Shown in pieces: positions 1 through 64,000 of a stretch of DNA of 64,000 nucleotides. Under the pieces are notes generated by a model that saw only the letters and a list, made by a program, of their open reading frames with translations, was not told where the DNA came from and did not search any database. The stretch comes from a virus. How positions within the stretch are numbered: the stretch's first letter is position 1; each line of letters begins with the position of its first letter. The translations under genes were made by a program, and so were the position numbers. The stretch covers positions 44,864 to 108,863 of the IMG/VR virus record IMGVR_UViG_3300008113_000014. The stretch is one strand, 5' to 3'.

Positions 1-990
1 TGCTTCGTTAGAAAGCTTTGCTCCTTTGAGAGTTACAACATAGCGTGGAACAGCCTTGTTCTCAAAATAATCAATGTTATATTGAGATGCAAGTTGATCT
101 CCAAGCAATGATGGAATTGCTGCAACAATATCAGGGATACCATAATATGTATTTAAGGGTGAGTATTCCTTTATGTGAATAATTTCATTTGGTCGTGGAT
201 CTGATGTTACTGGGTTTGCATTAGTTGCACCAAAATTTCTAAAGTAAACAACTTTTTGACCAATGATCTGCATAAAGCCATCACGTAGGCGACGTATGCG
301 AATTGTTGTTGATGGGATATGTCCTACGTAACCAATATCTCCGTTTACTGTACGACCAACCTCAATGAAACCATTTCCAGTTGATTCAAGGTCTGTGTAT
401 ACCTTTTCCATTGTTTTTGTAAATGAATCATCATCATTAAGGCCTTCAAGCCAATCACGCATTTCAAACTTCATTCTTTCAATACGCTTGCGTGCTTTAT
501 CTATAGCACTTTGTTCTTTGCCTTCAAAGCTCAACATGGTGCGACCTGTTACTTCAAAAGAATATCCAAGTCCAACAATGTTAGCAACCTTGGCATCAAT
601 GGCAGCATGATTAGCAAAAGAAGTATCATAAAAATTTGCAAGTTCATATAGATTAAATGGAGGAGTAATTACATCAAATAGGCCATATCCATTTCGGTAT
701 ACTGTTCCAGGATTAATTGCTTTTGATGCAGCATCAACACCCGTTGGAGTAGAATTAGCAGAATCTGCATAGGCTTCTGTATTTATATCTACGCCTGTTG
801 ATCCATATGCATACTCTGCTTTGCCAATACTTCTCGTTGTTCTACGACGAAAGTTTTGATCAAGTCCAGAAAATTCTTTTATTGTATCCCAAGACTTATT
901 AAATGGATCTTGCTCTTTAAAAACATTTTCCCGTTCTTCTTGAGTATTTAAACTTGCAGAAATATATGTGTAATCAATATCCTCACTCAT
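1..990 (-). CDS. Phage portal protein (N-terminal part, gene runs off the left edge)
   Basis: Translating the minus strand from ATG at 990 gives an open frame of 330 codons that leaves the window without a stop. The segment from about residue 265 (IHIKEYSPLNTYYGIPDI) and the later NIDYFENKAVPRY are typical of PBSX/HK97-type portal proteins, the dodecameric ring through which DNA enters and leaves the capsid. The start ATGAGTGAG overlaps the stop of the upstream gene by 8 bases, so the two are translationally coupled. The C-terminal half is missing only because the window ends. Family assignment is by motif reading, not search. Confidence 0.85.
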   Translation of the reverse strand, partial: MSEDIDYTYISASLNTQEERENVFKEQDPFNKSWDTIKEFSGLDQNFRRRTTRSIGKAEYAYGSTGVDINTEAYADSANSTPTGVDAASKAINPGTVYRNGYGLFDVITPPFNLYELANFYDTSFANHAAIDAKVANIVGLGYSFEVTGRTMLSFEGKEQSAIDKARKRIERMKFEMRDWLEGLNDDDSFTKTMEKVYTDLESTGNGFIEVGRTVNGDIGYVGHIPSTTIRIRRLRDGFMQIIGQKVVYFRNFGATNANPVTSDPRPNEIIHIKEYSPLNTYYGIPDIVAAIPSLLGDQLASQYNIDYFENKAVPRYVVTLKGAKLSNEA

Positions 991-1396
991 CAAAGGCCTC
1001 TCTTCCAGCAACGTTTAATGTATCCTGTGCTGCTTTCCATGCCCCAAGGTCATTCATTGAAGGAATCAACCCACTAGACATTCTGTCAAGCTGCTCTGAA
1101 TGTTGTTCATCAGAAATACGTGTTAGTCCAGGAACAAAGATCGCTTCACCGTCTCCTGGATCACCATAATGTTTTGCTGCACTTTTAAGTTCCGCAATTT
1201 TAGTAAAGTCATTACGCATTGATTCAATGTTTAATACATTGCCACTACCGTCAGTAAACCACTTTCCAGTAGACTTTTTATATACATAAAGTCCCCAATC
1301 GTAATTCTTTTCAATGACCTTTTTACGGACATTTCCTACAATAGGCAAACCAGTCTTTTGATTAATTAGTGGATTATTTACATTACTCATAACCAT
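983..1396 (-). CDS. Hypothetical phage protein upstream of portal
   Basis: 137 aa, start ATG at 1396 with a second in-frame ATG at 1390; no clear ribosome site separates them. The C-terminus overlaps the portal start by 8 bases, and position next to the portal suggests a head or packaging role. The sequence is polar and soluble with no membrane segment. I recognise no family. Confidence 0.6.
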   Translation of the reverse strand: MVMSNVNNPLINQKTGLPIVGNVRKKVIEKNYDWGLYVYKKSTGKWFTDGSGNVLNIESMRNDFTKIAELKSAAKHYGDPGDGEAIFVPGLTRISDEQHSEQLDRMSSGLIPSMNDLGAWKAAQDTLNVAGREAFDE

Positions 1397-1437
1397 AAGT
1401 ATACCATAACACTGTTAAAGTGAACAGGCCCTTACCA

Positions 1438-3471
1438 TTAATAGAGTTTAATCTCACAAGCATCTGTTGAGCAATACTGCTCTCCTTCAGCCTCAAGATT
1501 TTCTATTCCATCATAAATAGCAGACCAGTCAATCTTACCAATTGTGCCTACATATGCGTTGTATTCTTCTCTTGAGATTTCGCTATATGGTTGCTGTGGA
1601 TAAACCTTATCTCCCATTGGCAAGAAGGATACAGCCTTTAACTGGCCTTCGTACATATTTAATGCTGGAGCAACAAACTTCTTTTCAGTCTCTTTGTTAA
1701 ATGAAAGTGTTACAGAAACACCATTATCTGACCAATACTTCTGGGCTGTTGCTGCTAGACCAATCTTCTCAAATAGGCTAACATGTTTTTCAGAACGCTT
1801 GTGTCCTGAAGCAACTGGGAAATATACTACTGAGGTATTTGCTGATACTAAGTCTGGTTCAATCTTATACCCTGCAGCTTTAAAAAGATGAAGCATTGGA
1901 TCAGTATTTCCAAAACGTATAGCACGAAGATAAAACTCTCCTCCAGGTCCCCAGTGAACTCCAGGAGTTGCACCAGAAAGTAGTGACACTGATCCTGATG
2001 GCTTGACCGTTGTTACACGAACTGATTCACGAACACATAGCCACTCTGAATATTGATGATCATAATGACGAATCTTTTTGTATCCTTCATCCATCCATTC
2101 ACGAGTTGTTGGAAGTCCATATGTGTCTGCAAATGATGCAATACCTGTCAATGAGGTTCCAATGCGACGATTACGTTGCATAATACCGTTTGTTTGTGGC
2201 CAGTGTGTTGGAAGAAGCGTTACAGTCTTTCCATAAAGGTACGCAAATTTCAACGTCTTGAGGAAGTCCTCCTTGGATTCATGACGATTTAAGTGCACTT
2301 CTACAAGTGTACAAAGTTCGTATGATTCCAATGGCTGCTCCGCACAAGGGTTGAAGCCCATAATGCGACTGTCCTTATAATCAGGAGCATCCGCAAGACG
2401 GCCATAATCACGGGCAACATCAAGCCAGATAAAACCTGGCTCTCCATTGTCTGCAATTAAATCTACATAGTCTTCATATTTTGTTCCAACTGTTGCTGAA
2501 ATAGAGTTGTTTGACATCCATGCCCAACCTGGCTTTTCTGGATCATATGAGTTACGTTCTGGAAATACTTCTGGATTCTTAAGATTAATAAATCCATTAT
2601 CTTCTGCAGTACCAAGTGCAAGAGTAGCAGAACGACGAACATTTCCTGATACCACACAGGTACCAATAAGATTAATAATATCAACAATAGCACGGCTATC
2701 TAAGAACTCTCCTGCTCTAGAGCCAATTACATTGCGAATACGTGTATGGAGATCAATGAGTGGTGCTGGACCGCTTGCAACGCCTCCAAAGCCCTTAATA
2801 GGGGCACCTAGTGGACGGATAAGGTCATAGTTAAAAAGCTGAATTGATTGATTTTGGCGTAAAAATGAGTTAATCAAGATACGAACTGATTCAACCCAGC
2901 CTTCACGAGTATCAGGAATATCATATGTTGATTCTGGCTCTGTTGGTGCGTAGATTGCCATTTTCTTATCTTGGCCAAGAGTATCAAAGCCAACTCCAAT
3001 ACCTAGCATTAATGCATCCATTACCCAAGCAAATAATGCACCAGGATCATTGCGGTCAAGGTCTCTAGTTGAAACCATTGCACAATTTTGGAGGGATGAA
3101 GAGTTGCGCTTTTCCATAGTCATTGGTGTACCAAATGCCCAAAGACCACGACCTGGAGGAGTCCACTTTAATTCAAACATTCTTTGAAAGGCTTCCTGTG
3201 CAGACTTCTGTGCTTTATTATCATTCCATGGTAGACGATTATCTTTAGCATGATTCTTTTGAACTGAATACATACCCTCAATTACACGGCGACAAACCTC
3301 ATGCCAGCGTTCTTTTGTTCCATCTTCTTTAACACGAGAATATGTACGAATAAATGTTATCTCTCCCAATGAATTGGACCCTGCATCTGAAAATCCAAAT
3401 GGAGCTGGAGTAAACTGATATTTATTTACAAACTCTTCTGATAAACGAAACGAAAATACACTTTCTGACAT
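1438..3471 (-). CDS. nrdJ: Adenosylcobalamin-dependent ribonucleoside-triphosphate reductase (class II RNR)
   Basis: 677 aa, close to the monomeric Lactobacillus-type enzyme (about 740 aa). It reduces ribonucleotides to deoxyribonucleotides for phage DNA synthesis. Visible landmarks: Cys130 in LQNCAM and Cys387 form the expected active-site disulfide pair; FNPCAEQPLESYELC carries the thiyl-radical Cys376 and Glu378; the C-terminal YCSTDAC (Cys667, Cys672) is the swinging redox pair recharged by thioredoxin. A thioredoxin is encoded at 53 kb in this window. The start is set by GAAAGG upstream of ATG at 3471. The gene stands alone between tail-fibre and portal genes; no cobalamin riboswitch is visible in the 149-bp leader. 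Confidence 0.95.
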   Translation of the reverse strand: MSESVFSFRLSEEFVNKYQFTPAPFGFSDAGSNSLGEITFIRTYSRVKEDGTKERWHEVCRRVIEGMYSVQKNHAKDNRLPWNDNKAQKSAQEAFQRMFELKWTPPGRGLWAFGTPMTMEKRNSSSLQNCAMVSTRDLDRNDPGALFAWVMDALMLGIGVGFDTLGQDKKMAIYAPTEPESTYDIPDTREGWVESVRILINSFLRQNQSIQLFNYDLIRPLGAPIKGFGGVASGPAPLIDLHTRIRNVIGSRAGEFLDSRAIVDIINLIGTCVVSGNVRRSATLALGTAEDNGFINLKNPEVFPERNSYDPEKPGWAWMSNNSISATVGTKYEDYVDLIADNGEPGFIWLDVARDYGRLADAPDYKDSRIMGFNPCAEQPLESYELCTLVEVHLNRHESKEDFLKTLKFAYLYGKTVTLLPTHWPQTNGIMQRNRRIGTSLTGIASFADTYGLPTTREWMDEGYKKIRHYDHQYSEWLCVRESVRVTTVKPSGSVSLLSGATPGVHWGPGGEFYLRAIRFGNTDPMLHLFKAAGYKIEPDLVSANTSVVYFPVASGHKRSEKHVSLFEKIGLAATAQKYWSDNGVSVTLSFNKETEKKFVAPALNMYEGQLKAVSFLPMGDKVYPQQPYSEISREEYNAYVGTIGKIDWSAIYDGIENLEAEGEQYCSTDACEIKLY

Positions 3472-3505
3472 TTTTATATACCTTTCAAAGTAAAATTAAC
3501 GGAGT

Positions 3506-3538
3506 GCTTTATGTTCTCTAAAGCAGTACTTAAGTATA
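3506..3538 (-). promoter_or_regulatory. Possible promoter and leader hairpin of nrdJ
   Basis: On the minus strand a TATACT (complement of 3533-3538) lies upstream of nrdJ, and the leader contains the hairpin GCTTTA-N7-TAAAGC (3506-3524). The -35 region is poor and overlaps the T-tail of the upstream terminator, so this is tentative. Confidence 0.4.
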
Positions 3539-3550
3539 ACACACTTTAAA

Positions 3551-3578
3551 AAGAAAAACACGCTCATAAAGAGCGTGT
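3551..3578 (-). terminator. Rho-independent terminator after the large tail-fibre gene
   Basis: Perfect 8-bp stem ACACGCTC/GAGCGTGT (3558-3565, 3571-3578) with a 5-nt loop, followed on the minus strand by TTTTTCTTTTT. It separates the fibre operon from nrdJ. Confidence 0.85.
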
Positions 3579-3620
3579 AAATCTTTAGTATAGAGTTAGT
3601 ACTCTATTATTTAATAAGTA

Positions 3621-6566
3621 CTATGCTTTTATATCTCCAGATAGTAACCATGCATCTGTTGCTACCTTTGTAAGTGTAGCAGATGAGTAGAGTGCTCTTA
3701 GAGTATTTCCTGGTGCTGCATAGATTGTTACTCCAGCTGCTGCTACAAAGTTTGCTCCACCTGCTCCAGATGATTGCCAGAAACTAATTGATGTTCCTAC
3801 TGGAAAAGCAGTTGTTGCCATAGTTGGAACCGTTACTGCATATGCTCCTGAAATTTGAATTAACTGATCTCTCAGAGCAAGCCCACCTGTTGATAAGTTG
3901 TAGGCTGCTCCAATTGTAGTTGTTGTAGTTGTTAGTGATGGTACACCAGCTTTTGTCTGAGTACCGTCTGTAAACGCTACACCTGAAGCAGAGGCTGTAA
4001 TTAAACCTGATGCTGTAACTGCTGCTGCATTTACAGTGCCTGTGAATGTTGGTGATGCTAGAGGTGCTTTATTTCCAAGTGCAGTTGTAATGGTTGCTGC
4101 GTAGTTTGCATCATCACCAAGTGCTGCTGCGAGTTCATCAAGAGTGTTAAGTGCTGCTGGTGCACCAGTTGTTAAAATAGCAAGTTCTTGCTGAACGAAA
4201 CTTGTTGTAGCAACTTGTGTTGTATTAGTTCCAGTTGCTGCAAGTGGTGCAGTTGGTGTTCCAGTAAGAGCTGGAGATGCTAATGGTGCCTTAAGTCCTA
4301 GGTCTGTAGTAAGACCTGAAATTTTAGACTGAGCAATTCCTGCTGCTGAAGCAATATCTCCATCAACAATTGTTCCATCTGCAATCATTCCTGATGTAAC
4401 AGTTCCTGCTGGAAGAGTTACAGTGCCTGTAAATGTAGGTGATGCAAGTGGAGCCTTAAGAGCAAGTGCTGTTGATGTAGCATCTGAAATTGGCTTAAGT
4501 GCATCTGATGTATTGTCTGCGTTACCAAGGCCAACCATAGACTTGGTTACACCAGAAACGGTGCCAGTAAATGTTGGTGAGGCAATTGGGGCTTTAAGAT
4601 CAAGTGCTGCTTGTGTAGCGCTTGATATTGGTTTTAGAGAATCTGTTGTGTTGTCAACGTTAGCAAGACCTACCATTGTCTTAGTTATACCAGCAACGGT
4701 GCCAGTAAATGTTGGAGATTCAAGTGTAGCGTAACCTGAAATTAGTGCTCCTGTAGGTATTGTAACTGTTCCTGTAAATGTTGGTGAGGCAATTGGGGCA
4801 CGTAGACCAAGAGCAGTTTGTGTTGCTGTTGAAACTGGCTTTGCAGTATCTGCTGTGTTATCAACGTTTCCAAGACCTACGTGTGCTTTTGTAACACCAG
4901 AAACTGTTCCTGTAAATGTTGGTGAAGCTAGTGGAGCATATGTAGATGCTGCTGTAGAAGATGCAAGCTTAAGATCAAGCTGTGTTTGTGTAGCAGTTGA
5001 GATTGGTTTGTTTGCGTCTGTTGTGTTATCAACATTTCCAAGGCCAACGTGTGCTTTTGTAACACCAGCAACTGTTCCTGTGAATGTTGGAGAAGAAAGT
5101 GGAGCGTATGTTGTGCTAGCAGCTACTGCTCCAAGCTTTGAAGCAAGTTGTGTTTGAATATTTTCAGTTAATCCATCAAGGTATCCAATTTCAGTATTAG
5201 ATACTGAACCAACAGTTAATGATGTTGCTTCAAGTGCACCAACTGCAAGGTCATCAAGTGATCCTTGTCCAAAATTAACAGTAGTTGTTGGTGCATCAGC
5301 AACTCCCTTAAACAGTTTCCATTTTGCATCAGATGAGTCCTTTACAAAACCTTGATGTTTAGCTGTTCCATCGTTGTATGAGCCTACAAAACCAATATCT
5401 ACAAGGTTGGCAGCATTACCACTACCAAGATAAATTACTGGGTCTTCAACTGTAAGATTTGTTGTGTTTACAGTTGCACTTGTTCCAGAAACTGTTAAGT
5501 TACCGTCAACAATTAAATCATTGCTAACTGTAAGGTTGACTGCAGTTGCTGTACCAGTTAATGCTGGGCTAGCAAGAGGTGCCTTAAGATCAAGTGCTGT
5601 TTGTGTAGCGGTTGAAACTGGCTTTGCTGCATCTGAAGTATTATTTACATCTGCAAGTCCAACATGTGCCTTTGTTACACCGCTTACAGTTCCAGTAAAT
5701 GTTGGGGATGCGATAGGTGCTTTAAGGTCAAGCGCTGCTTGTGTGGCTGTTGAGATTTGCTTATTTGCGTCTGATGTATCGTCTACGCTTGTAAGGCCAA
5801 CCATTGCTTTTGTAATACCAGATACAGTTCCTGTAAATGTTGGGGAAGCAATTGTGGCTCTAAGATTAATTTGATTTTGAACATTAGCTGAAAGTCCATT
5901 AAGGTATCCAATTTCAGTATCGTCAACGTTTGCAACTTTTGCCTGGAATGCTGTTGCATCAACGGCAAGTGAAATTGTGTTTCCAGGATCACTGTATGTC
6001 TTTAAAAGACCATTTCCAGCAACTATAGCAGTGTCAATAGCATCCTGTGAAAGTTCTGCAATGTCTGCTGAGTTTGCCTTTAAATTCAGTGCAGTCTGTG
6101 TAGCTGTAGAAACAGGCTTATCAGCATCTGATGTATTGTCAACATTTCCAAGACCAACATCTCCCTTTACCAATCCTGCTGGAGATGTAATAGTTTTATT
6201 TGTTAAAGTTTGTGTTCCTGTTGTTGTAACTAAAAGTGAAGTATCTGCAATACCGTGGATGGCTGTTGTATCTGCTTGGTGGTTTGAAAGGTTTGTGGCA
6301 ACTGTTGTAAAGAAAGCTGGATCATCGCCAATTGCTGCTGCAAGCTCATCAAGAGAGTTGAGTAGTCCTGGCGCACCTGCAATTGTTGTAGCAAGGTCAA
6401 CGAAGTATGCTAGGTTTACCCAGTGGTTTACTCCATCACCAATCTTAAATTTATTTGTGTCTGACTCATAACCAATTTCACCTATTGCTAGAATTGGCCC
6501 ATTTCCACTATTTGTAGAGATCCACTGCGCTGCAGTGCCTCTACGTTGTTGCATTCTTGTTGCCAT
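3621..6566 (-). CDS. Large repeat-containing tail fibre protein with Mtd-N-like head domain
   Basis: 981 aa. Residues 1-55 (RRGTAAQW, GEIGYESDTNKFKIGDG) match the N-terminal domain found in major tropism determinant and many tail-fibre proteins, which docks the fibre to the tail. The body contains nine SPTFTGT and two SPALTGT motifs in roughly 45-residue repeats of the type VGLGNVDNTSDANKP...STATQTALDLKAP, common in phage fibre shafts. Around residue 370 is an inserted module with VIYLGSGN and GFVKDSSDAKWKLF. The C-terminus (about 870-981) is non-repetitive and is the probable receptor-facing tip. GGAGGAG lies 8 nt before ATG at 6566. First of three clustered fibre genes. Confidence 0.85.
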   Translation of the reverse strand: MATRMQQRRGTAAQWISTNSGNGPILAIGEIGYESDTNKFKIGDGVNHWVNLAYFVDLATTIAGAPGLLNSLDELAAAIGDDPAFFTTVATNLSNHQADTTAIHGIADTSLLVTTTGTQTLTNKTITSPAGLVKGDVGLGNVDNTSDADKPVSTATQTALNLKANSADIAELSQDAIDTAIVAGNGLLKTYSDPGNTISLAVDATAFQAKVANVDDTEIGYLNGLSANVQNQINLRATIASPTFTGTVSGITKAMVGLTSVDDTSDANKQISTATQAALDLKAPIASPTFTGTVSGVTKAHVGLADVNNTSDAAKPVSTATQTALDLKAPLASPALTGTATAVNLTVSNDLIVDGNLTVSGTSATVNTTNLTVEDPVIYLGSGNAANLVDIGFVGSYNDGTAKHQGFVKDSSDAKWKLFKGVADAPTTTVNFGQGSLDDLAVGALEATSLTVGSVSNTEIGYLDGLTENIQTQLASKLGAVAASTTYAPLSSPTFTGTVAGVTKAHVGLGNVDNTTDANKPISTATQTQLDLKLASSTAASTYAPLASPTFTGTVSGVTKAHVGLGNVDNTADTAKPVSTATQTALGLRAPIASPTFTGTVTIPTGALISGYATLESPTFTGTVAGITKTMVGLANVDNTTDSLKPISSATQAALDLKAPIASPTFTGTVSGVTKSMVGLGNADNTSDALKPISDATSTALALKAPLASPTFTGTVTLPAGTVTSGMIADGTIVDGDIASAAGIAQSKISGLTTDLGLKAPLASPALTGTPTAPLAATGTNTTQVATTSFVQQELAILTTGAPAALNTLDELAAALGDDANYAATITTALGNKAPLASPTFTGTVNAAAVTASGLITASASGVAFTDGTQTKAGVPSLTTTTTTIGAAYNLSTGGLALRDQLIQISGAYAVTVPTMATTAFPVGTSISFWQSSGAGGANFVAAAGVTIYAAPGNTLRALYSSATLTKVATDAWLLSGDIKA

Positions 6567-6609
6567 TTACTTGCTCCTCCAGGTATCAGTAGTAATATTA
6601 TAACAGATT

Positions 6610-7062
6610 TTAATTGAAGTTATCAATTGAACTTCCGCCATCCCACGTTTCTGTGAATACAGTAGTATTGTATGCACCAGTTTCTATTAGTGCCCCCACT
6701 GTGTCATATGATCCACCCTCAATAAATATACTTGCAAGCATACCATTTCCATCAATAGATGTATCGTGAATATGCTCCTGCAATAATTCTGCATCTGCCA
6801 TATTTGCTAAAGCAGCCCACTGATTATTATAATAAACATGTACTCTGTTATAAACAGTATCGTAGTACAACTGTCCATTTGTTGGACTTGCAGGAGCTGT
6901 TGATGATACAGCCATACCTCCTGTTAATGAATCTACGTACTCCTTAGTTGCTGCATGTGTTGCAATAGTAGGAGTTCCTACTGTTACCGCACCGCCGAAA
7001 GTTCCACCAAGGCCAACGATTATGCCATTCTTGACTTTAAAATCTTTGTTAACCGTTGACAC
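6610..7062 (-). CDS. Short tail-fibre-related protein
   Basis: 150 aa, GTG start at 7062 with AAAGGAG upstream. The first residues VNKDFKVKNGIIV are nearly identical to those of the 655-aa fibre gene just upstream, so the two share an attachment module. A central ATKEYVDSL and NGQLYYDTVYNRVHVYYNNQW segment resembles the carbohydrate- or chaperone-proximal modules of fibre proteins. It may be an accessory fibre or a truncated duplicate of the neighbour. Confidence 0.7.
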   Translation of the reverse strand: MSTVNKDFKVKNGIIVGLGGTFGGAVTVGTPTIATHAATKEYVDSLTGGMAVSSTAPASPTNGQLYYDTVYNRVHVYYNNQWAALANMADAELLQEHIHDTSIDGNGMLASIFIEGGSYDTVGALIETGAYNTTVFTETWDGGSSIDNFN

Positions 7063-7082
7063 TTGGTTTCTCCTTTGTTAGA

Positions 7083-9050
7083 TTACTTTAGTAGTGTTCC
7101 AACAACAGTGACTGTTGAGGAGTTGTTAGCAGTAGTTACTAGAAGTTGTACATTTGATCCGCTGACGCCTGCTGATATAGTCATCGCTGAACCATTTGTT
7201 CCAATTGTTCCATACTCTGTTATTGCAATATTGTCAGCTGTATCAAGTGTTAATAAAACCTTTGATATTTCTGTATGGACTCCATAAGCGGTCTTAACCA
7301 AGAACTCTGCTGAACGATAGTCTGCCTTAGCAAAAGCGTATGCTACATTTGAAGCACTTGCTGTTGGTACAGAAATTGTTGCAGCTACCTGAGTTGCAAG
7401 AGAGTTGATATCAACTTCTGTAAAGTTTGGAACAACTGCTTCAAGAGCAGTTACTGCACGAGCATTTGTGAAGTACTTATTTGTACCTTCTGCAAGGTCA
7501 GTTGTTGTAGAATCTGCTACACCGTTTTCTGCGGTAATAACAAGACCTGTACCTGAACCAGTGATTGTAATGTTAGTCTTTGTAGCACTAGTCAAAAGAT
7601 CTGCTGCTGAAGACTTGGCACGAGCATCTGTGAAGTATAGGCTTCCTGATTCTGCTACATCAGAAGTAACAAGTGCATCTGCGTGAGCAATTGCAGCTGC
7701 TTGTGCAGCGTTAGCCTTTGAAGTAGCGTCAGCTGCTGCTGTAGAAACTGATGCAGCATCTCCAGAAACTCTTAGTGCTGCTTCTGCAGCAACCTTTGAA
7801 GTAGCATCTGCAGCTGCAGTTGATACTGAGGCTGCATCTCCAGAAACTCTTAGTGCTGCTTCTGCTGCTACCTTAGATGTTGCATCTGAGGCTGCGGTGC
7901 TGACTGATGCAGCATCACCTGATACTCTAAGTGCTGCTTCTGAAGCAACCTTTGCTGTTGCATCGGCTGATGCTGTTGCCTCTGCTGCTGTCTGGGCTGC
8001 GTCTGCTTCTGCCTTAGCAAATGCTGTTGTAGCAATCTGAGTTGTATCAGTATTTGCTGCTGCAGTCGGTGCTGTTGGTACACCAGTAAGCGCTGGTGAA
8101 GCAAGTGGGGCTTTTGTTCCCAAAGCTGTTGTAATAGTTGTTGTGTAATTAGCGTCATCATTAATTGCTGCTGCTAATTCATTTAATGTATTAAGAAGTG
8201 CTGGTGCACCATCAACAAGATTATCTACTGCGGTTCCAATTGCTGTGTTGCGGTTTGTAACTTCTGTTGCAATTGCTGCTGAGATTGCTGATGCACTTGC
8301 TGACGCTGCTGCGTCAATTGCTTCCGTCTTGGCAGTTGCTACGTTTGCAGTAGTTGCAAGAAGAGCCGTGTTTGCAATTCCATGAACGTTTGTTGTGTCT
8401 GATTCGTGTGAAGAAAGTGCTGCTGCAGCTGTTGCCTCTGCTGCTGCTTGAGCGGCGTTGGCCTTAGATGTTGCATCTGCTGATGCAGTTGCTACTGAGG
8501 CTGAGTCGCCTGATACTCTAAGTGCTGCTTCTGCAGCGACTTTAGATGTAGCGTCTGATGCTGCTGTTGCTTCTGCTGCAGTTTTAGCTGCTGCTGCTGC
8601 ACCGTATGCGTCATAAGTATTTGCTGTTACAGATACTGCACCTGTTGAATCATTATATGAAAGACCAGTTCCAACATTGTTTCCAATGGCATCTTGTGCT
8701 CTTTCATCTGTGAAGTAAAGGTTTGTTCCTTCTGCAAGATCTGCAGTGTCATGGTTTGAAAGGCTTGAAACTGTTCCAGTTACGTCACCTGTTACGTTGC
8801 CTGTTAAATTACCAGTTACGTTACCTGTTAAGGCTGCTGTAACTGTTCCTGCTGCAAAGTTACCATTAGCATCACGCTTTACAACTGTGTTTGCAGTGTT
8901 AGCAGATGTTGATGTACCGCCAATAAGACCAACTATGTAGTCTTGATCTGCTTGCTTCTTTGTAAGAATGTCAAAATTGTTGACTGTAGCTGTTGTACCT
9001 TCAACAATGAGCCCATTCTTTACCTTAAAGTCTTTATTTACTGTTGCCAT
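7083..9050 (-). CDS. Tail fibre protein with alanine-rich coiled repeats
   Basis: 655 aa. N-terminal VNKDFKVKNGLIV is shared with the next gene. Two TDERAQDAIG/TDARAKSS-like turns and the repeated unit ATSKVAAEAALRVSGDAASVS (at least four near-identical copies around residues 330-460) form a long helical shaft. A segment PAPTLLNTLNELAAAINDDANY-type is shared with the 981-aa fibre. The last 70 residues carry the ITEYGTI...TIS...VQLLVT pattern also found at the C-terminus of the 148-aa protein that follows. AAGGAGATAAG precedes ATG at 9050. Confidence 0.8.
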   Translation of the reverse strand: MATVNKDFKVKNGLIVEGTTATVNNFDILTKKQADQDYIVGLIGGTSTSANTANTVVKRDANGNFAAGTVTAALTGNVTGNLTGNVTGDVTGTVSSLSNHDTADLAEGTNLYFTDERAQDAIGNNVGTGLSYNDSTGAVSVTANTYDAYGAAAAAKTAAEATAASDATSKVAAEAALRVSGDSASVATASADATSKANAAQAAAEATAAAALSSHESDTTNVHGIANTALLATTANVATAKTEAIDAAASASASAISAAIATEVTNRNTAIGTAVDNLVDGAPALLNTLNELAAAINDDANYTTTITTALGTKAPLASPALTGVPTAPTAAANTDTTQIATTAFAKAEADAAQTAAEATASADATAKVASEAALRVSGDAASVSTAASDATSKVAAEAALRVSGDAASVSTAAADATSKVAAEAALRVSGDAASVSTAAADATSKANAAQAAAIAHADALVTSDVAESGSLYFTDARAKSSAADLLTSATKTNITITGSGTGLVITAENGVADSTTTDLAEGTNKYFTNARAVTALEAVVPNFTEVDINSLATQVAATISVPTASASNVAYAFAKADYRSAEFLVKTAYGVHTEISKVLLTLDTADNIAITEYGTIGTNGSAMTISAGVSGSNVQLLVTTANNSSTVTVVGTLLK

Positions 9051-9068
9051 TTCTTATCTCCTTGTTGG

Positions 9069-9515
9069 TTAAGCCTTTAAACCCATACGAGCAAATCGTA
9101 CGGTTATAGGCGTAATACCCACCACTGGCGTTACAGAAATATTTACTGTATCCGCCACCCTAGAGACGCTAATGGTGCCAATGTTCCCATCGTTGTCTAT
9201 TGTTCCATATTCGCTGACGTTTACATTTGTACCGTCAACAAGTATTGTTAATTCTGTTGCATAAAATTTATTATCTCCAGCAGATGTCTTCTTTATAGAG
9301 ATTAAGTATTTAACCATTCTCCAGACTGTACCGTCAAAGTTGTCAATTACTGTTGCATTCTGAATGTCTGAAATAGTATTTTCATTGTTACCAGAAGTAC
9401 CTAGGTCTGTTGCCTGTGCTGCTGTTGAATCAATTAGGTTTTCGTAGTCCGTTTGTGATGGACGATCACCTGTTTGAAATGTGGTTTTTACTGTGCTAAG
9501 CGGTAGTCTGGACAT
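9069..9515 (-). CDS. Small tail-fibre/baseplate-associated protein
   Basis: 148 aa beginning MSRLPLSTVKTTFQTGDRPSQTDYENLID, a pattern seen at the N-terminus of many phage tail proteins. The C-terminal 75 residues (NVSEYGTIDNDGNIGTISVS...VNISVTPVV) align by eye with the C-terminal domain of the 655-aa fibre upstream, suggesting a shared beta-rich module. It is transcribed with the fibre genes. Confidence 0.65.
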   Translation of the reverse strand: MSRLPLSTVKTTFQTGDRPSQTDYENLIDSTAAQATDLGTSGNNENTISDIQNATVIDNFDGTVWRMVKYLISIKKTSAGDNKFYATELTILVDGTNVNVSEYGTIDNDGNIGTISVSRVADTVNISVTPVVGITPITVRFARMGLKA

Positions 9516-9538
9516 ATGCCCATTATATCATATTTATA

Positions 9539-9763
9539 TCAAAGTATATAGTTACTAAAGCCAATAATTTGCAACGGGATTGGTACAACAGTAGATAAAC
9601 CACTAGCCTCAATCCGTATTGCTGTTAATCTAATTCTAAAGGGTAAAACAGAGTTAATTGTAACATTTTTACTTGGTGCCCTGACAGATGCTTTTATTGA
9701 AAGATCTTGTTCAATTCTTTTTGTAAATACTGGCTGCTTGTCATAAATCTTAACATTAGCCAT
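9539..9763 (-). CDS. Small structural-type protein coupled to Ig-like baseplate gene
   Basis: 74 aa. Its ATG overlaps the stop of the upstream gene (TAATG), so it is translationally coupled. Beta-rich with no Cys and no membrane segment. The same arrangement, an Ig-like protein followed by an overlapping small gene, recurs at 20.6 kb and 37.9 kb. Function unknown. Confidence 0.6.
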   Translation of the reverse strand: MANVKIYDKQPVFTKRIEQDLSIKASVRAPSKNVTINSVLPFRIRLTAIRIEASGLSTVVPIPLQIIGFSNYIL

Positions 9764-10176
9764 TATGCAGTCACATCTTCAAGGACAATAAGTTTGCCTT
9801 GAGCTACCGTCCAAACTATTGCATCTTGCGGTAAAGAAACCTCAATATCAAAAATATCATTTGTTCGTAGTGTTGCAGTTTGTGCTGGTGATAATGAAAC
9901 AGTAAACTCACCATCTAGATCATCTGCATCTTGAATTGGAACTAAGGTTAAAAGAAGTGTTGCTGTGTCTGTTATTTCTCCAGGAACAACTGGTGTTGTA
10001 GTAGGACGCTTGATCTGCATAGAAATATTCCAGTCAGGAATTTCCAATGGTACTTTTGCATCATCTGTTAAATAAACCTTAAATGCTGCACTATCTCCCT
10101 TGACAAAAGTCCAATTAACGAATGGTGGAGCTTCTCCAATATCGTATGTAGACGCTTGTCCTCTATATGTAGCCAT
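9763..10176 (-). CDS. Baseplate-type Ig-like protein (BppU-N-like fold), copy 1
   Basis: 137 aa from ATG 10176 (a longer frame to 10293 would run into the divergent promoter and is not used). The N-terminal FVNWTFVKGDSAAFKVYLTDD and the C-terminal IVWTVAQGKLIVLEDVT fit the W...V.GD...V plus final strand pattern of receptor-binding/baseplate upper protein N-terminal domains. Related by pattern to the proteins at 20690-21091 and 37518-37868. Confidence 0.6.
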   Translation of the reverse strand: MATYRGQASTYDIGEAPPFVNWTFVKGDSAAFKVYLTDDAKVPLEIPDWNISMQIKRPTTTPVVPGEITDTATLLLTLVPIQDADDLDGEFTVSLSPAQTATLRTNDIFDIEVSLPQDAIVWTVAQGKLIVLEDVTA

Positions 10177-10247
10177 TTTTATATTATACCACGATGAAAA
10201 TAAGAAATTAAGAGATTTAAAATAATTTAAATAAATATCACAAAAAC

Positions 10248-10277
10248 TTGCTTTTTGGGGAATTTGGATGCTATACT
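10248..10277 (+). promoter_or_regulatory. Sigma70-type promoter of the lysozyme-like gene
   Basis: TTGCTT, 18-bp spacer, TATACT. It lies in the divergent gap between the minus-strand tail operon and the plus-strand gene at 10329. Confidence 0.6.
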
Positions 10278-10285
10278 TAGAGAGT

Positions 10286-10301
10286 GCTACCAACTGGTAG
10301 C
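10286..10301 (+). promoter_or_regulatory. Hairpin or operator just downstream of promoter
   Basis: Perfect inverted repeat GCTACC-AACT-GGTAGC starting within a few bases of the expected transcription start and followed by ATCTTT. It could be an operator, a 5-prime stabilising hairpin or a weak attenuator. Confidence 0.45.
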
Positions 10302-10328
10302 ATCTTTAGTCTCTAGGAGGTTATTATT

Positions 10329-10901
10329 ATGAGAAGAGATAAGAAGGTTTGGATTGGAATCCTTGCACTACTTGGGTTGGTTGCTCCTTTGAGTAATTCA
10401 GCCAATGCTTTAAATACCGAAAATAATCTAAGTAAAACAGAAGTTCTTGCTATGCCAACCGCCAAAGCGGTTTTTTTGCTTTCTAAGCCTAAAAGTCTGG
10501 TAGCAGTAAAAAAAGACTTAAACGTTCTGCACAAGTATCAAGATGCCATTAGTCTGACAGATCGTCAACTAAAGGAACTTCTTCATGCCGTTGGTTTCCG
10601 TGGAGAGGGCCTTGTAAAAGCTTGGGCGGTAGCTAAGAAAGAATCTAATGGTCGTCCAATGGCTTTTAATGGTAATGAAAAGACTGGGGACAATTCTTAT
10701 GGTATATTCCAGATAAATATGATTGGAATGCTAAAGGATGGTCGCAAAGAAAAGTTTGGCATTAACTTTAACAGTGAATTGTTAAACCCTGTTATTAATG
10801 CACAGGTTGCCTATCATATGAGTAATGGTGGTAAAGATTGGTCTGCTTGGCATGGAATAACGCCAAAGACTAAGGTTTGGATGAAGAAGTTTCCTATTTA
10901 A
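10329..10901 (+). CDS. Exported lysozyme / transglycosylase-like lytic enzyme
   Basis: 190 aa with TAGGAGG ribosome site. Residues 1-28 are a signal peptide: RRDKK, hydrophobic ILALLGLVAPL, then a cleavage-like ANA. After a linker, residues 85-190 look like a lysozyme-like (SLT/goose-type) domain: AVAKKESNGRP supplies the catalytic Glu105, and NSYGIFQIN is the conserved substrate-cleft motif of this fold. It would cut peptidoglycan glycan strands outside the membrane. It is the only plus-strand gene in the left 21 kb and is convergent with the oxygenase cluster. An intrinsic-terminator-like hairpin lies inside its coding sequence (10457-10477). Confidence 0.8.
   Translation: MRRDKKVWIGILALLGLVAPLSNSANALNTENNLSKTEVLAMPTAKAVFLLSKPKSLVAVKKDLNVLHKYQDAISLTDRQLKELLHAVGFRGEGLVKAWAVAKKESNGRPMAFNGNEKTGDNSYGIFQINMIGMLKDGRKEKFGINFNSELLNPVINAQVAYHMSNGGKDWSAWHGITPKTKVWMKKFPI
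10457..10477 (+). terminator. Terminator-like hairpin inside the lysozyme gene
   Basis: AACCGC-CAAA-GCGGTT followed by a run of T (10471-10477): a 6-bp stem and seven T residues, within codons 43-50 just after the signal peptide. It looks like a functional intrinsic terminator and may attenuate the lytic gene. Confidence 0.55.
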
Positions 10902-11473
10902 AAAGGAAGATCTTTATTTAACGTTACTGGGTATTCGTCATTACCCCTCATAAAGATAGTTGAAAAATATCTTGTAGTATCATTTAGGACTGGTAATGAG
11001 CCATGCAGTATTTCTCCTCCGTGAATAAGGGCAGATCCTGCTTTTGGTTTAATTGTTATTCCTAATTCTGGATAGTCAATCTCTCCACCAAGATAGTCAT
11101 TATTATAGTAAATTACGATGCCGTATCCAAGATAATACCCTTGTGGGGTTGTGTCATTATCACGATGCTGACCAATTGCTTCTTCCTCTTTAAATCTAGA
11201 TATTTTTATTTCTTTTTCACAGTAATAATATGATGGGAATATGTAATCAACTTTATCAAAAATAGCAGTCTTGCAAAATTCATTATTTTCACCAAGGAAT
11301 AAGCTTTTGCCATACCAAAAATCATTCTCATCACCAATATAGTTTTTGTCATGCCATTGATCTTCAGTTGCTTGATTAATAATAGCCAAAATTGACTCTA
11401 GCTCTAAAGAATCTAAAAAGTTTTCAATTTCATAAACATCTTCAGCAAGTTTGTTAATTTTAAAATTATACAT
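10898..11473 (-). CDS. 2OG-Fe(II) oxygenase, prolyl-4-hydroxylase-like (1)
   Basis: 191 aa from ATG 11473, 4 nt after the stop of the upstream dehydrogenase (a TTG at 11485 is less likely). Double-stranded beta-helix signature: GQHRD gives iron ligands His103 and Asp105, YYNNDYLGGEIDYP is the strand-turn typical of P4H-like enzymes, the distal His is 157 (LHGS) and Arg168 would bind 2-oxoglutarate. The reaction is O2- and 2OG-dependent hydroxylation of an unidentified substrate. Last gene of the cluster; its 3-prime end overlaps the convergent lysozyme gene. Confidence 0.85.
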   Translation of the reverse strand: MYNFKINKLAEDVYEIENFLDSLELESILAIINQATEDQWHDKNYIGDENDFWYGKSLFLGENNEFCKTAIFDKVDYIFPSYYYCEKEIKISRFKEEEAIGQHRDNDTTPQGYYLGYGIVIYYNNDYLGGEIDYPELGITIKPKAGSALIHGGEILHGSLPVLNDTTRYFSTIFMRGNDEYPVTLNKDLPF

Positions 11474-11477
11474 AGGG

Positions 11478-12146
11478 CTAACCAAATTTACTACTATTAA
11501 TATGATTTAGCTCAATATGATTAATGTTAACATGGCTTGGTAGATCAGATACCCAGCGAATGCACTCTGCCATATCCTCAGCGGTAATAGCACTATCACG
11601 TCTTTCTTCTTGTGTATCAATTGTGCCTGGACAAATTTCAGTTATTTTAATACCATATTGAGGAAATTCTAGCCTCATTGTATCTACCAATGCCATCTGA
11701 CCTCTTTTAGCATTAATGTAATTGCCTCCAGAACGGTACGGAACCTTACCACCCAATGAGCTAACAAAAATAATGGTTGGGTTAGTGGACTTTTCCATTG
11801 CTGGTACAAATAACTGAGAAATATACATTGGCCCTGTTACATTAATATCATATGCAATTCTAAAGTTTGCTGGTGTTTCATTAATAATCATTGTTGGACT
11901 AGATCCACCACCTGCATTATTAACTAGCAAGTCTAAAGTGATGTCTTTATATTTTTCAGCAAATAGTTTTATTTGGTCAGAGTCTGTAACATCTATCTGA
12001 TAAATTTCAACATTGTCTGAAACAAGGTCTAACATTTTAGAGATATTTCTTGATGCTGCGATTACCTTGTATCCACTTTTTTCAAGAAGCTTTACGGTTG
12101 CTCTTCCAACACCCTTGCTTGCTCCAGTAACTATTGCTGTTTTCAA
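11478..12146 (-). CDS. Short-chain dehydrogenase/reductase
   Basis: 222 aa classical-type SDR. TGASKGVG (8-15) is the Rossmann dinucleotide loop, NNAG (76-79) follows strand beta-4, and the catalytic set is Ser129/130, Tyr143 and Lys147 (YINAK). It oxidises or reduces an alcohol/ketone with NAD(P). Placed inside the oxygenase cluster, it could act on a hydroxylated product, but the substrate cannot be read from sequence. It abuts the upstream oxygenase (stop at 12147). Confidence 0.9.
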   Translation of the reverse strand: MKTAIVTGASKGVGRATVKLLEKSGYKVIAASRNISKMLDLVSDNVEIYQIDVTDSDQIKLFAEKYKDITLDLLVNNAGGGSSPTMIINETPANFRIAYDINVTGPMYISQLFVPAMEKSTNPTIIFVSSLGGKVPYRSGGNYINAKRGQMALVDTMRLEFPQYGIKITEICPGTIDTQEERRDSAITAEDMAECIRWVSDLPSHVNINHIELNHINSSKFG

Positions 12147-12878
12147 TTACATGCTCTGACTAGAATTAAGGCTCATGTGGTTATGAATCCAGTGACCAGG
12201 AACCATAAACTTATACCCAGACTTAACTACGTGTGCTGTGTGAAAGTATGGAGCGTATGCTGGAAATATAACAACGCTATTTGCTTTAGGTTTTAAACCA
12301 AAATCAATAGATTTATCAGCAACTGCAACATCATAGTCTAAGTCTACTGCTGGAGCACCTCTTACCCATCCATCAGAACTTGTCCATCCTCCATCATAAT
12401 CTTTTAGCTGGAAAGAGATTTCTCCACCCTCACAGTCATCATTGAGGTACATGACTAAAGAATATCTTAGGGTTTGGTCTCCATCTAATTGATCAAAGTG
12501 TGCCCCCATGCCCATTCCAGTATTATATTTTTTTATATTAAAGGTTGGAAAAAGCCTTGGCTCATCAAAATCCCCCAAAGAAGATGCGTAGTCTTTGCAA
12601 ACATTGTACATCGTAGTCATAATAGCGTCATATATATATTTACTTTTTTCTGCTACTTCTCCACTAAGGTTGTTTATTGCGTTTACGTCAAATGTTTTTG
12701 TTTCTCCATAAATAAAAGTTTTGTCGTTAGAAGATGTCCAAGGGTTCCAAACATTTACACCTAACTCACTGTATTGCTCAAGAGTATCTAGATCTTTCCA
12801 AACCTTTTTAAAGGTATCAAAATCTTCTATTGCATCAGTATAGTAATAAGTTTTTGGATCTAGTTTTTCTACGTTCAC
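12147..12878 (-). CDS. 2OG-Fe(II) oxygenase, P4H-like (2)
   Basis: 243 aa, GTG start at 12878. GAHFD (His127, Asp129) and a distal His at 213 or 216 in YFHTAHVVKSGYK are the metal ligands; YLNDDCEGGEISF is the conserved P4H-type turn. It has an insert of about 25 residues (DYDGGWTSSDGW) before the distal histidine compared with its neighbours, which may shape a different substrate pocket. Part of the eight-oxygenase run. Confidence 0.87.
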   Translation of the reverse strand: MNVEKLDPKTYYYTDAIEDFDTFKKVWKDLDTLEQYSELGVNVWNPWTSSNDKTFIYGETKTFDVNAINNLSGEVAEKSKYIYDAIMTTMYNVCKDYASSLGDFDEPRLFPTFNIKKYNTGMGMGAHFDQLDGDQTLRYSLVMYLNDDCEGGEISFQLKDYDGGWTSSDGWVRGAPAVDLDYDVAVADKSIDFGLKPKANSVVIFPAYAPYFHTAHVVKSGYKFMVPGHWIHNHMSLNSSQSM

Positions 12879-12887
12879 CTGTTCTCC

Positions 12888-13547
12888 TTAGTATTTGTTG
12901 TTTTCATAGTGGTTTTTTTCTTTAATAAATCCTACTATAACATATCTTATTGGTCCTTCTCCAACATGCTTTACTCCATGCTCGTGCTTATTGTCCCCTG
13001 GAAAAAACAACAAGTCTTTTGGCTTTGGTCTTAATGATATTCCAAGATTTGGAAAGAACAGCTCTCCTTCTACATAGTCATCATTTATATATATAATTGT
13101 TGCATATTTTATTGATGGGTCTGTATGCTGATCTGTATGAGATTTTAGTTCAACTCCTTTTTGCATTCTTTGAATTGTTGCTAATCCACTTAACATTAAT
13201 AAAGGATCTGAATCATCAACCATTGTTGATAATCTTTTATAAAAAACTTGCTGCTCTTTATGATGCTTTATGTTTAAATTTTTATCTGCCCAGTTTTGTG
13301 TGATTTCAAATTTTCCTTCAGCAACAAGGTTGTCTACATCATCTCTTCCAAACTTTTCCATACAAAATCTAGCAAGATTTGTTGTATATTCTATTTCCCA
13401 GTCTGCTTGTGATGCATTATCTATGCATTTTAAAACAAAGTCTAGATCTTCATTTGTAAAAAAATCTTTAATCCAAAGAATTTCATCTGTAACTTCTTCA
13501 AATACAAAATTATTTTCTTTAAGTTTTTCTTTAAACTTTTCAAGCAT
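12888..13547 (-). CDS. 2OG-Fe(II) oxygenase, P4H-like (3)
   Basis: 219 aa from ATG 13547, preferred to ATG 13559 because AGG lies 8 nt upstream. SHTDQ gives His137 and Asp139; YINDDYVEGELFFP is the turn; KHEHGVKHV supplies the distal His and IRYVIVG the 2OG-binding Arg201. It overlaps the end of the upstream oxygenase by 8 bases, indicating coupled translation. Confidence 0.86.
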   Translation of the reverse strand: MLEKFKEKLKENNFVFEEVTDEILWIKDFFTNEDLDFVLKCIDNASQADWEIEYTTNLARFCMEKFGRDDVDNLVAEGKFEITQNWADKNLNIKHHKEQQVFYKRLSTMVDDSDPLLMLSGLATIQRMQKGVELKSHTDQHTDPSIKYATIIYINDDYVEGELFFPNLGISLRPKPKDLLFFPGDNKHEHGVKHVGEGPIRYVIVGFIKEKNHYENNKY

Positions 13548-14295
13548 TTGGCACCTCATTAGAGTTATACTTATTTCCGTCCTTGTCTAGCTTCCAGCCT
13601 TGCTTAAGCAATTCTTGCCATTCTGCTCTTTCAATTTCTTGTTTTGCTCTAGTTTCTTTCATTTCTGCAGCCCAGGCATCTCTTAATTCTTGTGGGTATG
13701 CATCTTCTTCTCTGTCGTCCCAAAAAGAACCAATTGTATATCTAACTCCCTTAGTAATAAGGCTTACCTCGTGCATGTTATTAAATCCACCATCAAAAGC
13801 AGCAAGCATTCCAACTTTAGGTTGTAGACTTATCTCTTGATCTGGGAACTGTAACATTCCACCATCAAAGTCATCGTTCAAATATAAGAATGCTGCATAT
13901 CTACTTCTTGTAAATGCACCAGAGTGTCCGTGTTCGTCTGTGTTGTCAGAGTGTTTTCTTGCATACGCTCCTGGCTCCCACTTTTGTGTGTGATAACCAA
14001 TTTGAGAAATTATTTTTGGATCAAGGTCGTGAACGCTTGCAACTGCATCAATAATTCCTTGTTTTATTTGTGAAAATATGTCACTTGGCAATCCTTCATT
14101 CTTTACATGCTCGTCGTCATCTTGTGGTAAAACAGAAGAGTATGATTCATAAAAAGATATAGGCATCCAGGTAATCAATTCAAGTTCTGCATGCTTGTCT
14201 AAAACTTTTACAAGTTTAGCAGCAGTTTCTGAATCAATAAAGTTTTCATAAACAACAATGTCTTTTGTTATTCTAGTTTTATTGGTTAAGTTCAT
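13540..14295 (-). CDS. 2OG-Fe(II) oxygenase, P4H-like (4)
   Basis: 251 aa. His115 and Asp117 (ARKHSDN), YLNDDFDGGMLQFP, distal His175 (NNMHEV) and Arg185 (GVRYTIG) complete the active site. An extra C-terminal helix of about 50 charged residues (DAWAAEMKETRAKQEIERAEW) extends beyond the catalytic fold and may mediate assembly. ATG overlaps the previous gene by 4 bases. Confidence 0.87.
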   Translation of the reverse strand: MNLTNKTRITKDIVVYENFIDSETAAKLVKVLDKHAELELITWMPISFYESYSSVLPQDDDEHVKNEGLPSDIFSQIKQGIIDAVASVHDLDPKIISQIGYHTQKWEPGAYARKHSDNTDEHGHSGAFTRSRYAAFLYLNDDFDGGMLQFPDQEISLQPKVGMLAAFDGGFNNMHEVSLITKGVRYTIGSFWDDREEDAYPQELRDAWAAEMKETRAKQEIERAEWQELLKQGWKLDKDGNKYNSNEVPNA

Positions 14296-15164
14296 TTTAT
14301 TCTCACAGCTCCCTCTATCTCATTTCTTTGTGGGTTGTCTATTCTAAACTGCTCGTTCAGCTTTGGTTGCATGCTAGACCAAACATCTTTTCCAAATTCT
14401 TTTTCTTTCTCATACCATTCATCTGTTCCTTTTTGATATTTTTGCCAATACATTCTTGCTAAAAATTTGTTTTTGTTATAAGACGGCATAACCCCATGTA
14501 AGTATGGTTTGTCATCCTCTGTTAAGTAATCTGGGTGTCCTGATGGAAAAACTAAAAGATCTCCAGCTTCTGGCTTGTACTTAACAAGTTTGTCTCCCAT
14601 AGCAAAGTCAATTTCTCCACCTTCATAGTCATCATTAAAATAAATTGTACATGTTATTATAAACTTATATCCTGGAGCAGATCCTTGCTCTCTCATATAG
14701 TCTGAATGATATCTCATTCCATGTTGTTCTTCTTCGTTGCTGATATGATACTTTCCTATTGTTCCACCTGTCCATCTCCAGGTTGGAATAAGATCGCCTG
14801 ATTCGTCTATGGACAATGACTCTAAATCTACATCAATGTTATATTTTTTAATATAGTCTTCTGTAACTAAATGAAAGTTTTTCATCATTTCTATACCAAA
14901 TTGTTTTTGGTTTTCTTCAATTTCTGTTTTTGTTTCAATGCTTTCTAAACCTCCATCTTTATAATCCATAGAAAAAGAAGGTGTCATTGGATTTAAATAT
15001 TCTCCAAAAATAGACCACTTTGTCCAAGGATTAAAAAGTCTATCTTCTGACTCTATTAAAGAATCTGTTAAAACCTTATAAGATTTTGAAATATCTTTAA
15101 ACATGTTTTTATAAACAAGAATATGTGGATATATCTCTACAGATTCAAGAGCTGGAGTAGTCAT
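14292..15164 (-). CDS. 2OG-Fe(II) oxygenase, P4H-like (5)
   Basis: 290 aa, the longest of the cluster, with a 140-residue N-terminal extension. RYHSD gives His153 and Asp155; YFNDDYEGGEIDF is the turn; YLHGVMP supplies His223. The candidate 2OG-binding residue is Lys233 or Arg237. Its stop overlaps the next gene by 4 bases. Confidence 0.86.
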   Translation of the reverse strand: MTTPALESVEIYPHILVYKNMFKDISKSYKVLTDSLIESEDRLFNPWTKWSIFGEYLNPMTPSFSMDYKDGGLESIETKTEIEENQKQFGIEMMKNFHLVTEDYIKKYNIDVDLESLSIDESGDLIPTWRWTGGTIGKYHISNEEEQHGMRYHSDYMREQGSAPGYKFIITCTIYFNDDYEGGEIDFAMGDKLVKYKPEAGDLLVFPSGHPDYLTEDDKPYLHGVMPSYNKNKFLARMYWQKYQKGTDEWYEKEKEFGKDVWSSMQPKLNEQFRIDNPQRNEIEGAVRIK

Positions 15165-15839
15165 TTATGGTTTCCTGTCTCCAGTGTGCTCTGTAATTTC
15201 CCAGAAAAATGGGCATGTAAATCTTAATCCACTCTTTATCTCAGTCACTCCGTGAATATAGTTTTTGTCTCCTGGGAAGAAGTAAGCTGCACCTTTTTTT
15301 GGTTTAAACTGTACACCTTGTAGTGGGAAATACAGTTCTCCTCCCTCATAGTCTTCATTTAAATAGAACAAACTAGATAAATCATAATTAGGAAAATCGT
15401 TTGGAAGTCCAGCGTCTGGGCCATCGTGAAGTTCTTTGTCTGCGTGAGGTTTTTGAAATTGTCCTGGAAGCCACTTTACTATAGTGGTACCTGTAGGGAT
15501 AACCTTTACTTTGTAAAACTCTTCTACTATTGGTTGTAGTCTTTGAAATAGTCCAGCAATGACTGGGGAAATGTTTGGATCGTTTTTATCTAGGCTTGGT
15601 TGAGTTGCTACTCTATCTTTCCAATAATCAGAATCATAAACAACCGTTCCATTTTCATTAACATGACTTTGTGTTACATCCCAAATTGTCAAAGATTTTG
15701 CAGATTTTTCTAAAAACTCTATTTCTTCTTGAGTCATAAAGTTTTCTAGCTCAACGATCATGTCTTTGCTATCACCAAACCAGCCAGATGGTGTGAGTGA
15801 AGCCTTTCTAACTACAACAGAAGCATCCATTTTATCCAT
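15165..15839 (-). CDS. 2OG-Fe(II) oxygenase, P4H-like (6)
   Basis: 224 aa. KPHADKE gives His132 and Asp134, LNEDYEGGELYFP the turn, NYIHGVTEI the distal His196 and LRFTCP Arg206. It directly abuts its neighbours (1-2 nt spacing), so it is in the same transcript. Confidence 0.87.
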   Translation of the reverse strand: MDKMDASVVVRKASLTPSGWFGDSKDMIVELENFMTQEEIEFLEKSAKSLTIWDVTQSHVNENGTVVYDSDYWKDRVATQPSLDKNDPNISPVIAGLFQRLQPIVEEFYKVKVIPTGTTIVKWLPGQFQKPHADKELHDGPDAGLPNDFPNYDLSSLFYLNEDYEGGELYFPLQGVQFKPKKGAAYFFPGDKNYIHGVTEIKSGLRFTCPFFWEITEHTGDRKP

Positions 15840-15841
15840 AA

Positions 15842-16570
15842 TTAGATTATACCATTTCCCTTGTTTGATGTATTATCAGTAACAGAAAGACGTAAAACCT
15901 TAGTTTCGTGAGAACCCGTACTTTCACCTTTTTCATTTACTGCATCTCTATACCAGTCAGTCCATTGTCCAGACTTGTTGATTTCTTGTGCAGCTTCACC
16001 ATACGACTGATGAGCCATCTGCCTTTTTCTATCTACATCTGAATAATCAATTATTTGAATTGATGTATTGTCCATTGCCGTCAAAGAAATTGGAATTATT
16101 GTAGCAATTGGGGTTCCTGCTTTTATAGTAATTTCCTTGTTTGCAGATCTTGCTTTAATTGCTAATGGAAAACCAGTATCAAGCCAAGATGTAGATATTA
16201 AAGATGACATTGTTTCAAAATCATCATTAAAGTAATTAACTGGATTAATTGTAAGCATGCTAACGTTTTGCTCAGATCTAAAAGTTAGGCCAGTATGTAG
16301 GCTAACTGTAGACTGCCCTCTTCCAGTATATGTAAAGTCTGAACCTTCTAGTATAGTTACATTCTCTGAACTTGTATCATTTATACCGTTCCAAATAAAC
16401 TTAATGTCTTCAGTACATGAAAGACTCCAGCCAACCATATTCGCTTGTGTAACTGGAAAACATCTATAGGCATGCTTTTCTGGAGTTACATCCATCCAAT
16501 CTCTTTTAATTGACATTGGAGAAAGTATGATTTTTGAATCTGGAAATCTTTCAGCTGATATATTAAGCAT
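15842..16570 (-). CDS. DUF6065-like protein (1)
   Basis: 242 aa. Not an oxygenase: no HxD...H set. It contains AYRCFPVTQANMVGW, FIWNG and IKAGTPIATIIPIS, which match the second non-oxygenase protein of the cluster (17235-18011: IPAGTPYVQILPFKRENW) and the DUF6065-type proteins that accompany such oxygenases in other phages, as I recall them. Beta-rich, soluble; function unknown. Its ATG overlaps the stop of the upstream oxygenase (TAATG). Confidence 0.6.
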   Translation of the reverse strand: MLNISAERFPDSKIILSPMSIKRDWMDVTPEKHAYRCFPVTQANMVGWSLSCTEDIKFIWNGINDTSSENVTILEGSDFTYTGRGQSTVSLHTGLTFRSEQNVSMLTINPVNYFNDDFETMSSLISTSWLDTGFPLAIKARSANKEITIKAGTPIATIIPISLTAMDNTSIQIIDYSDVDRKRQMAHQSYGEAAQEINKSGQWTDWYRDAVNEKGESTGSHETKVLRLSVTDNTSNKGNGII

Positions 16571-17226
16571 TAGTCTTTGTCTACCATATACATTTCGTTA
16601 GTGTGAAACTTTTTGTTATAATCAAGCATTGTTACAATAGAATACTTTGTTCCTGAAATAACTGGCATTGCACGATGAGGATACATGAAGTTTGATGGAA
16701 AAATAAATAAATCTCCTGCATCTGCCTTAATGTCTAGGTTCTGGAGTCTAAAGAAAAGTGAACCGCCTTCATAGTCATCATTTGGGTATGCAACAAGTGA
16801 CACTGTGCAGTTATAAGAAAAACCATGATCATGGTGTTCTTGAAAGTGTTGTCCTGGTCCATATTTAATAAAATTAAAAGCTTCCCAATACTTTAAATCC
16901 ATTATGTTGTAGTCTTTTCTGTAATCATCAACACATGGAGACTTAACATCATATAGATCTTGCCAAAGCTCTTGTAGTTTTATTGAGTCTGGTGTTTTGT
17001 TTTGTTCAATATCAGTTTTCTTATACTTAAAATCTACACAGTCTCTGTAGTCTGGAATTAGCTGCTGGTATCCAACATATGCTGGTTGCCAAGTAAATTG
17101 TTCTTTTGAACCTAGTGGCTTTACAACAGATTCAATTCTGTTTATCACATCAATATCTTTATTAATGACACCTTTATAGCATACAATACCATTACCATAG
17201 TTAACCTTTTCTGTCCAAGTTTGCAT
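16570..17226 (-). CDS. 2OG-Fe(II) oxygenase, P4H-like (7)
   Basis: 218 aa. GQHFQEHHDHG places iron ligands at His131 and Asp133, YPNDDYEGGSLFF is the turn, YPHRAMPVISGTK gives distal His184 and Lys194 in place of the usual Arg. Closely resembles the oxygenase at 17995-18723 (shared EAFNFIKY/EAFNFVKY and SGTKY), so these two are the most recent duplicates in the cluster. Confidence 0.87.
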   Translation of the reverse strand: MQTWTEKVNYGNGIVCYKGVINKDIDVINRIESVVKPLGSKEQFTWQPAYVGYQQLIPDYRDCVDFKYKKTDIEQNKTPDSIKLQELWQDLYDVKSPCVDDYRKDYNIMDLKYWEAFNFIKYGPGQHFQEHHDHGFSYNCTVSLVAYPNDDYEGGSLFFRLQNLDIKADAGDLFIFPSNFMYPHRAMPVISGTKYSIVTMLDYNKKFHTNEMYMVDKD

Positions 17227-17234
17227 TTTTCTCC

Positions 17235-18011
17235 CTATTTATATTCTCTTCTAGACCAAACTTTATTTTTATAAATACCGCCGTCTGGTTGGCGATAAAA
17301 ATTTGCATTGGCTATCATTTTAGCATATATCTTTTCTTGATTTTGAAACTCTATCTCATGGCTCCAGTTTTCTCTTTTAAATGGTAAAATTTGGACATAT
17401 GGAGTCCCTGCTGGTATTGTTCCTTCCCAGCCTTCTGCAATAAAAAATGGAAAGGTACCAAGCAGGTGAACACTGTCATTATCAACAACACCAGTTGTAT
17501 TAATAAATGGAAGATCAAATCTATTCATAGGTGTCATAAATAATGCACTATATCCTTCTGGAAGTTCAAATCCCCAATCTGGATACCAGGCAAAATGATC
17601 TTTGTAAAATCCTTTTGGGTGCTCAAACTGTGGCATAGCAAGTCTTTTTCCACAAAAATCTTGATGTCTTTTATCTTCTATCTTAACATCTATTGATCCT
17701 GTCTCAGTTTTAAAAAAAGTAAGGTCACAAGGAGTTCTTAATACATATCCTGTTGAAAACCCATCCATAATTGCTGGACAAGCTTTCCATGTAGGTATTT
17801 TTCCATAGTCATCTGTAGTTCCTTCTTTTGGAAAAGGACAAACTTCTTTTGGTGCTTTGTAGTATTCACCAGTTGGCATTTTTGCAAATCTGTCGGCATC
17901 TTTATACCATTGTGGTATTTCAGACTGTGTTGTTTTAGGCACTGATTTACTATCCTTGTTTAACCAAGGCCTAAAAGATCTAAAGATTACTAAATTATCT
18001 TTTAGACTCAT
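17235..18011 (-). CDS. DUF6065-like protein (2)
   Basis: 258 aa. The N-terminus IPQWYKDADRF and KACPAIMDGFSTGYVLRTPCDL, then LLGTFPFFIAEGWEG and IPAGTPYVQILPFKRENW, form a pattern seen in conserved phage proteins of unknown function near 2OG oxygenases. Paralogue of 15842-16570 by its IPAGTP-like motif. Its start overlaps the upstream oxygenase by 17 bases. It might bind or present the substrate for the oxygenases; this is speculation. Confidence 0.6.
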   Translation of the reverse strand: MSLKDNLVIFRSFRPWLNKDSKSVPKTTQSEIPQWYKDADRFAKMPTGEYYKAPKEVCPFPKEGTTDDYGKIPTWKACPAIMDGFSTGYVLRTPCDLTFFKTETGSIDVKIEDKRHQDFCGKRLAMPQFEHPKGFYKDHFAWYPDWGFELPEGYSALFMTPMNRFDLPFINTTGVVDNDSVHLLGTFPFFIAEGWEGTIPAGTPYVQILPFKRENWSHEIEFQNQEKIYAKMIANANFYRQPDGGIYKNKVWSRREYK

Positions 18012-18723
18012 GATGATGCCCTAATAAATTAATATCTGTCATAATTACAACACAATATTTTGTTCCAGATATCATTGGAAGAGATGCATGTTCATATATA
18101 TAGTTTGATGGGAAAATTGCTATGTCTCCAACTTTTGGTGTTAGTGTGTATCCATCTAATCTTGGAAATTTAATTTCTCCACCTTCGTAGTCGTCATTTA
18201 TATATATAACTGCAGAAACTGTAGTATTGTATGCTGGTCCATGGTCGGCATGAATATTAAAGTGCTTACCCTGTCCCTCATACTTTACAAAATTAAAAGC
18301 TTCATAGTATATAACATTTATTCCCCAATATTTTGCATAGTCATCTATGCATAGTTTTAATTTTTGATAAATCTCTTCGTGTAAATCAATTAGTTCACCA
18401 TTAAACTCATCTCGTGGACCAAGATTTTCTTGCTTATATCTAAAATCTACAGCATCTCTTGCTTTTTTTATTGGTGTAGTAGCATTGGTTACTTGTGCTT
18501 CTGACCACTTATACTTTCTACCATTAGACAAATTGGACTCAAGAATATTGATGTATCTTTTAGAGTCCTCCAAAGAAAACGTATTTCTGTATATATTTAA
18601 TCCAAGTCCTGGATTTTCTATTACAATATTTTTTTCAGATATATCTCTATTAACCCTATTTGATACAGTCTCAGATCTATCTTTAGTAAACCATGGGTTT
18701 TCATTTTCATCATAAGTGTTCAT
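17995..18723 (-). CDS. 2OG-Fe(II) oxygenase, P4H-like (8)
   Basis: 242 aa. GKHFNIHADHG gives His158 and Asp160, YINDDYEGGEIKFP the turn, YEHASLPMISGTKY distal His212 and Lys222. First gene of the oxygenase operon, with a terminator for the preceding repeat-protein gene just upstream. The C-terminus ends in a basic/histidine tail (GHHHESKR). Confidence 0.87.
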   Translation of the reverse strand: MNTYDENENPWFTKDRSETVSNRVNRDISEKNIVIENPGLGLNIYRNTFSLEDSKRYINILESNLSNGRKYKWSEAQVTNATTPIKKARDAVDFRYKQENLGPRDEFNGELIDLHEEIYQKLKLCIDDYAKYWGINVIYYEAFNFVKYEGQGKHFNIHADHGPAYNTTVSAVIYINDDYEGGEIKFPRLDGYTLTPKVGDIAIFPSNYIYEHASLPMISGTKYCVVIMTDINLLGHHHESKR

Positions 18724-18825
18724 CTTTATCCCCTTTTTATTTATTATACACTACCTTTATCTTTTTGTAAACAAAAACAACCCTTGTTGCAAGTATTTTG
18801 CAAGACATGAATGATAGCACTCATA

Positions 18826-18853
18826 AAACACAAAAGGCCAAACAATGTTGGCC
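18826..18853 (-). terminator. Intrinsic terminator after the Phe/Pro-repeat gene
   Basis: Stem GGCCAA/TTGGCC (18836-18841, 18848-18853) followed on the minus strand by TTTTGTGTTTTA. It insulates the oxygenase operon from the upstream structural genes. Confidence 0.7.
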
Positions 18854-18876
18854 AATTGTATTACTTCTTTTTTATT

Positions 18877-19842
18877 TTACTGTACACCTGGAAGTGTAAA
18901 GTATGGGAAGTAAGGGTTATTTGCAGGGAAGTATGGGAAGTACGGTGGGAAGAATGGGAAGTAAGGGAAGTAAGGGAAGAATGGAGGGAAGAATGGGAAG
19001 AACGGGAAGTAAGGGAAGAAAGGTGGGAAGAACGGGAAGTATGGGAAGAACGGGAAGAAAGGTGGGAAGAACGGGAAGAATGGGAAGAACGGAAAGAAAG
19101 GTGGGAAAAATGGTGGGAAGAATGGGAAGAACGGTGGGAAGAACGGTGGGAAGAACGGAGGAAAGAACGGTGGGAAGAAAGGTGGGAAAAACGGAAAGAA
19201 TGGGAAAAATGGCGGAAAGAATGGACCGAATGTAGAAACAACAGAATTAGATGGTTGTGATGCTGCAGATGTTCCATTTGCATTTACTGCGGTAACGGTA
19301 TAAGTATAAGTTCCAGCAGCAATTTCTGTAATAGTAATTGGTGAAGCAGAACCAGTTGCAGTACGTCCAGATGAAGATGTTACAGTGTGGAATGGTGAAA
19401 TTAAAGCTGAGTTTCCAGTATTTGGACTTGTAAATATAACAGATACTACACCAGATGTTCCACCAGATGCAGATCCAATAGTTGGAGCGTTTGGCTTTGA
19501 TGTTGGAACAACGGCTGCTGAGGCAGCAGATGCTGGTGATGATCCTATTGCATTTCTTGCAGTGACTGTAAAGGTATAATTTGCTGGAGTGCCAGTAGTT
19601 GACATTCCTGTAACAACTATTGGCGAAGATGCGCCAGTGGCTGTAAATCCACCAGCATTAGATGTGACTGTGTAATCAATGATTGGCATCTTGCCATCAA
19701 AAGCTGGTGGTGTAAATGCTACTGATACCTGTCCGCTACTATATGTCCGACCTGAGCCTTGAACAGTAACTGCACCAATAGTAGGAGCTTGTGGGACTGA
19801 TCTTTTTGAAGATTCGGTGGTACCATTATTAATTTGGCTCAT
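18877..19842 (-). CDS. Fibronectin type III protein with long Phe/Pro (FFPPFF) C-terminal tract
   Basis: 321 aa. After a short polar head come two fibronectin type III domains (about residues 18-115 and 116-208; typical PNAPTIGSASGG, YTVTAVNANGTSAASQPSN). From residue about 208 to the C-terminus the protein is built almost only of Phe and Pro (FFPPFF, FFPFFP), turning to PYFPYFP near the end and finishing with NNPYFPYFTLPGVQ. The DNA is a purine-rich GGGAAGAA-type repeat on the plus strand. The tract is too regular to be accidental coding; the other frames are also open but only because of the repeat. A role in adhesion or membrane contact by the tail is plausible. TACAAT lies just before the ATG, suggesting its own promoter. 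Confidence 0.8.
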   Translation of the reverse strand: MSQINNGTTESSKRSVPQAPTIGAVTVQGSGRTYSSGQVSVAFTPPAFDGKMPIIDYTVTSNAGGFTATGASSPIVVTGMSTTGTPANYTFTVTARNAIGSSPASAASAAVVPTSKPNAPTIGSASGGTSGVVSVIFTSPNTGNSALISPFHTVTSSSGRTATGSASPITITEIAAGTYTYTVTAVNANGTSAASQPSNSVVSTFGPFFPPFFPFFPFFPPFFPPFFPPFFPPFFPPFFPFFPPFFPPFFPFFPFFPFFPPFFPFFPYFPFFPPFFPYFPFFPFFPPFFPYFPYFPFFPPYFPYFPANNPYFPYFTLPGVQ

Positions 19843-19882
19843 AGCAGTAATTGTACCATAAGATTATACACTTTTTGATATT

Positions 19883-20593
19883 TTATCTAACAAATATGTA
19901 CATATTTTTAGCGACCATTGAGGCATCGTTATCTGTCAGTATTTCTGGGAAAGCTCCATAATTCCTAACCATATCGTTTTCTACCACAAAAGTATGCTCT
20001 AGCGAAATATCATATGAAAATTGATATTTTAGGTTTGCAGCAAAAGTAGTTGGGCTAATACCTGAATCTGGGATATAGGTCTTGAACCAAACTTCCGTAT
20101 TATTACTAAATGTTGTTAAGACTATATCATAACGAACTGTTACAATTGATCCAACCTTTAATGCTGTTAGGTTTATTTTTTGTGACTGTGCATTATACAA
20201 AGAGACATTATTTTCTGGTAAGTATTGTTCATTATTCTTGCCTTTGCAGTCAAAGTTAAATCTGACCCATCCGTCATTTCCTTTTGTAGCACCTAAAATA
20301 ATATTTTTTTGATCTTTATTTGTGTATAGGGCCCAGCCAGATTTTTGTCCTGATGGAGATAGACCACTATCCCCTGCTTTTCCGTCTCTGCCATCTTTTC
20401 CAGGCTTTCCAGCCTCTCCTTGAGGTCCTGGTATGCCTTGTATTCCAGTATCCCCTGTGTCGCCTTTTGGCCCTCTTTCTCCTTGGGCTCCAGGAACTGC
20501 AACATATGAAATTGATTGTTCTAGCTCGTATGGTTGAACAATGTTGTCTGAATATTTTTTTGCTTTACCTGGAAAATCCATGCTTTTTGCCAT
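19883..20593 (-). CDS. Collagen-like tail protein
   Basis: 236 aa. Residues about 34-80 are an uninterrupted Gly-X-Y run (GAQGERGPKGDTGDTG...GKPGKDGRDG), a collagen-like triple-helix segment used in phage fibres as a trimerising shaft. The N-terminal 33 residues would attach it and the C-terminal 150 residues form a beta-rich globular domain. Prolines occur at Y positions (GIP, GKP), the position hydroxylated by prolyl-4-hydroxylases in animals; eight P4H-like genes lie immediately downstream. Confidence 0.8.
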   Translation of the reverse strand: MAKSMDFPGKAKKYSDNIVQPYELEQSISYVAVPGAQGERGPKGDTGDTGIQGIPGPQGEAGKPGKDGRDGKAGDSGLSPSGQKSGWALYTNKDQKNIILGATKGNDGWVRFNFDCKGKNNEQYLPENNVSLYNAQSQKINLTALKVGSIVTVRYDIVLTTFSNNTEVWFKTYIPDSGISPTTFAANLKYQFSYDISLEHTFVVENDMVRNYGAFPEILTDNDASMVAKNMYIFVR

Positions 20594-20603
20594 GGGTTAA
20601 TTC

Positions 20604-20690
20604 CTATTTCTTAACCTTGAATACCTTTGTGCCAATTTTAATAATTGGAGGCATTTTTGTTGTTTGAACAGTAGCTTTTACAACTGGCAT
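20604..20690 (-). CDS. 28-aa coupled peptide
   Basis: MPVVKATVQTTKMPPIIKIG plus a basic tail (KVFKVKK). Its ATG overlaps the stop of the upstream Ig-like gene (TAATG), mirroring the pair at 9.7 kb. Short, but the coupling supports translation. No known family. Confidence 0.5.
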   Translation of the reverse strand: MPVVKATVQTTKMPPIIKIGTKVFKVKK

Positions 20691-21091
20691 TACAAGCCTC
20701 CTGGAGTAATATCGCCAAGCACACAAATTGATCCAATTACTGGAGTCCAGACTGTGTTCTCTGATTCTCCTTGAGATTTTGGAATTGTTGCTTGTAAATC
20801 AAATGGTAGTTCTGCTACAACTGAGGTGTATTTGCTTCCCCAATTTTGTGTAATGTCTGATGAAATAAAAATTGTTGCGGTATGACCAGAAACAGTTACT
20901 TTAAGCTCATCAAGAATATCACCAGCAGGATCGTAGGCGGTAGATGAGAATGACCAAGTACTAATATTCCATCCAGTAACCTCGTCGTCTTGAAGGAATT
21001 GAACAGCAAGGGTAGAAGAGTCTCCACGCACAACAGTCCATTGGATATGAGCTGGTGTGGCTCCTAATTTCTCTGTTGTTGGGGTGCACAT
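20690..21091 (-). CDS. Baseplate-type Ig-like protein, copy 2
   Basis: 133 aa with HIQWTVVRGDSSTLAVQFLQDD near the start and VWTPVIGSICVLGDIT at the end, the same W.V.GD and final-strand pattern as the protein at 9763-10176. Probably a structural protein of the baseplate or fibre network. It is followed by an overlapping small gene. Confidence 0.6.
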   Translation of the reverse strand: MCTPTTEKLGATPAHIQWTVVRGDSSTLAVQFLQDDEVTGWNISTWSFSSTAYDPAGDILDELKVTVSGHTATIFISSDITQNWGSKYTSVVAELPFDLQATIPKSQGESENTVWTPVIGSICVLGDITPGGL

Positions 21092-21116
21092 ATGATTGAT
21101 TATACCATAAAATAAA

Positions 21117-21162
21117 GCTAGTACTCAGACGCAGTGGGGTGGGTTAGAATCTGAGTACTAGC
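21117..21162. repeat. Long perfect inverted repeat in intergenic region
   Basis: 13-bp arms GCTAGTACTCAGA / TCTGAGTACTAGC flank a 20-nt G-rich loop. The 327-bp gap 21092-21418 also contains two copies of an AAAATGGACATTT-like motif in opposite orientation and otherwise nothing recognisable. No T-tail, so an RNA structure or protein-binding site is as likely as a terminator. Confidence 0.6.
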
Positions 21163-21418
21163 AGGCTTAAAGTATAACATTATTTATTTAACTATATACA
21201 AAATGGACATTTAGGACACTAAAATTTTATAAGGCCAGGGTATTTGAAATTGTTACCAAAAAGTTATAATTAGGAATATACAAAATGTCCGTTTTATACA
21301 CATTGAATAAATTGTTGATAGTGTATACTTAAAATATATAAAGAAAAGAACTATATCTAAACAAGGTTTTTAAAAGATAGTTTATATATTTTATATAAAG
21401 GAAAATAGGAAAATTAGG

Positions 21419-21703
21419 TTACTTGGATTTAGCAATATAATCTAAAAGAATATCATACATATGATCTAGCTTATCACTAGTTGCTTTTCTTTTATCTCTA
21501 GCATTTTCTTGTTCAACCTTAATTGCTTTAATTTCATCACGCATAGAAGATCCGCCGTTAGTTTTAGTTTCTGATCTGATATCTTCTACAGCTTCTGCAA
21601 TTGGTGCTACTTGAATTTTTATATACCAGCGAATTGAGCCTACTATGACTGTTCCAATTGATAATAAGGCAAGAATGAATTGAGCCCAGTCAGTAGTAGT
21701 CAT
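21419..21703 (-). CDS. Small membrane protein, holin-like
   Basis: 94 aa. One N-terminal membrane segment (FILALLSIGTVIVGSIRW), then a charged helical tail with TNGGSSMRDEIKAIK, a pattern common in small membrane proteins near actinophage lysis genes. Likely lysis-related or tail-anchored; the topology is N-out single pass. First gene of the left minus-strand block. Confidence 0.55.
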   Translation of the reverse strand: MTTTDWAQFILALLSIGTVIVGSIRWYIKIQVAPIAEAVEDIRSETKTNGGSSMRDEIKAIKVEQENARDKRKATSDKLDHMYDILLDYIAKSK

Positions 21704-21736
21704 AATAAGATTATTATATCATTATATAAGACAAAG

Positions 21737-21816
21737 TTCGGCGGGTGGATACAAAAAATTAAAGTGCTGCTTTTAAGTTTCGCCACTAAGTGAGTTGCAT
21801 TAAAGTCGTCGCCGAA
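21737..21816. other. Possible structured element between divergent genes
   Basis: TTCGGCG (21737-21743) and CGCCGAA (21810-21816) can close an 80-nt domain with inner GTGG/CCAC and AAAG/CTTT pairings. The rest of the 187-bp gap 21704-21890 shows only the promoter listed next. Confidence 0.3.
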
Positions 21817-21852
21817 ATAGAGATATCAAACCATCACATAGACACACATGGA

Positions 21853-21882
21853 TTGACACAATCCTAGCATGTCTGATACAAT
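21853..21882 (+). promoter_or_regulatory. Strong sigma70-type promoter, leaderless transcript
   Basis: TTGACA, 18-bp spacer, TACAAT. The -10 box ends 8 nt before the ATG at 21891, so the mRNA should begin at or next to the start codon. Confidence 0.75.
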
Positions 21883-21890
21883 GGAATTCT

Positions 21891-22514
21891 ATGCTTGATG
21901 AAATCAAAAATGTTTTAATTGGTGGTTTGCTATCCAAATTGGCAATCCATCATTCTGTATATCGTTTACCTTGTACAAGTGAATATTTAGAAGAACTTGT
22001 ATCTGATGTGCTAAACGAAAACGGTATGCCAAATGACTGGAAGCCCGATAGAAGCCATAGCGTCAGTATAGACATGACTTTAGAGTCAGGACATAGTATA
22101 TCCGTCAAGTCAGGAAGATATGACCCAGTAAAAGGAACTCTTGTTATATCTGGATCTAGGCTAGGCAAACACGAAACATTAGAAAAGATGGTTGAGAGTG
22201 TTTCTTCTACACATGCTGATTACTATGTGTGTTTAGCCAAAGCAGACCAGGATTGGTCCTCTATACCGTCCAAAAATGAGATTAAGACATATCACCTATT
22301 TGTATTTGAAGCGTCAAACCTTGATTATGGTTTTGAGCATTGGTCAAGAAAAGAATCTAAGCATGGCAAAGGCTACAAATATGTAATGGAGATACCTGGG
22401 ATGTCAGCTACTATACGTCCTACTATGTCTCATCAGTTGTGGACTACTGTATCTTGTGATATCATTGGTATACCGTCCAAATTGGAAATTAACAACGACT
22501 TTGGAACATACTAA
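21891..22514 (+). CDS. Unknown protein, possible PD-(D/E)XK-type nuclease
   Basis: 207 aa, leaderless. Residues about 57-72 (SVSIDMTLESGHSISVKSG) resemble the D...xVK core of restriction-endonuclease folds, with Glu48-Glu52 upstream and a following helix; the region LFVFEASNLDYG lies where a second strand would be. This is a fold guess by eye. The gene has its own strong promoter and no operon partner nearer than 27 nt, which suits an early defence/host-takeover gene. Confidence 0.4.
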   Translation: MLDEIKNVLIGGLLSKLAIHHSVYRLPCTSEYLEELVSDVLNENGMPNDWKPDRSHSVSIDMTLESGHSISVKSGRYDPVKGTLVISGSRLGKHETLEKMVESVSSTHADYYVCLAKADQDWSSIPSKNEIKTYHLFVFEASNLDYGFEHWSRKESKHGKGYKYVMEIPGMSATIRPTMSHQLWTTVSCDIIGIPSKLEINNDFGTY

Positions 22515-22541
22515 AGTCCCGCACAGAAAAGGTGATATAAT

Positions 22542-22727
22542 ATGAACGAAGAAGAAGTAATTGCATTTATGCTAGAAAGTCTTAACAAAGATAATCGTGA
22601 TATTTGCACAAACAATGGAATGGCTCCAGAAGAAATTGAGAAGTCAATTGAACAAAGCCAAGGATCACTCGCCTTTATGATGAGTAATCTATATAGTAGA
22701 ATGAAGGAGAAAAACTTAATTGCTTAA
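22542..22727 (+). CDS. Hypothetical 61-aa acidic protein
   Basis: Helical and acidic (NEEEVIAFMLES, EEIEKSIEQSQ). AAAGGTGA ribosome site 7 nt before ATG. No known family; coupled to the next gene, whose TTG start overlaps its end. Confidence 0.6.
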   Translation: MNEEEVIAFMLESLNKDNRDICTNNGMAPEEIEKSIEQSQGSLAFMMSNLYSRMKEKNLIA

Positions 22728-22899
22728 ATACTATTATCGTCCATCTGAAGCAATTCTTGATGACACATTGATTAAGATTAAAGGCAATGCTGACACAATT
22801 CGCATTGTAGTACAAGCAGAGTCACGTGATGAAGCTCTTGAGTTTGCTAAAGGAATTATTAATATGGCAAATTGGGAATTGGATCACTCAGAAGAGTAA
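22720..22899 (+). CDS. Hypothetical 59-aa protein (TTG start)
   Basis: TTG at 22720 overlaps the preceding stop by 8 bases; AAGGAG lies 11 nt upstream. The sequence KYYYRPSEAILDD...IRIVVQAESRDEALEFAKGI looks like a small alpha/beta domain. Its end overlaps the convergent minus-strand gene by 16 bases. Confidence 0.55.
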   Translation: MLKYYYRPSEAILDDTLIKIKGNADTIRIVVQAESRDEALEFAKGIINMANWELDHSEE

Positions 22900-23060
22900 T
22901 CTTCCCAAAACTTGTCTCTGCCCATATTGTCTGTATTAGGCATATGGGTAGATTCTTTTTCAGAGCAATTTATGCATACCGTTTCTGAAAAAATTTGTGT
23001 TTGAAGGTTGTTTGAATCCTCAAATTCTAAGTATGCTTCTAGGTTATCTAAAAATCCCAC
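22884..23060 (-). CDS. Hypothetical 58-aa protein (GTG start)
   Basis: AAAGGGG lies 8 nt before GTG at 23060. Contains one CINC pair that could hold half of a zinc site and an acidic remainder. Second gene of a two-gene minus operon starting at 23180. Confidence 0.55.
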   Translation of the reverse strand: MGFLDNLEAYLEFEDSNNLQTQIFSETVCINCSEKESTHMPNTDNMGRDKFWEDYSSE

Positions 23061-23081
23061 TGCTTAGACCCCTTTAAAAAA

Positions 23082-23180
23082 TTATTCTGCTTCTGGTTCT
23101 GACCTGTGTGAGTTTTTACATGTGCACTCTGTGCAGCATCTGACAGGTAGCTTTGGTGCAGGTTCTGTTGTATTTTCCAT
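23082..23180 (-). CDS. 32-aa cysteine-rich peptide
   Basis: Contains RCCTECTCKN, a compact CC..C.C cluster likely to bind a metal. TATACT ends exactly 6 nt before the ATG, so the mRNA is probably leaderless. Confidence 0.5.
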   Translation of the reverse strand: MENTTEPAPKLPVRCCTECTCKNSHRSEPEAE

Positions 23181-23284
23181 AGATTCAGTATATCACAATA
23201 TGGTGAAAATCTGAAAAAAATTTGATTTAGGCAAAATCTGAATATTTCTTATCTGTGTATGATACATACATAAAGAAAATAAAT

Positions 23285-23321
23285 ACAAAAAAAATAGTGA
23301 GCACACAAGATGAATGCCCAC
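23285..23321 (-). terminator. Terminator of the 23.4-23.8 kb minus operon
   Basis: GTGGGCA...TGCTCAC stem (23297-23303 with 23315-23321, one G-T pair) followed on the minus strand by TATTTTTTTTG. Confidence 0.75.
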
Positions 23322-23366
23322 TACCTAGCTGGATCTACTGCCACCTTTTGTTTTAGGTGTAGTACC

Positions 23367-23471
23367 CTATTCGCATTTGCAAGGGTCTATGCGTGTAGTA
23401 CCCTCATCAAAAATAATGATGCCAGTATCTCCACACGCCTCGCATGTGTGTGCGTACATGGCACTTATCAT
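23367..23471 (-). CDS. 34-aa zinc-ribbon-like peptide
   Basis: Start ATGA overlaps the previous stop. CEAC near residue 10-13 and CKC at the C-terminus form a four-cysteine set like half of a zinc ribbon. Last gene of the operon before the terminator. The open plus-strand frame across this region is a shadow. Confidence 0.55.
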   Translation of the reverse strand: MISAMYAHTCEACGDTGIIIFDEGTTRIDPCKCE

Positions 23472-23635
23472 TTATTTACCTTAATGTCCATGACATTGGC
23501 TGAAAACTTTTTAACCTTGCCTAATTCGCTTTCGTTTAGTGATGCGATGAGGTGGTCAATAGCCTTAATCTCATGGGCGATGTTATCTATTGAAATTAAC
23601 TTAGAGCCTTGCCAAATTGAGTATTTGATTTCCAT
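23468..23635 (-). CDS. Hypothetical 55-aa protein
   Basis: MEIKYSIWQGSKLISIDNIAHEI..., a helical middle and basic end. It starts 2 nt after the preceding stop and is coupled by ATGA to the next gene. No known family. Confidence 0.55.
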   Translation of the reverse strand: MEIKYSIWQGSKLISIDNIAHEIKAIDHLIASLNESELGKVKKFSANVMDIKVNK

Positions 23636-23637
23636 AA

Positions 23638-23784
23638 TTAGTTTTCTTCTTTCGCTAGTAGGTGAGAGTTATTGAGAGGGCGTGATGATGATGAGAACAT
23701 AGCCTCAATCTTAGCCTTATCTTTTTCACGCTGAATTGCATAGCGTTCTTGTTGTTCTTTTCTAATTCGTTCTAGTGTATTCAT
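23638..23784 (-). CDS. 48-aa small protein, paralogue of 25477-25623
   Basis: Begins with a helical RIRKEQQERYAIQREKDKAK and ends IEAMFSSSSRPLNNSHLL. The plus-strand gene at 25477-25623 encodes a protein of identical length with the same KEQQE and IEAMFSxxxRPLNNxH motifs. Conservation of the C-terminal motif between diverged copies shows selection. GAAAGG precedes the ATG. Confidence 0.7.
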   Translation of the reverse strand: MNTLERIRKEQQERYAIQREKDKAKIEAMFSSSSRPLNNSHLLAKEEN

Positions 23785-23904
23785 TTAATGAGTACCTTTC
23801 GTTTTTAACTGTTAGCGATTTGCTAACCTTTTGCTGACCTAGGTTATTTGCCTACTATGTAGGGCTCACTAGGATTTGTGTTACTATTTAATTGTTATAG
23901 GAGT

Positions 23905-23933
23905 ATCCTATCACATACCCTGCCAAAAGTCAA
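23905..23933 (-). promoter_or_regulatory. Promoter of the 23.4-23.8 kb operon
   Basis: TTGACT, 17-bp spacer, TAGGAT on the minus strand. The spacer contains TTTTGGCAGG, similar to the TTTGTCAG element of the plus-strand promoters but 9 bp from the -10 box. Confidence 0.65.
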
Positions 23934-23954
23934 GGCGACACGCCGTTGGCGTGG

Positions 23955-23970
23955 TGTGATATAGGTCACG
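23955..23970. promoter_or_regulatory. TGTGA-N6-TCACA-type palindrome (site a, one mismatch)
   Basis: TGTGA-TATAGG-TCACG; overlaps the end of the small membrane gene. Confidence 0.5.
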
Positions 23971-24082
23971 CTCCAAGCGTGAAGCATAGGATAACGGCTA
24001 TCGCTACGCCTACAAAGGCTCCAATTAGTCCGTAAGCGACATTCTCATCTAGGAAATCTTGTAGTGCTGTAAATGGGTTCAT
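23966..24082 (-). CDS. 38-aa small membrane protein
   Basis: Soluble MNPFTALQDFLDEN head then a single hydrophobic helix (YGLIGAFVGVAIAVILCF). AAAGG ribosome site. It has its own promoter (24132-24160). Function unknown; small membrane peptides are common in phage early regions. Confidence 0.6.
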   Translation of the reverse strand: MNPFTALQDFLDENVAYGLIGAFVGVAIAVILCFTLGA

Positions 24083-24131
24083 GTTAGTGACCTTTCGTTT
24101 AGTAGTTATATTTTAACTATCTAATACTGCA

Positions 24132-24160
24132 AGTATAACATGGATACCTGTCAAAGTCAA
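24132..24160 (-). promoter_or_regulatory. Promoter of the 38-aa membrane gene
   Basis: TTGACT, 17-bp spacer, TATACT on the minus strand. It contains TTTGACAG exactly 10 bp from the -10 box, a variant of the TGTCAG-N10 promoter type. Confidence 0.7.
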
Positions 24161-24181
24161 GTCCTGACACGGCGTGTCGCA

Positions 24182-24197
24182 TGTGATGTCGCTCACA
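24182..24197. promoter_or_regulatory. TGTGA-N6-TCACA palindrome (site b, perfect)
   Basis: TGTGA-TGTCGC-TCACA in the divergent control region 24083-24417, which contains no gene but two promoters and two palindromes. Confidence 0.6.
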
Positions 24198-24290
24198 TCG
24201 CCTCGGGCGACTTGTCAAATCAACACGCCGATCATTTTAAGATTGTTATGAGATTGTTATAGTTTTCCCATAAATGTGACCTACATCTCA

Positions 24291-24306
24291 TGTGATACGG
24301 CTCACA
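24291..24306. promoter_or_regulatory. TGTGA-N6-TCACA palindrome (site c, perfect)
   Basis: TGTGA-TACGGC-TCACA, with a degenerate copy (TGTGA-N6-TCTCA) immediately before it at 24275. It lies about 50 bp upstream of the promoter at 24333. Confidence 0.6.
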
Positions 24307-24332
24307 ATGTCCGAATTGGTAGCATTTTGGAT

Positions 24333-24362
24333 TAGACATTTGTCAGACCCCCATGCTACAAT
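24333..24362 (+). promoter_or_regulatory. TGTCAG-N10 promoter 1
   Basis: TAGACA, 18-bp spacer, TACAAT; TGTCAG at 24341-24346 is 10 bp from the -10 box. The leader then forms AGCGG/CCGCT just before the ribosome site. Confidence 0.75.
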
Positions 24363-24417
24363 TACAGTATAAAGAAAAACAAGCGGTAAAGAAATCCGCT
24401 AAAGAAAGGTGGTCACT

Positions 24418-24594
24418 ATGACTACACTAAACACACTATGCAAGTGGCATGAGCCTCTTGTTTCCGCTATCTCAGAAATTGGAGATGAGCAATTTACACT
24501 ATGCATGAATTGCGATAGCAACATTGAGCGTTACTACTATGATAGTGACCCTGAGCAATTTCCTACATGGACAGATTGGTATGTGACTAAATGA
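24418..24594 (+). CDS. 58-aa zinc-ribbon-like protein
   Basis: ATG 24418 follows GAAAGG; an upstream in-frame GTG is not used. CKWHE and CMNC give a possible two-part metal site, with an aromatic C-terminus (FPTWTDWYV). First gene of an ATGA-coupled operon of five. Confidence 0.65.
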   Translation: MTTLNTLCKWHEPLVSAISEIGDEQFTLCMNCDSNIERYYYDSDPEQFPTWTDWYVTK

Positions 24595-24773
24595 ACGACA
24601 CTATGCAATTTATAGATGAGCAAGGCTTATGCGCTATGGATAACATTTGCGCTTTCTGCATAACACTATTTGACGGGTGGAATAGATTTTGCCCTAGATG
24701 TAAGGACTATAAGGGCGTTATGGCTCTCCCTGATTTTATCAATACCTATGGAAAGGACGGACTCTCTAAATGA
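24591..24773 (+). CDS. 60-aa zinc-ribbon protein
   Basis: CAFC and CPRC separated by 14 residues make a plausible zinc knuckle. Starts within the previous stop (ATGA). Function unknown. Confidence 0.65.
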   Translation: MNDTMQFIDEQGLCAMDNICAFCITLFDGWNRFCPRCKDYKGVMALPDFINTYGKDGLSK

Positions 24774-24934
24774 GTACCTTTGTTAATCTCCCCTCAGTAT
24801 GTGGGGCAACATCTGCAAGCGTAGATGTGTATGACTTAGACCTTAACCCTCATGGGGTTATCTGTTGTGACAATTGCAAATCAATTGTGTTATGCCGTAA
24901 GGCTTGGGACTACCTATACAAGGAGGCTAAGTAA
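24770..24934 (+). CDS. 54-aa Cys-containing protein
   Basis: ATGA overlap with the preceding gene; contains CCDNC followed by LCRKAWDYL, a treble-clef-like half site. Next gene begins TAATG. Confidence 0.6.
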   Translation: MSTFVNLPSVCGATSASVDVYDLDLNPHGVICCDNCKSIVLCRKAWDYLYKEAK

Positions 24935-25071
24935 TGCCAGTATTTAATTTTGAGTTATTTGTAGATGTAGAAGCAGATGATTTTGAGTCTGCCTTATCAT
25001 GGCTAAAGGCTATGCCACTAGAGAGACAACTAGATTTCCATGTCATTGACTATAAGCAATTGGAGGCTTAA
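24934..25071 (+). CDS. 45-aa small protein, paralogue of 25783-25920
   Basis: MPVFNFELFVDVEADDFESA then LSWLKAMPLE and a final strand. The protein at 25783-25920 has the same length and shares MPVFNF, DFESALSWLK/NFESALSWLK and PLER. A beta-alpha-beta mini-domain is likely. Confidence 0.65.
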   Translation: MPVFNFELFVDVEADDFESALSWLKAMPLERQLDFHVIDYKQLEA

Positions 25072-25074
25072 CAA

Positions 25075-25218
25075 ATGAAAAAAAATGTTTTAATTAGTTT
25101 TGTAACTGAAGCAGACACAGACCTTCAAGCAGTTTTTAATTTGAATAAAGTTTTTGCTAAACTTAGCGAAAACGAATTAGAAAAATTTAATGCGTTTGAA
25201 GTTTTACCTGTTGAATAA
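25075..25218 (+). CDS. 47-aa small protein
   Basis: MKKNVLISFVTEADTDLQAV... predicted beta-alpha-beta like its neighbour. Last gene before a strong terminator. Confidence 0.55.
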   Translation: MKKNVLISFVTEADTDLQAVFNLNKVFAKLSENELEKFNAFEVLPVE

Positions 25219-25229
25219 ATAAAGCCAAG

Positions 25230-25258
25230 ATCGCAGAAATAAAAACTCTGCGATTTTT
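25230..25258 (+). terminator. Intrinsic terminator
   Basis: Perfect 8-bp stem ATCGCAGA/TCTGCGAT (25230-25237, 25247-25254) followed by TTTT. Confidence 0.85.
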
Positions 25259-25273
25259 GCCTCGGGGAGCTGT

Positions 25274-25289
25274 GTGATGAGTATCACAA
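25274..25289. promoter_or_regulatory. TGTGA-N6-TCACA palindrome (site d, perfect)
   Basis: TGTGA-TGAGTA-TCACA, 55 bp upstream of the next TGTCAG promoter. Confidence 0.6.
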
Positions 25290-25319
25290 AAAATAATTCT
25301 ACGACACGCCCGAAAAGGT

Positions 25320-25349
25320 CCCCAATTTGTCAGTGGTACCTGCTAGAAT
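25320..25349 (+). promoter_or_regulatory. TGTCAG-N10 promoter 2
   Basis: TGTCAG at 25328-25333, 10 bp, TAGAAT with an extended -10 TGC. No recognisable -35 box at the 18-bp position. Confidence 0.75.
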
Positions 25350-25384
25350 TGCTAGTATAAACAAAAAGAAAGGTCGTTAAATAA

Positions 25385-25480
25385 ATGACACTAGATGAAT
25401 ACAAGGCGCTTGTAGAAGCGCAACGCAAGGCAAGCACCTTGCAAGCCATGTCCCTACTAAAGAAAGGCTCAGACAAATGA
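25385..25480 (+). CDS. 31-aa small protein
   Basis: Helical MTLDEYKALVEAQRKASTLQ peptide; GAAAGG ribosome site; ATGA overlap with the next gene. Unknown. Confidence 0.5.
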   Translation: MTLDEYKALVEAQRKASTLQAMSLLKKGSDK

Positions 25481-25623
25481 GCACTTTTGATAGAATACTA
25501 AAAGAGCAACAAGAAAAAAGAATTGCTCAATCAATAAAAGATAAAGCGGTTATTGAAGCCATGTTCTCCAATAACAATCGCCCCCTTAACAATAATCATG
25601 AATTAAAGAAAGTAGAAAACTAA
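25477..25623 (+). CDS. 48-aa small protein, paralogue of 23638-23784
   Basis: Shares RILKEQQEKR, IEAMFSNNNRPLNNNH with the minus-strand copy at 23.7 kb. A basic helix followed by the conserved motif suggests a protein- or nucleic-acid-binding peptide. Confidence 0.7.
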   Translation: MSTFDRILKEQQEKRIAQSIKDKAVIEAMFSNNNRPLNNNHELKKVEN

Positions 25624-25796
25624 TGAAAACTAATTTTGAGATTTCTCAACAGATAAACACTCTTGCTAAAAAGCACTATGGAGACATGGACTTAGCATGG
25701 TCATGGGGTTGCGCCCAAGCACTACTAACTACACCACAGTTAGAGTTAATTCTAGGAATACTATTAGAGAAGGAGCCAGATAATGCCAGTATTTAA
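25623..25796 (+). CDS. 57-aa protein
   Basis: Starts on the A of the previous stop. Helical: ISQQINTLAKKHYGDMDLAW, then SWGCAQALLTTPQLELILG. Overlaps the next gene by 14 bases in another frame. Unknown family. Confidence 0.55.
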   Translation: MKTNFEISQQINTLAKKHYGDMDLAWSWGCAQALLTTPQLELILGILLEKEPDNASI

Positions 25797-25920
25797 TTTT
25801 GACATTTCTGTTACCATTGAGGACGATAATTTTGAGTCTGCTTTATCATGGTTAAAAGTTATTCCATTGGAACGACTTGATTTTATTGTTGTTGATTATA
25901 CAGAATTGGAGTTAGACTAA
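25783..25920 (+). CDS. 45-aa small protein, paralogue of 24934-25071
   Basis: MPVFNFDISVTIEDDNFESA-LSWLKVIPLERLDF. AAGGAG precedes it inside the upstream gene. See the paralogue for the shared motifs. Confidence 0.65.
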   Translation: MPVFNFDISVTIEDDNFESALSWLKVIPLERLDFIVVDYTELELD

Positions 25921-25985
25921 TGCTGGTTGTTTTAATTGCTATCACTTCATTTGCTTTTGTAATTTGGATGCATAACGGAGCATAA
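25920..25985 (+). CDS. 21-aa membrane peptide
   Basis: MLVVLIAITSFAFVIWMHNG, a single hydrophobic helix, started at the overlapping TAATG. Such tiny membrane peptides recur at 29540 in this region. Confidence 0.4.
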   Translation: MLVVLIAITSFAFVIWMHNGA

Positions 25986-25994
25986 TAAAAAAAG

Positions 25995-26022
25995 ATCACA
26001 GAACTAAAAAGCTGTGATTTTT
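25995..26022 (+). terminator. Intrinsic terminator
   Basis: ATCACAG/CTGTGAT stem (25995-26001, 26012-26018) followed by TTTT. Confidence 0.8.
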
Positions 26023-26031
26023 GCTCGGGCG

Positions 26032-26052
26032 TTTTCCACAGGCTGTGTATAA
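26032..26052. other. Pair of DnaA-box-like sites
   Basis: TTTTCCACA and TGTGTATAA face each other across 3 bp; each differs by one base from the consensus TTATCCACA or its complement. Confidence 0.35.
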
Positions 26053-26056
26053 CTTA

Positions 26057-26072
26057 TGTGTTTAAGGTCACA
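26057..26072. promoter_or_regulatory. TGTGA-N6-TCACA-type palindrome (site l, one mismatch)
   Basis: TGTGT-TTAAGG-TCACA. Confidence 0.45.
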
Positions 26073-26103
26073 CAAAATCTTTCCCATTTTACGGCGTGTC
26101 GTT

Positions 26104-26132
26104 TTGACTTCCTGAAACTTATCTGGTATCCT
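26104..26132 (+). promoter_or_regulatory. Sigma70-like promoter upstream of repeats
   Basis: TTGACT, 17-bp spacer, TATCCT. No gene starts before 26285, so it would give a leader of about 145 nt containing the direct repeats. Confidence 0.45.
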
Positions 26133-26166
26133 TGTAGGTATAACAATTAAATAAAGATAAATCAGG

Positions 26167-26222
26167 CAGTGAGCCTAGCAAATAAATGTGACGAGTATCA
26201 CAGTGAGCCTAGCGAATAAATG
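26167..26222. repeat. 22-bp direct repeat flanking a palindrome
   Basis: CAGTGAGCCTAGCAAATAAA (26167 on) recurs at 26201 with one change; the perfect palindrome TGTGA-CGAGTA-TCACA (26187-26202) bridges the two copies. The copies end in ATG but have no open frame. Confidence 0.7.
26187..26202. promoter_or_regulatory. TGTGA-N6-TCACA palindrome (site e, perfect)
   Basis: TGTGA-CGAGTA-TCACA between two direct repeats, 29 bp upstream of TGTCAG promoter 3. Confidence 0.6.
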
Positions 26223-26252
26223 CCAAGATTTGTCAGCCCCCCGTGATAGGAT
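26223..26252 (+). promoter_or_regulatory. TGTCAG-N10 promoter 3
   Basis: TGTCAG at 26231-26236, 10 bp, TAGGAT. Confidence 0.75.
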
Positions 26253-26284
26253 AGTCTTATCACTTAAAGAAAGGAAGTCTATAA

Positions 26285-26482
26285 ATGACTTACACTATAA
26301 CACTAGAAACCTTTAATGGTTCTACTAAAAAAATCAACCTTGCCTCTAAGGGTGCGGTTGCTCAATTCGTATCACAATACCCAACACAATTACCTGTTGG
26401 CGTATCTGTAAAAATCGCTTGCGATACTCTTGGAATAAGTGGCACACTTCGTGGCACTTCTACACTAACAAAAACAAACTAA
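26285..26482 (+). CDS. 65-aa beta-rich protein
   Basis: MTYTITLETFNGSTKKINLAS..., Ser/Thr-rich with alternating hydrophobics; no charged helix. AAAGGAAG ribosome site. First of four genes ending before the pseudoknot at 27058. Confidence 0.6.
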   Translation: MTYTITLETFNGSTKKINLASKGAVAQFVSQYPTQLPVGVSVKIACDTLGISGTLRGTSTLTKTN

Positions 26483-26501
26483 AGAATAGGAAATAAAATA
26501 A

Positions 26502-26705
26502 ATGAAAATTGAACACAATCTAAAATTCGTAACTGAATTTGCAGAGGGCCACCCTGTAACTGCAACAGTAATGGCACTTGATGAAAGCACTCGTATCCTT
26601 ATGCTAGAGTCAATGCTAAAAGATTTGGTAGGCTCTCGCCTGCAACCTATCCTTGATGAAATAAATGCTGGTGGGTCCTATGCAATTCTAAAGGTGGCCG
26701 AATAA
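26502..26705 (+). CDS. 67-aa protein
   Basis: MKIEHNLKFVTEFAEGHPVTA..., an N-terminal strand pair then a helix (DESTRILMLESMLKDLVG). Its stop overlaps the next start (TAATG). Unknown. Confidence 0.6.
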   Translation: MKIEHNLKFVTEFAEGHPVTATVMALDESTRILMLESMLKDLVGSRLQPILDEINAGGSYAILKVAE

Positions 26706-26905
26706 TGATGACTCGTAAAGACTATGTAAAAGTTGCCGAAATTCTTAGCAACTATTTTGCTACATCTGTTTTTGATGAACAAGGAGAAATTTTATTTGCT
26801 GATTTGGTAGATGAATTTTCTCTAATGTTTGAAACTGATAACCCAAGATTTGACTCTGACAGATTTGCTATTGCTTGCTATAAAGAATTGGAGATGTCAA
26901 ATTGA
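26705..26905 (+). CDS. 66-aa acidic protein
   Basis: MMTRKDYVKVAEILSNYFATS...EFSLMFETDNPRFDSDRFAIACYKEL. This pattern of a short helical protein with a FDxxRFxxAC end is frequent in actinophage early regions. Unknown function. Confidence 0.6.
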   Translation: MMTRKDYVKVAEILSNYFATSVFDEQGEILFADLVDEFSLMFETDNPRFDSDRFAIACYKELEMSN

Positions 26906-27051
26906 TTTTAGATACTGGAACACTAATCGCAATCGTAATTGCACTTGGCGGATCTTTAACAGTTATGTGTTTATTTTGGAAACAAAATATTGCACAACAA
27001 AAAGAAATTCGCAGATTACAAATTTTATTGCGAACTGAGCGACTAAAATAA
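26902..27051 (+). CDS. 49-aa membrane protein (TTG start)
   Basis: TTG overlaps the preceding TGA. One membrane helix (LIAIVIALGGSLTVMCLFW) followed by a basic coiled tail (QKEIRRLQILLRTERLK). Likely a host-membrane-targeted early protein. Confidence 0.55.
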   Translation: MILDTGTLIAIVIALGGSLTVMCLFWKQNIAQQKEIRRLQILLRTERLK

Positions 27052-27057
27052 AATAAA

Positions 27058-27087
27058 AGACCTGAGCATGTCTGTGCAAAACTGCTT
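27058..27087 (+). ncRNA. CTGAGCA pseudoknot element 1
   Basis: AGAC-CTGAGCAT-GTCT, then GTGC and AAAACTGCTT. Stem AGAC/GTCT; loop GAGCA can pair with TGCTT (one G-T pair). A GCTCGGGGG-TTTTT run 22 nt downstream could compete for the same loop. Confidence 0.65.
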
Positions 27088-27117
27088 GATCCTTTTAAAT
27101 AAAAAAAGCTCGGGGGT

Positions 27118-27141
27118 TTTTCCACAGGCCTTTGTGGATAA
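27118..27141. other. Facing DnaA boxes
   Basis: TTTTCCACA and a perfect TGTGGATAA (complement of TTATCCACA) separated by 6 bp. Confidence 0.45.
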
Positions 27142-27152
27142 CTTTACGTGGT

Positions 27153-27168
27153 TGTGATTTTTCTCACA
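27153..27168. promoter_or_regulatory. TGTGA-N6-TCACA palindrome (site f, perfect)
   Basis: TGTGA-TTTTTC-TCACA, in the 273-bp control gap 27052-27324. Confidence 0.6.
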
Positions 27169-27262
27169 TTTGTTGAGCGTCTCATTATTTAAGACTACTC
27201 ACTAGTAGGTTGATAAATTATGATTAACAGGATAGACTTACATAGTAAGAAAAAATAAATAA

Positions 27263-27292
27263 CCGAAATTTGTCAGACCCTAGTGGTAGGAT
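27263..27292 (+). promoter_or_regulatory. TGTCAG-N10 promoter 4
   Basis: TGTCAG at 27271-27276, 10 bp, TAGGAT. Confidence 0.75.
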
Positions 27293-27324
27293 AAATAAAT
27301 AACAACAAAGAAAGAGGTTGGCAA

Positions 27325-27537
27325 ATGTCAGCAAATGTCTATTCAATAGAAAACCTACTTGTAGGAAAAACTTATCACTCACGCACTTTAACAGGCGAAA
27401 TCATAGATGCAGAAAAGTCTGATGTCTTTTATGGCTCAGGCTTAGAAAGTTATCGTGTTCAGGTTCGCCCACACTATCCTTCAGTATTTAATCTAAAGGA
27501 CACTTATCGTATTCTATCAGTAAAGGTTGGAGAATAA
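27325..27537 (+). CDS. 70-aa beta-rich protein
   Basis: MSANVYSIENLLVGKTYHSRTLTGEI...YRVQVRPHYPS...YRILSVKVGE: alternating strands as in small SH3-like barrels. AGAGG ribosome site. First gene of a six-gene operon. Unknown function. Confidence 0.6.
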   Translation: MSANVYSIENLLVGKTYHSRTLTGEIIDAEKSDVFYGSGLESYRVQVRPHYPSVFNLKDTYRILSVKVGE

Positions 27538-27541
27538 ATAA

Positions 27542-27733
27542 ATGGGAAACTTACTAGACTTTTTGGTTGATTGTGTTGATTGCCATGATGAGGGTGTCCT
27601 CTTTTTTGGTAATGGTGGCGAGGAATACGACTCAGAATTTTGCGATTGCGCTAAAGGCGTGTCGCTTGAAAATGAATACTGTGCATGGTATGCTGAAAGT
27701 ATCATGAACGAAAACTATAAGGAGAATAACTAA
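27542..27733 (+). CDS. 63-aa zinc-binding-like protein
   Basis: CVDCHDEG and CDC about 25 residues later, plus a further Cys, suggest a zinc ribbon with acidic surface. TAATG coupling to the next gene. Confidence 0.6.
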   Translation: MGNLLDFLVDCVDCHDEGVLFFGNGGEEYDSEFCDCAKGVSLENEYCAWYAESIMNENYKENN

Positions 27734-27951
27734 TGAACGAATACCTATACTCAGTTACTTGTACCTATGACTCAGATACCTCCACCACTTGGGTAGGGCG
27801 TTATAGTGACGCTTTATCTGCCGTTGAAAGTTATCAAAAGTTTATTGACCATGGACTTGCTAAAGAATACTCAACAATTAACTTGTCTGAACCTTCAGGC
27901 AAGATGCACACAAAAACTTTCTACAAAACAGGATTGGTGGTAACACGATAA
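27733..27951 (+). CDS. 72-aa protein
   Basis: Begins with strands YLYSVTCTYDSDTSTTWVGRY, a helix SALSAVESYQKF-like and ends with strands; resembles the small phage proteins that carry a beta-alpha-beta fold. Overlaps both neighbours by 1 base. Confidence 0.6.
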   Translation: MNEYLYSVTCTYDSDTSTTWVGRYSDALSAVESYQKFIDHGLAKEYSTINLSEPSGKMHTKTFYKTGLVVTR

Positions 27952-28274
27952 TGGGACACAATACAGCGATTGACTTAGCAGAAAACATTGACATAAGCCT
28001 TGAACAGGCTATCGGTTATCACTTACAGGGTAATCACTACCCACCCGTACCGCTAAGCATGGTTCAGCCTTGCATTGAGGCGTTAGACGCTGCACGAGAA
28101 ATGGACGCCATGCGCCAGATTGAAATGCCTGAAGGCATAACCTATAAGGGCAAAACTCATGCACCAGCATGGGCTATCATTGAACAACACCACTTGGACG
28201 CTTGGTTGCCACAAGATGAGGCAGACTATTGGGAAGAAGATGCAGGCTATGAATCAGGATTAGGTTTAGAATAA
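27951..28274 (+). CDS. Conserved actinophage-type protein, 107 aa
   Basis: LEQAIGYHLQGNHYPPVP followed by MVQPCIEALDAA is a pattern I recognise in many actinobacteriophage hypothetical proteins, with an acidic C-terminus. No function is known to me. Its presence supports an actinobacterial host. Confidence 0.7.
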   Translation: MGHNTAIDLAENIDISLEQAIGYHLQGNHYPPVPLSMVQPCIEALDAAREMDAMRQIEMPEGITYKGKTHAPAWAIIEQHHLDAWLPQDEADYWEEDAGYESGLGLE

Positions 28275-28352
28275 ATGAGTACTTTTTTTATTCCACACTC
28301 AAAGTATTGCGATTGCCCAGAGTGTTTAGACATGGAGGAACAGAATAAATGA
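28275..28352 (+). CDS. 25-aa zinc-knuckle peptide
   Basis: HSKYCDCPECLDM gives C.C..C plus His, enough for one zinc. ATG directly follows the previous stop; ATGA overlap with the next gene. Confidence 0.45.
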   Translation: MSTFFIPHSKYCDCPECLDMEEQNK

Positions 28353-28582
28353 GTGCTACAATTATTGACATGGAACTTGTAAAAGCTGATTCTCTAACTG
28401 TTGATGCGTTAGAACTTGGCGATCTAATTGGTTATGGTGATGAGATTGTTGAAGTAACTTTTATTGAATGTGATTCAACGGGAGATAACTATGACATTCA
28501 AATTGTAAATGATTTTGGTGAAAAAGAAATTGTTCAGTTTGCATTTGATGAAGAAGTTGATTGGTACGTTTATTTAGATTGA
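28349..28582 (+). CDS. 77-aa acidic beta protein
   Basis: Very acidic (EEVDWYVYLD end) with strands VKADSLTVDALELGDLIGY... and IVEVTFIECDS; looks like a DNA-mimic-sized small barrel or a beta-hairpin protein. Unknown family. Confidence 0.6.
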   Translation: MSATIIDMELVKADSLTVDALELGDLIGYGDEIVEVTFIECDSTGDNYDIQIVNDFGEKEIVQFAFDEEVDWYVYLD

Positions 28583-28601
28583 AAAACGCCCGAGGGGGCC
28601 C

Positions 28602-28617
28602 TGTGAGATTCATCACA
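28602..28617. promoter_or_regulatory. TGTGA-N6-TCACA palindrome (site g, perfect)
   Basis: TGTGA-GATTCA-TCACA directly upstream of a leaderless promoter. Confidence 0.6.
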
Positions 28618-28627
28618 TTTACGAGAT

Positions 28628-28656
28628 TTGATATTTTTCCCCATATCTGGTAAAAT
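28628..28656 (+). promoter_or_regulatory. Promoter of leaderless gene 28663
   Basis: TTGATA, 17-bp spacer, TAAAAT ending 6 nt before the ATG. Confidence 0.7.
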
Positions 28657-28662
28657 TATTAC

Positions 28663-28803
28663 ATGAAGAAAAATGCTGAGGAATTAAGACGCCTAATGGA
28701 ATTACGGCGATCTAATGCAGCCTCCGCTGTTCCAAATAAAAAAAAGTATGATAGAAAAAAATGTCAGTCCCTTATGCTAAAATTAAAGAAAGAAAGCGAG
28801 TAG
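28663..28803 (+). CDS. 46-aa basic peptide, leaderless
   Basis: Highly basic (ELRRLMELRRSNAAS, KKKYDRKKCQSL, LKLKKESE), likely nucleic-acid-binding. The -10 box lies 6 nt upstream of ATG. Its 3-prime half contains the TGTCAG promoter of the next gene, so the coding and control sequences overlap. Confidence 0.55.
   Translation: MKKNAEELRRLMELRRSNAASAVPNKKKYDRKKCQSLMLKLKKESE
28754..28783 (+). promoter_or_regulatory. TGTCAG-N10 promoter 5
   Basis: TGTCAG at 28762-28767, 10 bp, TAAAAT with TGC extension; lies inside the preceding small gene. Confidence 0.75.
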
Positions 28804-28808
28804 CCACC

Positions 28809-29531
28809 ATGTCAAAATTACTTAGAAGCAAAGATAGGAAAGTAGCAAATGCAGTTACACCAAATGGAAAACAAGCAAGTATCGCCAACACTTTCGGATT
28901 ACCCGCAGGCAAGGCTTATTCATGTCCTGGAGCGACTAGCGTATGCGAGAGTGTTTGTTATGCTGGCAAGCTTGAAAAAGTATTCCCAACAGTAAAGAAA
29001 AACTTATTGCACAATTGGGAATTAGTTAAAGACGCAGACCATGACACTATTGAAGCATTGCTTGAAGACATGATTAGTGAGTTTATTGCAGACTGCAAAA
29101 AGAAAGACGCACCCATGCTATTCCGTATCCACTGGGACGGGGATTTCTTTAATGACACTTACACATTCGCATGGAAGCATGTCATTCTTAATCATCCTGA
29201 AATTCAATTCTGGGTTTATACAAGAGTTAAGTCTGCAGCGGTAATGCTTAAGGACATTGATAATCTATCTTTATACTATTCTACAGATAGTGAGAATAAG
29301 TCTATTGGCGTTACCCTGAAAAAAGATCATGGTATTCGTCTTGCATACCTTGCTAAGAATTTCTTAGTAGGACAAGCAGACATGAAAGAGATGATAGGCA
29401 AGGTAGGGGCTAAGTGTCCTGAGAATAAAAAGGCTATCCCACTTATCTCAACAAATGGTTCGGCTTGCGTTTCTTGCTCATTGTGTGTATACTCAAAGAG
29501 TGACATAGTATTTTCATCAAGTAAAAAGTAA
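28809..29531 (+). CDS. Gene product 88 (GP88)-family phage protein
   Basis: 240 aa from ATG 28809; a longer frame starting at 28761 is an artefact of the promoter motif. Signature CPGATSVCESVCYAGK, then FPTVKKNLLHNWEL, LFRIHWDGDFF, VYTRVKSAAV and a C-terminal ACVSCSLC cluster match the mycobacteriophage GP88 family. Cysteine groups suggest a metal- or Fe-S-containing enzyme, and the HWDGDFFN/TDSENKSIG layout is radical-SAM-like in order, but the activity is unknown. Followed by a tiny membrane gene. Confidence 0.8.
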   Translation: MSKLLRSKDRKVANAVTPNGKQASIANTFGLPAGKAYSCPGATSVCESVCYAGKLEKVFPTVKKNLLHNWELVKDADHDTIEALLEDMISEFIADCKKKDAPMLFRIHWDGDFFNDTYTFAWKHVILNHPEIQFWVYTRVKSAAVMLKDIDNLSLYYSTDSENKSIGVTLKKDHGIRLAYLAKNFLVGQADMKEMIGKVGAKCPENKKAIPLISTNGSACVSCSLCVYSKSDIVFSSSKK

Positions 29532-29539
29532 GGAGATAA

Positions 29540-29599
29540 ATGGAAAGCCTATTTATCCTATTAGTAATGGGGTTATTAGTGTTTATGATTTACCAATAA
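29540..29599 (+). CDS. 19-aa membrane peptide
   Basis: MESLFILLVMGLLVFMIYQ preceded by AAGGAG at good spacing. Its stop overlaps palindrome h. Confidence 0.4.
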   Translation: MESLFILLVMGLLVFMIYQ

Positions 29600-29614
29600 G
29601 TGACTTACATCACA
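29599..29614. promoter_or_regulatory. TGTGA-N6-TCACA-type palindrome (site h, one mismatch)
   Basis: AGTGA-CTTACA-TCACA. Confidence 0.5.
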
Positions 29615-29655
29615 CCCGTAAGCGTCTCAAATAGTGAGAAATACAAGAAATGGAG

Positions 29656-29685
29656 TTGAAAAATGTCAGTAGGAAATGTTATACT
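29656..29685 (+). promoter_or_regulatory. TGTCAG-N10 promoter 6
   Basis: TTGAAA, 18-bp spacer, TATACT; TGTCAG at 29664-29669, 10 bp from -10. It creates a false ATG 57 bp upstream of the real start. Confidence 0.75.
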
Positions 29686-29719
29686 TAATACATACAACAA
29701 ACTAAAAAGGAGAAACAAC

Positions 29720-29884
29720 ATGACAGTAGCAAATACATACAAGGTAGGCGACCTCTACACATCACAGAAGTCAAAGGTAACAGGAACAATTCTTGAAATC
29801 TCACCTACTGCAAAGGACACAGTTCGTGTTAAGTTAGATGTTAATGGTAACACACGCTGGACAACATGGAAAGCGCAATCGTAA
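29720..29884 (+). CDS. 54-aa SH3-like protein
   Basis: Start set by AAGGAG before ATG 29720. VANTYKVGDLYTSQKSKVTG...VRVKLDVNGNTRWTTWKA is five alternating strands, like a small SH3/KOW-type barrel. Followed by pseudoknot element 2. Confidence 0.65.
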   Translation: MTVANTYKVGDLYTSQKSKVTGTILEISPTAKDTVRVKLDVNGNTRWTTWKAQS

Positions 29885-29911
29885 TCTAACAAGCCAGTTA
29901 GATAGTAACTC

Positions 29912-29940
29912 AGACCTGAGCAAGTCTGCTAAAACTGCTC
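29912..29940 (+). ncRNA. CTGAGCA pseudoknot element 2
   Basis: AGAC-CTGAGCAA-GTCT, GCT, AAAACTGCTC. Loop GAGCA pairs perfectly with TGCTC. Confidence 0.7.
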
Positions 29941-29970
29941 ACACAAAATGTCAGACCTAACCCCTATACT
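29941..29970 (+). promoter_or_regulatory. TGTCAG-N10 promoter 7
   Basis: TGTCAG at 29949-29954, 10 bp, TATACT; begins directly after pseudoknot 2. Confidence 0.75.
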
Positions 29971-30003
29971 ATAAATAAACCACCAAAGAAAAGAGAAAAA
30001 CAC

Positions 30004-30426
30004 ATGGCACGACAAAAAGCAATCTCAGTAAAGATAGCAACACCAAAAGTAATCAAGGCACTAGAAACTGCACTAGCAAAGTTAGAAGCAGACTACGCAT
30101 CACAAGAAGCAAACGAGGCTAAGTATGAAAAGACTCGTAAGGCTTGGCTAAAAGAAATGCAAGACTACGCTATTGCTAACATCAAGAAGGCAGAGAACTT
30201 TCGCACCAACTATCGTTCATGGTCAAATAATCTTAACATTGACTTTGACTTAACAGTTAGCGAAAAGGATTTGCCTAAAGAGCCTGAGAAGGACTTTGAG
30301 ACAATTCATGTTCATAGTTATCGTGAGCAGAAAGAGGAAATCTCTAACGCAATTCGTATTCTAAAGATGACAGATGAGGAAACAGTTTCCACATCAACTT
30401 ATCAAGCGGTTGCTCGTTATCTGTAA
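30004..30426 (+). CDS. 140-aa helical protein
   Basis: Long charged helices (VIKALETALAKLEADYASQEA, KYEKTRKAWLKEMQDYA) with a short central loop, probably coiled coil. AAGAAAAGAGAAA upstream acts as ribosome site. No family recognised. Followed by two pseudoknot copies. Confidence 0.7.
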   Translation: MARQKAISVKIATPKVIKALETALAKLEADYASQEANEAKYEKTRKAWLKEMQDYAIANIKKAENFRTNYRSWSNNLNIDFDLTVSEKDLPKEPEKDFETIHVHSYREQKEEISNAIRILKMTDEETVSTSTYQAVARYL

Positions 30427-30462
30427 ATAATTTGGGGGGCAACTTAAAGTCCTAAACCCAAA

Positions 30463-30489
30463 CAACCTAAGCAAGTTGCAAAACTGCTT
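30463..30489 (+). ncRNA. CTGAGCA pseudoknot element 3 (compensatory variant)
   Basis: CAAC-CTAAGCAA-GTTG, C, AAAACTGCTT. Here the loop G is changed to A (AAGCA), matching TGCTT, a compensatory change. A CTGCC/GGCAG hairpin follows at 30501-30523. Confidence 0.7.
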
Positions 30490-30525
30490 CACTAAAGTTA
30501 CTGCCAGTGCTATAGCGAGGCAGAC

Positions 30526-30554
30526 GTTCCTGAGCATGAATTGAAAAGGCTCAC
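30526..30554 (+). ncRNA. CTGAGCA pseudoknot element 4 (divergent)
   Basis: GTTC-CTGAGCAT-GAAT, TG, AAAAGGCTCA, then CTTTTTG. TGAGC pairs with GCTCA. The most divergent copy; its T-run makes it also resemble a terminator. Confidence 0.5.
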
Positions 30555-30572
30555 TTTTTGCCCCCGAGCTCA

Positions 30573-30588
30573 TGTGAATTTGATCACA
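30573..30588. promoter_or_regulatory. TGTGA-N6-TCACA palindrome (site i, perfect)
   Basis: TGTGA-ATTTGA-TCACA. Confidence 0.6.
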
Positions 30589-30626
30589 CCCTTTACGTAC
30601 CACCATTTAAGATCCCTGGATTTACG

Positions 30627-30656
30627 ATTGGCATTTGTCAGTCCAACCTGCTAGAA
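30627..30656 (+). promoter_or_regulatory. TGTCAG-N10 promoter 8
   Basis: TTGGCA, 18-bp spacer, TAGAAT with TGC; TGTCAG at 30635-30640. Confidence 0.78.
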
Positions 30657-30696
30657 TTATATTAATATCAGAACAACAGAAAGAAGGAAGCCCCCA

Positions 30697-31194
30697 ATGG
30701 GACTAGACATGTACCTAAGTGCTAGAAAGCATTTTGAAAAAATCAACTGGCAAACACTACAGGCTAATGATGAATTATCTTACAATTCACCTGAAGCCGT
30801 ATATCCTAAGTTCAATGACCTAATGGCATTGACACAACTCACAAATGTTGCAACAGATATTTATGGAGCAGAAGTAACAGTTACTTGTGCCTACTGGCGC
30901 AAGGCTAATCAGATACACGCTTGGTTCGTAAAGAATGTTCAACATGATGTTGATAACTGCGGAGACTACTATGTCTCACAAGATAAACTAATAGAATTGC
31001 TTGCACTATGTAAGCATGCCCTAGCAACAAAAGACCCTAGCCTATTCCCACCACAAGCAGGGTTTTTCTTTGGTGGTACAGATATTGATGAATGGTATTG
31101 GCGTGACCTTACTGATACTATTAGTCAATTAGAGCGTATCTTTGCGCTACCAGAAATTGATAAGTTATCATTTTTTTATTCATCATCTTGGTAA
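30697..31194 (+). CDS. Conserved phage protein (MGLDMYL family)
   Basis: 165 aa. MGLDMYLSARK, YWRKANQIHAWFVKNVQ, DNCGDYYVS and AGFFFGGTDIDEWYW are hallmarks of a widespread phage/bacterial hypothetical family. No enzymatic motif is known to me. GAAAGAAGG ribosome site. Expressed from its own promoter. Confidence 0.75.
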   Translation: MGLDMYLSARKHFEKINWQTLQANDELSYNSPEAVYPKFNDLMALTQLTNVATDIYGAEVTVTCAYWRKANQIHAWFVKNVQHDVDNCGDYYVSQDKLIELLALCKHALATKDPSLFPPQAGFFFGGTDIDEWYWRDLTDTISQLERIFALPEIDKLSFFYSSSW

Positions 31195-31224
31195 TTGACA
31201 TTTGTCAGTGCCATACCCTATAAT
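31195..31224 (+). promoter_or_regulatory. TGTCAG-N10 promoter 9 (best match)
   Basis: Consensus TTGACA, 18-bp spacer, TATAAT; TGTCAG at 31203-31208. TTGACATTTGTCAG contains the palindrome TGACA-TT-TGTCA over the -35 region. Confidence 0.85.
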
Positions 31225-31258
31225 TAAACTAACCAACAAACAGAAAGAGGTAGCCCTC

Positions 31259-31696
31259 ATGGACCAGCAACAAATTCCACCAGTAGTAAAAACAGATAAT
31301 CACTACATGACACGAGAGTTTTTAGAAACTACTCTTGTACAAAACAAAACACGGATAGATGAATTAGAAAAGCATATCCAAGTCGTAACACAACGCTCAT
31401 ACGGCGAGGCTGCAGAGCGCAACCGTATGCGTACTGAAATGCAAGAGTGGACTTTTGAAGCAATTGAAGCAGGCACACTCAATGAGTCAGAAGGACAAGA
31501 AATTGCTGACATCTGTGGCTTTGAACTTACAAAAGAATTTGAAGTTGAAGTTACAGTTATGTATTCAGTTACAGTGAATGCACGAAATGAAGAAGAAGCA
31601 CAAAATGCAATTCACGATATTGATTTTGATACTGTAGATTACAATTCAGATTCAATTCAATACCTATCATCTTCAATTGATAGAGTAGATATTTAG
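31259..31696 (+). CDS. 145-aa hypothetical protein
   Basis: ATG 31259 after GAGG; the frame from 31202 is a promoter artefact. N-terminal half helical (EFLETTLVQNKTRIDELEKHI), C-terminal half a strand-rich domain (FEVEVTVMYSVTVNARNEEEA) that resembles the beta-alpha-beta paralogues at 24.9 and 25.8 kb. Followed by pseudoknot element 5. Confidence 0.7.
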   Translation: MDQQQIPPVVKTDNHYMTREFLETTLVQNKTRIDELEKHIQVVTQRSYGEAAERNRMRTEMQEWTFEAIEAGTLNESEGQEIADICGFELTKEFEVEVTVMYSVTVNARNEEEAQNAIHDIDFDTVDYNSDSIQYLSSSIDRVDI

Positions 31697-31711
31697 TAGG
31701 GGGCTACTAAT

Positions 31712-31738
31712 GGACCTGAGCATGTCCTTAAACTGCTT
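31712..31738 (+). ncRNA. CTGAGCA pseudoknot element 5
   Basis: GGAC-CTGAGCAT-GTCC, TT, AAACTGCTT. Stem bases differ from element 1 by a compensated change (GGAC/GTCC versus AGAC/GTCT). Confidence 0.7.
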
Positions 31739-31779
31739 TATTTTTATTTATGCCGTTGCATAAAAATGCAGCTCGGGGG

Positions 31780-31795
31780 CGTGACCAAGATCACA
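31780..31795. promoter_or_regulatory. TGTGA-N6-TCACA-type palindrome (site j, one mismatch)
   Basis: CGTGA-CCAAGA-TCACA. Confidence 0.5.
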
Positions 31796-31853
31796 CTGTG
31801 TTTTACGACACATTAAAAAAATGTCCATTTTTTCCCATTTTCAACTATCCTGA

Positions 31854-31883
31854 TTTGCATTTGTCAGACCCATTGTGTATAAT
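31854..31883 (+). promoter_or_regulatory. TGTCAG-N10 promoter 10
   Basis: TTTGCA, 18-bp spacer, TATAAT; TGTCAG at 31862-31867. Confidence 0.8.
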
Positions 31884-31917
31884 TAAATTAACTACAAAAG
31901 AAAAGGAAAAATAACTC

Positions 31918-32934
31918 ATGGCACATGAACTAGAAACACAAAATGGCGTAGCAAGTTTTGCCTCATTTCGTGAACCTGCTTGGCATGGATTGGGTACTGT
32001 ATTCACAGAGGAAAAAACCACAAAAGAAATGTTAGATTTGGCTAATCTTTCTAATTGGAATGTTCGTCTTGAGGATTTGGAAACCCCTTCACATTTAACA
32101 AGCGACAAAAACTATCAGTATGTTTTGCGTACTAACCCTACAGATACAACACAGACAGACATTTTAGGTGTCGTTGGTGAGCGTTATCATGTTATGCAAA
32201 ACGAGGATTTATTCTCATTTGGCGATAACATTTTAGATGGTGGTGGTCGTTGGGAAACGGCTGGCTCAATCAAGGGTGGTCGTGTCGTATTTGGTGCGTT
32301 AGCACTAGAGCGTGAAACTATTCTTGACCCTAATGGTGTTGCAGATAAGGTAAAGACTTATTTGCTCATCAATACATCACATGACGGCTCAATCGCTATT
32401 CAAGCAAGCATAACACCTGTTCGTGTTGTGTGCGCTAACACTCTTAATCTTGCGCTTAACACTACAAAAAAGAAAAATGGCGTTAAGCAATCTTTCAAGA
32501 TACGCCATACACAAACTGCAAGCGGTAAGGTTGCCGTTGCTCGTGAAACTCTTGGGCTTGCTCATAAGTACATGGACTCTTTTGACCTCATGGCTAAGGC
32601 TATGATTGAAAAAGAAATCAATGCTACACAATTCAATGACATCATTTTGGCTGCCTATCCAAAGCCTGAAAAGGACTCTAAGGGTGCTTTCAAGAAATGG
32701 GAAAACAAGGTAGATGTTATTAACGACATTTACACAGGCGAGTTTAACGGCATGATTGCTGGTAACGCTTGGGGTGCTTTCAATGCACTAACTGAACGCC
32801 TTGATTGGTATCGTTCTGCTCGTGGTGGTTCTAACGAATCTATCCTTGCAAGCGCAAGCGGATTTGACCCTGCTATTAACGCAGAAAAAAATCGTTTGCT
32901 AAAAGTTGTGCAAAATGTTTTGCAAATTGCATAA
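31918..32934 (+). CDS. DUF932 (phage/plasmid-like) protein
   Basis: 338 aa. MAHELETQNGVASFASFREPAWHGLGT is the classic start of the DUF932 / phage-plasmid-like protein family; ITPVRVVCANTLNLAL in the middle is its other hallmark. Found in many phages and plasmids; no proven function, proposed links to replication or host regulation. Strong own promoter; followed by pseudoknot 6 and a tRNA. Confidence 0.88.
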   Translation: MAHELETQNGVASFASFREPAWHGLGTVFTEEKTTKEMLDLANLSNWNVRLEDLETPSHLTSDKNYQYVLRTNPTDTTQTDILGVVGERYHVMQNEDLFSFGDNILDGGGRWETAGSIKGGRVVFGALALERETILDPNGVADKVKTYLLINTSHDGSIAIQASITPVRVVCANTLNLALNTTKKKNGVKQSFKIRHTQTASGKVAVARETLGLAHKYMDSFDLMAKAMIEKEINATQFNDIILAAYPKPEKDSKGAFKKWENKVDVINDIYTGEFNGMIAGNAWGAFNALTERLDWYRSARGGSNESILASASGFDPAINAEKNRLLKVVQNVLQIA

Positions 32935-32942
32935 CTAAAAAA

Positions 32943-32969
32943 AATCCTGAGCAAGATTTAAAACTGCTC
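32943..32969 (+). ncRNA. CTGAGCA pseudoknot element 6
   Basis: AATC-CTGAGCAA-GATT, T, AAAACTGCTC. The whole stem differs from copies 1-5 yet still pairs. It ends 4 nt before a tRNA gene. Confidence 0.7.
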
Positions 32970-32973
32970 GCAA

Positions 32974-33047
32974 GGTTCCATAGATCAATTGGTTAGATCG
33001 CTACCCTGTCACGGTAGAGGCTACGGGTTCAAGTCCCGTTGGAATCG
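32974..33047 (+). tRNA. tRNA-Asp (GTC)
   Basis: Acceptor GGTTCCA/TGGAATC (one G-T), D arm GATC/GATC, anticodon stem CTACC/GGTAG with loop CTGTCAC (anticodon GTC), T arm ACGGG/CCCGT with TTCAAGT loop. No encoded CCA. Confidence 0.88.
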
Positions 33048-33136
33048 CAAGCTTAAGTGGGCCCCGAGGAAATTAGTACAAAACGGACATTTAAGAAACT
33101 ATATAAATAATCTCAGAAAATTTAATTACGACAGAC

Positions 33137-33165
33137 TTGCTTTTTTCCCAGTTTTTTGCTACAAT
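33137..33165 (+). promoter_or_regulatory. Promoter of the 33.2-34.0 kb operon
   Basis: TTGCTT, 17-bp spacer, TACAAT. An ATTACGACA motif lies just upstream, like those in the 36.5-37.2 kb region. Confidence 0.65.
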
Positions 33166-33194
33166 TAATTTATGACTACCACAGGAGAAAAATA

Positions 33195-33407
33195 ATGGAA
33201 CAATTCATAGATACACTAGCAGAGCACATTACAGGTGCTATCCAACAAGAAATAGCAGAAGAACTATTTGACCAATGGTCTTACAATAATTTAGAGGAAG
33301 GTGAGGACTATGCAGAAAACAAATTCATGCAATACGCCTCAGATGAATTAAAGCAACAGTATAACGAATACTATGGGTACATAGAGGGAGATGAATTCCT
33401 ACTATGA
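33195..33407 (+). CDS. 70-aa acidic helical protein
   Basis: ATG 33195 after AGGAG (a longer frame has no ribosome site). MEQFIDTLAEHITGAIQQEI...LFDQWSYNNLEEGEDYAENKF. ATGA coupling to the next gene. Unknown. Confidence 0.6.
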   Translation: MEQFIDTLAEHITGAIQQEIAEELFDQWSYNNLEEGEDYAENKFMQYASDELKQQYNEYYGYIEGDEFLL

Positions 33408-33550
33408 TTACCTCTCAAGAACTAATTGATTATATGTATGACGATAACCTAATACATTTTGACGACAGAGATACATCAGATGATTGTGATTGCCACATTC
33501 ATATAACACTACAAACTATGATTAAATATATGGAGGCAATTGAATGCTAG
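33404..33550 (+). CDS. 48-aa acidic protein
   Basis: MITSQELIDYMYDDNLIHFDDRD then DDCDCHIHITL, a Cys/His cluster that may bind metal. Overlaps both neighbours by a few bases. Confidence 0.5.
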   Translation: MITSQELIDYMYDDNLIHFDDRDTSDDCDCHIHITLQTMIKYMEAIEC

Positions 33551-33693
33551 GTTATACCATTGATGATTTAGATAAGATGAGCAATGCTGTACACAATGCA
33601 TACAAGCATATCACTGACCCTGATGATAAAGAGGGTATTTTAATGGCACAACAATTTCTCCAGGGCCTATGGGCAGAAGGGTACTTTGACTAA
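33544..33693 (+). CDS. 49-aa helical protein
   Basis: MLGYTIDDLDKMSNAVHNAY...GILMAQQFLQGLWAEGYFD. Overlaps the previous gene by 7 bases and the next by 1 (TAATG). Unknown. Confidence 0.5.
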   Translation: MLGYTIDDLDKMSNAVHNAYKHITDPDDKEGILMAQQFLQGLWAEGYFD

Positions 33694-33824
33694 TGACACT
33701 AGACGATGTATTAGATAAGATTGAGGCTATCATTGATAGTACTCATTCTGTTGTATCCCCGCTAAAAATGGATCACTGCAAGTACTGTACCACTTGGCTT
33801 ACTCTGACAGAGGAGTTAAACTAA
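33693..33824 (+). CDS. 43-aa protein with CxxC
   Basis: N-terminal helix MTLDDVLDKIEAIIDS (similar start to the 31-aa gene at 25385) and HCKYCTTWL, a probable half zinc knuckle. Confidence 0.5.
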   Translation: MTLDDVLDKIEAIIDSTHSVVSPLKMDHCKYCTTWLTLTEELN

Positions 33825-34039
33825 TGTGGACTAAATATGATTATCTATGTACTGACTGTGATGCTCTTATTGAGGTCACTACCCTGCAAGATCTGAGACG
33901 AGATGTCTATGGCTCTTGTCCCTGTGGATCTAATAAGACAATTAACATTGGGGTAGGAGATGCCTCTCGCCATGAAGAACCTGTGACGAACATCACACCT
34001 GTCAGACTTGTCAAAATCAACAGCAACCCCTATAATTGA
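33824..34039 (+). CDS. 71-aa zinc-ribbon protein
   Basis: CTDCD and CPCG spaced by about 22 residues form a clear zinc ribbon. Start chosen at the overlapping TAATG. The last third of the gene contains palindrome k and the promoter of the next gene, so control and coding overlap. Confidence 0.6.
   Translation: MWTKYDYLCTDCDALIEVTTLQDLRRDVYGSCPCGSNKTINIGVGDASRHEEPVTNITPVRLVKINSNPYN
33982..33997. promoter_or_regulatory. TGTGA-N6-TCACA palindrome (site k, perfect)
   Basis: TGTGA-CGAACA-TCACA inside the 3-prime end of a zinc-ribbon gene, directly before CTGTCAG. Confidence 0.55.
34008..34036 (+). promoter_or_regulatory. Promoter of leaderless gene 34043
   Basis: TTGTCA, 17-bp spacer, TATAAT; -10 ends 6 nt before ATG. 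Confidence 0.7.
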
Positions 34040-34042
34040 TAT

Positions 34043-34219
34043 ATGGACCTAAATACATTAAGAGAGTATATAAAAATTCACCTAATTTCATTGGAGCAAG
34101 ATGTTGAGGACGCTAACAATGATATTCCTATTAGTGATGATGAGCACTATGAAGCAGACCTTTATTACGAGGGAGCAATCGCTACCTGTGAACACCTATT
34201 GGAGTATATAAATGGATAA
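34043..34219 (+). CDS. 58-aa acidic protein, leaderless
   Basis: MDLNTLREYIKIHLISLEQD, then an acidic stretch and YYEGAIATCEHLLEYING; helical. Consensus TATAAT 6 nt upstream of ATG. Its end overlaps the next gene by 8 bases. Confidence 0.6.
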   Translation: MDLNTLREYIKIHLISLEQDVEDANNDIPISDDEHYEADLYYEGAIATCEHLLEYING

Positions 34220-34487
34220 TCTAACATTAGAGCCGCACCTACAACGTATGGTAGACGCAGGGGTATCAGGAACAGACATCCTGCACGGAGAGCTTAAGAA
34301 CCTTATGCTAATGGCAGAGCAAGAACTAGCAGAGGCTAGCGAACGTGAGCAGGAAACAGAAGAGGCTATGGACTCTATGGTACGCACAGAAGCAGAAGGA
34401 AGACTAGACGCCTTAGTAGCAGTATATAATCTAACATATGCCTTGTCCTTTGCTATCTCTGACCGTATGAAGTTGACAAACCAATAG
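34212..34487 (+). CDS. 91-aa helical acidic protein
   Basis: Long helix rich in Glu/Ala (LMAEQELAEASEREQETEEAM). Probably a coiled coil. The next promoter (34473-34501) lies in its last codons. Confidence 0.6.
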   Translation: MDNLTLEPHLQRMVDAGVSGTDILHGELKNLMLMAEQELAEASEREQETEEAMDSMVRTEAEGRLDALVAVYNLTYALSFAISDRMKLTNQ

Positions 34488-34501
34488 GGTTGCTGTAAAA
34501 T
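34473..34501 (+). promoter_or_regulatory. Promoter of the Api92-like gene
   Basis: TTGACA, 17-bp spacer, TAAAAT. Confidence 0.7.
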
Positions 34502-34533
34502 TATATTAAACCACCAAATAGAAAGAGACCGCC

Positions 34534-35229
34534 ATGCCAAACTGGGTATATAACGGATTAACCATTGAGGGTAATCCTGATTCCGTAAAGAAGTTAATGG
34601 AGCAGATGAATACACCATTCGTTCGTGTCCATGATAACTGGAGCACTGAGACACAGCAAATGCAAAAGCAACAGGTGACATATCCAAACCCTGTCTTTGC
34701 TTTCTGGAACATTGTTAAGCCTACTAATCTAGAGGCATATGATGGTCCTCAACCAACCAACACAGACTTAGCACAAGCAATGCGATTTGAGTCAGACCAT
34801 TGGTACGACTGGAATGTTCGTAACTGGGGTACCAAGTGGGATGTAGCCGTCTCATCTGTTGATACTCATCCTGATACATACATGGAAGATACTGTTAATG
34901 GTGAGAACCATGTCGTCTACTATAATTTTAATACCGCTTGGTCTCGCCCAATGCCTGCACTAATTAAACTATCTAATCAGTACCCTGACTTGCTATTTAC
35001 TTTATCATATGAGGAAGAAACTGGCTGGGGTGGAGAGTTAGAACTCTTGCGTGGAGAAATTATCTCAGAATCAGAATATGACAACATGTGCCGTGAATGT
35101 GACGGTACATACGAAAACAGTGAACTTGTTGAATGTAGCGACTGCGGATACCATCTATGCCCACACTGTGGCTGGAGCAATGATATGTGTGAGACCCACC
35201 AAAAGACCTATGAGGAGAAGCATGCCTAA
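34534..35229 (+). CDS. Api92-like (DUF1281-type) protein with C-terminal zinc fingers
   Basis: 231 aa. MPNWVYNGLTIEG, WGTKWDV, YYNFNTAWSRPMPA and SYEEETGWGGEL match the ferredoxin-like Api92/DUF1281 family, common in phages and mobile elements and of unknown function. Residues about 185-225 add a zinc-binding tail with CREC, CSDCGYHLCPHC and CETH. The fusion of this domain to a treble-clef-like module suggests a nucleic-acid or protein adaptor role. Confidence 0.75.
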   Translation: MPNWVYNGLTIEGNPDSVKKLMEQMNTPFVRVHDNWSTETQQMQKQQVTYPNPVFAFWNIVKPTNLEAYDGPQPTNTDLAQAMRFESDHWYDWNVRNWGTKWDVAVSSVDTHPDTYMEDTVNGENHVVYYNFNTAWSRPMPALIKLSNQYPDLLFTLSYEEETGWGGELELLRGEIISESEYDNMCRECDGTYENSELVECSDCGYHLCPHCGWSNDMCETHQKTYEEKHA

Positions 35230-35464
35230 GACTACTTATCTTATTGAACTATGTGTTGATGAAAAATGGTATGAGGCCATTAGCACGCTAACCGCTGATG
35301 TATACGAGGATGAAGTATGCGAATGGGTCAGGGTACAGGCAGAGACTGAGACTGATGATCAAGACTGTGAGAACTGTGAAGAGAACCCTAAAGAGCACCC
35401 TGAAGGCAAGTGGTGTACCTCCTGCAGGGATGACTTTAAAGAGTCAGATGAGGACGACGAATGA
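35222..35464 (+). CDS. 80-aa acidic zinc-binding protein
   Basis: ATG 35222 overlaps the previous gene by 8 bases. MPKTTYLIELCVDEKWYEAI strands, then acidic linker with CENC and CTSC, ending in a run of Asp/Glu. Confidence 0.6.
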   Translation: MPKTTYLIELCVDEKWYEAISTLTADVYEDEVCEWVRVQAETETDDQDCENCEENPKEHPEGKWCTSCRDDFKESDEDDE

Positions 35465-35541
35465 ACTGGACACAATTGACACTATTTGATATACTGGAAG
35501 AAACTACTACAAAAGGAGAAACACCATGGGAGCAAGAATAA
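35461..35541 (+). CDS. 26-aa peptide, possible
   Basis: MNWTQLTLFDILEETTTKGE starts within the preceding stop (ATGA) and overlaps the next gene by 16 bases. The promoter at 35467 lies inside it, so it could be fortuitous. Confidence 0.35.
   Translation: MNWTQLTLFDILEETTTKGETPWEQE
35467..35495 (+). promoter_or_regulatory. Promoter of gene 35526
   Basis: TGGACA, 17-bp spacer, TATACT. Confidence 0.6.
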
Positions 35542-35894
35542 ATTTTGTATTTAAAGACGCAGAGGCTGCTGTAGGGGAGCCCACATCATCTGTTGTACTT
35601 TACAGCCACTGGGGCCAGGACGGATGGGAAGTTGACATTGCCAAAGCTTTAGAACATGCCAAGCCCCGCTGGAATGATTCATCATACGGGACCAGAATGA
35701 TTATTAGTTATCTTATTCAAGATAGCATTCTAGACGAAACGGGTTTTGGAATCTATTCAATCCGTGGAACTAACTATGACCTGGGGGAGCAGACAGTGGT
35801 TATTGATTTTGTTAATAAGACTGTTACTGATAACGTTCCCGTCAAATGGGATAAGTTTATCCAAGCATATTTACCTGAGCACGCAGTAGTATAA
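35526..35894 (+). CDS. 122-aa conserved-looking phage protein
   Basis: MGARINFVFKD...SSVVLYSHWGQDGWEVDIAKALEHAKPRW and SYGTRMIISYLIQ; the LYSHWGG-like motif is common in a phage hypothetical family. AAGGAG ribosome site. No function known. Confidence 0.7.
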   Translation: MGARINFVFKDAEAAVGEPTSSVVLYSHWGQDGWEVDIAKALEHAKPRWNDSSYGTRMIISYLIQDSILDETGFGIYSIRGTNYDLGEQTVVIDFVNKTVTDNVPVKWDKFIQAYLPEHAVV

Positions 35895-35906
35895 TCATAC
35901 TGCAAC

Positions 35907-35950
35907 GGGGGAGTGCGATTTGTGGTGGGTTGCGCTCCCCCCTTATTTTT
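35907..35950 (+). terminator. Hairpin terminator overlapping the next promoter
   Basis: GGGGGAGTGCG pairs with CGCTCCCCC (one bulge), followed by CTTATTTTTG. The downstream arm also contains TTGCGC, the -35 of the next promoter. Confidence 0.65.
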
Positions 35951-35961
35951 GATACAATTAG
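35933..35961 (+). promoter_or_regulatory. Promoter of gene 35975
   Basis: TTGCGC, 17-bp spacer, TACAAT, overlapping the terminator hairpin. Confidence 0.5.
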
Positions 35962-35974
35962 GTAAGGGAGAACC

Positions 35975-36184
35975 ATGAGAAAAAAACTAATCACAAAAGA
36001 GGAAAAGGTAGCAATCCAACTATCCAATGTCTTAGCAGACCTACGCCTTGACCTTGACATGGTAGGCAAGTATTTGGTACAATTATCACCTAATGTAATT
36101 TATAATCGTTTAATCGTAATCGCTGACTCAGCCCAAGCAGAAAAGGAACAACAGTATGACCACTACCAATACAGACTATTCTAA
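35975..36184 (+). CDS. 69-aa basic helical protein
   Basis: MRKKLITKEEKVAIQLSNVLADLRLDLDMVGKYLVQLSP. Positively charged N-terminus and amphipathic helices. GGGAG ribosome site. It overlaps the next gene by 29 bases. Confidence 0.6.
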   Translation: MRKKLITKEEKVAIQLSNVLADLRLDLDMVGKYLVQLSPNVIYNRLIVIADSAQAEKEQQYDHYQYRLF

Positions 36185-36422
36185 AAAGATAGAAATCTTA
36201 AATGACATTTGGCTTAACCATTCCGATAACGAATTTTTTGAGTATTTTATTGAGACTAATGATTTAGGTTTACCAATGGCTCACTTTATTTTTCAGGGTA
36301 TAGTAGAGTCCACCCCATTAGCAAAAGAACTAATAGATCAATCATTTGCTGACCTATTAGAATTGTTTGAGTATGAGGACGAAGGCTTTGAGGCACTAAC
36401 TGATTTTTGGGGTTTTGCATAA
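36156..36422 (+). CDS. 88-aa conserved protein, paralogue of 49774-50076
   Basis: FFEYFIETNDLGLPMAHFI...VESTPLAKELI...LLELFEYEDEGFEAL. The minus-strand protein at 49.8 kb shares FIEYNDIGLPIAF, VEPTQLAK and the final helix; the FxxFIxYNDLGLPLA motif is familiar from many actinophage small proteins. Function unknown. Confidence 0.7.
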   Translation: MTTTNTDYSKKIEILNDIWLNHSDNEFFEYFIETNDLGLPMAHFIFQGIVESTPLAKELIDQSFADLLELFEYEDEGFEALTDFWGFA

Positions 36423-36455
36423 AATCTTTCATAAATAAAAGCTGACTTGACAAAA

Positions 36456-36475
36456 GCCCCTTCGGGGCCCCGAGA
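36456..36475. terminator. GC-rich hairpin, possible bidirectional terminator
   Basis: GCCCC-TTC-GGGGC with TTTT on the minus-strand side. Confidence 0.45.
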
Positions 36476-36634
36476 GATTTTTATCAAACCATAAAACCTT
36501 ATTACGATCAAACCTTTTCTTTCCCCAAATTTGACATTACGAGCAACCAAAAAATTTTCCAGATTCATGGATATTACGACAGCTGTAGAATTTTCCAGAT
36601 TCTAGCATATCAAACCTTCTTTGTCAAACCATGT

Positions 36635-36640
36635 TATAAT
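36635..36640 (+). promoter_or_regulatory. -10 box of leaderless gene 36647
   Basis: TATAAT ending 6 nt before ATG; no clear -35 box, but TCAAACC repeats lie upstream. Confidence 0.5.
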
Positions 36641-36646
36641 AATCTT

Positions 36647-36826
36647 ATGGGAAGAAACTATTTTTCAAAGCATGGTGGACCTTACTTTAAGAACGATGGG
36701 TTCTCTCAACACTCTCATTCCCATGATGATCCACATGATATCAAACCAGACTATGTATCTATCTTTATAGCTGTAGGGTTTGTTACTATGACAGTTTCTT
36801 TACTTATAGTAACCATACTTCTTTAG
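36647..36826 (+). CDS. 59-aa His-rich membrane protein, leaderless
   Basis: N-terminal half has HGGPYF and QHSHSHDDPHD, a metal-binding-like His/Asp cluster; C-terminal residues 37-59 are a membrane helix (VSIFIAVGFVTMTVSLLIVTILL). Located inside the candidate origin region. Confidence 0.55.
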   Translation: MGRNYFSKHGGPYFKNDGFSQHSHSHDDPHDIKPDYVSIFIAVGFVTMTVSLLIVTILL

Positions 36827-37260
36827 ATCCCCCGCCATAACGCATCAAATAATCCTGTTAGACATTACGATCAACGCTTTAGCGTCCCCGTTTTTGACGG
36901 GGGATATATATAAACCATACACCAAATACCCCCTATAGAATAACAAACCTTTTCTCCTGGTTTTGGATATGTTATTAAATATTATCAAACCTTTCTATTA
37001 TATTATTGGACATTATGGGCAATTTTGTATATGTTTTTATATAGCTTTTAAACTATAAAGGTTTGACAAATAGAGGTTTGTATGATATGATCCATGCCAG
37101 ATGTGAGGTTTGAAGAAAGGTTTGTAAGGTTTGAAGGTTTGGTATGTGAGGTTTGAAAGCCGTGGACATTACGACGCCATCTATAAAAGTGCTCAATTCT
37201 CCACTATCCTCCACTTCCCTCCACCCAAACCATATATTAAAAATATCAGTAAGATCTAAT

Positions 37261-37335
37261 TGTGGATAACCTGTGGATAACTATGTGTAAAACACTAATT
37301 TACGCTATCCAAATTATCGTTTCTACTGTGGATAA
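37261..37335. other. Three perfect DnaA boxes
   Basis: TGTGGATAA at 37261-37269, 37272-37280 and 37327-37335, all in the same orientation. Confidence 0.6.
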
Positions 37336-37483
37336 CTTCTATATTGGTTTGCATATAGATGTGTATTTCAAAAACGGTACAGCTCTTTGGCTATGGGGCA
37401 TATCCTCAAAGCCAGGTGTTATTACCTGGTGTATTTACTATAGGGGTAATGGGGTCTTTCTTGACATACCGTTCAAAATTTAA
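37283..37483 (+). CDS. 66-aa hydrophobic protein, uncertain
   Basis: ATG 37283 (a GTG at 37262 lies in a DnaA box and is unlikely). The sequence YFKNGTALWLWGISSKPG looks protein-like, but there is no ribosome site and the gene overlaps DnaA boxes. Confidence 0.35.
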   Translation: MCKTLIYAIQIIVSTVDNFYIGLHIDVYFKNGTALWLWGISSKPGVITWCIYYRGNGVFLDIPFKI

Positions 37484-37517
37484 ACAATGCTATAATTGAT
37501 GAAAAGAAGGAGCAACA

Positions 37518-37868
37518 ATGGCATTTCCAGTAATATATGATTTTGATTGTTATGAGGGCGATACTCATACATTTAATGTTGTTGTAAAAGGTTTAAATGA
37601 CACCAACTTCCTTGCACTTGCCAGAGCTGGAACAACTTATACATTTTCAATTGCTAACGAAAGAAGTGCAAGTGCCTCTTTTAAAACTACTGGATATATC
37701 ATAGCTACTACAGACTTAATTTCATGCACTATAAGTGGATCTCTTACTCCTGGGCAATACGTATATTCTGTTAGACAAAATCAACCAGCCTTTGGTGGCG
37801 GATTAGCCCTAGTCTACACCTTTGTTACAGGAACAATAACTGTTAAGAGTAAGGTTCCATCAATTTGA
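37518..37868 (+). CDS. Baseplate-type Ig-like protein, copy 3 (plus strand)
   Basis: 116 aa. FPVIYDFDCYEGDTHTFNVVVKG at the start and LVYTFVTGTITVKSKV at the end follow the pattern of the minus-strand copies at 9.8 and 20.7 kb. AAGGAG ribosome site. Its presence amid early plus-strand genes is odd and suggests relocation of a structural gene pair. Confidence 0.6.
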   Translation: MAFPVIYDFDCYEGDTHTFNVVVKGLNDTNFLALARAGTTYTFSIANERSASASFKTTGYIIATTDLISCTISGSLTPGQYVYSVRQNQPAFGGGLALVYTFVTGTITVKSKVPSI

Positions 37869-37975
37869 AAACAATAGAAGTTAACCAAGCAATACAAACC
37901 ATTACAGTTTATATAATTGCAGATACAGTATCTGCAAAACAAAATGTTCCAGTTATTACTGCTTATCAGTATTAA
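37865..37975 (+). CDS. 36-aa coupled peptide (TTG start)
   Basis: MKTIEVNQAIQTITVYIIAD... TTG overlaps the TGA of the Ig-like gene (TTGA). Third example of this gene pairing. Confidence 0.5.
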   Translation: MKTIEVNQAIQTITVYIIADTVSAKQNVPVITAYQY

Positions 37976-38001
37976 TATATACTTTATTTGACTTCCCCGC
38001 A

Positions 38002-38017
38002 AAAATAGGGTATGCTT
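38002..38017 (+). promoter_or_regulatory. -10 region of leaderless gene 38023
   Basis: TTGACT at 37989, 17-bp spacer, TATGCT, ending 6 nt before ATG. Confidence 0.6.
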
Positions 38018-38022
38018 GTTTT

Positions 38023-38127
38023 ATGAAGAAAAACGAATGCCAAAAATGTGAGATGAGTCACAAAGATCCCATCTTCTGGGATACTCATCAAACCATGTCA
38101 GATGGAAGGATCTGGTGTACTAAATGA
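38023..38127 (+). CDS. 34-aa zinc-binding peptide, leaderless
   Basis: NECQKCEMSH and WCTK give C..C...H and a final Cys. ATGA coupling to the next gene. Confidence 0.55.
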   Translation: MKKNECQKCEMSHKDPIFWDTHQTMSDGRIWCTK

Positions 38128-38342
38128 CACATGATGAATTATTAGAGGCTACAAAAAGCTCAACCTATATGAACAGTAGAACCCTAAACCATCCATATAT
38201 AGTTATACGTTCTGTCCTGGAATTACATAGGCCACAAGAAATAACTTTGCCTAACGGTGAATGGGGAACAAATTGTATGGAATGTGATGAATGGTCATAT
38301 CCTTGTCCAACTATTAGGGCTATTCAAAAGGAGTTAACATGA
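38124..38342 (+). CDS. 72-aa conserved phage protein
   Basis: SVLELHRPQE followed by CMECDEW and YPCPTIRAIQKEL. This HRP...C..C...YPCPT pattern is a small family common in actinophages. Likely zinc-binding. Confidence 0.65.
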   Translation: MTHDELLEATKSSTYMNSRTLNHPYIVIRSVLELHRPQEITLPNGEWGTNCMECDEWSYPCPTIRAIQKELT

Positions 38343-38545
38343 AAGTAGATTACGATAAACCACTCCCAATGTATATTTTTGAGTCATGTATTGATTGTGG
38401 CAGGTTCACTAGAACCAAAAGCAAAACCAAACTAACCCTATTTATGATGGATCATTATGGTATGAATGGCATTAAGCGTTGTTCTCATAAGTGGTATGGT
38501 AAATTTGTATATACCCTGCTAAATTGGAAATATAGAAACTATTGA
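38339..38545 (+). CDS. 68-aa basic zinc-binding protein
   Basis: SCIDCGRFTRTKSK and later KRCSHKWYG. Basic, probably nucleic-acid-binding; precedes an HNH nuclease gene whose TTG start overlaps its stop. Confidence 0.6.
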   Translation: MKVDYDKPLPMYIFESCIDCGRFTRTKSKTKLTLFMMDHYGMNGIKRCSHKWYGKFVYTLLNWKYRNY

Positions 38546-38991
38546 GACATAAAACAGAACCTAAACATGGTACTCGCTCTGGTTATGATTGGCATAGACG
38601 TGATAGGAAAGAAGATCCCTGCATACCCTGCCAAGAAGCCGAAAGAGGCTATTGGAAGAATCAGAGAGTCATTCGTAAGGATCAAATAAATACATTACGA
38701 AAGGACTGGAGATTTCGCACTCCTAATGCTCGTAGGCATTTTCGTAGAAACAATACAGAGCCAGGCAATTATTCAGATGCAGATGTACTCTCAGCATATG
38801 GTTTAGACTGTCATATCTGTCAAACCCCAATAGATTTAAACGCTCCAAGAAAAGTAGGGCAGGATGGATGGGAGAAAGGTTTGCATATAGATCATGTCTA
38901 TCCTTTATCAAAGGGTGGTTTGGATACCCTTGAAAATGTCAAACCTTCTCATGGAAAATGTAATATTATTAAATGGGCAACGTTGGGATAG
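38542..38991 (+). CDS. HNH endonuclease
   Basis: 149 aa, TTG start overlapping the preceding TGA. CHIC (about residue 91-94), HIDHVYPLSKGG (the HxDHxxPL core) and CNIIK at the end are a complete HNH/zinc set. N-terminal part has CIPC and basic residues for DNA contact. Could serve in packaging, homing or recombination; it is not next to terminase here. Confidence 0.85.
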   Translation: MRHKTEPKHGTRSGYDWHRRDRKEDPCIPCQEAERGYWKNQRVIRKDQINTLRKDWRFRTPNARRHFRRNNTEPGNYSDADVLSAYGLDCHICQTPIDLNAPRKVGQDGWEKGLHIDHVYPLSKGGLDTLENVKPSHGKCNIIKWATLG

Positions 38992-39076
38992 TAACCAATA
39001 GTGCTCCTTTGGAGCATGAGGTGGTTTGATACCTCTATTTTCCGCCGAACTTAAAAGAATATGATAAAATAATGCA

Positions 39077-39199
39077 ATGAATAAGTTTGAGTCATCATAT
39101 AGTAAGTTTATGGGTTACAAGGTAGCGTGTAGCAAGTGTGATCAGCTATACTTTAAGCAAAACGATGAGCCTTTTATTTGTCTCAGTTGTATAGATTAG
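39077..39199 (+). CDS. 40-aa zinc-ribbon peptide, leaderless
   Basis: ACSKCDQLYF and ICLSCID form a zinc ribbon. TAAAAT ends 6 nt before ATG. Convergent with and overlapping the TauD-like gene by 17 bases. Confidence 0.6.
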   Translation: MNKFESSYSKFMGYKVACSKCDQLYFKQNDEPFICLSCID

Positions 39200-40010
39200 T
39201 ATCTTTGTATCCCCAGATACCTCTAAATTCCCTATCTTCTGATTTAAAACCACCTGTTACAGCATGAGCCAATTTAAATAGGTCTGGTATAACCAAGTCT
39301 CCTTGTTGCCATTTATGAACTATTCTTATGTCTTCATTTTCCATAATGATCTTTTCTATTTTTCTTATTAATAATTTAAAATAATCCAAAGATTCTTGAG
39401 ATGGATTTTCACCTTTATAAGAAACCAAAGGAATTATATGAGGATCTGGCAGTATCATGAACCTAATAATTGGCTGACCAGTTAACCAGTGTGTATTAAT
39501 AATTGGATGTTCATCTGAAAGGTTTGTGTCTTCACTTAGAAATCTAGATGACATCTGTGATTTTTTAATAAATTCTGGCTCAGTTACTACGCTGTCAATA
39601 AGAAATTGTTTCTCTTCATCTGAAAGCATTTCAAATACTACCCCTGTGTCTACAAAATATGTCTTTCCATTCTCTGGATTAGTTTTAAAATTATACATAT
39701 TCCAAGTTGAAGCGACAATTGGATTAAGATAGTATGTATGCTCAATGTGCCATTCCACGATTATATCGTCTGGACCAGATACAATGTCAGACTTGCGTAC
39801 ATGATTCTCTACATATTCGCTTGTATTATCAAGGTATCTCCACCCCATAAGCTTTCCAATTTTTGCTCCAAAATCAAACTGCTCTTCTTGGGTTAGATTG
39901 GCATTTCTAAAACATATTACAGAGTCATTAATAAATTTATTCTTGTAATATTCTATATTATTTATTACGCTTTCAACTCCAGGAAACTCTATTGGTTCTA
40001 CGATTATCAT
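39183..40010 (-). CDS. TauD/TfdA-like 2OG-Fe(II) dioxygenase
   Basis: 275 aa. Different subfamily from the P4H-like cluster: WHIEHTYYLNP gives His88-x-Glu90, distal His249 in FKLAHAVTGG and Arg263 (FRGIWGY) for 2OG. KWQQGDLVIPD is the usual segment before the distal His. AAGGGG precedes ATG at 40010. Such enzymes hydroxylate small molecules such as amino acids or sulfonates; the substrate here is unknown. Confidence 0.85.
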   Translation of the reverse strand: MIIVEPIEFPGVESVINNIEYYKNKFINDSVICFRNANLTQEEQFDFGAKIGKLMGWRYLDNTSEYVENHVRKSDIVSGPDDIIVEWHIEHTYYLNPIVASTWNMYNFKTNPENGKTYFVDTGVVFEMLSDEEKQFLIDSVVTEPEFIKKSQMSSRFLSEDTNLSDEHPIINTHWLTGQPIIRFMILPDPHIIPLVSYKGENPSQESLDYFKLLIRKIEKIIMENEDIRIVHKWQQGDLVIPDLFKLAHAVTGGFKSEDREFRGIWGYKDTNLYN

Positions 40011-40029
40011 TTATATATCCCCTTAAATA

Positions 40030-40368
40030 TTATATTTGTCCATTACAAGGATCTGTTAGCCTATGTGATATAGAATGTCCGCAAGGTGATATGCCTGCTC
40101 TACAATGACAATCAAGTCTAGTTGGTTCTTTTGCTACAGCAGTATCAATAACATTACATATCTTATTAATTAAATGTGCTGTAAATACCTCACATGGACA
40201 AATGCCTTCTTTGCTGCCATCTTGGTCGTTACAGAAATTAGGATCAATCATAGACTCATCAAAAACTTGTACGAATTCAGAACTTTTGTTGCACATATAA
40301 CAGATTAAACCCTTATCTGTAAGTGCTGTTATATTATTACCACACTGACATCTATATATGTTATACAT
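40030..40368 (-). CDS. 112-aa cysteine-rich zinc protein
   Basis: RCQCGN, CYMCNK, CPCE, CHCRAG and CGHS: five cysteine groups, enough for two or three zinc ions. No family recognised. Adjacent to the TauD-like gene in the same direction. Confidence 0.6.
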   Translation of the reverse strand: MYNIYRCQCGNNITALTDKGLICYMCNKSSEFVQVFDESMIDPNFCNDQDGSKEGICPCEVFTAHLINKICNVIDTAVAKEPTRLDCHCRAGISPCGHSISHRLTDPCNGQI

Positions 40369-40386
40369 ACATTTAGTATATCATAT

Positions 40387-40416
40387 TTGACATTCTTCTA
40401 ATCTTGATGCTATAAT
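40387..40416 (+). promoter_or_regulatory. Consensus promoter for tRNA-Arg and gene 40523
   Basis: TTGACA, 18-bp spacer, TATAAT. The predicted start is within a few bases of the tRNA 5-prime end. Confidence 0.75.
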
Positions 40417-40425
40417 AAAGTATAG

Positions 40426-40497
40426 TTCAGGTTCCTATAATGGATCGTAGAGCAGTTTCCGAAACTGACAATGTAGGTCTGATTCCTGCACCTGAAG
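40426..40497 (+). tRNA. tRNA-Arg (CCG), atypical T loop
   Basis: Acceptor TTCAGGT/ACCTGAA perfect; D arm CTAT/GTAG; anticodon stem with one mismatch and loop TTCCGAA (anticodon CCG); T stem GTAGG/CCTGC. The T loop reads TCTGATT instead of TTCRANY, so it may be degenerate or non-functional. Confidence 0.6.
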
Positions 40498-40522
40498 CTA
40501 TGCTATTAAAAAAGGATAATAA

Positions 40523-40729
40523 ATGAGATATACGTATAACATTGATATTGCTAAAATGGAAGAAGTTTATTTTAGCCATACCCAGCAAAATTTCTTTGCA
40601 AATGATGAAGAGCGTAAAAAGTTTAATGCTGACCTTATAGTTGAAGCAGAAAACGAAGAAGAATCTGAAAAGATGAGAATGGGAATGACTGATATTACAA
40701 TGTGGTCATTAGTCCATACTGAGCAATAG
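40523..40729 (+). CDS. 68-aa acidic protein
   Basis: MRYTYNIDIAKMEEVYFSHTQ...LIVEAENEEESEKM. Follows the tRNA on the same transcript. Resembles the beta-alpha-beta early proteins in its VEAENEEES segment. Unknown. Confidence 0.6.
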   Translation: MRYTYNIDIAKMEEVYFSHTQQNFFANDEERKKFNADLIVEAENEEESEKMRMGMTDITMWSLVHTEQ

Positions 40730-40736
40730 TCTTGAC

Positions 40737-41330
40737 ATGAATCAAATTATATATAATTCTTTTCCTAGGTCTGGTAATGTTTATGCTGGATATGTTGGGT
40801 CTCACATAATTTGGAGTAATTATGCAACTGTTCATATACCGCAAATTTTTGGGACCAAAGATCTAGACATGATAAGTATTTTTAGAAAGCCTGAAGATGC
40901 AATAGCATCATTGATTAATAAAAGACTTGAGTCTAATAAACACATTACAGTAAGCATTGAAGGCATACAGCGTCAATCTAAAAACCTTCGTGATGAATAT
41001 AAACAATACTTGGATGGCGCAGTGATGCATAATAAATCTACATATATAATTAACTTTGATAGTTTAATTAATAATCCTGTAAAACATTTTGTTGATATAT
41101 CTAATAGATTTAAAAAGCCTCTATTAAAAGATTACGAAGAGTCATTCAACTCACTAACATTTTCTGGAAAACTCTGGGAAGATCAATATGATGGACATGT
41201 GCCTAGAGAAAAAGATGCTACTAGACTATTCATAGAAGATGTAGTTGGATCTATGGAATGTATAAGACATTTAAACGATGAATATACATCTTTTATTAAA
41301 GAATATGAGAGCTATAGTCCTTTGATTTAA
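40737..41330 (+). CDS. Sulfotransferase-like protein (1)
   Basis: 197 aa. NSFPRSGNVYAGYV (residues 8-21) corresponds to the 5-prime-phosphosulfate-binding PKSGTT loop of sulfotransferases, and ISIFRKPEDAIASL to the 3-prime-phosphate-binding RxPxD..S segment. It would transfer sulfate from PAPS to a hydroxyl or amine on a glycan or protein. Shorter than typical (about 250-300 aa). The second copy at 43964 shares YPRSGNT and FRHPLEAISSW. Confidence 0.65.
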   Translation: MNQIIYNSFPRSGNVYAGYVGSHIIWSNYATVHIPQIFGTKDLDMISIFRKPEDAIASLINKRLESNKHITVSIEGIQRQSKNLRDEYKQYLDGAVMHNKSTYIINFDSLINNPVKHFVDISNRFKKPLLKDYEESFNSLTFSGKLWEDQYDGHVPREKDATRLFIEDVVGSMECIRHLNDEYTSFIKEYESYSPLI

Positions 41331-41370
41331 TATAATCTATTGATTATTTAGAGTATGGTATGATATATCT

Positions 41371-41496
41371 ATGAAATCAGGAAAATGCTTTTATTGTCAA
41401 AAAGATGCCACACACTTTGATACAGTCGTAAACAATAAAGACTATATAGTAGCAGATGTCTGTCTGGACCATTTGGCCGTAGGGTTATCGTCCTAA
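41371..41496 (+). CDS. 41-aa zinc-binding peptide, leaderless
   Basis: KCFYCQKDATHFD and VCLDHL give C..C...H and C..H. TATGAT ends 6 nt before ATG. Confidence 0.55.
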   Translation: MKSGKCFYCQKDATHFDTVVNNKDYIVADVCLDHLAVGLSS

Positions 41497-41515
41497 TAGG
41501 GTGTGACACATACCC

Positions 41516-42184
41516 ATGATACCAATTTTATCAATACCCGTTTTAAATAGGTATGACTTGTTAGATGAAAACCTAAGTTTGATAGACTATCCCATTAAAG
41601 AAATATTAATTATCAATAATGGCAAAGAAATATACGAGCCAAAAAGAAAAGATTTAAATGTAAGAGTGCTTAACCTTCCATCTAATTTGGGCATGTCTGG
41701 ATCATGGAACCTTACAATTAAGCTTTATCCTCATGAAAAATACTGGATGTTTTCTTCTGCAGATACACATTGGATTCCAGGCTCTTTAAAAAAATTACAT
41801 GAAATTAGTGGAAAATCAAAAATGATTTGTAGCAGTGAAGGTTTTAGTTGTTTTTCTGTTGGTGAAGAGGTTGTTAGACAAATTGGACTATTTGATGAAT
41901 ACTTTTATCCATACGTGCATGAAGATGACGATTATCGTGAAAGATTATTTATCCATAATAATAAAAATAAGTTTCCATATTTAGAGTTTCTTAACAAAGC
42001 AGTAGATGTTTCTGTTCCGCATGGAAGTGCCCAAACAATTAAGAGCGATCCACTTCTTTTGCAAAAATCTAATGAAACATATACTAAAAATAAAAAGTAC
42101 TTAGAATTAAAAAAATCTCAAAATTTTGAAATAATGGGTAATTGGGATATAGATGTAAGAAGGAATCAAGAATGGCTACAATAG
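41516..42184 (+). CDS. Family 2-type glycosyltransferase
   Basis: 222 aa. GT-A order: SIPVLNRYDLLDENL, IIINNG-like strand, LPSNLGMSGSWNL, SSADTHW in the place of the DxD motif, and GLFDEYFYPYVHEDDDYRERL as the acceptor/catalytic segment. It would transfer a sugar from a nucleotide sugar to a glycan or protein. Overlaps the nucleotidyltransferase that follows, so substrate supply and transfer are coupled. Confidence 0.75.
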   Translation: MIPILSIPVLNRYDLLDENLSLIDYPIKEILIINNGKEIYEPKRKDLNVRVLNLPSNLGMSGSWNLTIKLYPHEKYWMFSSADTHWIPGSLKKLHEISGKSKMICSSEGFSCFSVGEEVVRQIGLFDEYFYPYVHEDDDYRERLFIHNNKNKFPYLEFLNKAVDVSVPHGSAQTIKSDPLLLQKSNETYTKNKKYLELKKSQNFEIMGNWDIDVRRNQEWLQ

Positions 42185-42837
42185 GAGTTTTACCAGCATC
42201 TGGTAGATCATCAAGAATAGGTGGAATTCCAAAGTTTTGTTTACCAATATCAGATGAAAGATCATTGTTACAATGGCATGTTGAACAGATGCTTGAGGTT
42301 TGTGATGAAGTAAGAGTATCAACAAGGTCTGAATGGGTTCCAATTGTACAGAACATGGATATGAATGTTAAACTTATTGTTCTTGAGCCATCAACAATGT
42401 CTGATGCTATAAAATTTATGGTGGGAGATTGTAATGATACGGTTCTTGTTGGTATGCCAGACACCTACATACACAATACACACAAAAATATTTATAAAGA
42501 AATGCTTACGGTTGATGGAGATTTGATTTTAGGAACATGGGAATGCACTGATGATATAAAAGGAAGGGTAGGACAAGTCCTGCTGTCTGGCAATAAAGTT
42601 ATTGGATCAAAGGATAAGTCTGCCGATTGTGACTATAAGCATATGTGGGGCACAATGTTGTTTAGAAAAAACCTGGTAAGATATATAGACCCAGAGTTAG
42701 AACACCCAGGAAAGCAAATACAAGAGTGGATTAATATGAATTTAAACATCAGGTCTGTAAGTCCTGGCGGTAAATATATGGACATAGGTACGCTTAATGG
42801 TTTAAAGCAACTATATAAAGAAATGGATAAAGACTAA
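42172..42837 (+). CDS. Sugar-phosphate nucleotidyltransferase-like protein
   Basis: 221 aa from ATG 42172. MATIGVLPASGRSSRIGGIPKFCLPI is the NTP_transferase signature loop with the catalytic Lys; VLVGMPDTY is the metal-binding Asp strand, and GGKYMDIGTLNGL the product-site motif. It makes an NDP-sugar, plausibly for the adjacent glycosyltransferase. Stop abuts the start of the next gene. Confidence 0.8.
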   Translation: MATIGVLPASGRSSRIGGIPKFCLPISDERSLLQWHVEQMLEVCDEVRVSTRSEWVPIVQNMDMNVKLIVLEPSTMSDAIKFMVGDCNDTVLVGMPDTYIHNTHKNIYKEMLTVDGDLILGTWECTDDIKGRVGQVLLSGNKVIGSKDKSADCDYKHMWGTMLFRKNLVRYIDPELEHPGKQIQEWINMNLNIRSVSPGGKYMDIGTLNGLKQLYKEMDKD

Positions 42838-43611
42838 ATGGCAAATAAATACCCTAATGAGGATTACCTCAACAGGAATGTTTCTGAACTATATGATATA
42901 TGGGAATCAAGAAAAGAATACATAGAAAAAGATTTATGGGTAATTAGAAACTTTTTGTCAGAAGAAGAAATAGAATGGCTCAATAAAGAAGCAAATGATC
43001 CAAATGGTTGGTACGACCTAATGAGGGCTACATATTGCGGTAACATTAAAAATAAATTCTTGGGCTATATTCCAGACTATAGTGAGGATGGCATGATGCT
43101 TGTTCCTACAGAAAATTCAAGGTGGGGCTATAGAGAGCCCGTAGGATTCTTTGAACCAAGGTTAGAAGCTGTAATGCCAAAATATTTTGGTGGAGGTGGA
43201 GCATTGCAATCATTTTTTGAAGTTCCTGATGAACAAATAATTGCAGAGCTTGGCAGAGATGTAGATTATGCTATGGGGTGGCATTATGAAAGAGATGATA
43301 GTGACGAAGAAGAGCAGCAAAAAACAATTGTAGAAAATTCAAAAACTCAAAACAAAAAAATAACTAGTCAAGGAAAAATATCAGCATCACTAAGTGTTTA
43401 TATTAATGATAACTTTGATGGTGGTATCTTGGAGTTTAAAAATAAAGAGTATTCTATAAAGCCAGAGGTGGGGATGCTTGTCAATGTTCCTTTATATAAA
43501 GAGTTTGAACATAGAGTTACAAAGGTTACTAATGGCAACAGGCATACAATATATGGAAGATGTTGGGATTCTGGAGATGGTAAATATTTCTCTACTAATG
43601 AGGACTGTTAA
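42838..43611 (+). CDS. 2OG-Fe(II) oxygenase, P4H-like (plus-strand copy)
   Basis: 257 aa. GWHYERDD supplies His149 and Glu151 (or Asp153), then an acidic insert (DSDEEEQQ), YINDNFDGGILEF, distal His225 (EHRV) and Arg235. Longer spacing between the first motif and the turn than in the 10-18 kb set. It immediately follows the nucleotidyltransferase, suggesting joint action on a glycan. Confidence 0.82.
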   Translation: MANKYPNEDYLNRNVSELYDIWESRKEYIEKDLWVIRNFLSEEEIEWLNKEANDPNGWYDLMRATYCGNIKNKFLGYIPDYSEDGMMLVPTENSRWGYREPVGFFEPRLEAVMPKYFGGGGALQSFFEVPDEQIIAELGRDVDYAMGWHYERDDSDEEEQQKTIVENSKTQNKKITSQGKISASLSVYINDNFDGGILEFKNKEYSIKPEVGMLVNVPLYKEFEHRVTKVTNGNRHTIYGRCWDSGDGKYFSTNEDC

Positions 43612-43613
43612 TC

Positions 43614-43642
43614 TTGACATATTTGCGTTACCTTGATATACT
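43614..43642 (+). promoter_or_regulatory. Consensus promoter of leaderless gene 43649
   Basis: TTGACA, 17-bp spacer, TATACT ending 6 nt before ATG. Confidence 0.75.
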
Positions 43643-43648
43643 TATAAT

Positions 43649-43780
43649 ATGAAAGAACCACGTATTATGCAGATGGATTGGAAAGCTTTAGGATATGAAA
43701 GAGAGTACAAAAATGGACGACTCAGATGGGTTCCTCAGAATGTCACAGAAGATAAACAAGACAAAGATACTTCCTCTTAG
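43649..43780 (+). CDS. 43-aa basic peptide, leaderless
   Basis: MKEPRIMQMDWKALGYERE, KNGRLRWVPQNV. Perfect promoter. Overlaps the next gene by 41 bases. Confidence 0.55.
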   Translation: MKEPRIMQMDWKALGYEREYKNGRLRWVPQNVTEDKQDKDTSS

Positions 43781-43967
43781 ATGGTTTGGCAATGCCTGTA
43801 GTGGTATTGCTATTAGGAGTTTAGTTAAAGCTTTTGATTTAGATGAAGATGGTAATTATGGGTACCGTTTTAAATTCCATAGTAAGATTTGGAATTACTT
43901 TAATAAGCCATATGAGCGTTGGGGCACATACTACACTGTTGATACAAGCAAGTGGAATGAAGAGTGA
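43740..43967 (+). CDS. 75-aa conserved phage protein
   Basis: Start uncertain (ATG at 43695, 43713 or 43740). LPLRWFGNACSGIAIRSLVKAFDL and RFKFHSKIWNYFNKPYERWGTYY are patterns I recognise from a family of small phage proteins of unknown function. Confidence 0.6.
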   Translation: MSQKINKTKILPLRWFGNACSGIAIRSLVKAFDLDEDGNYGYRFKFHSKIWNYFNKPYERWGTYYTVDTSKWNEE

Positions 43968-44614
43968 GACAACCTATTCATGGGGCATTTGAGTCATACC
44001 TGCAGCCAGATAGTGGGGTATGGGACTGGAATGAATCACTACAATCTTGGGAAGAGTTAGATAATTATAAACTACAAGAAGCCCTAACGATTTCTGGATA
44101 TCCAAGAAGTGGAAATACTTTTATTAATCATGCATTCTTTAAGATGTATGGTCTTGCTCATATAAATTTTAATCGTCACACTGTAAAAAGTATTGCAGAA
44201 AGAGATCACACATTTGTTCCATTTAGACATCCTCTTGAAGCAATAAGTTCTTGGCATATATACCAACAGGTGCACTTTTTAGATATAAGGTTTATTGAAA
44301 ATGATATAAAATTTTACAACAGGTTTCATGAAGAAGCATTAAAAATGAAAGATAAGATAACTTTTCTTGACTTTGATTTATTTAAAAATAACTTAAAATA
44401 CTTGGAAAATAAAGTATCAGATCTTTATGGTGTTATTGCAAAACCAGTTGCAGATTATGAAATAAAAGATTTTATGGCCCATAGGAAATTAAACCTAAAC
44501 ATACCCCGCAATGATGGTGAGATTAAACAAGAAGTAATGGCTTTTGTAGAAAAGCAGTATCTATACAAAAAATCTTTAGATCTTTACAATCAAATCAAGG
44601 AATCATCTATTTAA
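43964..44614 (+). CDS. Sulfotransferase-like protein (2)
   Basis: 216 aa, GTG start overlapping the preceding stop. LTISGYPRSGNTFINHAFF is the PAPS 5-prime loop and TFVPFRHPLEAISSWHIYQQ the 3-prime-phosphate motif. FLDFDLFKNN follows as in sulfotransferases. It ends at the last base before the convergent pstS gene. With the first copy and the APS-kinase fusion at 54 kb it makes a coherent sulfation set. Confidence 0.7.
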   Translation: MRQPIHGAFESYLQPDSGVWDWNESLQSWEELDNYKLQEALTISGYPRSGNTFINHAFFKMYGLAHINFNRHTVKSIAERDHTFVPFRHPLEAISSWHIYQQVHFLDIRFIENDIKFYNRFHEEALKMKDKITFLDFDLFKNNLKYLENKVSDLYGVIAKPVADYEIKDFMAHRKLNLNIPRNDGEIKQEVMAFVEKQYLYKKSLDLYNQIKESSI

Positions 44615-45739
44615 CTATAAGCGATTGATCTGCTTGTTTATAAACTCCAAGAATTTACCAGTAATTAGTGCAAACCCTAGCTCAGGCTTAGCATTAACAC
44701 ATTCTGGACTGACTATATACTTTGCCCACTCCTTTACAGATGCCTTGTTCTTGCCTGCTGTATCTGCTAAAAGGTAGGATACAATCCCTAGAGGGTATGC
44801 TCCAGCCTCTTTGGTAGAGTAGTCGTAGGTAAGTATATTGTTTGAGTCTATTGAGGCTTCTCCAAGGAATGCTGATACATTTGCGCTATTAGGCTCAACA
44901 AAGTTACCAGAAGCATTTCCTATGTTTGCCACCTTAAGGTTAAAGAACTTGGCAAAAGAAACCTCTGCATATGTAATAGAATACTTAGTCTTTGATGCAA
45001 GTGTTGCTACACCCTGTGACTGATTTGCTCCAGAGATTCTTCCTATGTTATTTACATCATTAATGTTATTTGGAAATGATGTTGAAAATGAATCAGAGAC
45101 GGGCTTAGTCCATGTATTAGGAGAAAAGGCCTTCATATATCTAACAAAATTATTAGTTGTGCCAGAGTTATCTAGTCTAAAAATAACTTTAATTTTTTGG
45201 TTTGGCATAGTGTATACAATGCTTTTGGTTGACGTTCTTAATACTACTGGGCTGCCAGCCTTATCTTTAATTAGATTACCAGTTGCATCTTTCTTATATA
45301 CTACCTCTTTAATTTTTCTATTGTTGTCAGCCTTAATAGCAGGATCATTCCACATTGTTATTTCTCCCGCAAAAATCTTAGCGACTGTAGTTGATGATAG
45401 ATAAACCTGTCTGTTACCTGGCAGGTTGTGCATAACGGCAATAGGTGCTGCAACTACTGGAATATGAATAATTGATGGCTTCTTAGTTGATGCAGTATGA
45501 GCTGAGTCTGAAAACCAGAAATCACCAATGCCTTTGTCAGATGAGGTCTTGCCAGCACCAGAACCGTTGGCTGAGTATGTTACTAAATTGCCTGTGTTCC
45601 TAGCATAAGATGATCTGCATTCGTCAATGAGGTTGGCTGGGAAAGATGCACCATTGCCAACAATATTTTCTGCTGCAAAGGCTGGGGTAGAAATAGATAG
45701 AGCAGCAACTACTGCCATTACGATAAGTTTAATTCTCAT
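44615..45739 (-). CDS. pstS: Phosphate ABC transporter substrate-binding protein
   Basis: 374 aa with signal peptide (MRIKLIVMAVVAALSISTPAFAA). VGNGASFPANL, YSANGSGAGKTSSDKGIGDFWFSD and FRLDNSGTTNNF are PstS phosphate-binding loops. It is a known auxiliary metabolic gene in aquatic phages that keeps phosphate uptake high during infection. TATACT ends 6 nt before ATG, so it is probably leaderless; the divergent intergenic region carries a PHO-box-like repeat. Confidence 0.93.
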   Translation of the reverse strand: MRIKLIVMAVVAALSISTPAFAAENIVGNGASFPANLIDECRSSYARNTGNLVTYSANGSGAGKTSSDKGIGDFWFSDSAHTASTKKPSIIHIPVVAAPIAVMHNLPGNRQVYLSSTTVAKIFAGEITMWNDPAIKADNNRKIKEVVYKKDATGNLIKDKAGSPVVLRTSTKSIVYTMPNQKIKVIFRLDNSGTTNNFVRYMKAFSPNTWTKPVSDSFSTSFPNNINDVNNIGRISGANQSQGVATLASKTKYSITYAEVSFAKFFNLKVANIGNASGNFVEPNSANVSAFLGEASIDSNNILTYDYSTKEAGAYPLGIVSYLLADTAGKNKASVKEWAKYIVSPECVNAKPELGFALITGKFLEFINKQINRL

Positions 45740-45788
45740 AATAAGAGTATATAGTAAATAAACTATATTATGATAAAAAATAGGCTCA

Positions 45789-45821
45789 TTTTACCAAATG
45801 TTCACCTAATGTTCTACTTGA
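45789..45821 (+). promoter_or_regulatory. PHO-box-like direct repeats
   Basis: TTTTACC-AAAT-GTTCACC-TAAT-GTTCTAC-TTGA: three 7-bp units at an 11-bp period, matching the GTTCACC direct repeats bound by actinobacterial PhoP. It lies between pstS and the 45853 gene and overlaps the latter's -35 box. Confidence 0.55.
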
Positions 45822-45846
45822 CATACCTGTAGCCAAGCTGTATAAT
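45818..45846 (+). promoter_or_regulatory. Consensus promoter of leaderless gene 45853
   Basis: TTGACA, 17-bp spacer, TATAAT ending 6 nt before ATG. Confidence 0.8.
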
Positions 45847-45852
45847 AAAAGT

Positions 45853-45996
45853 ATGACAAACCAAGAAATAGCAACACTGTTAGATCAAGAATCCTATCGC
45901 ATTTGGGACACTACTAAGGTTATTAAGAATCAAGACTACCATGATGGATTAGTTAAGGGACTTAAGATGGCATCTAAATTGGTGGCTAAACTGTGA
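45853..45996 (+). CDS. 47-aa protein, leaderless
   Basis: MTNQEIATLLDQESYRIWDT, helical with a basic end. First of a four-gene coupled operon. Confidence 0.6.
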   Translation: MTNQEIATLLDQESYRIWDTTKVIKNQDYHDGLVKGLKMASKLVAKL

Positions 45997-46133
45997 AGAT
46001 TAACTATGGAACACAAACCGCTAGCTATTCTTTAGGAGTATACGTTCACAACTGGGGCTATCCAATTAAACATGAGTGGGAAATTGGGCTATACTTATTT
46101 AAGTGGTATATAGGATTGGATTTTTTTAAATGA
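45993..46133 (+). CDS. 46-aa aromatic protein (GTG start)
   Basis: GTGA overlap with the previous stop. Tyr/Trp-rich: YGTQTASYSLGVYVHNWGYP, LYLFKWYIGLDFF. Possibly membrane-associated. Confidence 0.5.
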   Translation: MKINYGTQTASYSLGVYVHNWGYPIKHEWEIGLYLFKWYIGLDFFK

Positions 46134-46303
46134 GTTTAGATGACATGATATTGAGAGAAGAGATTGCAAGGGCTATTGAGGCTATTCCAATTGAAGACTC
46201 TGTTACTAATGCACTTGGCATGCGTATACTTGCTGCTAAAGTTGCAAGGGGACAAGACAATAATCTGTCAAGCATATTTGAACAGCAGATAGACTTTGAA
46301 TAA
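46130..46303 (+). CDS. 57-aa helical protein
   Basis: MSLDDMILREEIARAIEAIP...LGMRILAAKVARGQD. ATGA coupled. Unknown. Confidence 0.55.
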   Translation: MSLDDMILREEIARAIEAIPIEDSVTNALGMRILAAKVARGQDNNLSSIFEQQIDFE

Positions 46304-46505
46304 ACATTACGATATACCAGATCCATTCCAAACCTTTATATCCAAGAAATATGCTAACGCTAAAGGATACATGCATGACTTCTTTACTGGAGAATGGTCT
46401 TATAAGTGTTTAACTTGTAAGGATGATCTTTCTGGTCCATCCCGCAAAATATTGACAAAGATTAGATTGTTTCATACAAGAAATGAGTGCTTGGGTGGAT
46501 ACTAA
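46296..46505 (+). CDS. 69-aa protein with CLTC (TTG start)
   Basis: YKCLTCKDDL plus a late His...C give a probable zinc site; basic. TTG start overlaps the preceding gene by 8 bases. Overlaps the convergent gene by 4 bases. Confidence 0.5.
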   Translation: MNKHYDIPDPFQTFISKKYANAKGYMHDFFTGEWSYKCLTCKDDLSGPSRKILTKIRLFHTRNECLGGY

Positions 46506-46666
46506 ATAAAAACGTCTTCAAGGCATCTATTACAAAACCAGTCAGCTGATCCTGCAGACTTTCTAGCGCCACCATAAACAACTTCATTGTTATCTACCTT
46601 ATCAATAACTTCCCCATACATATATCCGTATACTATGGGTATTAGCCAATGGTCGCATTCATACAT
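46502..46666 (-). CDS. 54-aa protein, leaderless
   Basis: ATG 46666 is preceded by TATGAT with a 6-nt gap; the upstream frame to 46729 is not used. YECDHWLIPIVYGYMYGEVIDK and a C-terminal WFCNRCLED zinc-like end. Confidence 0.5.
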   Translation of the reverse strand: MYECDHWLIPIVYGYMYGEVIDKVDNNEVVYGGARKSAGSADWFCNRCLEDVFI

Positions 46667-46684
46667 AATATAATCATACCACAC

Positions 46685-46713
46685 TTGCAATACCGCTGAT
46701 TTTCTGGTATGAT
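46685..46713 (+). promoter_or_regulatory. Promoter of leaderless gene 46720
   Basis: TTGCAA, 17-bp spacer, TATGAT ending 6 nt before ATG. Confidence 0.7.
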
Positions 46714-46719
46714 ATATAT

Positions 46720-46956
46720 ATGGAAACAAATGGGTGGACTAAAGACTTAGATGATGAGCAAAAGACATATGTCATGGATCTCATTATTACTACTGTAAAA
46801 GAAATCAGAGAGCAGATTGCTCAAGATATTGAGGCAACTGTTCCTGTGTGGCAGGGCCTAGGTTTTATGAAAAGTCGTAGAACTAAAGCTGCATTTAAGG
46901 TCTGTGCTGCTATTGCAAGAGGCCAAAATGAAAAGGTAGGGGAAAATAATGAATAA
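46720..46956 (+). CDS. 78-aa helical protein, leaderless
   Basis: WTKDLDDEQKTYVMDLIITTVKEI, then GLGFMKSRRTKAAFKVCAAIARGQ with a basic patch. Unknown. Confidence 0.6.
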   Translation: METNGWTKDLDDEQKTYVMDLIITTVKEIREQIAQDIEATVPVWQGLGFMKSRRTKAAFKVCAAIARGQNEKVGENNE

Positions 46957-47077
46957 ACGTATCTATATATGTGAAGATCCAGAGTGTGGGACAAAGATTA
47001 CTATTGAAGCTAAAGGTGATTTAGCTGAATCTATCATATGTCCATGTGATAAAATAATGCCAACCATTGGTGCATAA
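46949..47077 (+). CDS. 42-aa zinc-ribbon peptide
   Basis: YICEDPECGTK and ICPCDKI provide four cysteines. Overlaps its upstream neighbour by 8 bases; stop abuts the next ATG. Confidence 0.55.
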   Translation: MNKRIYICEDPECGTKITIEAKGDLAESIICPCDKIMPTIGA

Positions 47078-47305
47078 ATGTGGTCATGGATTTTGGCTGT
47101 AATAGGTGTAGCTGGCATCTATTTTGTTGGTCGTAAGACTATATGGGGCTGGCTTATTCTATGTGCAAATGAGATCCTGTGGATTACATATGCATTAATA
47201 ACAAAACAATATGGTTTTATATTTTCTGCTATTGCTTATGCAGCAGTATATATTAAATCATTTATACATTGGCGTAGAGATGATGCGGAAGGAGTAACAC
47301 AATGA
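47078..47305 (+). CDS. Small polytopic membrane protein, PnuC-like half
   Basis: 75 aa with three hydrophobic segments (ILAVIGVAGIYFVG, WLILCANEILWITYALI, FIFSAIAYAAVYI). The NEILWITYALxTKQYGF...YxxxYIxxxxxW pattern is typical of half-length PnuC-like phage membrane proteins; nicotinamide riboside transport is possible but unproven. Confidence 0.6.
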   Translation: MWSWILAVIGVAGIYFVGRKTIWGWLILCANEILWITYALITKQYGFIFSAIAYAAVYIKSFIHWRRDDAEGVTQ

Positions 47306-47397
47306 TTGAGTTAATTCTTTTATCTGTTGGAGCATTTGCACTTGGGTATGCAGTTTCATATTTAGTAATGACATTTGGTATTAAACAAGATAAGTAA
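47302..47397 (+). CDS. 31-aa membrane peptide
   Basis: MIELILLSVGAFALGYAVSY, single helix, ATGA coupled to the previous membrane gene. Confidence 0.5.
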   Translation: MIELILLSVGAFALGYAVSYLVMTFGIKQDK

Positions 47398-47404
47398 TTG
47401 TTTG

Positions 47405-47478
47405 GCTCCAGTAGCTCAGTTGGTTAGAGCCCCAAACTCATAATTTGGTCGTCGTAGGTTCAAGTCCTACCTGGTGCA
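47405..47478 (+). tRNA. tRNA-Met-type (CAT)
   Basis: D arm GCTC/GAGC, anticodon stem CCAAA/TTTGG with loop CTCATAA (anticodon CAT), T arm GTAGG/CCTAC with TTCAAGT. Acceptor GCTCCAG/CTGGTGC has one T-T mismatch. Could be Met or lysidine-modified Ile; C34 context cannot be decided. Confidence 0.8.
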
Positions 47479-47482
47479 CTAT

Positions 47483-47555
47483 TGGTCTGTAGCTCAGTTG
47501 GTAGAGCGCCGAACTGTTAATTCGGATGTCACAGGATCGTGCCCTGTCAGACCAG
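47483..47555 (+). tRNA. tRNA-Asn (GTT)
   Basis: Perfect acceptor TGGTCTG/CAGACCA, anticodon stem CCGAA/TTCGG with loop CTGTTAA. T loop ATCGTGC is unusual. Confidence 0.85.
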
Positions 47556-47559
47556 CAAT

Positions 47560-47634
47560 GCGAAAGTAACTCAATGGTAGAGTACTACCTTGCCAAGGTA
47601 GATGTTGCGAGTTCAAATCTCGTCTTTCGCTCCA
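47560..47634 (+). tRNA. tRNA-Gly (GCC) with encoded CCA
   Basis: Acceptor GCGAAAG/CTTTCGC, anticodon stem CTACC/GGTAG with loop TTGCCAA, T arm GCGAG/CTCGT, discriminator T followed by genome-encoded CCA. The only one of the six with CCA. Confidence 0.9.
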
Positions 47635-47635
47635 A

Positions 47636-47707
47636 GCCTTTATAGCTCAGAGGAAGAGCGGACGGTTTCTACCCGTTAGGTCGGAGGTTCAAATCCTTCT
47701 AAGGGCA
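47636..47707 (+). tRNA. tRNA-Arg (TCT)
   Basis: Acceptor GCCTTTA/TAAGGGC (one G-T), anticodon stem GACGG/CCGTT with loop TTTCTAC, T arm GGAGG/CCTTC. Reads AGA codons, which fit the AT-rich phage. Confidence 0.88.
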
Positions 47708-47708
47708 C

Positions 47709-47743
47709 AAAAAACAGAAAAGCCAGCCTATTTCTAGACTGGC
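47709..47743 (-). terminator. Terminator of the 47.8-64 kb minus block
   Basis: GCCAG/CTGGC stem (47722-47726, 47739-47743), then TTTTCTGTTTTTTG on the minus strand. Confidence 0.75.
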
Positions 47744-47760
47744 AATCCTGAAAGTAAATA

Positions 47761-48075
47761 TTAATTTACTTGGTTATTTTTTCCACCACCAGAAGATTTA
47801 GCCTTCTTTGCAGCAGCCTCACGAACTGTTGAGGCTTTCTTTACAGGTGGCTTAGCAGCCTTCAGAGCCTTTTCTACGGAGCTAGCATCTGGCAAGATAC
47901 CAAAAGCCTTGTCATTAGGGTTGATTGCTCTAATTGCAACGGGTGCAAGTGCTGCAACAAGTGCAGTCCATAGATCCTTTGGATCTGTCACGCCTGCCAT
48001 GTATAGGGCAAGACCTGAAGCAAGGACTGAACGTCCGTATGAAGCAAGTAGTGCCTTTAGTTGTGTTGTATTCAT
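47761..48075 (-). CDS. Holin-like membrane protein
   Basis: 104 aa. YGRSVLASGLALYMAGVTDPKDLWTALVAALAPVAIRAINPNDKAFG: two hydrophobic segments with a conserved TDPKDL turn and PNDxAFG, as in actinophage holins, followed by a Lys/Ala/Pro tail. AGGAGG ribosome site. It may form the lesion that releases the CHAP endolysin. Confidence 0.6.
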   Translation of the reverse strand: MNTTQLKALLASYGRSVLASGLALYMAGVTDPKDLWTALVAALAPVAIRAINPNDKAFGILPDASSVEKALKAAKPPVKKASTVREAAAKKAKSSGGGKNNQVN

Positions 48076-48122
48076 TTTTTCCTCCTAGGATATTTGATCA
48101 TTTTTTATCACTATGAGACTGA

Positions 48123-48974
48123 CTATATTTTAGTCAGACCCAATTCTCTGTATTCTTTTATAAAAGATATTAATCTTTCTCTTTCTTCTTCTTTATTAGC
48201 ATTCATTAATATTTCATTAATACCTTTTTGTTTTAATTCTTTAATAAAATTGTCAAACTCTTCGTAAGTAAAGTATTCAATATCTGTTATCTTACTTTGT
48301 TTTTCTCCATCTTTCCAAATTGGTCTTTGTGCATACTCGTTAGACCTATCAAGATCTTCCTTTGTTTTTCTTATTATTGGTGTTATTGCCAACATTATTT
48401 TTCTATTATCAATATTAAAACTATTTCCAGGATCTTCTCCACGCCCTTCACGAATTACAGTCCAGCGACCATTTTTATAATCTCTATAAGGCAAAATAAT
48501 TTTATTATCATTTACTGCTGTTGCATTAAAAACATACTCGTTTGTTGTTGATGTATAAAAATCTAAGACTGGTTTTGTTTTATTTCCAGGCATGGTGTTA
48601 AGAATGTTAACATACTCTATAAGATAGTTAGACCTATCAATACGATCAGACTCATCATTTATGTTGCCAAGAATACCGCCAAAAGATTTTTCGTGATCTT
48701 TTATATATCCAGATATCAGGTTAATCTGTACTCTGTTTGGCATAATTAAGCTTAATGATTTGTTTATCATACAAAGATATTGAGGAGAAATAGTGTGGGG
48801 TCTAATTGCAACTAAATATTTAATCTTTTCGTTGTGTTTAATATCTCTTGCTATTCTAGTAAAAACATCACCCAATACTGCATCATAAACAAACATAACA
48901 CCATCAAAGTGATGTTGCTCTAGTCTAGTGATCTCACCTTGTTTAAAGTTTCCACCAAAATAATAAAATTTCAT
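48123..48974 (-). CDS. Luciferase-like flavin/F420 monooxygenase
   Basis: 283 aa. KYLVAIRPHTISPQYLCMIN, then LIMPNRVQINLISGYIKDHE matches the AxRPG...P...A...L..S.GRxxxNxVxG signature of the luciferase-like TIM-barrel (SsuD, F420-dependent) family. ITPIIRKTKEDLDRSNEYAQRP is the insertion region. It oxidises a small molecule with a reduced flavin; substrate unknown. Rare in phages. Confidence 0.8.
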   Translation of the reverse strand: MKFYYFGGNFKQGEITRLEQHHFDGVMFVYDAVLGDVFTRIARDIKHNEKIKYLVAIRPHTISPQYLCMINKSLSLIMPNRVQINLISGYIKDHEKSFGGILGNINDESDRIDRSNYLIEYVNILNTMPGNKTKPVLDFYTSTTNEYVFNATAVNDNKIILPYRDYKNGRWTVIREGRGEDPGNSFNIDNRKIMLAITPIIRKTKEDLDRSNEYAQRPIWKDGEKQSKITDIEYFTYEEFDNFIKELKQKGINEILMNANKEEERERLISFIKEYRELGLTKI

Positions 48975-48981
48975 ATAACCA

Positions 48982-49140
48982 TTATCTCACATATGTTGTT
49001 AAAAAAGAGTAACCTACCCAAAGACCAATGATTCCAGCTACGCCTGCAAATACTGGAGGTGCTGGAACTGGTAACTTAAAGGCTGCAAATACGATACCGC
49101 ATCCAAACCCTGTAAGTGTTGATAAAATTATATCTTTCAT
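48982..49140 (-). CDS. XapX-domain membrane protein
   Basis: 52 aa. GFGCGIVFAAFKLPVPAPPVFAGVAGIIGLWVGY is the XapX pattern (two helices flanking PxPAPP). Such proteins are small bacterial membrane proteins of unknown role. Overlaps the upstream gene by 4 bases. Confidence 0.75.
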   Translation of the reverse strand: MKDIILSTLTGFGCGIVFAAFKLPVPAPPVFAGVAGIIGLWVGYSFLTTYVR

Positions 49141-49547
49141 TGTGTCTCCTCAACTGGCAATAGCTTCTTTAGTTCTTTATATTCTGATGATATTTTTTTC
49201 ATTGAATGATAATGTGGATAAGCTGAACCAACTTCACCATATTCATCAAAGTATGCTATCTCTGGTTCAACCTCATTTACAAAATGAGAAACTCCTTTTT
49301 GAATATCTTCAATATATTCATATGCCCAATCACGAGAATCAGAAAGAAATTTAATAAAGTTTTCTTTGTGAACATCATTGTTTAAATCATCATTGTTCTT
49401 TAATGAAGAAAGACTTTCAATTTTTGAATATGCTACAGATAATACTTTTACTGCATCTCTTAGTTTTAATATCTTTAATAATAAAAATATACTAAGGATA
49501 GATGGAGCTATCGCTATAAAGGATAATGCTATGTTCATTGTTGTCAT
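49137..49547 (-). CDS. Membrane-anchored protein of a common phage family
   Basis: 136 aa. N-terminal membrane helix (IALSFIAIAPSILSIFLLL), coiled coil, then KFLSDSRDWAYEYIEDIQ and EVEPEIAYFDEYG..., a pattern seen in small T4-like and other phage membrane proteins. Function unknown. Confidence 0.65.
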   Translation of the reverse strand: MTTMNIALSFIAIAPSILSIFLLLKILKLRDAVKVLSVAYSKIESLSSLKNNDDLNNDVHKENFIKFLSDSRDWAYEYIEDIQKGVSHFVNEVEPEIAYFDEYGEVGSAYPHYHSMKKISSEYKELKKLLPVEETQ

Positions 49548-49774
49548 TTAATTGCCTCTCTTGATACTAAAACTATTGCGCCTTCCATCTCTAATGCTTT
49601 TTTTAACTGAACCACATATTGTAATGCTTCTATTTTTTCATTATGTCCCATTTTAAGAAAATGATATTCATTCAACTTGATTGTTAAAAAATGCTCATTG
49701 TCAATTAGCTCTACCTGAAAATTTTTAGGGGAAATTATAGAGTGAAAAGCTCTACGCATATTATCTGTGTACAT
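49544..49774 (-). CDS. 76-aa protein
   Basis: Strand-rich N-terminal half (VELIDNEHFLTIKLNEYHFLK) and a C-terminal helix. TAATG coupling from the upstream gene. Unknown. Confidence 0.6.
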   Translation of the reverse strand: MYTDNMRRAFHSIISPKNFQVELIDNEHFLTIKLNEYHFLKMGHNEKIEALQYVVQLKKALEMEGAIVLVSREAIK

Positions 49775-50076
49775 TATTTTTTATCTTTTCTATCTACAAA
49801 GTTAAAGATATCTTCCAATGATTCCCAGCCAAGATCTTCAACAACTTCTAATGCTGCTAAAAATATGTCCCAGGTTTCATATACATATTGTTTAGCTAAC
49901 TGTGTTGGCTCTACAAGCTCATTATCAATTAAAAATGCAATAGGCAAACCAATATCGTTATACTCAATAAAATCTTTAAAGTATTTATCATTCTTATAGT
50001 CCATCCATAGTTCACCAAGAATTGAACAGATTGATTCAAAACTACTTACTTGGTGTCCATTGTTAGAGTTTTCCAT
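49774..50076 (-). CDS. 100-aa conserved protein, paralogue of 36156-36422
   Basis: FKDFIEYNDIGLPIAFLI, VEPTQLAKQYVYETWDIFLAALE and DLGWESLEDIF. See the paralogue. Overlaps the WhiB gene end by 31 bases. Confidence 0.7.
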   Translation of the reverse strand: MENSNNGHQVSSFESICSILGELWMDYKNDKYFKDFIEYNDIGLPIAFLIDNELVEPTQLAKQYVYETWDIFLAALEVVEDLGWESLEDIFNFVDRKDKK

Positions 50077-50333
50077 ACTTCACCCCACTGCTCCTTTGTT
50101 CTATGCTTACTAAACTCTCTAGATATTTCGCCATTTTCTAAGTATATACCGCCCCAAATTCCCCACTCTTTTCCTGATACTCCATTAGCAAAGCATACTT
50201 TTTGAACTGGACAGGCCTGACAAAGATTATCTATTATTGGTCTGATTAGTTCATCATCTTCATATTTATCAAAAAATAAATTTGTATCCATATCAAAGCA
50301 GGCGCCATTATCTTTCCATAGGTGCTGCTCCAT
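50046..50333 (-). CDS. WhiB-family iron-sulfur protein
   Basis: 95 aa. Cys12, Cys38, Cys41 and Cys47 (ACF...LCQACPVQKVC) form the 4Fe-4S ligand set, and GIWGG (58-62) is the WhiB turn that contacts the sigma factor. WhiB proteins are found in actinobacteria and their phages, where they can block or redirect sigma-A transcription and superinfection. Strong marker of host phylum. Confidence 0.92.
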   Translation of the reverse strand: MEQHLWKDNGACFDMDTNLFFDKYEDDELIRPIIDNLCQACPVQKVCFANGVSGKEWGIWGGIYLENGEISREFSKHRTKEQWGEVWKTLTMDTK

Positions 50334-50335
50334 AT

Positions 50336-50545
50336 CTACACCTTATATCTATTTGGAATATCCCAGCCATTACGATCAGGTACAAATGTTTTTGCCAGAT
50401 ACCATTTGCCTTTACGATAGATTCCATTGATTGCAGTCTTGGCAATATCAGACTGTTTAGTTTCTACAACTGTCCAACCATCCCAGTGTAGATTATAGTT
50501 CTTTGAAACAATTTTTTCCATTGTTTGCAAATTATTGACGATCAT
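50336..50545 (-). CDS. 69-aa protein of actinophage type
   Basis: LHWDGWTVVETKQSDIAKT...INGIYRKGKWYLAKTFVPDRNGWDIP; the WDGW...GxYRxGxW...GW.IP pattern is common in actinophage small proteins. Unknown role. Confidence 0.65.
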   Translation of the reverse strand: MIVNNLQTMEKIVSKNYNLHWDGWTVVETKQSDIAKTAINGIYRKGKWYLAKTFVPDRNGWDIPNRYKV

Positions 50546-50555
50546 TTTTTACCCC

Positions 50556-50906
50556 TTAGTATCTGAAAATTCCTACTTCAATATTATTTTTTTCAGCAAC
50601 TGACACAAGCTTTGATAAAGGTTGTTTAGGTTTGCTTAAATAAATAAGATAGTTTACGTGCAATATGTTTTCTTCAACCCATGATGTAGGTGCTTTAAAG
50701 AATTTTATTTTTCTGCCACGAGATTTAAAACCACGTTCAGACAGATTACAAAACTCAGACACAAAAGAATTAATAGCAGCAGGTCCTGCAGCATATACTG
50801 TTAATTCTTTATCTCCTTCTTTCATCCCAGAAAGAGCAACACCCATAGCACGAAGAAAGACTTGGTAGTCATTAAAGTCAGTTGTTCCATGCACCGCTAC
50901 TATCAT
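50556..50906 (-). CDS. SLOG-like / Rossmann-type small protein
   Basis: 116 aa from ATG 50906. MIVAVHGTTDFNDYQVFLRAM then VYAAGPAAINSFVSEF and IKFFKAPTSW resembles SLOG/nucleoside 2-deoxyribosyltransferase-type folds, which bind nucleotides. Catalytic residues are not obvious. Confidence 0.5.
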   Translation of the reverse strand: MIVAVHGTTDFNDYQVFLRAMGVALSGMKEGDKELTVYAAGPAAINSFVSEFCNLSERGFKSRGRKIKFFKAPTSWVEENILHVNYLIYLSKPKQPLSKLVSVAEKNNIEVGIFRY

Positions 50907-51297
50907 CAGAATTTCCATTCTTTAAGCTATCCAATATGAATAGCATTTTATCAATATCCCGCTTTGACATATTGTTTGTATCAACTGGCCTTACAGTATC
51001 TGGATTTACTAAACCTTCTACTGTATCTGCCACATAAAACATATTGTCATGTACCCAATATGCCTGACCTTCTATTATTAAAACCTTCACCGTATTACTA
51101 CGCATATGCTTTCTTGCTTGAGAAAGCGGTTTTGGTATTTCAAAAAGATCTTTTGGAATAAAGTTTTTTACTATTTGATGTATATCGCTTTGTGTATATA
51201 CAACCTTAATAAAATACTTTTTACTTCTTTTTACTGCTATTATAATTATAGAGGATGTAACAAGCAATGTCAAGCCAATGGCTAATATATATGTCAT
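50878..51297 (-). CDS. Membrane-anchored actinophage protein
   Basis: 139 aa. N-terminal helix ILAIGLTLLVTSSIIIIAV, then cytoplasmic domain with IIEGQAYWVHDNMFYVAD, RPVDTNNMSKRDIDKMLFIL. The YWxxDxxFYxA...VDTxxMxKxxLDKMxFI signature is frequent in actinophages. Confidence 0.65.
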   Translation of the reverse strand: MTYILAIGLTLLVTSSIIIIAVKRSKKYFIKVVYTQSDIHQIVKNFIPKDLFEIPKPLSQARKHMRSNTVKVLIIEGQAYWVHDNMFYVADTVEGLVNPDTVRPVDTNNMSKRDIDKMLFILDSLKNGNSDDSSGAWNN

Positions 51298-51316
51298 ACT
51301 CTCCCCGTTAAATAGA

Positions 51317-51448
51317 CTAATCTTTCTTAGGATGTTTTACAGTATAGTTATCAATAATAGATTTTATAGTACCATTTTTGTTTAAACGGACAATTTTTCC
51401 ATCTTTGATCTGTGTAGCATTAAAAGATCCAGCTTTTCTTTTTGGCAT
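51317..51448 (-). CDS. 43-aa basic peptide
   Basis: MPKRKAGSFNATQIKDGKIV, NKNGTIKSIIDNYTVKHPKK. Fills the gap between two genes, ATG 2 nt after the preceding stop. Probably nucleic-acid-binding by charge. Confidence 0.5.
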   Translation of the reverse strand: MPKRKAGSFNATQIKDGKIVRLNKNGTIKSIIDNYTVKHPKKD

Positions 51449-51450
51449 TA

Positions 51451-52443
51451 TTACTCAACATTCTTTTTAGTTTGAAATATTTGTATTAGTTGCTGGGATG
51501 TTGTATGGTCTTTTCCAAAATCAGCAAACAAAGCCTTATCTTTTTCACGATTAACAATTCCTCTTGACCAAGAGAATCCTGCGTCTCCACCCCATGCAAG
51601 CCACATAATGTATCCATTAGAAGGATTTGCTGTGTTTCCCCAGTCCTTGCCCTTTTTGTCTACTTCATGACGTGAGAAATATGAGTACATTCTCTTAACT
51701 GTACTAAGAGATATTGTTTCTCCTCTTGCTAACTGCCCTGCACGAGTCCAGCCAACTGCAGTACCTGCACCAGTTGCTTTGCCATCTTCCTTAAACTTAA
51801 TTGCTCTACGAGCAGCAGATCTTGCTCCTGCTGGTGGAGAATAACCTTCAGCCTTTGACAATGAATCTGTTTCGTATTCAACTGTATCATCATCTTCAAA
51901 TAAATCATTTGCTTTTGCAGCAGGAACACAGTTAGGAACTGGTTTACCATTTTTACCTGGCTTCATTCCACGCTGTACATATCCATCCCAGCATGGTGCT
52001 TTCTTGTTCATTTCTTCTCCACAAACTGGACAGTCTGGACAGTCAACATTCATTTCTTTACATGTTTCACATCCACAACCTTCGTATGCCTTGCTAACTG
52101 ACGATGAATCATTGCAACAGTGTGACTTACCAATTGATGAATCATACATTGCCATTGCCACTTCTGAATCCATTTCTTTTTCTTTCATAGAGTGATTATT
52201 TATATCAATAATTTCAGCATCCTTGTACATCATTCCAATGCTGTATGCTGTTGGTTCCCATGTACCGTCTTCTTCTTCGTAAATTCTAACAGCCATTGCT
52301 GGGTTTTCTGGTGGCATTGATTCAATTGCATACTCTGTTCCAGGAACACCATAGGTGCCACCTTCACTCATAATATGCTCTACCATGCCATGAATCATAC
52401 CCTCTGATGTCATGCCCATAACAAAGTCGCCTTCTTTTATCAT
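51451..52443 (-). CDS. 330-aa conserved phage protein with Cys-rich middle
   Basis: Residues about 5-80 look like a small barrel (EGDFVMGMTSEGMIHGMVEH). Residues 105-150 hold a Cys cluster (CGCETCKEM, CPDCPVCGEEM). The C-terminal 130 residues (PPAGARSAARRAIKFKEDG, GWTRAGQLARGE, STVKRMYSYFSRHEVD, GDAGFSWSRGIVN) are a module I know only as widespread in phage and plasmid proteins of unknown function, sometimes in capsid-associated proteins. Confidence 0.6.
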   Translation of the reverse strand: MIKEGDFVMGMTSEGMIHGMVEHIMSEGGTYGVPGTEYAIESMPPENPAMAVRIYEEEDGTWEPTAYSIGMMYKDAEIIDINNHSMKEKEMDSEVAMAMYDSSIGKSHCCNDSSSVSKAYEGCGCETCKEMNVDCPDCPVCGEEMNKKAPCWDGYVQRGMKPGKNGKPVPNCVPAAKANDLFEDDDTVEYETDSLSKAEGYSPPAGARSAARRAIKFKEDGKATGAGTAVGWTRAGQLARGETISLSTVKRMYSYFSRHEVDKKGKDWGNTANPSNGYIMWLAWGGDAGFSWSRGIVNREKDKALFADFGKDHTTSQQLIQIFQTKKNVE

Positions 52444-52455
52444 ATACTGATTATA

Positions 52456-52800
52456 TCAGAGTTCTTGTTTGCCTACTACCCTTTTAAGCTCTTGTATAGA
52501 CCATTTTTCTTGCTTGGAAAGCCTACTCACTTCTTCTGGATTGTATGCCTTTTCATTTAACGATATAAGTGGATCATCTTTAAAGAAATCTATATCTACA
52601 TACCCTTTTTCCCATAGAGCCATGAGTTCATCATTAACAAAATTTAAGTGATCATTATATAAATCAGGCATAAGTTCTTTAACTTTTGGGGTAAACAAAT
52701 ATAGCATTTCTCCAGTCTCAGGGTCAACTCCTGCAACCTCTAAACCACCCTCAAGAATTAAGTCATCTATTATCTGACTTATAGCATCATCATCAAACAT
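52456..52800 (-). CDS. 114-aa acidic protein
   Basis: ATG 52800 overlaps the thioredoxin stop by 8 bases; the frame to 52839 is not needed. MFDDDAISQIIDDLILEGGLEVAGVDPETG...LMPDLYNDHLNFVNDELMALW. Unknown; common neighbour of thioredoxin in phage genomes. Confidence 0.6.
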   Translation of the reverse strand: MFDDDAISQIIDDLILEGGLEVAGVDPETGEMLYLFTPKVKELMPDLYNDHLNFVNDELMALWEKGYVDIDFFKDDPLISLNEKAYNPEEVSRLSKQEKWSIQELKRVVGKQEL

Positions 52801-53044
52801 CCGTGAAGTCCAAGAATTCTTGACGAGTTTTTGCACCATTCATTCTTTTAACTTCTACGCCATCTTGAATTAATATATATGTTGGTATAGATTTAATTCC
52901 AAACTGTTCTGACAACTCTATCTCTGTATCTACATCAACGTATAAGAAATCAATCATTCCTTCACGCTTAAGCTCATCTGTAATTGGCCTAGTGCGTTGG
53001 CAAGGATTACACCAGTCAGCAGTAAAGTATAGTACGTGCTTCAC
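52793..53044 (-). CDS. Thioredoxin
   Basis: 83 aa, shorter than the usual 105. FTADWCNPCQRTRP has the redox CNPC (Cys12, Cys15) and SIPTYIL the cis-proline. It can recharge the class II RNR encoded at 1.4-3.5 kb and the peroxidase-like protein at 57 kb. ATGA coupling to the nuclease. Confidence 0.88.
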   Translation of the reverse strand: MKHVLYFTADWCNPCQRTRPITDELKREGMIDFLYVDVDTEIELSEQFGIKSIPTYILIQDGVEVKRMNGAKTRQEFLDFTDV

Positions 53045-53448
53045 TTACCAGACTTCTTTCTAACTTTTGCAAGCAGGGCAAAGTCTTTAACCTTTGTGTC
53101 TCCAAGATATCCCCAAGCATAACCATCATTGATCATCATGTCATTAAGAGATACAGTGTTTCCATCTATATATACCCAGCCTAAAATGCGACCATACTTC
53201 TCAGATGAGTCCATCTTTTCAGTCTTGATCACAACAGACTTAGCATCCTTAAGAGACTTCTTTAAATACTCCTTGGCTTCTAGCCCTAGAGCCTTCTCAG
53301 CAAGATCCTTTGTGCGGGACTCTGGGGTATCAATACCAGCCAATCTAACACGAGATGCAAATAGGATATCAAACCCCAAATCAATAAGAACGTCAATGGT
53401 ATCTCCATCTACTACATTCTCTACTTTTCTTACATAGTATTCATACAT
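53041..53448 (-). CDS. Thermonuclease-like (SNase) nuclease
   Basis: 135 aa from ATG 53448 (GGGGAG upstream, TAATG overlap). VVDGDTIDVLIDLGF, RLAGIDTPESR (catalytic Arg and Asp) and KYGRILGWVY (Arg/Glu region) are the SNase motif set. Probably degrades host nucleic acid or recycles nucleotides. No signal peptide. Confidence 0.9.
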   Translation of the reverse strand: MYEYYVRKVENVVDGDTIDVLIDLGFDILFASRVRLAGIDTPESRTKDLAEKALGLEAKEYLKKSLKDAKSVVIKTEKMDSSEKYGRILGWVYIDGNTVSLNDMMINDGYAWGYLGDTKVKDFALLAKVRKKSGK

Positions 53449-53651
53449 TATTTTCTCCCCCATTTAACTTTATTCCAACCACGCTCATGGAAGTAATAAA
53501 GAATTGTTTTTGTAAATACCTCAAAACTTGCGATTGCACCTGCTGTTACTGGCTCTTTGGTTATTACCCAAGAAATAACGAAGGTGTCTGCTGTCCCAAT
53601 TATACGCCAAGTGATGGCCTTTAGTGCTGATCTTTGCTTGGATACATTCAT
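53448..53651 (-). CDS. DUF2061 membrane protein (1)
   Basis: 67 aa. RSALKAITWRIIGTADTFVISWVITKEP...FEVFTKTILYYFHERGWNK is the full DUF2061 signature with two membrane helices. Start taken at ATG 53651 (GTG 53660 possible). A divergent second copy is at 55522. Confidence 0.85.
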   Translation of the reverse strand: MNVSKQRSALKAITWRIIGTADTFVISWVITKEPVTAGAIASFEVFTKTILYYFHERGWNKVKWGRK

Positions 53652-53696
53652 GATGGCCACTCAATATTGTTTGGCTTGGTTATTAAGTTCCAGACT

Positions 53697-54458
53697 TTAG
53701 ATACCCATTTCTTTACGTTTTTGCGTAGCCGATATAGCATGAATGTCTGCCCCCAAATCTACTTGTTCAATCTTATATCCTACATCACGACCATAAACAA
53801 TGTTAGTAATGTTAGGTAGTCTTAATACTAATGCGCCATCCATAAATTCATCTTTGGCAATATACTCTTTTACCTGATCAAACTTAAGGGGGTCCTTCTC
53901 ACTTGTGTTGTAGGTATTACGGACTCCAAGAAGTACTTGGTCAGTTCTCTTGCCAGCTTCCCTGTAAAGGGCGTGGTGGCCCTCGTGCCAAGGCTGGTAC
54001 CTACCCAGCATGAGCGTAGTAGGTGCAGACCAATCATGAAGACTAAACTTATCAATGATATGAGATGACTTTGCTTCTGCATCTAGGTTGTGACTAATGA
54101 ATGATACATCAAACTCTGTTGGTCGTTCAAACATCTTATTAGTGTCTTCAAAACGACCCTCTGCAATTGTGTCCATGAATACCAAAATGTCTGGCTTACC
54201 AAATGCTACACGAGTTAGATCTGTTGGACATACAAAATCAACGATTACTGGAGCAACACCTTGCTTAGAAATAAGTCTTGCCATCTCGCCCATGCGACGA
54301 GCCTGCTCAATTCTGTCTTCTGGTGCAAAACCTAAATCTGAATTGACTGTTGCACGGACTTCATCTGCATTAAGATGAATAGCATTAATGCGTTCTTTGA
54401 GTGCCTTGGCTAACTCTGTCTTTCCTGAACCTGGGAGACCTATAATCTGAATTATCAT
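53697..54458 (-). CDS. APS kinase-like / HxGH nucleotidyltransferase fusion
   Basis: 253 aa. N-terminal kinase: IGLPGSGKT (7-14) Walker A, HLNADEVRATVNSDLGFAPEDRIE matches the APS-kinase DGDxxR...LGFSxEDRxEN run, and VDFVCPTDLTR its later loop. C-terminal domain: MLGRYQPWHEGHHAL (HEGH 158-161) and ISATQKRKEMG are the HxGH and ISxTxxR motifs of adenylyl/cytidylyltransferases. APS kinase makes PAPS, the donor for the two sulfotransferase-like proteins; the second domain may make APS or a nucleotide-activated compound (NMN or sugar type). Confidence 0.78.
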   Translation of the reverse strand: MIIQIIGLPGSGKTELAKALKERINAIHLNADEVRATVNSDLGFAPEDRIEQARRMGEMARLISKQGVAPVIVDFVCPTDLTRVAFGKPDILVFMDTIAEGRFEDTNKMFERPTEFDVSFISHNLDAEAKSSHIIDKFSLHDWSAPTTLMLGRYQPWHEGHHALYREAGKRTDQVLLGVRNTYNTSEKDPLKFDQVKEYIAKDEFMDGALVLRLPNITNIVYGRDVGYKIEQVDLGADIHAISATQKRKEMGI

Positions 54459-54706
54459 GCGTGTGGTTCTTCTTTTGCTTTGTTTTCAATTAGCTTATCA
54501 CGTTCATCAACTATTGTAATTGCAAATGACATCATTTTTTTATATCCTTCTTTATTATTCATAATCTTATTATAGTGATGTCCACAAAACATAAGATCCC
54601 CATCAATTCCAGTAACCTGTACTAATGCTTCTGCAGCGCATGAATCACAGCGATCTTTTGGACTCAATGTCCACTCTTTTTCAATAATGTTTTCTGTAGT
54701 TGTCAT
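54455..54706 (-). CDS. DUF7455-like zinc protein
   Basis: 83 aa. LSPKDRCDSCAAEALVQV and LMFCGHHYNK give the CxxC and CGHH of the small actinobacterial DUF7455-type family. TATACT lies 6 nt before ATG 54706, so possibly leaderless; longer frames exist. Confidence 0.7.
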   Translation of the reverse strand: MTTTENIIEKEWTLSPKDRCDSCAAEALVQVTGIDGDLMFCGHHYNKIMNNKEGYKKMMSFAITIVDERDKLIENKAKEEPHA

Positions 54707-54721
54707 ATTCATAGTATACAC

Positions 54722-54904
54722 TTACTTTCTATTGTCAGTGGAATAAAATCCAGTACCGTTAAAAACAGCTCCTACATTAGAGTATACACGAACTAGAGTA
54801 TGATTACAAGTTTCACAGTTATATCCAGGGTCTTCTTCTTTAATAGATCTTTCTTTTGTATACCTTGTTGCACAAGGCATGCAGTCATATTCATATACTG
54901 GCAT
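54722..54904 (-). CDS. FmdB-type zinc ribbon protein
   Basis: 60 aa. MPVYEYDCMPCATRYTKERSI and CETCNHTLVRVYS are the FmdB regulatory-protein pattern (two CxxC). Start at ATG 54904 just after the oxygenase stop. Confidence 0.8.
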   Translation of the reverse strand: MPVYEYDCMPCATRYTKERSIKEEDPGYNCETCNHTLVRVYSNVGAVFNGTGFYSTDNRK

Positions 54905-54906
54905 AA

Positions 54907-55515
54907 TTAACAATCATGAATCCAAGTAACAATGGCATATTTTGTACCAGATTTAACTGGATGAGCAATATGTCTATAAGCGTAATTAGATGGAAAAACT
55001 ATCAAAGATCCAGCTTTTGGCTTAATTTTAATTCCAAAGTTAACGAATTCAATCTCCCCTCCCTCATAGTTATCATTTAAATAAAGTATTGGAGAAACAG
55101 CTCTTTTAGAAGATGTGTCACCATCATAATGTGATTTAAAATATTGTGATTCTACATATTTTAATAGGCTATTTCCTTCTCTATAAACAAGTGGTTGATG
55201 AATATCAAAAGTTATTTTATAGCTGTATAAACATTTTTTAAGAATTTTATCAAACTTGCTGTTAATATTTTTTAAGTCTACATTTAATTCTGAGCATTGC
55301 TTTAAAGAAAGAGCAGAGTTAGTTCTTACCGATTCTAATCCCTTTGCTCCATCTTCTTCACTTTTAATTTTTGCTTTTTGGAAAGATACTATGAGGTTTG
55401 GGTCTGAAGATATACCGTTTAAAATAATTATATCTTCAGCCAAATCATCCCAAACATCCTCATAAATAGCAATTGCACCAGCAACAATAGTTGTTGGATT
55501 AATTAAATCTAGCAA
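54907..55515 (-). CDS. 2OG-Fe(II) oxygenase, P4H-like (10)
   Basis: 202 aa. SHYDGD gives His129 and Asp131, YLNDNYEGGEIEF the turn, RHIAHPVKSGTKY distal His182 or 185 and Lys192. It resembles oxygenases 7 and 8 of the left cluster (SGTKY ending) though 37 kb away. Flanked by DUF2061 and FmdB genes. Confidence 0.85.
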   Translation of the reverse strand: MLDLINPTTIVAGAIAIYEDVWDDLAEDIIILNGISSDPNLIVSFQKAKIKSEEDGAKGLESVRTNSALSLKQCSELNVDLKNINSKFDKILKKCLYSYKITFDIHQPLVYREGNSLLKYVESQYFKSHYDGDTSSKRAVSPILYLNDNYEGGEIEFVNFGIKIKPKAGSLIVFPSNYAYRHIAHPVKSGTKYAIVTWIHDC

Positions 55516-55521
55516 TCTTGA

Positions 55522-55722
55522 TCACTTGACCTTATGTCCGAATTTAACCCAAACTCTTTCATGAAGGAAATATCCAAGTGCTTCCCAGCCAATATAAATA
55601 AGGGCACCAAGACTTGCATACTCCCACTCACCAGTAAACAAATAGATTACACCAGCAACACCAACAAGATGAAAGGTTTCCCAACTTGCTGTTTTAAGTA
55701 GAGTTCTTTTTGTTGATTCCAT
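55522..55722 (-). CDS. DUF2061-like membrane protein (2)
   Basis: 66 aa. KRTLLKTASWETFHLVGVAGVIYLF and WEALGYFLHERVW, two helices with the ...FLHERVW end of DUF2061; more diverged than copy 1. Confidence 0.7.
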   Translation of the reverse strand: MESTKRTLLKTASWETFHLVGVAGVIYLFTGEWEYASLGALIYIGWEALGYFLHERVWVKFGHKVK

Positions 55723-56352
55723 TTATTTGGTTTTCTTAACTACTGGCTTAATCTCTTTTGGTAATGCTTTTTTAACTGGTGCTGCAACAGGCTTATTCGG
55801 CGTTTCTGGTGCAACCATCTTATTTAGTAATTGAGCATTTTCTTCACCAGTGTAAACTGGACGACCCCAACCAACAACAGCGTTGACCAACTTCTTTTTA
55901 TTATTCTTTACATATGCACGAGTTTTTTCTACGCACATTCCACCGTTGCGCTGATCTCCCTTTGCAGTTCCTGAAGTGTTTCCTTCAATAACTTGTATCG
56001 TTCCATCACCATTGTTCTTAATGCAAATACCTACATGCGAAATACGATTTACACCATCATCTGGGAAATCAAAATAGATCCAGTCTCCTGCTTGTGGATC
56101 ATCATTACGTGCATCTGACCAACGACCCTCTTTCTTAAACTGATCTGACGCTGCTACTGTTGATGCAGACTTAGGGAATGACTTAACTCCCGCTGTGAAT
56201 GCACACCAAGAAACAAAGCTTTGGCACCATGGTTGGAAGTTAACCTTCATCCATGCACCGTACTTTGTTTCGTTATCTTTTGGACCTTCAATAGTCCCCA
56301 GTTCTTTCTTTGCAACCTCAATAATTGCTTCTAATGATCCTTTAATTGCCAT
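55723..56352 (-). CDS. CHAP-domain endolysin
   Basis: 209 aa. ELGTIEGPKDNETKYGAWM, PWCQSFVSWCAF (catalytic Cys43) and RISHVGIC (His106) define a CHAP cysteine amidohydrolase. C-terminal Pro/Lys tail (KPVAAPVKKALPKEIKPVVKK) probably binds the wall. No signal peptide, so it needs a holin. GGAGG ribosome site. Confidence 0.88.
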   Translation of the reverse strand: MAIKGSLEAIIEVAKKELGTIEGPKDNETKYGAWMKVNFQPWCQSFVSWCAFTAGVKSFPKSASTVAASDQFKKEGRWSDARNDDPQAGDWIYFDFPDDGVNRISHVGICIKNNGDGTIQVIEGNTSGTAKGDQRNGGMCVEKTRAYVKNNKKKLVNAVVGWGRPVYTGEENAQLLNKMVAPETPNKPVAAPVKKALPKEIKPVVKKTK

Positions 56353-56386
56353 GGTACCCTCCTATAGGTTTATATCTATTATAGCA

Positions 56387-56662
56387 TTAGGAGGCTTTAG
56401 ATGTCAAACGAATATATGTCCTTATTCTGTGACAATTGGCACATACTACTTCGCATTTTGCTATCTCTTTTTTAATGGCTGCCCACGAAAATCCATCATG
56501 AATCATTCTAGATACGTTGTATTTTTTATCTTTTAGATGATCAAAATCTAAGACTATTGGATTAGTTAATCCACAGTCTGCACACCCAGAGTTTTGTTTT
56601 ATTTCTGAGAGTCTTTTTTTTAACTGTTGCTTATTGTAATGTTCTAACTCTTTGTTAGTCAT
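56387..56662 (-). CDS. HNH endonuclease (small)
   Basis: 91 aa. CADCGLTNPIVLDFDHLKD and CANCHRIRTY carry the HNH zinc and metal motifs. Basic N-terminal helix. Probably a homing- or packaging-type nuclease. Confidence 0.8.
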   Translation of the reverse strand: MTNKELEHYNKQQLKKRLSEIKQNSGCADCGLTNPIVLDFDHLKDKKYNVSRMIHDGFSWAAIKKEIAKCEVVCANCHRIRTYIRLTSKAS

Positions 56663-56679
56663 AATATATAATAAGGTAT

Positions 56680-57435
56680 TTAGTTATTAAGAATAGACTT
56701 ATGTCCAGAAATTGCAAGCTCAATATCTTTACAAATTAAATCGTATTCTTCTTCAAAAACCTTCTTAGATCTTCCTATGCCAATCATGACTGGATGCCCA
56801 GCTTCTGTTAGAGAATCACTAAGTGTTTTTTCTATGTCATAGTTTAATACTGTGCAATGATAGTGCTTAATGACATATCCATCCTTGTCAATTAAATATT
56901 TTTCAAAATTACCGCCCATGAATTCACCTTCATCAAATCCTAGGTTTAGCCACCAAGAATAGTAATCCTGTGAAACCTTTATTCCAAGTCTGTGATTTGT
57001 CTGCTTTAATTCTCTCATTTGAGTAGCTATTTCTTGATACATTGGGTGAACTGGAAGGTTGTCTTGACCTAAACCATTTTTTCCATGGGCATCTGAAGTT
57101 GATGGGTGTGGATTAGATCCAACCATTTCAGAATACTTAAAGGTTACTCCGTATACATCTTCCCCGTAGTTTTTAGAATCTAGTCCACAAGTAATACCTT
57201 CTGACCATTTGCCTTTAGTAACTCCTGGACCACAGTAATCATTGGTTGGAATACCTATAACCTGAAAATCATCACCACCATATTTTTCTTGAAGCCACTG
57301 TAAAACTTCTAGCTGATTAGCATTACCGCATCCAACAGTAGTGTTAACAATCATTGTTACTTTCCCTTTAAATTGATCAAGAAAGTTAGGGGTTCCTTCT
57401 GCGGAGTTTAATTGAATGTCATAGATTGATTTCAT
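56680..57435 (-). CDS. Glutathione peroxidase-like protein
   Basis: 251 aa. KGKVTMIVNTTVGCGNANQLEVLQWL (redox Cys36) followed by FQVIGIPTNDYC and GNFEKYLIDKDGYVIKHY are the GPx order, with a long insertion (about residues 75-165) that is not usual for GPx. It might detoxify peroxides with thioredoxin as reductant. Confidence 0.75.
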   Translation of the reverse strand: MKSIYDIQLNSAEGTPNFLDQFKGKVTMIVNTTVGCGNANQLEVLQWLQEKYGGDDFQVIGIPTNDYCGPGVTKGKWSEGITCGLDSKNYGEDVYGVTFKYSEMVGSNPHPSTSDAHGKNGLGQDNLPVHPMYQEIATQMRELKQTNHRLGIKVSQDYYSWWLNLGFDEGEFMGGNFEKYLIDKDGYVIKHYHCTVLNYDIEKTLSDSLTEAGHPVMIGIGRSKKVFEEEYDLICKDIELAISGHKSILNN

Positions 57436-57455
57436 AACTTGATTGTATCATATTT

Positions 57456-57544
57456 TAAAAAGCCCCACACAGGCAATTCACCTGACTTGCGCCACGGTCT
57501 CTATCCAATGGGTAACTAATCCATCACTAAGGTCCTGTGTGGGG
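57456..57544 (-). ncRNA. Long-stem structured element with terminator tail
   Basis: Perfect 11-bp arms CCCCACACAGG / CCTGTGTGGGG (57463-57473, 57534-57544) enclose a 60-nt internal region; on the minus strand it is followed by CTTTTTAAAA. It terminates the Hsp20 transcript, but the large folded interior is unusual for a plain terminator. Confidence 0.55.
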
Positions 57545-57558
57545 ACTATTTAATTGTA

Positions 57559-57975
57559 CTACTTGATTTTGATTGTTTTAGGCTTCTTTTCTTCAGGAAC
57601 AACACGAACAATGCTGATTGTTAGCAATCCGTCTTTTAGTTCAGCACTAGACACTTCCATATATTCTCCAAGAGCAAAGGATCGTACAAATTTACGTCCA
57701 GCAATACCCTTGTGAACAACTTCAGCATCTGTTACTTCTACAATATCACCCTTGATAATTAGTGTTCCATTATCTACTGAAACATCAATATCATTTTTTG
57801 TAAATCCCGCAATTGCAACGGATAATCTATATGTATCTTCATCCAATTTAATAAGATCATATGGAGGATATGATTGTAGATTTGTTTTATGTGCTGTGTT
57901 TAAACGACTTAGCTCCCTATTGAAGCCAATAAAAAAAGGATCATTGAAAAGATCCATAGCGAATTGATTTACCAT
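57559..57975 (-). CDS. Hsp20 small heat-shock protein
   Basis: 138 aa. PPYDLIKLDEDTYRLSVAIAGFTKNDIDVSV, GTLIIKGD, FVRSFALGEYMEVSSAELKDGLLTISI are the alpha-crystallin domain of IbpA-type chaperones. Common in aquatic phages, possibly for virion folding. Confidence 0.9.
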   Translation of the reverse strand: MVNQFAMDLFNDPFFIGFNRELSRLNTAHKTNLQSYPPYDLIKLDEDTYRLSVAIAGFTKNDIDVSVDNGTLIIKGDIVEVTDAEVVHKGIAGRKFVRSFALGEYMEVSSAELKDGLLTISIVRVVPEEKKPKTIKIK

Positions 57976-58045
57976 TTTATTCCCCTTTCAAGCGAATAAG
58001 TTAATGTACCCCCGCAGGCAGTACATATATATTATATCATATCTC

Positions 58046-58696
58046 TTAGTTATGCCACTTATCTCTTCCCTTTGGTGGTTTGCTATAACTGCTATCATAC
58101 CCTATGCCTGGTCTTCCATCTAATGAAAAGTCAGCATACTGACCATTTGCATCAACATAGTGTAAAAATGCCTGTGCGTGCCAAGAACCATCAGGAGCAT
58201 CAAAGGTTTCACGCCAATGTTCTAACTCAATACCTTTATAGATCACCATGTCTCCAGGTAAAGTTACATGTTCTTTTCCGTCTACCCAAATATTCCAAGT
58301 GTAATCTTTATCTTCTGTATTGTAAAAATATCCTAAATTAACCGTTGCTGATATTTCACAAGCAAACCTATCCTTATGTTTTTTAAGATAATCTCCAGGT
58401 TTATATAATCTGTGGTAGGAGTATGTTGGAAAAAGATTAAGTCCTGTAGCTAATTCAACTGTTTTTTGCATTGCTACCAACAAAGACTCTGTAATAGGGT
58501 TTGCATATCCTGCCTGTGTTGGAGGGCTTATAGAATCACCTTTAATATTAGGGTTAGAAATTGAATCAAAATATATTGCATTAGCAAGAAGACTTGCTTC
58601 ATTTTTTGTTAATGCATTACATATTTTTACATAGCCATCTTTATTAAAAAGAATAGAGGCTTTATTGTTTTCTTCTATAGGATTTAAGTATGACAT
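58046..58696 (-). CDS. 2OG-Fe(II) oxygenase family protein (11)
   Basis: 216 aa. YHRLYKPGDYLKKHKDRFACEISATVNLGY gives His107 and Asp109, IYKGIELEHWRE the distal His160. A different subgroup from the cluster enzymes (no NDDYEGGE turn; it has TWNIWVDG instead). Confidence 0.8.
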   Translation of the reverse strand: MSYLNPIEENNKASILFNKDGYVKICNALTKNEASLLANAIYFDSISNPNIKGDSISPPTQAGYANPITESLLVAMQKTVELATGLNLFPTYSYHRLYKPGDYLKKHKDRFACEISATVNLGYFYNTEDKDYTWNIWVDGKEHVTLPGDMVIYKGIELEHWRETFDAPDGSWHAQAFLHYVDANGQYADFSLDGRPGIGYDSSYSKPPKGRDKWHN

Positions 58697-58714
58697 ATTC
58701 TGTATTTTTCTTTT

Positions 58715-60169
58715 TTATTTTTTAGTCACTATAATATTGTCATAATTGCCATGTGTTAGAACTTCAATAGTTAAACCCTCAACAGTCACTTTATCCCCTT
58801 TATGAAGTATCAAGTCTGCTGAAGATGGAGTTAAACAGGTACTTCTAAGTACTGGTCTTTCACTTGGAAAGATTGGCTTAAGAAACTCTTCACCGTGAGT
58901 AAAATTACCATCATAGGTATAAACAAGAACGCCATCTCCAATTATCGGATTCTTGCATGAAAACTTGGAAGATCTGCGAGATTCAATTACTACAGCTTTC
59001 GTATCAGACACAGGAATTACTGCCATTTTTACTCCGTCTTTTTCCGATGACAGCGGTACAAGAGTTAATCTTGTTTGTTTTAAATTATCTTTAGTTTTAC
59101 AAAAAATCTTTTCATTGGACATCCAGCCTGCGACAAAACGAAGCCAGCCACTCAACTCTCTTGTAATTCCGCCTTCATTTCCCATAATGTCCATCACTTG
59201 AAAGGGGCTTGAATTTCTTGATGCTCCAACATGTGGAATAGCAATAGCGTGCCCAAACTCGTGAGCCCAATATGACCATATTTCTCTATCAGGTTTAAAA
59301 AAGATTGCACCAGCCATTGAAAAAGAACTGATTGAGCCCTCATTTGTAATAGCACCTTGTAATGCTTTATCCCACGGGAATCCCTGGATTGACTCTGTAA
59401 CAACTGTTTGTGCTTCTGGTAACAAGAAATTTATTGTTTTTACATTTGTAAAATCAAAAAATGGATCAGCACTTTTCAATGCATCCTTAAATAGTTTCTC
59501 GTTGTTACTTGAACTATTTAAATTTGCTGAAAGAGGAGTGACATAATCAGTTGATTTACCAGGGACTGTTACCCACTTATCAAGTACAACCCATTCAATT
59601 TTTAACTTACCCTCACTGACCGTTGAATACCACTCAGACAACAATTTCATTTGTTCATCAACTCTAGATCTGAAGTTTTTCTCTCCTGCTAAATCAGGGA
59701 AATCAATTGGAATTAGAGCCCATTTAATTGTGCCATTGCGTGGGGTTAATGGAGTTACAGCAGGAAAGCCAGATGGTAGAGAATATATGGGTGCTTCTGG
59801 AGCATCCCACCCCTTGGCCCTTCTTGGTCCATTCAGATTAGTTTCTTTAATCTTGCATAGATCAATGTTATCAGTTAAATCAGAAGGAACAGTGTAAACA
59901 TCTTCAGTTTTTGGGGTGGCAGTTGGAACAGGATCTTTACTTTTTATTGGAGCTGGTATGTTTATTTTTTTAATTGCCCATCTATAAACCTTACCGTTTT
60001 TTAAACAAATAGTATTATTTTTTACTTTGTTTAACATTGATTTAGAGCATGACTTATTTGTAAATTCGTACTGTTGAATATTTTTTTGACTGTATTCTGG
60101 TGCAATTGGTGCTTGTGTTGGTGCCAATAGTGATGCAACTGTTATTGTAGATATACAAATTACGCACAT
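58715..60169 (-). CDS. Secreted M6-like zinc metalloprotease
   Basis: 484 aa. Signal-like N-terminus (CVICISTITVASLLA), Pro/Thr linker, then catalytic domain with WAHEFGHAIAIPHVG (HEFGH 303-307, third ligand His313), MDIMG Met-turn and a C-terminal beta domain. The HExxHxxxxxH layout plus Met-turn fits immune-inhibitor-A/M6-like peptidases. Unusual phage cargo; might clear host surface or extracellular proteins. Confidence 0.75.
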   Translation of the reverse strand: MCVICISTITVASLLAPTQAPIAPEYSQKNIQQYEFTNKSCSKSMLNKVKNNTICLKNGKVYRWAIKKINIPAPIKSKDPVPTATPKTEDVYTVPSDLTDNIDLCKIKETNLNGPRRAKGWDAPEAPIYSLPSGFPAVTPLTPRNGTIKWALIPIDFPDLAGEKNFRSRVDEQMKLLSEWYSTVSEGKLKIEWVVLDKWVTVPGKSTDYVTPLSANLNSSSNNEKLFKDALKSADPFFDFTNVKTINFLLPEAQTVVTESIQGFPWDKALQGAITNEGSISSFSMAGAIFFKPDREIWSYWAHEFGHAIAIPHVGASRNSSPFQVMDIMGNEGGITRELSGWLRFVAGWMSNEKIFCKTKDNLKQTRLTLVPLSSEKDGVKMAVIPVSDTKAVVIESRRSSKFSCKNPIIGDGVLVYTYDGNFTHGEEFLKPIFPSERPVLRSTCLTPSSADLILHKGDKVTVEGLTIEVLTHGNYDNIIVTKK

Positions 60170-60177
60170 TTATTTTA

Positions 60178-60396
60178 TTATTCCTTTATTTTAAATACTA
60201 CCTGGCAAGGATCTCCGCCATCTTCCCACTCTTGCATTTCTTCATCTGTCATATATGTATCACCTTCATGAGTATTGCAGAATGGTTCTGTTATCCATCC
60301 TCTTTCAATACCGTTTTCAAGCCAGATCTCAAACTCATTGTAGTTTGCTTCTGAGCTTTGTATGTCTTTTAATATCTCATCAAATTCTTCGTACAT
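60178..60396 (-). CDS. 72-aa actinophage-type acidic protein
   Basis: LENGIERGWITEPFCNTHEGDTYMTDEEMQEWEDGGDPCQVVF: the GW.S.P.C.THxG...EEGGDPC pattern is widespread in actinophages. Function unknown. Confidence 0.75.
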   Translation of the reverse strand: MYEEFDEILKDIQSSEANYNEFEIWLENGIERGWITEPFCNTHEGDTYMTDEEMQEWEDGGDPCQVVFKIKE

Positions 60397-60411
60397 AATA
60401 AAAGTATACTC

Positions 60412-60930
60412 CTAAGAACTTAGAATGTCAATAGGGCCAATGCAGGATGTACTATATGCAACCGCTGCATTTAATGCTAGAGTCAGACGACGCTTGGGAT
60501 CTTTGTGACTTTGGGTAGAATAAAGAGAACCCATAGCGTAGTCTGCCCCTGATCCTACGGCAATAAAGTCTCGCTCATAGGAAACCAATGTAAGGTCAGA
60601 TGCATCATGCTCATACAACTTTCCTTTTAAACCAACTAATAATGATAGCTCACTTTCTTTACCACCAATATCCCATTCACTATAAAAAGATTTAAGTGCT
60701 TTTAAGAATTTACCGTGCATAAATTTATCAGGGTTGCCTTCTACGGCTGGTGGGATAAAGTTATACTGAACTATTTGACCATCAAATGTTCCAGCAAACC
60801 CAAAAATATAAGGTCCAGTTTTCCAGATTTTTGGTTTGTCAATAGGAACTATGTAGTTGCCTTCTGACGCACCACGCTCTCCAGCGATGTACACTTTTCC
60901 GTCTTTCATTATTCCTGCAATGCAAGTCAT
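60412..60930 (-). CDS. Proteasome-beta / HslV-like Ntn hydrolase
   Basis: 172 aa. After Met removal, Thr2 (TCIAGI) is the N-terminal nucleophile. DGKVYIAGERGAS, PKIWK (Lys equivalent of Lys33), YIFGFAGTFDGQI and FIAVGSGADYAMGSLYS follow the order of proteasome beta/HslV subunits. The Asp17 position reads Glu (AGERG versus AGDG). It could self-assemble into a small peptidase ring or affect host proteasome turnover. Confidence 0.82.
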   Translation of the reverse strand: MTCIAGIMKDGKVYIAGERGASEGNYIVPIDKPKIWKTGPYIFGFAGTFDGQIVQYNFIPPAVEGNPDKFMHGKFLKALKSFYSEWDIGGKESELSLLVGLKGKLYEHDASDLTLVSYERDFIAVGSGADYAMGSLYSTQSHKDPKRRLTLALNAAVAYSTSCIGPIDILSS

Positions 60931-60956
60931 GCCTACCCCTTAGTCACTATATTATA

Positions 60957-60985
60957 AGTATAGCAGAGGCAGGCATGGCTGTCAA
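60957..60985 (-). promoter_or_regulatory. Consensus promoter of the proteasome-like gene
   Basis: TTGACA, 17-bp spacer, TATACT on the minus strand. Confidence 0.8.
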
Positions 60986-60987
60986 TC

Positions 60988-61013
60988 AAGGCTAAATATG
61001 ACTAATTAGCCTT
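60988..61013. terminator. Hairpin at end of holin-like gene
   Basis: AAGGCTA/TAGCCTT stem (60988-60994, 61007-61013) with TTTTG on the plus side; weak T-tail on the minus side. Confidence 0.45.
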
Positions 61014-61286
61014 TTTGTCTACTGTTTTAAAAGCATCATTGATTTCTGACAATGAAAGCTTTCCATCGTCCAAAAAAGCCCTTGCCAGTCTTTCAATAAC
61101 TGTTGCTACTCCTAAGAGTCCTGCAAGCATAACTGCTTGAATGGTGTCAATTCCTACTACGGCTCCTGCTCCCAAGACTGATAGTCCTGATGCTGCGAAT
61201 ACCGCAAGAATTCTCATTAAGATATTTGTTATTGCTTTCTGTGGATGATCCTGCTTTGGGGGTTCTACTATTTTTTTAACTGCCAT
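61002..61286 (-). CDS. Holin-like membrane protein
   Basis: 94 aa. Two hydrophobic segments (NILMRILAVFAASGLSVLGAGAVVG, IQAVMLAGLLGVATVIERLARA) and a cytoplasmic LSEINDAFKTV tail, as in actinophage holins. Adjacent to a second membrane protein, forming a holin-pair-like arrangement. Confidence 0.65.
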   Translation of the reverse strand: MAVKKIVEPPKQDHPQKAITNILMRILAVFAASGLSVLGAGAVVGIDTIQAVMLAGLLGVATVIERLARAFLDDGKLSLSEINDAFKTVDKKAN

Positions 61287-61287
61287 T

Positions 61288-61515
61288 TTATTTTTCCTTT
61301 CGTAGTGGTATTGTGATTAACCAGATTATTGTAGTTGCAAGTACTGCAATACCAACAATGTCTCTTGCTGATCCTGTCAAAGTTAGCCATGCAATAAAGA
61401 AGCCTAGGAGGGTGAATGCTTGTGCAATTAATTCCATTCCTGCATCTTTAAACCATTTAATTAATCCCTTTAGCATTTTGCCTACTAGATTGATGGCTTT
61501 ATTGATTATTTTCAT
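61288..61515 (-). CDS. Second small membrane protein of a holin pair
   Basis: 75 aa. Basic amphipathic N-terminus (AINLVGKMLKGLIKWFKDAG) and two helices (FTLLGFFIAWLTL, DIVGIAVLATTIIWLI). ATGA overlap with the PA14 gene and 1-nt gap to the next. Confidence 0.6.
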   Translation of the reverse strand: MKIINKAINLVGKMLKGLIKWFKDAGMELIAQAFTLLGFFIAWLTLTGSARDIVGIAVLATTIIWLITIPLRKEK

Positions 61516-63623
61516 TTGTTCCTCCTTATCATTGCCCCTGCAATTTGCGATGCAATTACAACTGGGACAATTACTTCTTGTGCTTTCTCTCTCTGATCGT
61601 CTGTCATATCCATACCTAACTCAGAGAAATTAGATAGGAGTTCTGTAACATCCACTTCAAATACTGCTCCAAGTGGGTCTGCTAAGAATGCTTCTGTTTG
61701 TACTTCTGTTACTGCATCTGCTAATGTGAATGGCATTGGAGTTTCTCCTGCTTCCGCTTCTCTATCTGAGAACTCAACAAATGCTTCAGCAAGTGCTGGG
61801 TTAGACTTCATCTGCTCAGCAATCTGTGCAACTTCTGAAGGCTTAATGCCAAGGTCTTGTGCAACTTCAGCCTTTGCTTCTTGAGTCAATGCTCTAAGTG
61901 TTTGGCTAACTGCTGTTACTTGTTCAGGGGAAAGAGTAACTAACTTATTATCACTGCTTGTAAGGTTAGCAATAACATTAGATAGATCTTCTTCTGTTCC
62001 AGTTCCTTTTTCAGGGACAAGGGCTGCTAATACCTCATCAGTAATTTCTACATCTGGCTCAGTCCAAGGATTCTCTTCTGGCTTTGGATCTGGTCCAGGT
62101 TCTGGTGAAGGTTCTGGGGTAGGCTCTTCAGTAGGCTCTACAACTGGCTCTTCAGTTGGTTCTGGATCTGGGGTAACTTCTGGGGTGGGTTCAGGTGTAG
62201 GCTCTTCTGTAGGGTCTACTGTAGGCTCTGGAGAAGGTTCTGGGGTAGGATCAGGTGTTGGTTCATCTGTTGGCTCTTCAGTTGGCTCTGGTGAAGGCTC
62301 TGGGCTTGGTTCATCCGTTGGTTCTTCAGTTGGTTCTGGAGAAGGTTCTGGTGTGGGTTCTGGGGTTGGCTGATTGGCTGCAGCGTTGGCTGCTGCTTGT
62401 GCAATAGCAGCATTAAGTTCTCTTTGTGATTGCTCGTCATAGTAACGCCATGCGTCATCAATAGCATTATTGACATCAACTATTGACTGCTCATATTCAT
62501 TTTCTGCATCTTCTTTATTTTGTAACGCAGTTGCTACATTTGATACAGCAGTATTATAGTTATTAGTTTTAGTTGTCAGGGTTTGGTTGTATCCATTAAG
62601 TGTTGATACTGCTTGGTTATAAACATTTAATTTATCATTGTATACATCTTGGGCTGAATTTCTTGCAGCAAGGGCATTGTTATAGTCGTTGGTTTGTTCT
62701 TGAGTTGCTCCAGGCCCAGAAGAGAATGTATTTAAATTACAACTAAAGTTTTGTCCCCATACTCTAGGGTTTCCAGCATAATCACAGCCTGCTCCAGTCC
62801 ATCCTCCAGGAATTCCCCATCCAAGATGATAAGATCCTGGACCACCACCGTTGTACCACCAAATCTCTACATCAAAAACCTTATCGCTTGTTACATCATA
62901 TACAGGAGAATAATCACTCCAAGCTGTTCCTTGCTCTATCCAATTATCTATGGCCAATGATCCATCAATATACATTCTAAAACCATCATCTGTATATCCT
63001 GCAAAGTATGCCTGAGTAAACCATGAAGGAACTGTTATACGACCACTAAAATTAACTATAAAATTTTCATACCGATTACCGCAAACTGGAAGTTGCATAT
63101 GATTTGAGTTCCATGTGCCAGTACATATTACAGATCCAGTAACTGCTTGACTACCATTTCTTAACAGGGTATAAACAGTATATTCCAGTCCTGCTCCACC
63201 AGCACTATTTAGGGCTTGTTGGGCTGTTTGGAGATTGATATTGGCTATACCAAGGGCATCATAGGCATCATTCTTATTGGTTAAGGCAGTTTCTACCTCT
63301 GCTGTTTGTCCATCTAATGCTGATTGGGCTAAGTCTTTTTCTTCAAGTGCCGTGGCTTCTGCGTCAAGAGAATCGTCATATAGGTCAGAAGTTTGAGTCT
63401 GGGTTTCTTTTGCAGATACCGCAATGGAATATTTATCTTCTGCCTCTTGAATTAAAGATATGAATTCATCTTGGTAGCCTAGGTCGTCTACGCTGTTATT
63501 AAGTTCCTGGATTTCTTGGGCTGCGATTGTTAATGGATCATCAGAATGGGCTTCTGTTGGAGCCATAAAAAGCCATCCAAAAGCAAGAAATGATACAGTC
63601 AATATACGCAAAAATTTATTCAA
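61512..63623 (-). CDS. Secreted PA14/PEP-repeat protein
   Basis: 703 aa. Signal peptide (FLRILTVSFLAFGWLFMAPTEA), a coiled coil (about 30-140), a PA14-type domain (about 150-300: AGYTDDGFRMYIDGSLAIDNW, FDVEIWWYNGGGPG), a second coiled coil (310-400), a Pro-Glu/Thr/Ser repeat (PTPEPSPEPTEEPTDE, about 415-520) and a helical C-terminal domain with a weak hydrophobic end (VIVPVVIASQIAGAMI). PA14 domains bind glycans. A cell-wall-spanning or virion-surface adhesin is likely; placement next to the holin pair could also mean a spanin-like or wall-binding role. Confidence 0.75.
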   Translation of the reverse strand: MNKFLRILTVSFLAFGWLFMAPTEAHSDDPLTIAAQEIQELNNSVDDLGYQDEFISLIQEAEDKYSIAVSAKETQTQTSDLYDDSLDAEATALEEKDLAQSALDGQTAEVETALTNKNDAYDALGIANINLQTAQQALNSAGGAGLEYTVYTLLRNGSQAVTGSVICTGTWNSNHMQLPVCGNRYENFIVNFSGRITVPSWFTQAYFAGYTDDGFRMYIDGSLAIDNWIEQGTAWSDYSPVYDVTSDKVFDVEIWWYNGGGPGSYHLGWGIPGGWTGAGCDYAGNPRVWGQNFSCNLNTFSSGPGATQEQTNDYNNALAARNSAQDVYNDKLNVYNQAVSTLNGYNQTLTTKTNNYNTAVSNVATALQNKEDAENEYEQSIVDVNNAIDDAWRYYDEQSQRELNAAIAQAAANAAANQPTPEPTPEPSPEPTEEPTDEPSPEPSPEPTEEPTDEPTPDPTPEPSPEPTVDPTEEPTPEPTPEVTPDPEPTEEPVVEPTEEPTPEPSPEPGPDPKPEENPWTEPDVEITDEVLAALVPEKGTGTEEDLSNVIANLTSSDNKLVTLSPEQVTAVSQTLRALTQEAKAEVAQDLGIKPSEVAQIAEQMKSNPALAEAFVEFSDREAEAGETPMPFTLADAVTEVQTEAFLADPLGAVFEVDVTELLSNFSELGMDMTDDQREKAQEVIVPVVIASQIAGAMIRRNK

Positions 63624-63682
63624 GTGGTGGCTCTCCTTACCACCATTATATCAAATTATTCAGTTAGACATTGCAAATATAA

Positions 63683-63711
63683 CAAAAAAGGGAGCCAAAT
63701 TAATGGCTCCC
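63683..63711 (-). terminator. Intrinsic terminator after the next upstream gene
   Basis: Perfect GGGAGCCA/TGGCTCCC stem (63690-63697, 63704-63711) followed on the minus strand by TTTTTTGTT. Confidence 0.85.
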
Positions 63712-63727
63712 CTTAGTGTTGGACTAA

Positions 63728-64000
63728 TTACTTAAGTAAAGCAACCTTAGCCTTTGGATTCTTTGCATTCCACTTCTTAGCAAGTGCATTGAATGATGCC
63801 TTAAGTGCCTTAAGTGCAGCAGCGTTATCTGCTGTTAGCTTAGCAATAGTTGCATCCTTAGCAAGTACAACTGCATCTGAAGCAGTCTTTGCATCAGCAA
63901 GTGCCTTAGCAGAAGCAGCCTTCTCAGCAGCAAGTGCTGTAGCAGAAGCAGCCTTCTCTGCTGCAAGAGCAGCATCTGAAGCAACCTTAGCAGCAGCAGC
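63728..64000 (-). CDS. Alanine-rich coiled-coil protein (C-terminal part, runs off right edge)
   Basis: 91 codons to the stop at 63728. Repeats of the type ALAAEKAASATALAAEKAAS, then LTADNAAALKALKASFNALAKKW. An Ala/Lys-rich helical shaft or cell-surface repeat protein; the start is outside the window. Confidence 0.7.
   Translation of the reverse strand, partial: AAAAKVASDAALAAEKAASATALAAEKAASAKALADAKTASDAVVLAKDATIAKLTADNAAALKALKASFNALAKKWNAKNPKAKVALLK

Follow-up and report, generated by a model that had tools for sequence, protein, structure and literature searches.

Ten promoters clustered in one region of the phage genome analysed here are, to judge by their sequence, very probably RecA-NDp (P1/PafBC-type) promoters run by PafBC of the host. 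The window, as the whole 64,000-nucleotide stretch under study is called below, is part of a 108,863-bp virus record, and positions are those of the window. An earlier note on this DNA had seen in the ten a new promoter class; the motif is that of the published mycobacterial RecA-NDp/P1 promoter, with the consensus tTGTCRgtg-8nt-TannnT (PMC5656591). Since this is the promoter type of host DNA-damage genes, the host's damage sensor may well have been given control of a block of phage genes.

Ten promoters with one internal distance

The pattern TGTCAG-N10-TANNNT has ten exact matches in the window, all of them plus-strand and confined to 24341-31883, with a mean of 0.83 in dinucleotide shuffles, so that the hexamer, the distance of exactly 10 bp and the TANNNT box first described for these promoters stand. 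The remainder of the record has no further match, the reversed control pattern gives one, and across the record a TANNNT box stands 10 bp after TGTCAG in ten cases and at any other spacing in at most five. Each of the ten promoters has a plausible start codon downstream; with +1 taken as 7 nt past the -10 box, TGTCAG occupies -28 to -23 and the start codon follows +1 by 19-49 nt.

The series opens at 24341-24362 (-10 box TACAAT, predicted +1 at 24369, gene at 24418) and continues at 25328-25349 with TAGAAT, where 21 of 24 bases are those of the recA promoter of G020, a genome of the candidate host order. TAGGAT serves both 26231-26252 (gene at 26285) and 27271-27292 (gene at 27325), and TAAAAT is the box at 28762-28783, ahead of the GP88 gene at 28809. 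TATACT occurs at 29664-29685, before a small gene that starts near 29720, and at 29949-29970, before the gene at 30004. The last three are 30636-30657 (TAGAAT, gene at 30697), 31203-31224 (TATAAT, gene near 31259) and 31862-31883 (TATAAT), which precedes the DUF932 gene at 31918.

The surroundings of the two boxes are looser. A T-rich lead, T(T)TGTCAG, had been given for all ten; it holds as TTTGTCAG at seven sites, while 28762, 29664 and 29949 read AAATGTCAG. Similarly TGC had been reported as frequent before the -10 box, and TG is indeed there at most promoters, though absent from its usual place at 29949, 31203 and 31862. At 18 bp the -35-like hexamer ranges, just as had been described, from a perfect TTGACA, which belongs to the promoter at 31203, through TTGAAA, TTGGCA and TAGACA down to nothing recognisable; the -35 is dispensable at these promoters. 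Intergenic stem-loops (CCTGAGCANGT..AAACTGCT, GCTCGGGG) match no Rfam family and their folds are weak.

Conservation in related phages

The DUF932 and GP88 proteins, used as queries, led to 160 related IMG/VR loci, some from the same contig. At least one TGTCAG-N10-TANNNT site is present in 159 of them, and TGTCAG at 10 bp has 676 distinct contexts where other spacings have about 25 (mean 24.8), a roughly 27-fold excess that bears out the original argument from fixed spacing to a specific factor. Orthologous genes hold the element at a set distance, as anticipated: the exact motif is present at 70 of 80 DUF932 loci and at 60 of 80 GP88 loci, and six of the ten remaining DUF932 loci read TGTCGG. 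In 15 long records the motif occurs 2-15 times each (reversed control, 0-2 times), mostly in one block. A few matches fall by coincidence in coding sequence, for example TGTCAGCAAATGTCTATACAAT where a gene starts, and a pattern scan of IMG/VR gave single matches only among the matches listed. That chance or composition made the motif, TANNNT being common in AT-rich DNA, is hardly conceivable: none of 100 shuffles reaches ten, and conservation at fixed spacing in nearly every locus and at orthologous genes already refutes it.

The same spacing bears on the proposal, raised when the sites were first noticed, that the sites are operators or stoperators for a repressor, like those of L5-type mycobacteriophages. 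The sites are short, asymmetric and repeated in one direction, as stoperators are, and GP88 is common to L5-type phages and the phage studied. However, a stoperator would need no set distance to a -10 box, whereas every site here lies 10 bp from one, and the scanned part of an L5-type phage is without such sites, which leaves a stoperator-type repressor very improbable. The stretch scanned of mycobacteriophage KingCyrus has no motif array.

Among single-base variants at 10 bp in the relatives' loci, TGTCGG has the highest enrichment (42, against a mean of 5.9 at other spacings), with TGTCTG at 41 against 23.8 and TGTCCG at 12 against 21.7; the purine at the fifth base thus holds, A and G being enriched at this spacing above C and T. 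A profile of 370 non-redundant promoters has A or T, about equally, before the hexamer, [TAC][CG][CG] after it, a mostly TG-extended -10 box and a faint -35. The hexamer is followed by TG, AC or TC, with a similar split in the host order, and ACC is the commonest phage trinucleotide there, as against mycobacterial TG.

The host and its PafBC

Since the window encodes a WhiB protein (50046-50333, the only one found) and the closest isolates are Streptomyces phages, with terminases 53-54% identical, the host would belong to the Actinobacteria; it is probably a freshwater actinobacterium, and a PstS-like window protein with 57% identity to a homologue in freshwater actinobacterial genomes is weak evidence in the same direction. 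The candidate host order is that of one of these freshwater genomes. Of 15 genomes of the order, 13 have TGTCAG-N10-TANNNT upstream of recA and two lack the exact motif; one such recA promoter, TTTGTCAGTGGTACCTGCTACTTT, may be set beside the phage's TTTGTCAGTGGTACCTGCTAGAAT at 25328. The likeness extends past the hexamer, [ACT][CG][CG] following it in all recA promoters, in 75% of phage promoters and in 50% of host-order matches, but after only 9% of other TGTCAG occurrences in these phages. Across 121 genomes of the order the motif reaches about 2.3 times the control (about 167 against 74, summed by hand); the bare pattern was no commoner than the control in the first four candidate genomes (13 matches against 19).

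The RecA-NDp/P1 promoter is read by PafBC, a WYL activator; its PafB subunit contacts the '-26' motif, PafBC sits between sigma-A domain 4 and promoter DNA, and it is activated by single-stranded DNA (ssDNA), joining the polymerase-promoter complex only when ssDNA-bound (PMC11804915). Such sigma adaptation is the topic of PMC8635444, whose content is taken here as given in PMC11804915. Reading at '-26' and insertion at sigma-A domain 4 fit a hexamer at -28 to -23 and a weak -35. The identification draws on the enrichment of TGTCGG and on the bases after the hexamer, both of which lay outside the search pattern. Of 16 bacterial genomes searched, 15 have WYL matches that include two neighbouring proteins of about 320 aa, and in genome G007 the adjacent pair matches solved PafB and PafC, the gene after it reading as TatC. 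PafB and PafC are thus encoded in candidate hosts, the host itself being a matter of deduction.

Could a phage protein be the reader? The earlier note had favoured a phage activator, WhiB among the candidates, and one can picture it reading TGTCAG and taking over the polymerase like MotA/AsiA, with WhiB as a possible sigma-binding partner. Fixed spacing, weak -35 boxes, arrays found mostly in one phage region and the single WhiB gene would all accord with this. But in candidate hosts recA, among other genes, already has this motif and these flanks, so a host factor for it exists; in the scanned stretches of Karimac, a WhiB-bearing relative, the motif is absent; and no WYL protein is encoded by the 14 phages checked (the phage of the window and 13 relatives). 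No candidate activator was recognised beyond WhiB, many of the small genes being of unknown function, and no phage-encoded sigma factor was found in a Pfam view that covered 25 of 32 families in the phage. A phage-encoded reader is accordingly improbable.

A second shared element

Beside TGTCAG the promoters share an upstream Crp-type palindrome, TGTGA-N6-TCACA, that the earlier note had missed. It has nine exact copies in the window, and a site of this kind lies upstream of eight of the ten promoters, the exceptions being 29949 and 31203, the latter the promoter with the perfect TTGACA. In the order of their promoters these plus-strand sites are 24291-24306 (at -70.5, with a one-mismatch copy at 24275), 25273-25288 (-75.5), 26187-26202 (-64.5), 27153-27168 (-138.5), 28602-28617 (-180.5), 29599-29614 (one mismatch, -85.5), 30573-30588 (-83.5) and 31780-31795 (one mismatch, -102.5).

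A divergent promoter on the minus strand (24132-24153), which serves a gene for a 38-aa membrane peptide, has TGACAG (24153-24148) 10 bp from TATACT (24137-24132). It is present as first described, but as a regular variant of the motif it does not stand: relatives have six TGACAG at this spacing against about ten at other spacings, which makes the minus-strand hexamer a decayed copy. Upstream of homologues of the 38-aa gene stand the usual motif and a Crp-type site at -64.5, the very distance at which the window's minus-strand palindrome (24182-24197) lies from its promoter.

The loci of relatives hold 783 copies of TGTGA-N6-TCACA against 0-15 for control palindromes (redundant counts), and among 451 non-redundant promoters 291 have one in the 250 bp before them if a single mismatch is allowed. 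When gene families are compared, most sites lie at -64.5, -74.5 or -83.5 to -85.5 and a minority at -69.5 or farther upstream, and within one family the distance often differs by 10 bp between homologues. Distances one helical turn apart are what a class-I activator would impose, and a Crp-family protein would be the presumptive reader. Three of the four candidate genomes carry a Crp-family gene. Enrichment of the palindrome is seen across the class, though not in the order of the candidate hosts, where a Crp-family reader is therefore no more than putative.

A proposed circuit

From the promoters and their counterparts in candidate hosts we infer that PafBC binds the phage promoters and that infection activates it. 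Switched on by ssDNA, which phage replication or degradation of host DNA might supply, host PafBC would dock between sigma-A domain 4 and phage promoter DNA and read TGTCRG near -26, allowing the housekeeping RNA polymerase to start at an extended -10 box with only a poor -35 ahead of it. Each phage genome would have about ten operons of small genes under this control, and at most of their promoters the phased activator site (at about -64.5, -74.5 or -85) may admit a second global regulator of the host. Titration of PafBC by so many phage promoters may, in turn, dampen the host's repair response. By likeness to the terminal arrays of other actinophages, the genes of the region are presumably early ones. 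For the scheme as a whole, in which a large actinophage group has wired a gene block to the host's ssDNA sensor PafBC with a Crp-family protein as second gate, the chances seem evenly balanced.

A variant of this explanation, compatible with PafBC binding, would have basal PafBC suffice, the Crp-type site being the main control and DNA damage having no role in infection. Phased Crp-type sites at many promoters speak for it, as do phage -10 boxes that are nearer consensus than that of host recA (TACCTT); yet PafBC must be in its ssDNA-bound state to join the polymerase-promoter complex (PMC11804915), and the variant, though possible, is rather doubtful.

That phages sense host DNA damage via LexA is well known. 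Control through PafBC would be the LexA-free counterpart of SOS-controlled phage genes, with an activator instead of a repressor. It would concern the studied phage together with over a hundred relatives that are uncultured, with about ten gene clusters each, and the regulation of dozens of their unknown genes would become predictable from sequence. With PafBC the host factor to test has a name, and several hundred natural PafBC-type promoters would be at hand to define what it recognises. The literature searched, outside which most subscription journals lay, held no report of phage use of PafBC promoters, and a search on TGTCAG in phage promoters gave nothing relevant.

Comparison with known systems

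In T4 middle promoters a MotA box stands in place of the -35, and MotA with AsiA takes over RNA polymerase. The present promoters resemble them in that the -35 is replaced by a motif whose spacing to an extended -10 box is fixed; they differ in that T4 encodes the factors itself, whereas the motif here belongs to the host and the search for a reader in the phage found none. L5-type stoperators, which are bound by a phage repressor, are free of the -10 box, unlike a TGTCAG fixed 10 bp from it.

The Streptomyces phages Karimac, Jay2Jay and Bmoc, of the Stanwilliamsviridae, have a homologous DUF932 gene in an early-type small-gene array at the left end, its genes having separate short intergenic regions; in Karimac the array is repeated at the right end. 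Neither a TGTCRG-N10 array nor the TGTGA-N6-TCACA palindrome occurs in the stretches of these three that were scanned, so the wiring appears specific to the lineage studied. With class-I Crp-dependent promoters (Crp/GlxR) the phage promoters share a palindrome at helically phased upstream distances, but here it is combined with a -26 motif.

The RecA-NDp/P1 promoter of the LexA-independent DNA-damage response of mycobacteria, the PafBC regulon, has the same TGTCRG hexamer near -26, the same 10 bp to TANNNT and a weak -35, and the recA promoters of candidate hosts have matching post-hexamer bases and a TG-extended -10 box. Unlike mycobacterial RecA-NDp promoters, however, those considered here are phage-borne and come in arrays of about ten, have -10 boxes nearer TATAAT and ACC and TCC after the hexamer as frequently as TGG, and are coupled to a phased Crp-type site.

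Within positions 23955-38062 of the window the majority of promoters carry a Crp-type palindrome, TGTGA-N6-TCACA, and two further palindromes, at 33982 and 38047, stand without a TGTCAG-N10 promoter. These palindromes had been overlooked in the earlier note, which was made from sequence alone.

In four stretches from genomes of the candidate host order (L205, L206, L210 and L216) TGTCAG-N10-TANNNT lies 5' of DNA methyltransferase-like and CarD-like genes, and this placement hints that restriction-modification genes there could be under damage control. One host-order genome, G019, has six matches to TGTCRG-N10-TANNNT within some 2.6 kb (L214:2000-4560), most of them with small genes downstream, and the cluster may be a mobile element or a defence island.

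An intergenic element, CCTGAGCANGT...AAACTGCT, recurs in the window at 27059, 29913, 30466 and 31714, often with GCTCGGGG next after it. Comparison with Rfam matched it to no family and folding gave weak folds; possibly the copies are terminators or structured RNA.

Among other phage genes, that for a PstS-like phosphate-binding protein (44615-45739) has a product at most 57% identical to proteins of actinobacterial MAGs, and a WhiB-family gene (Pfam PF02467, found in the window's proteins) is on the minus strand at 50046-50333, genes of this family being a hallmark of actinophages.
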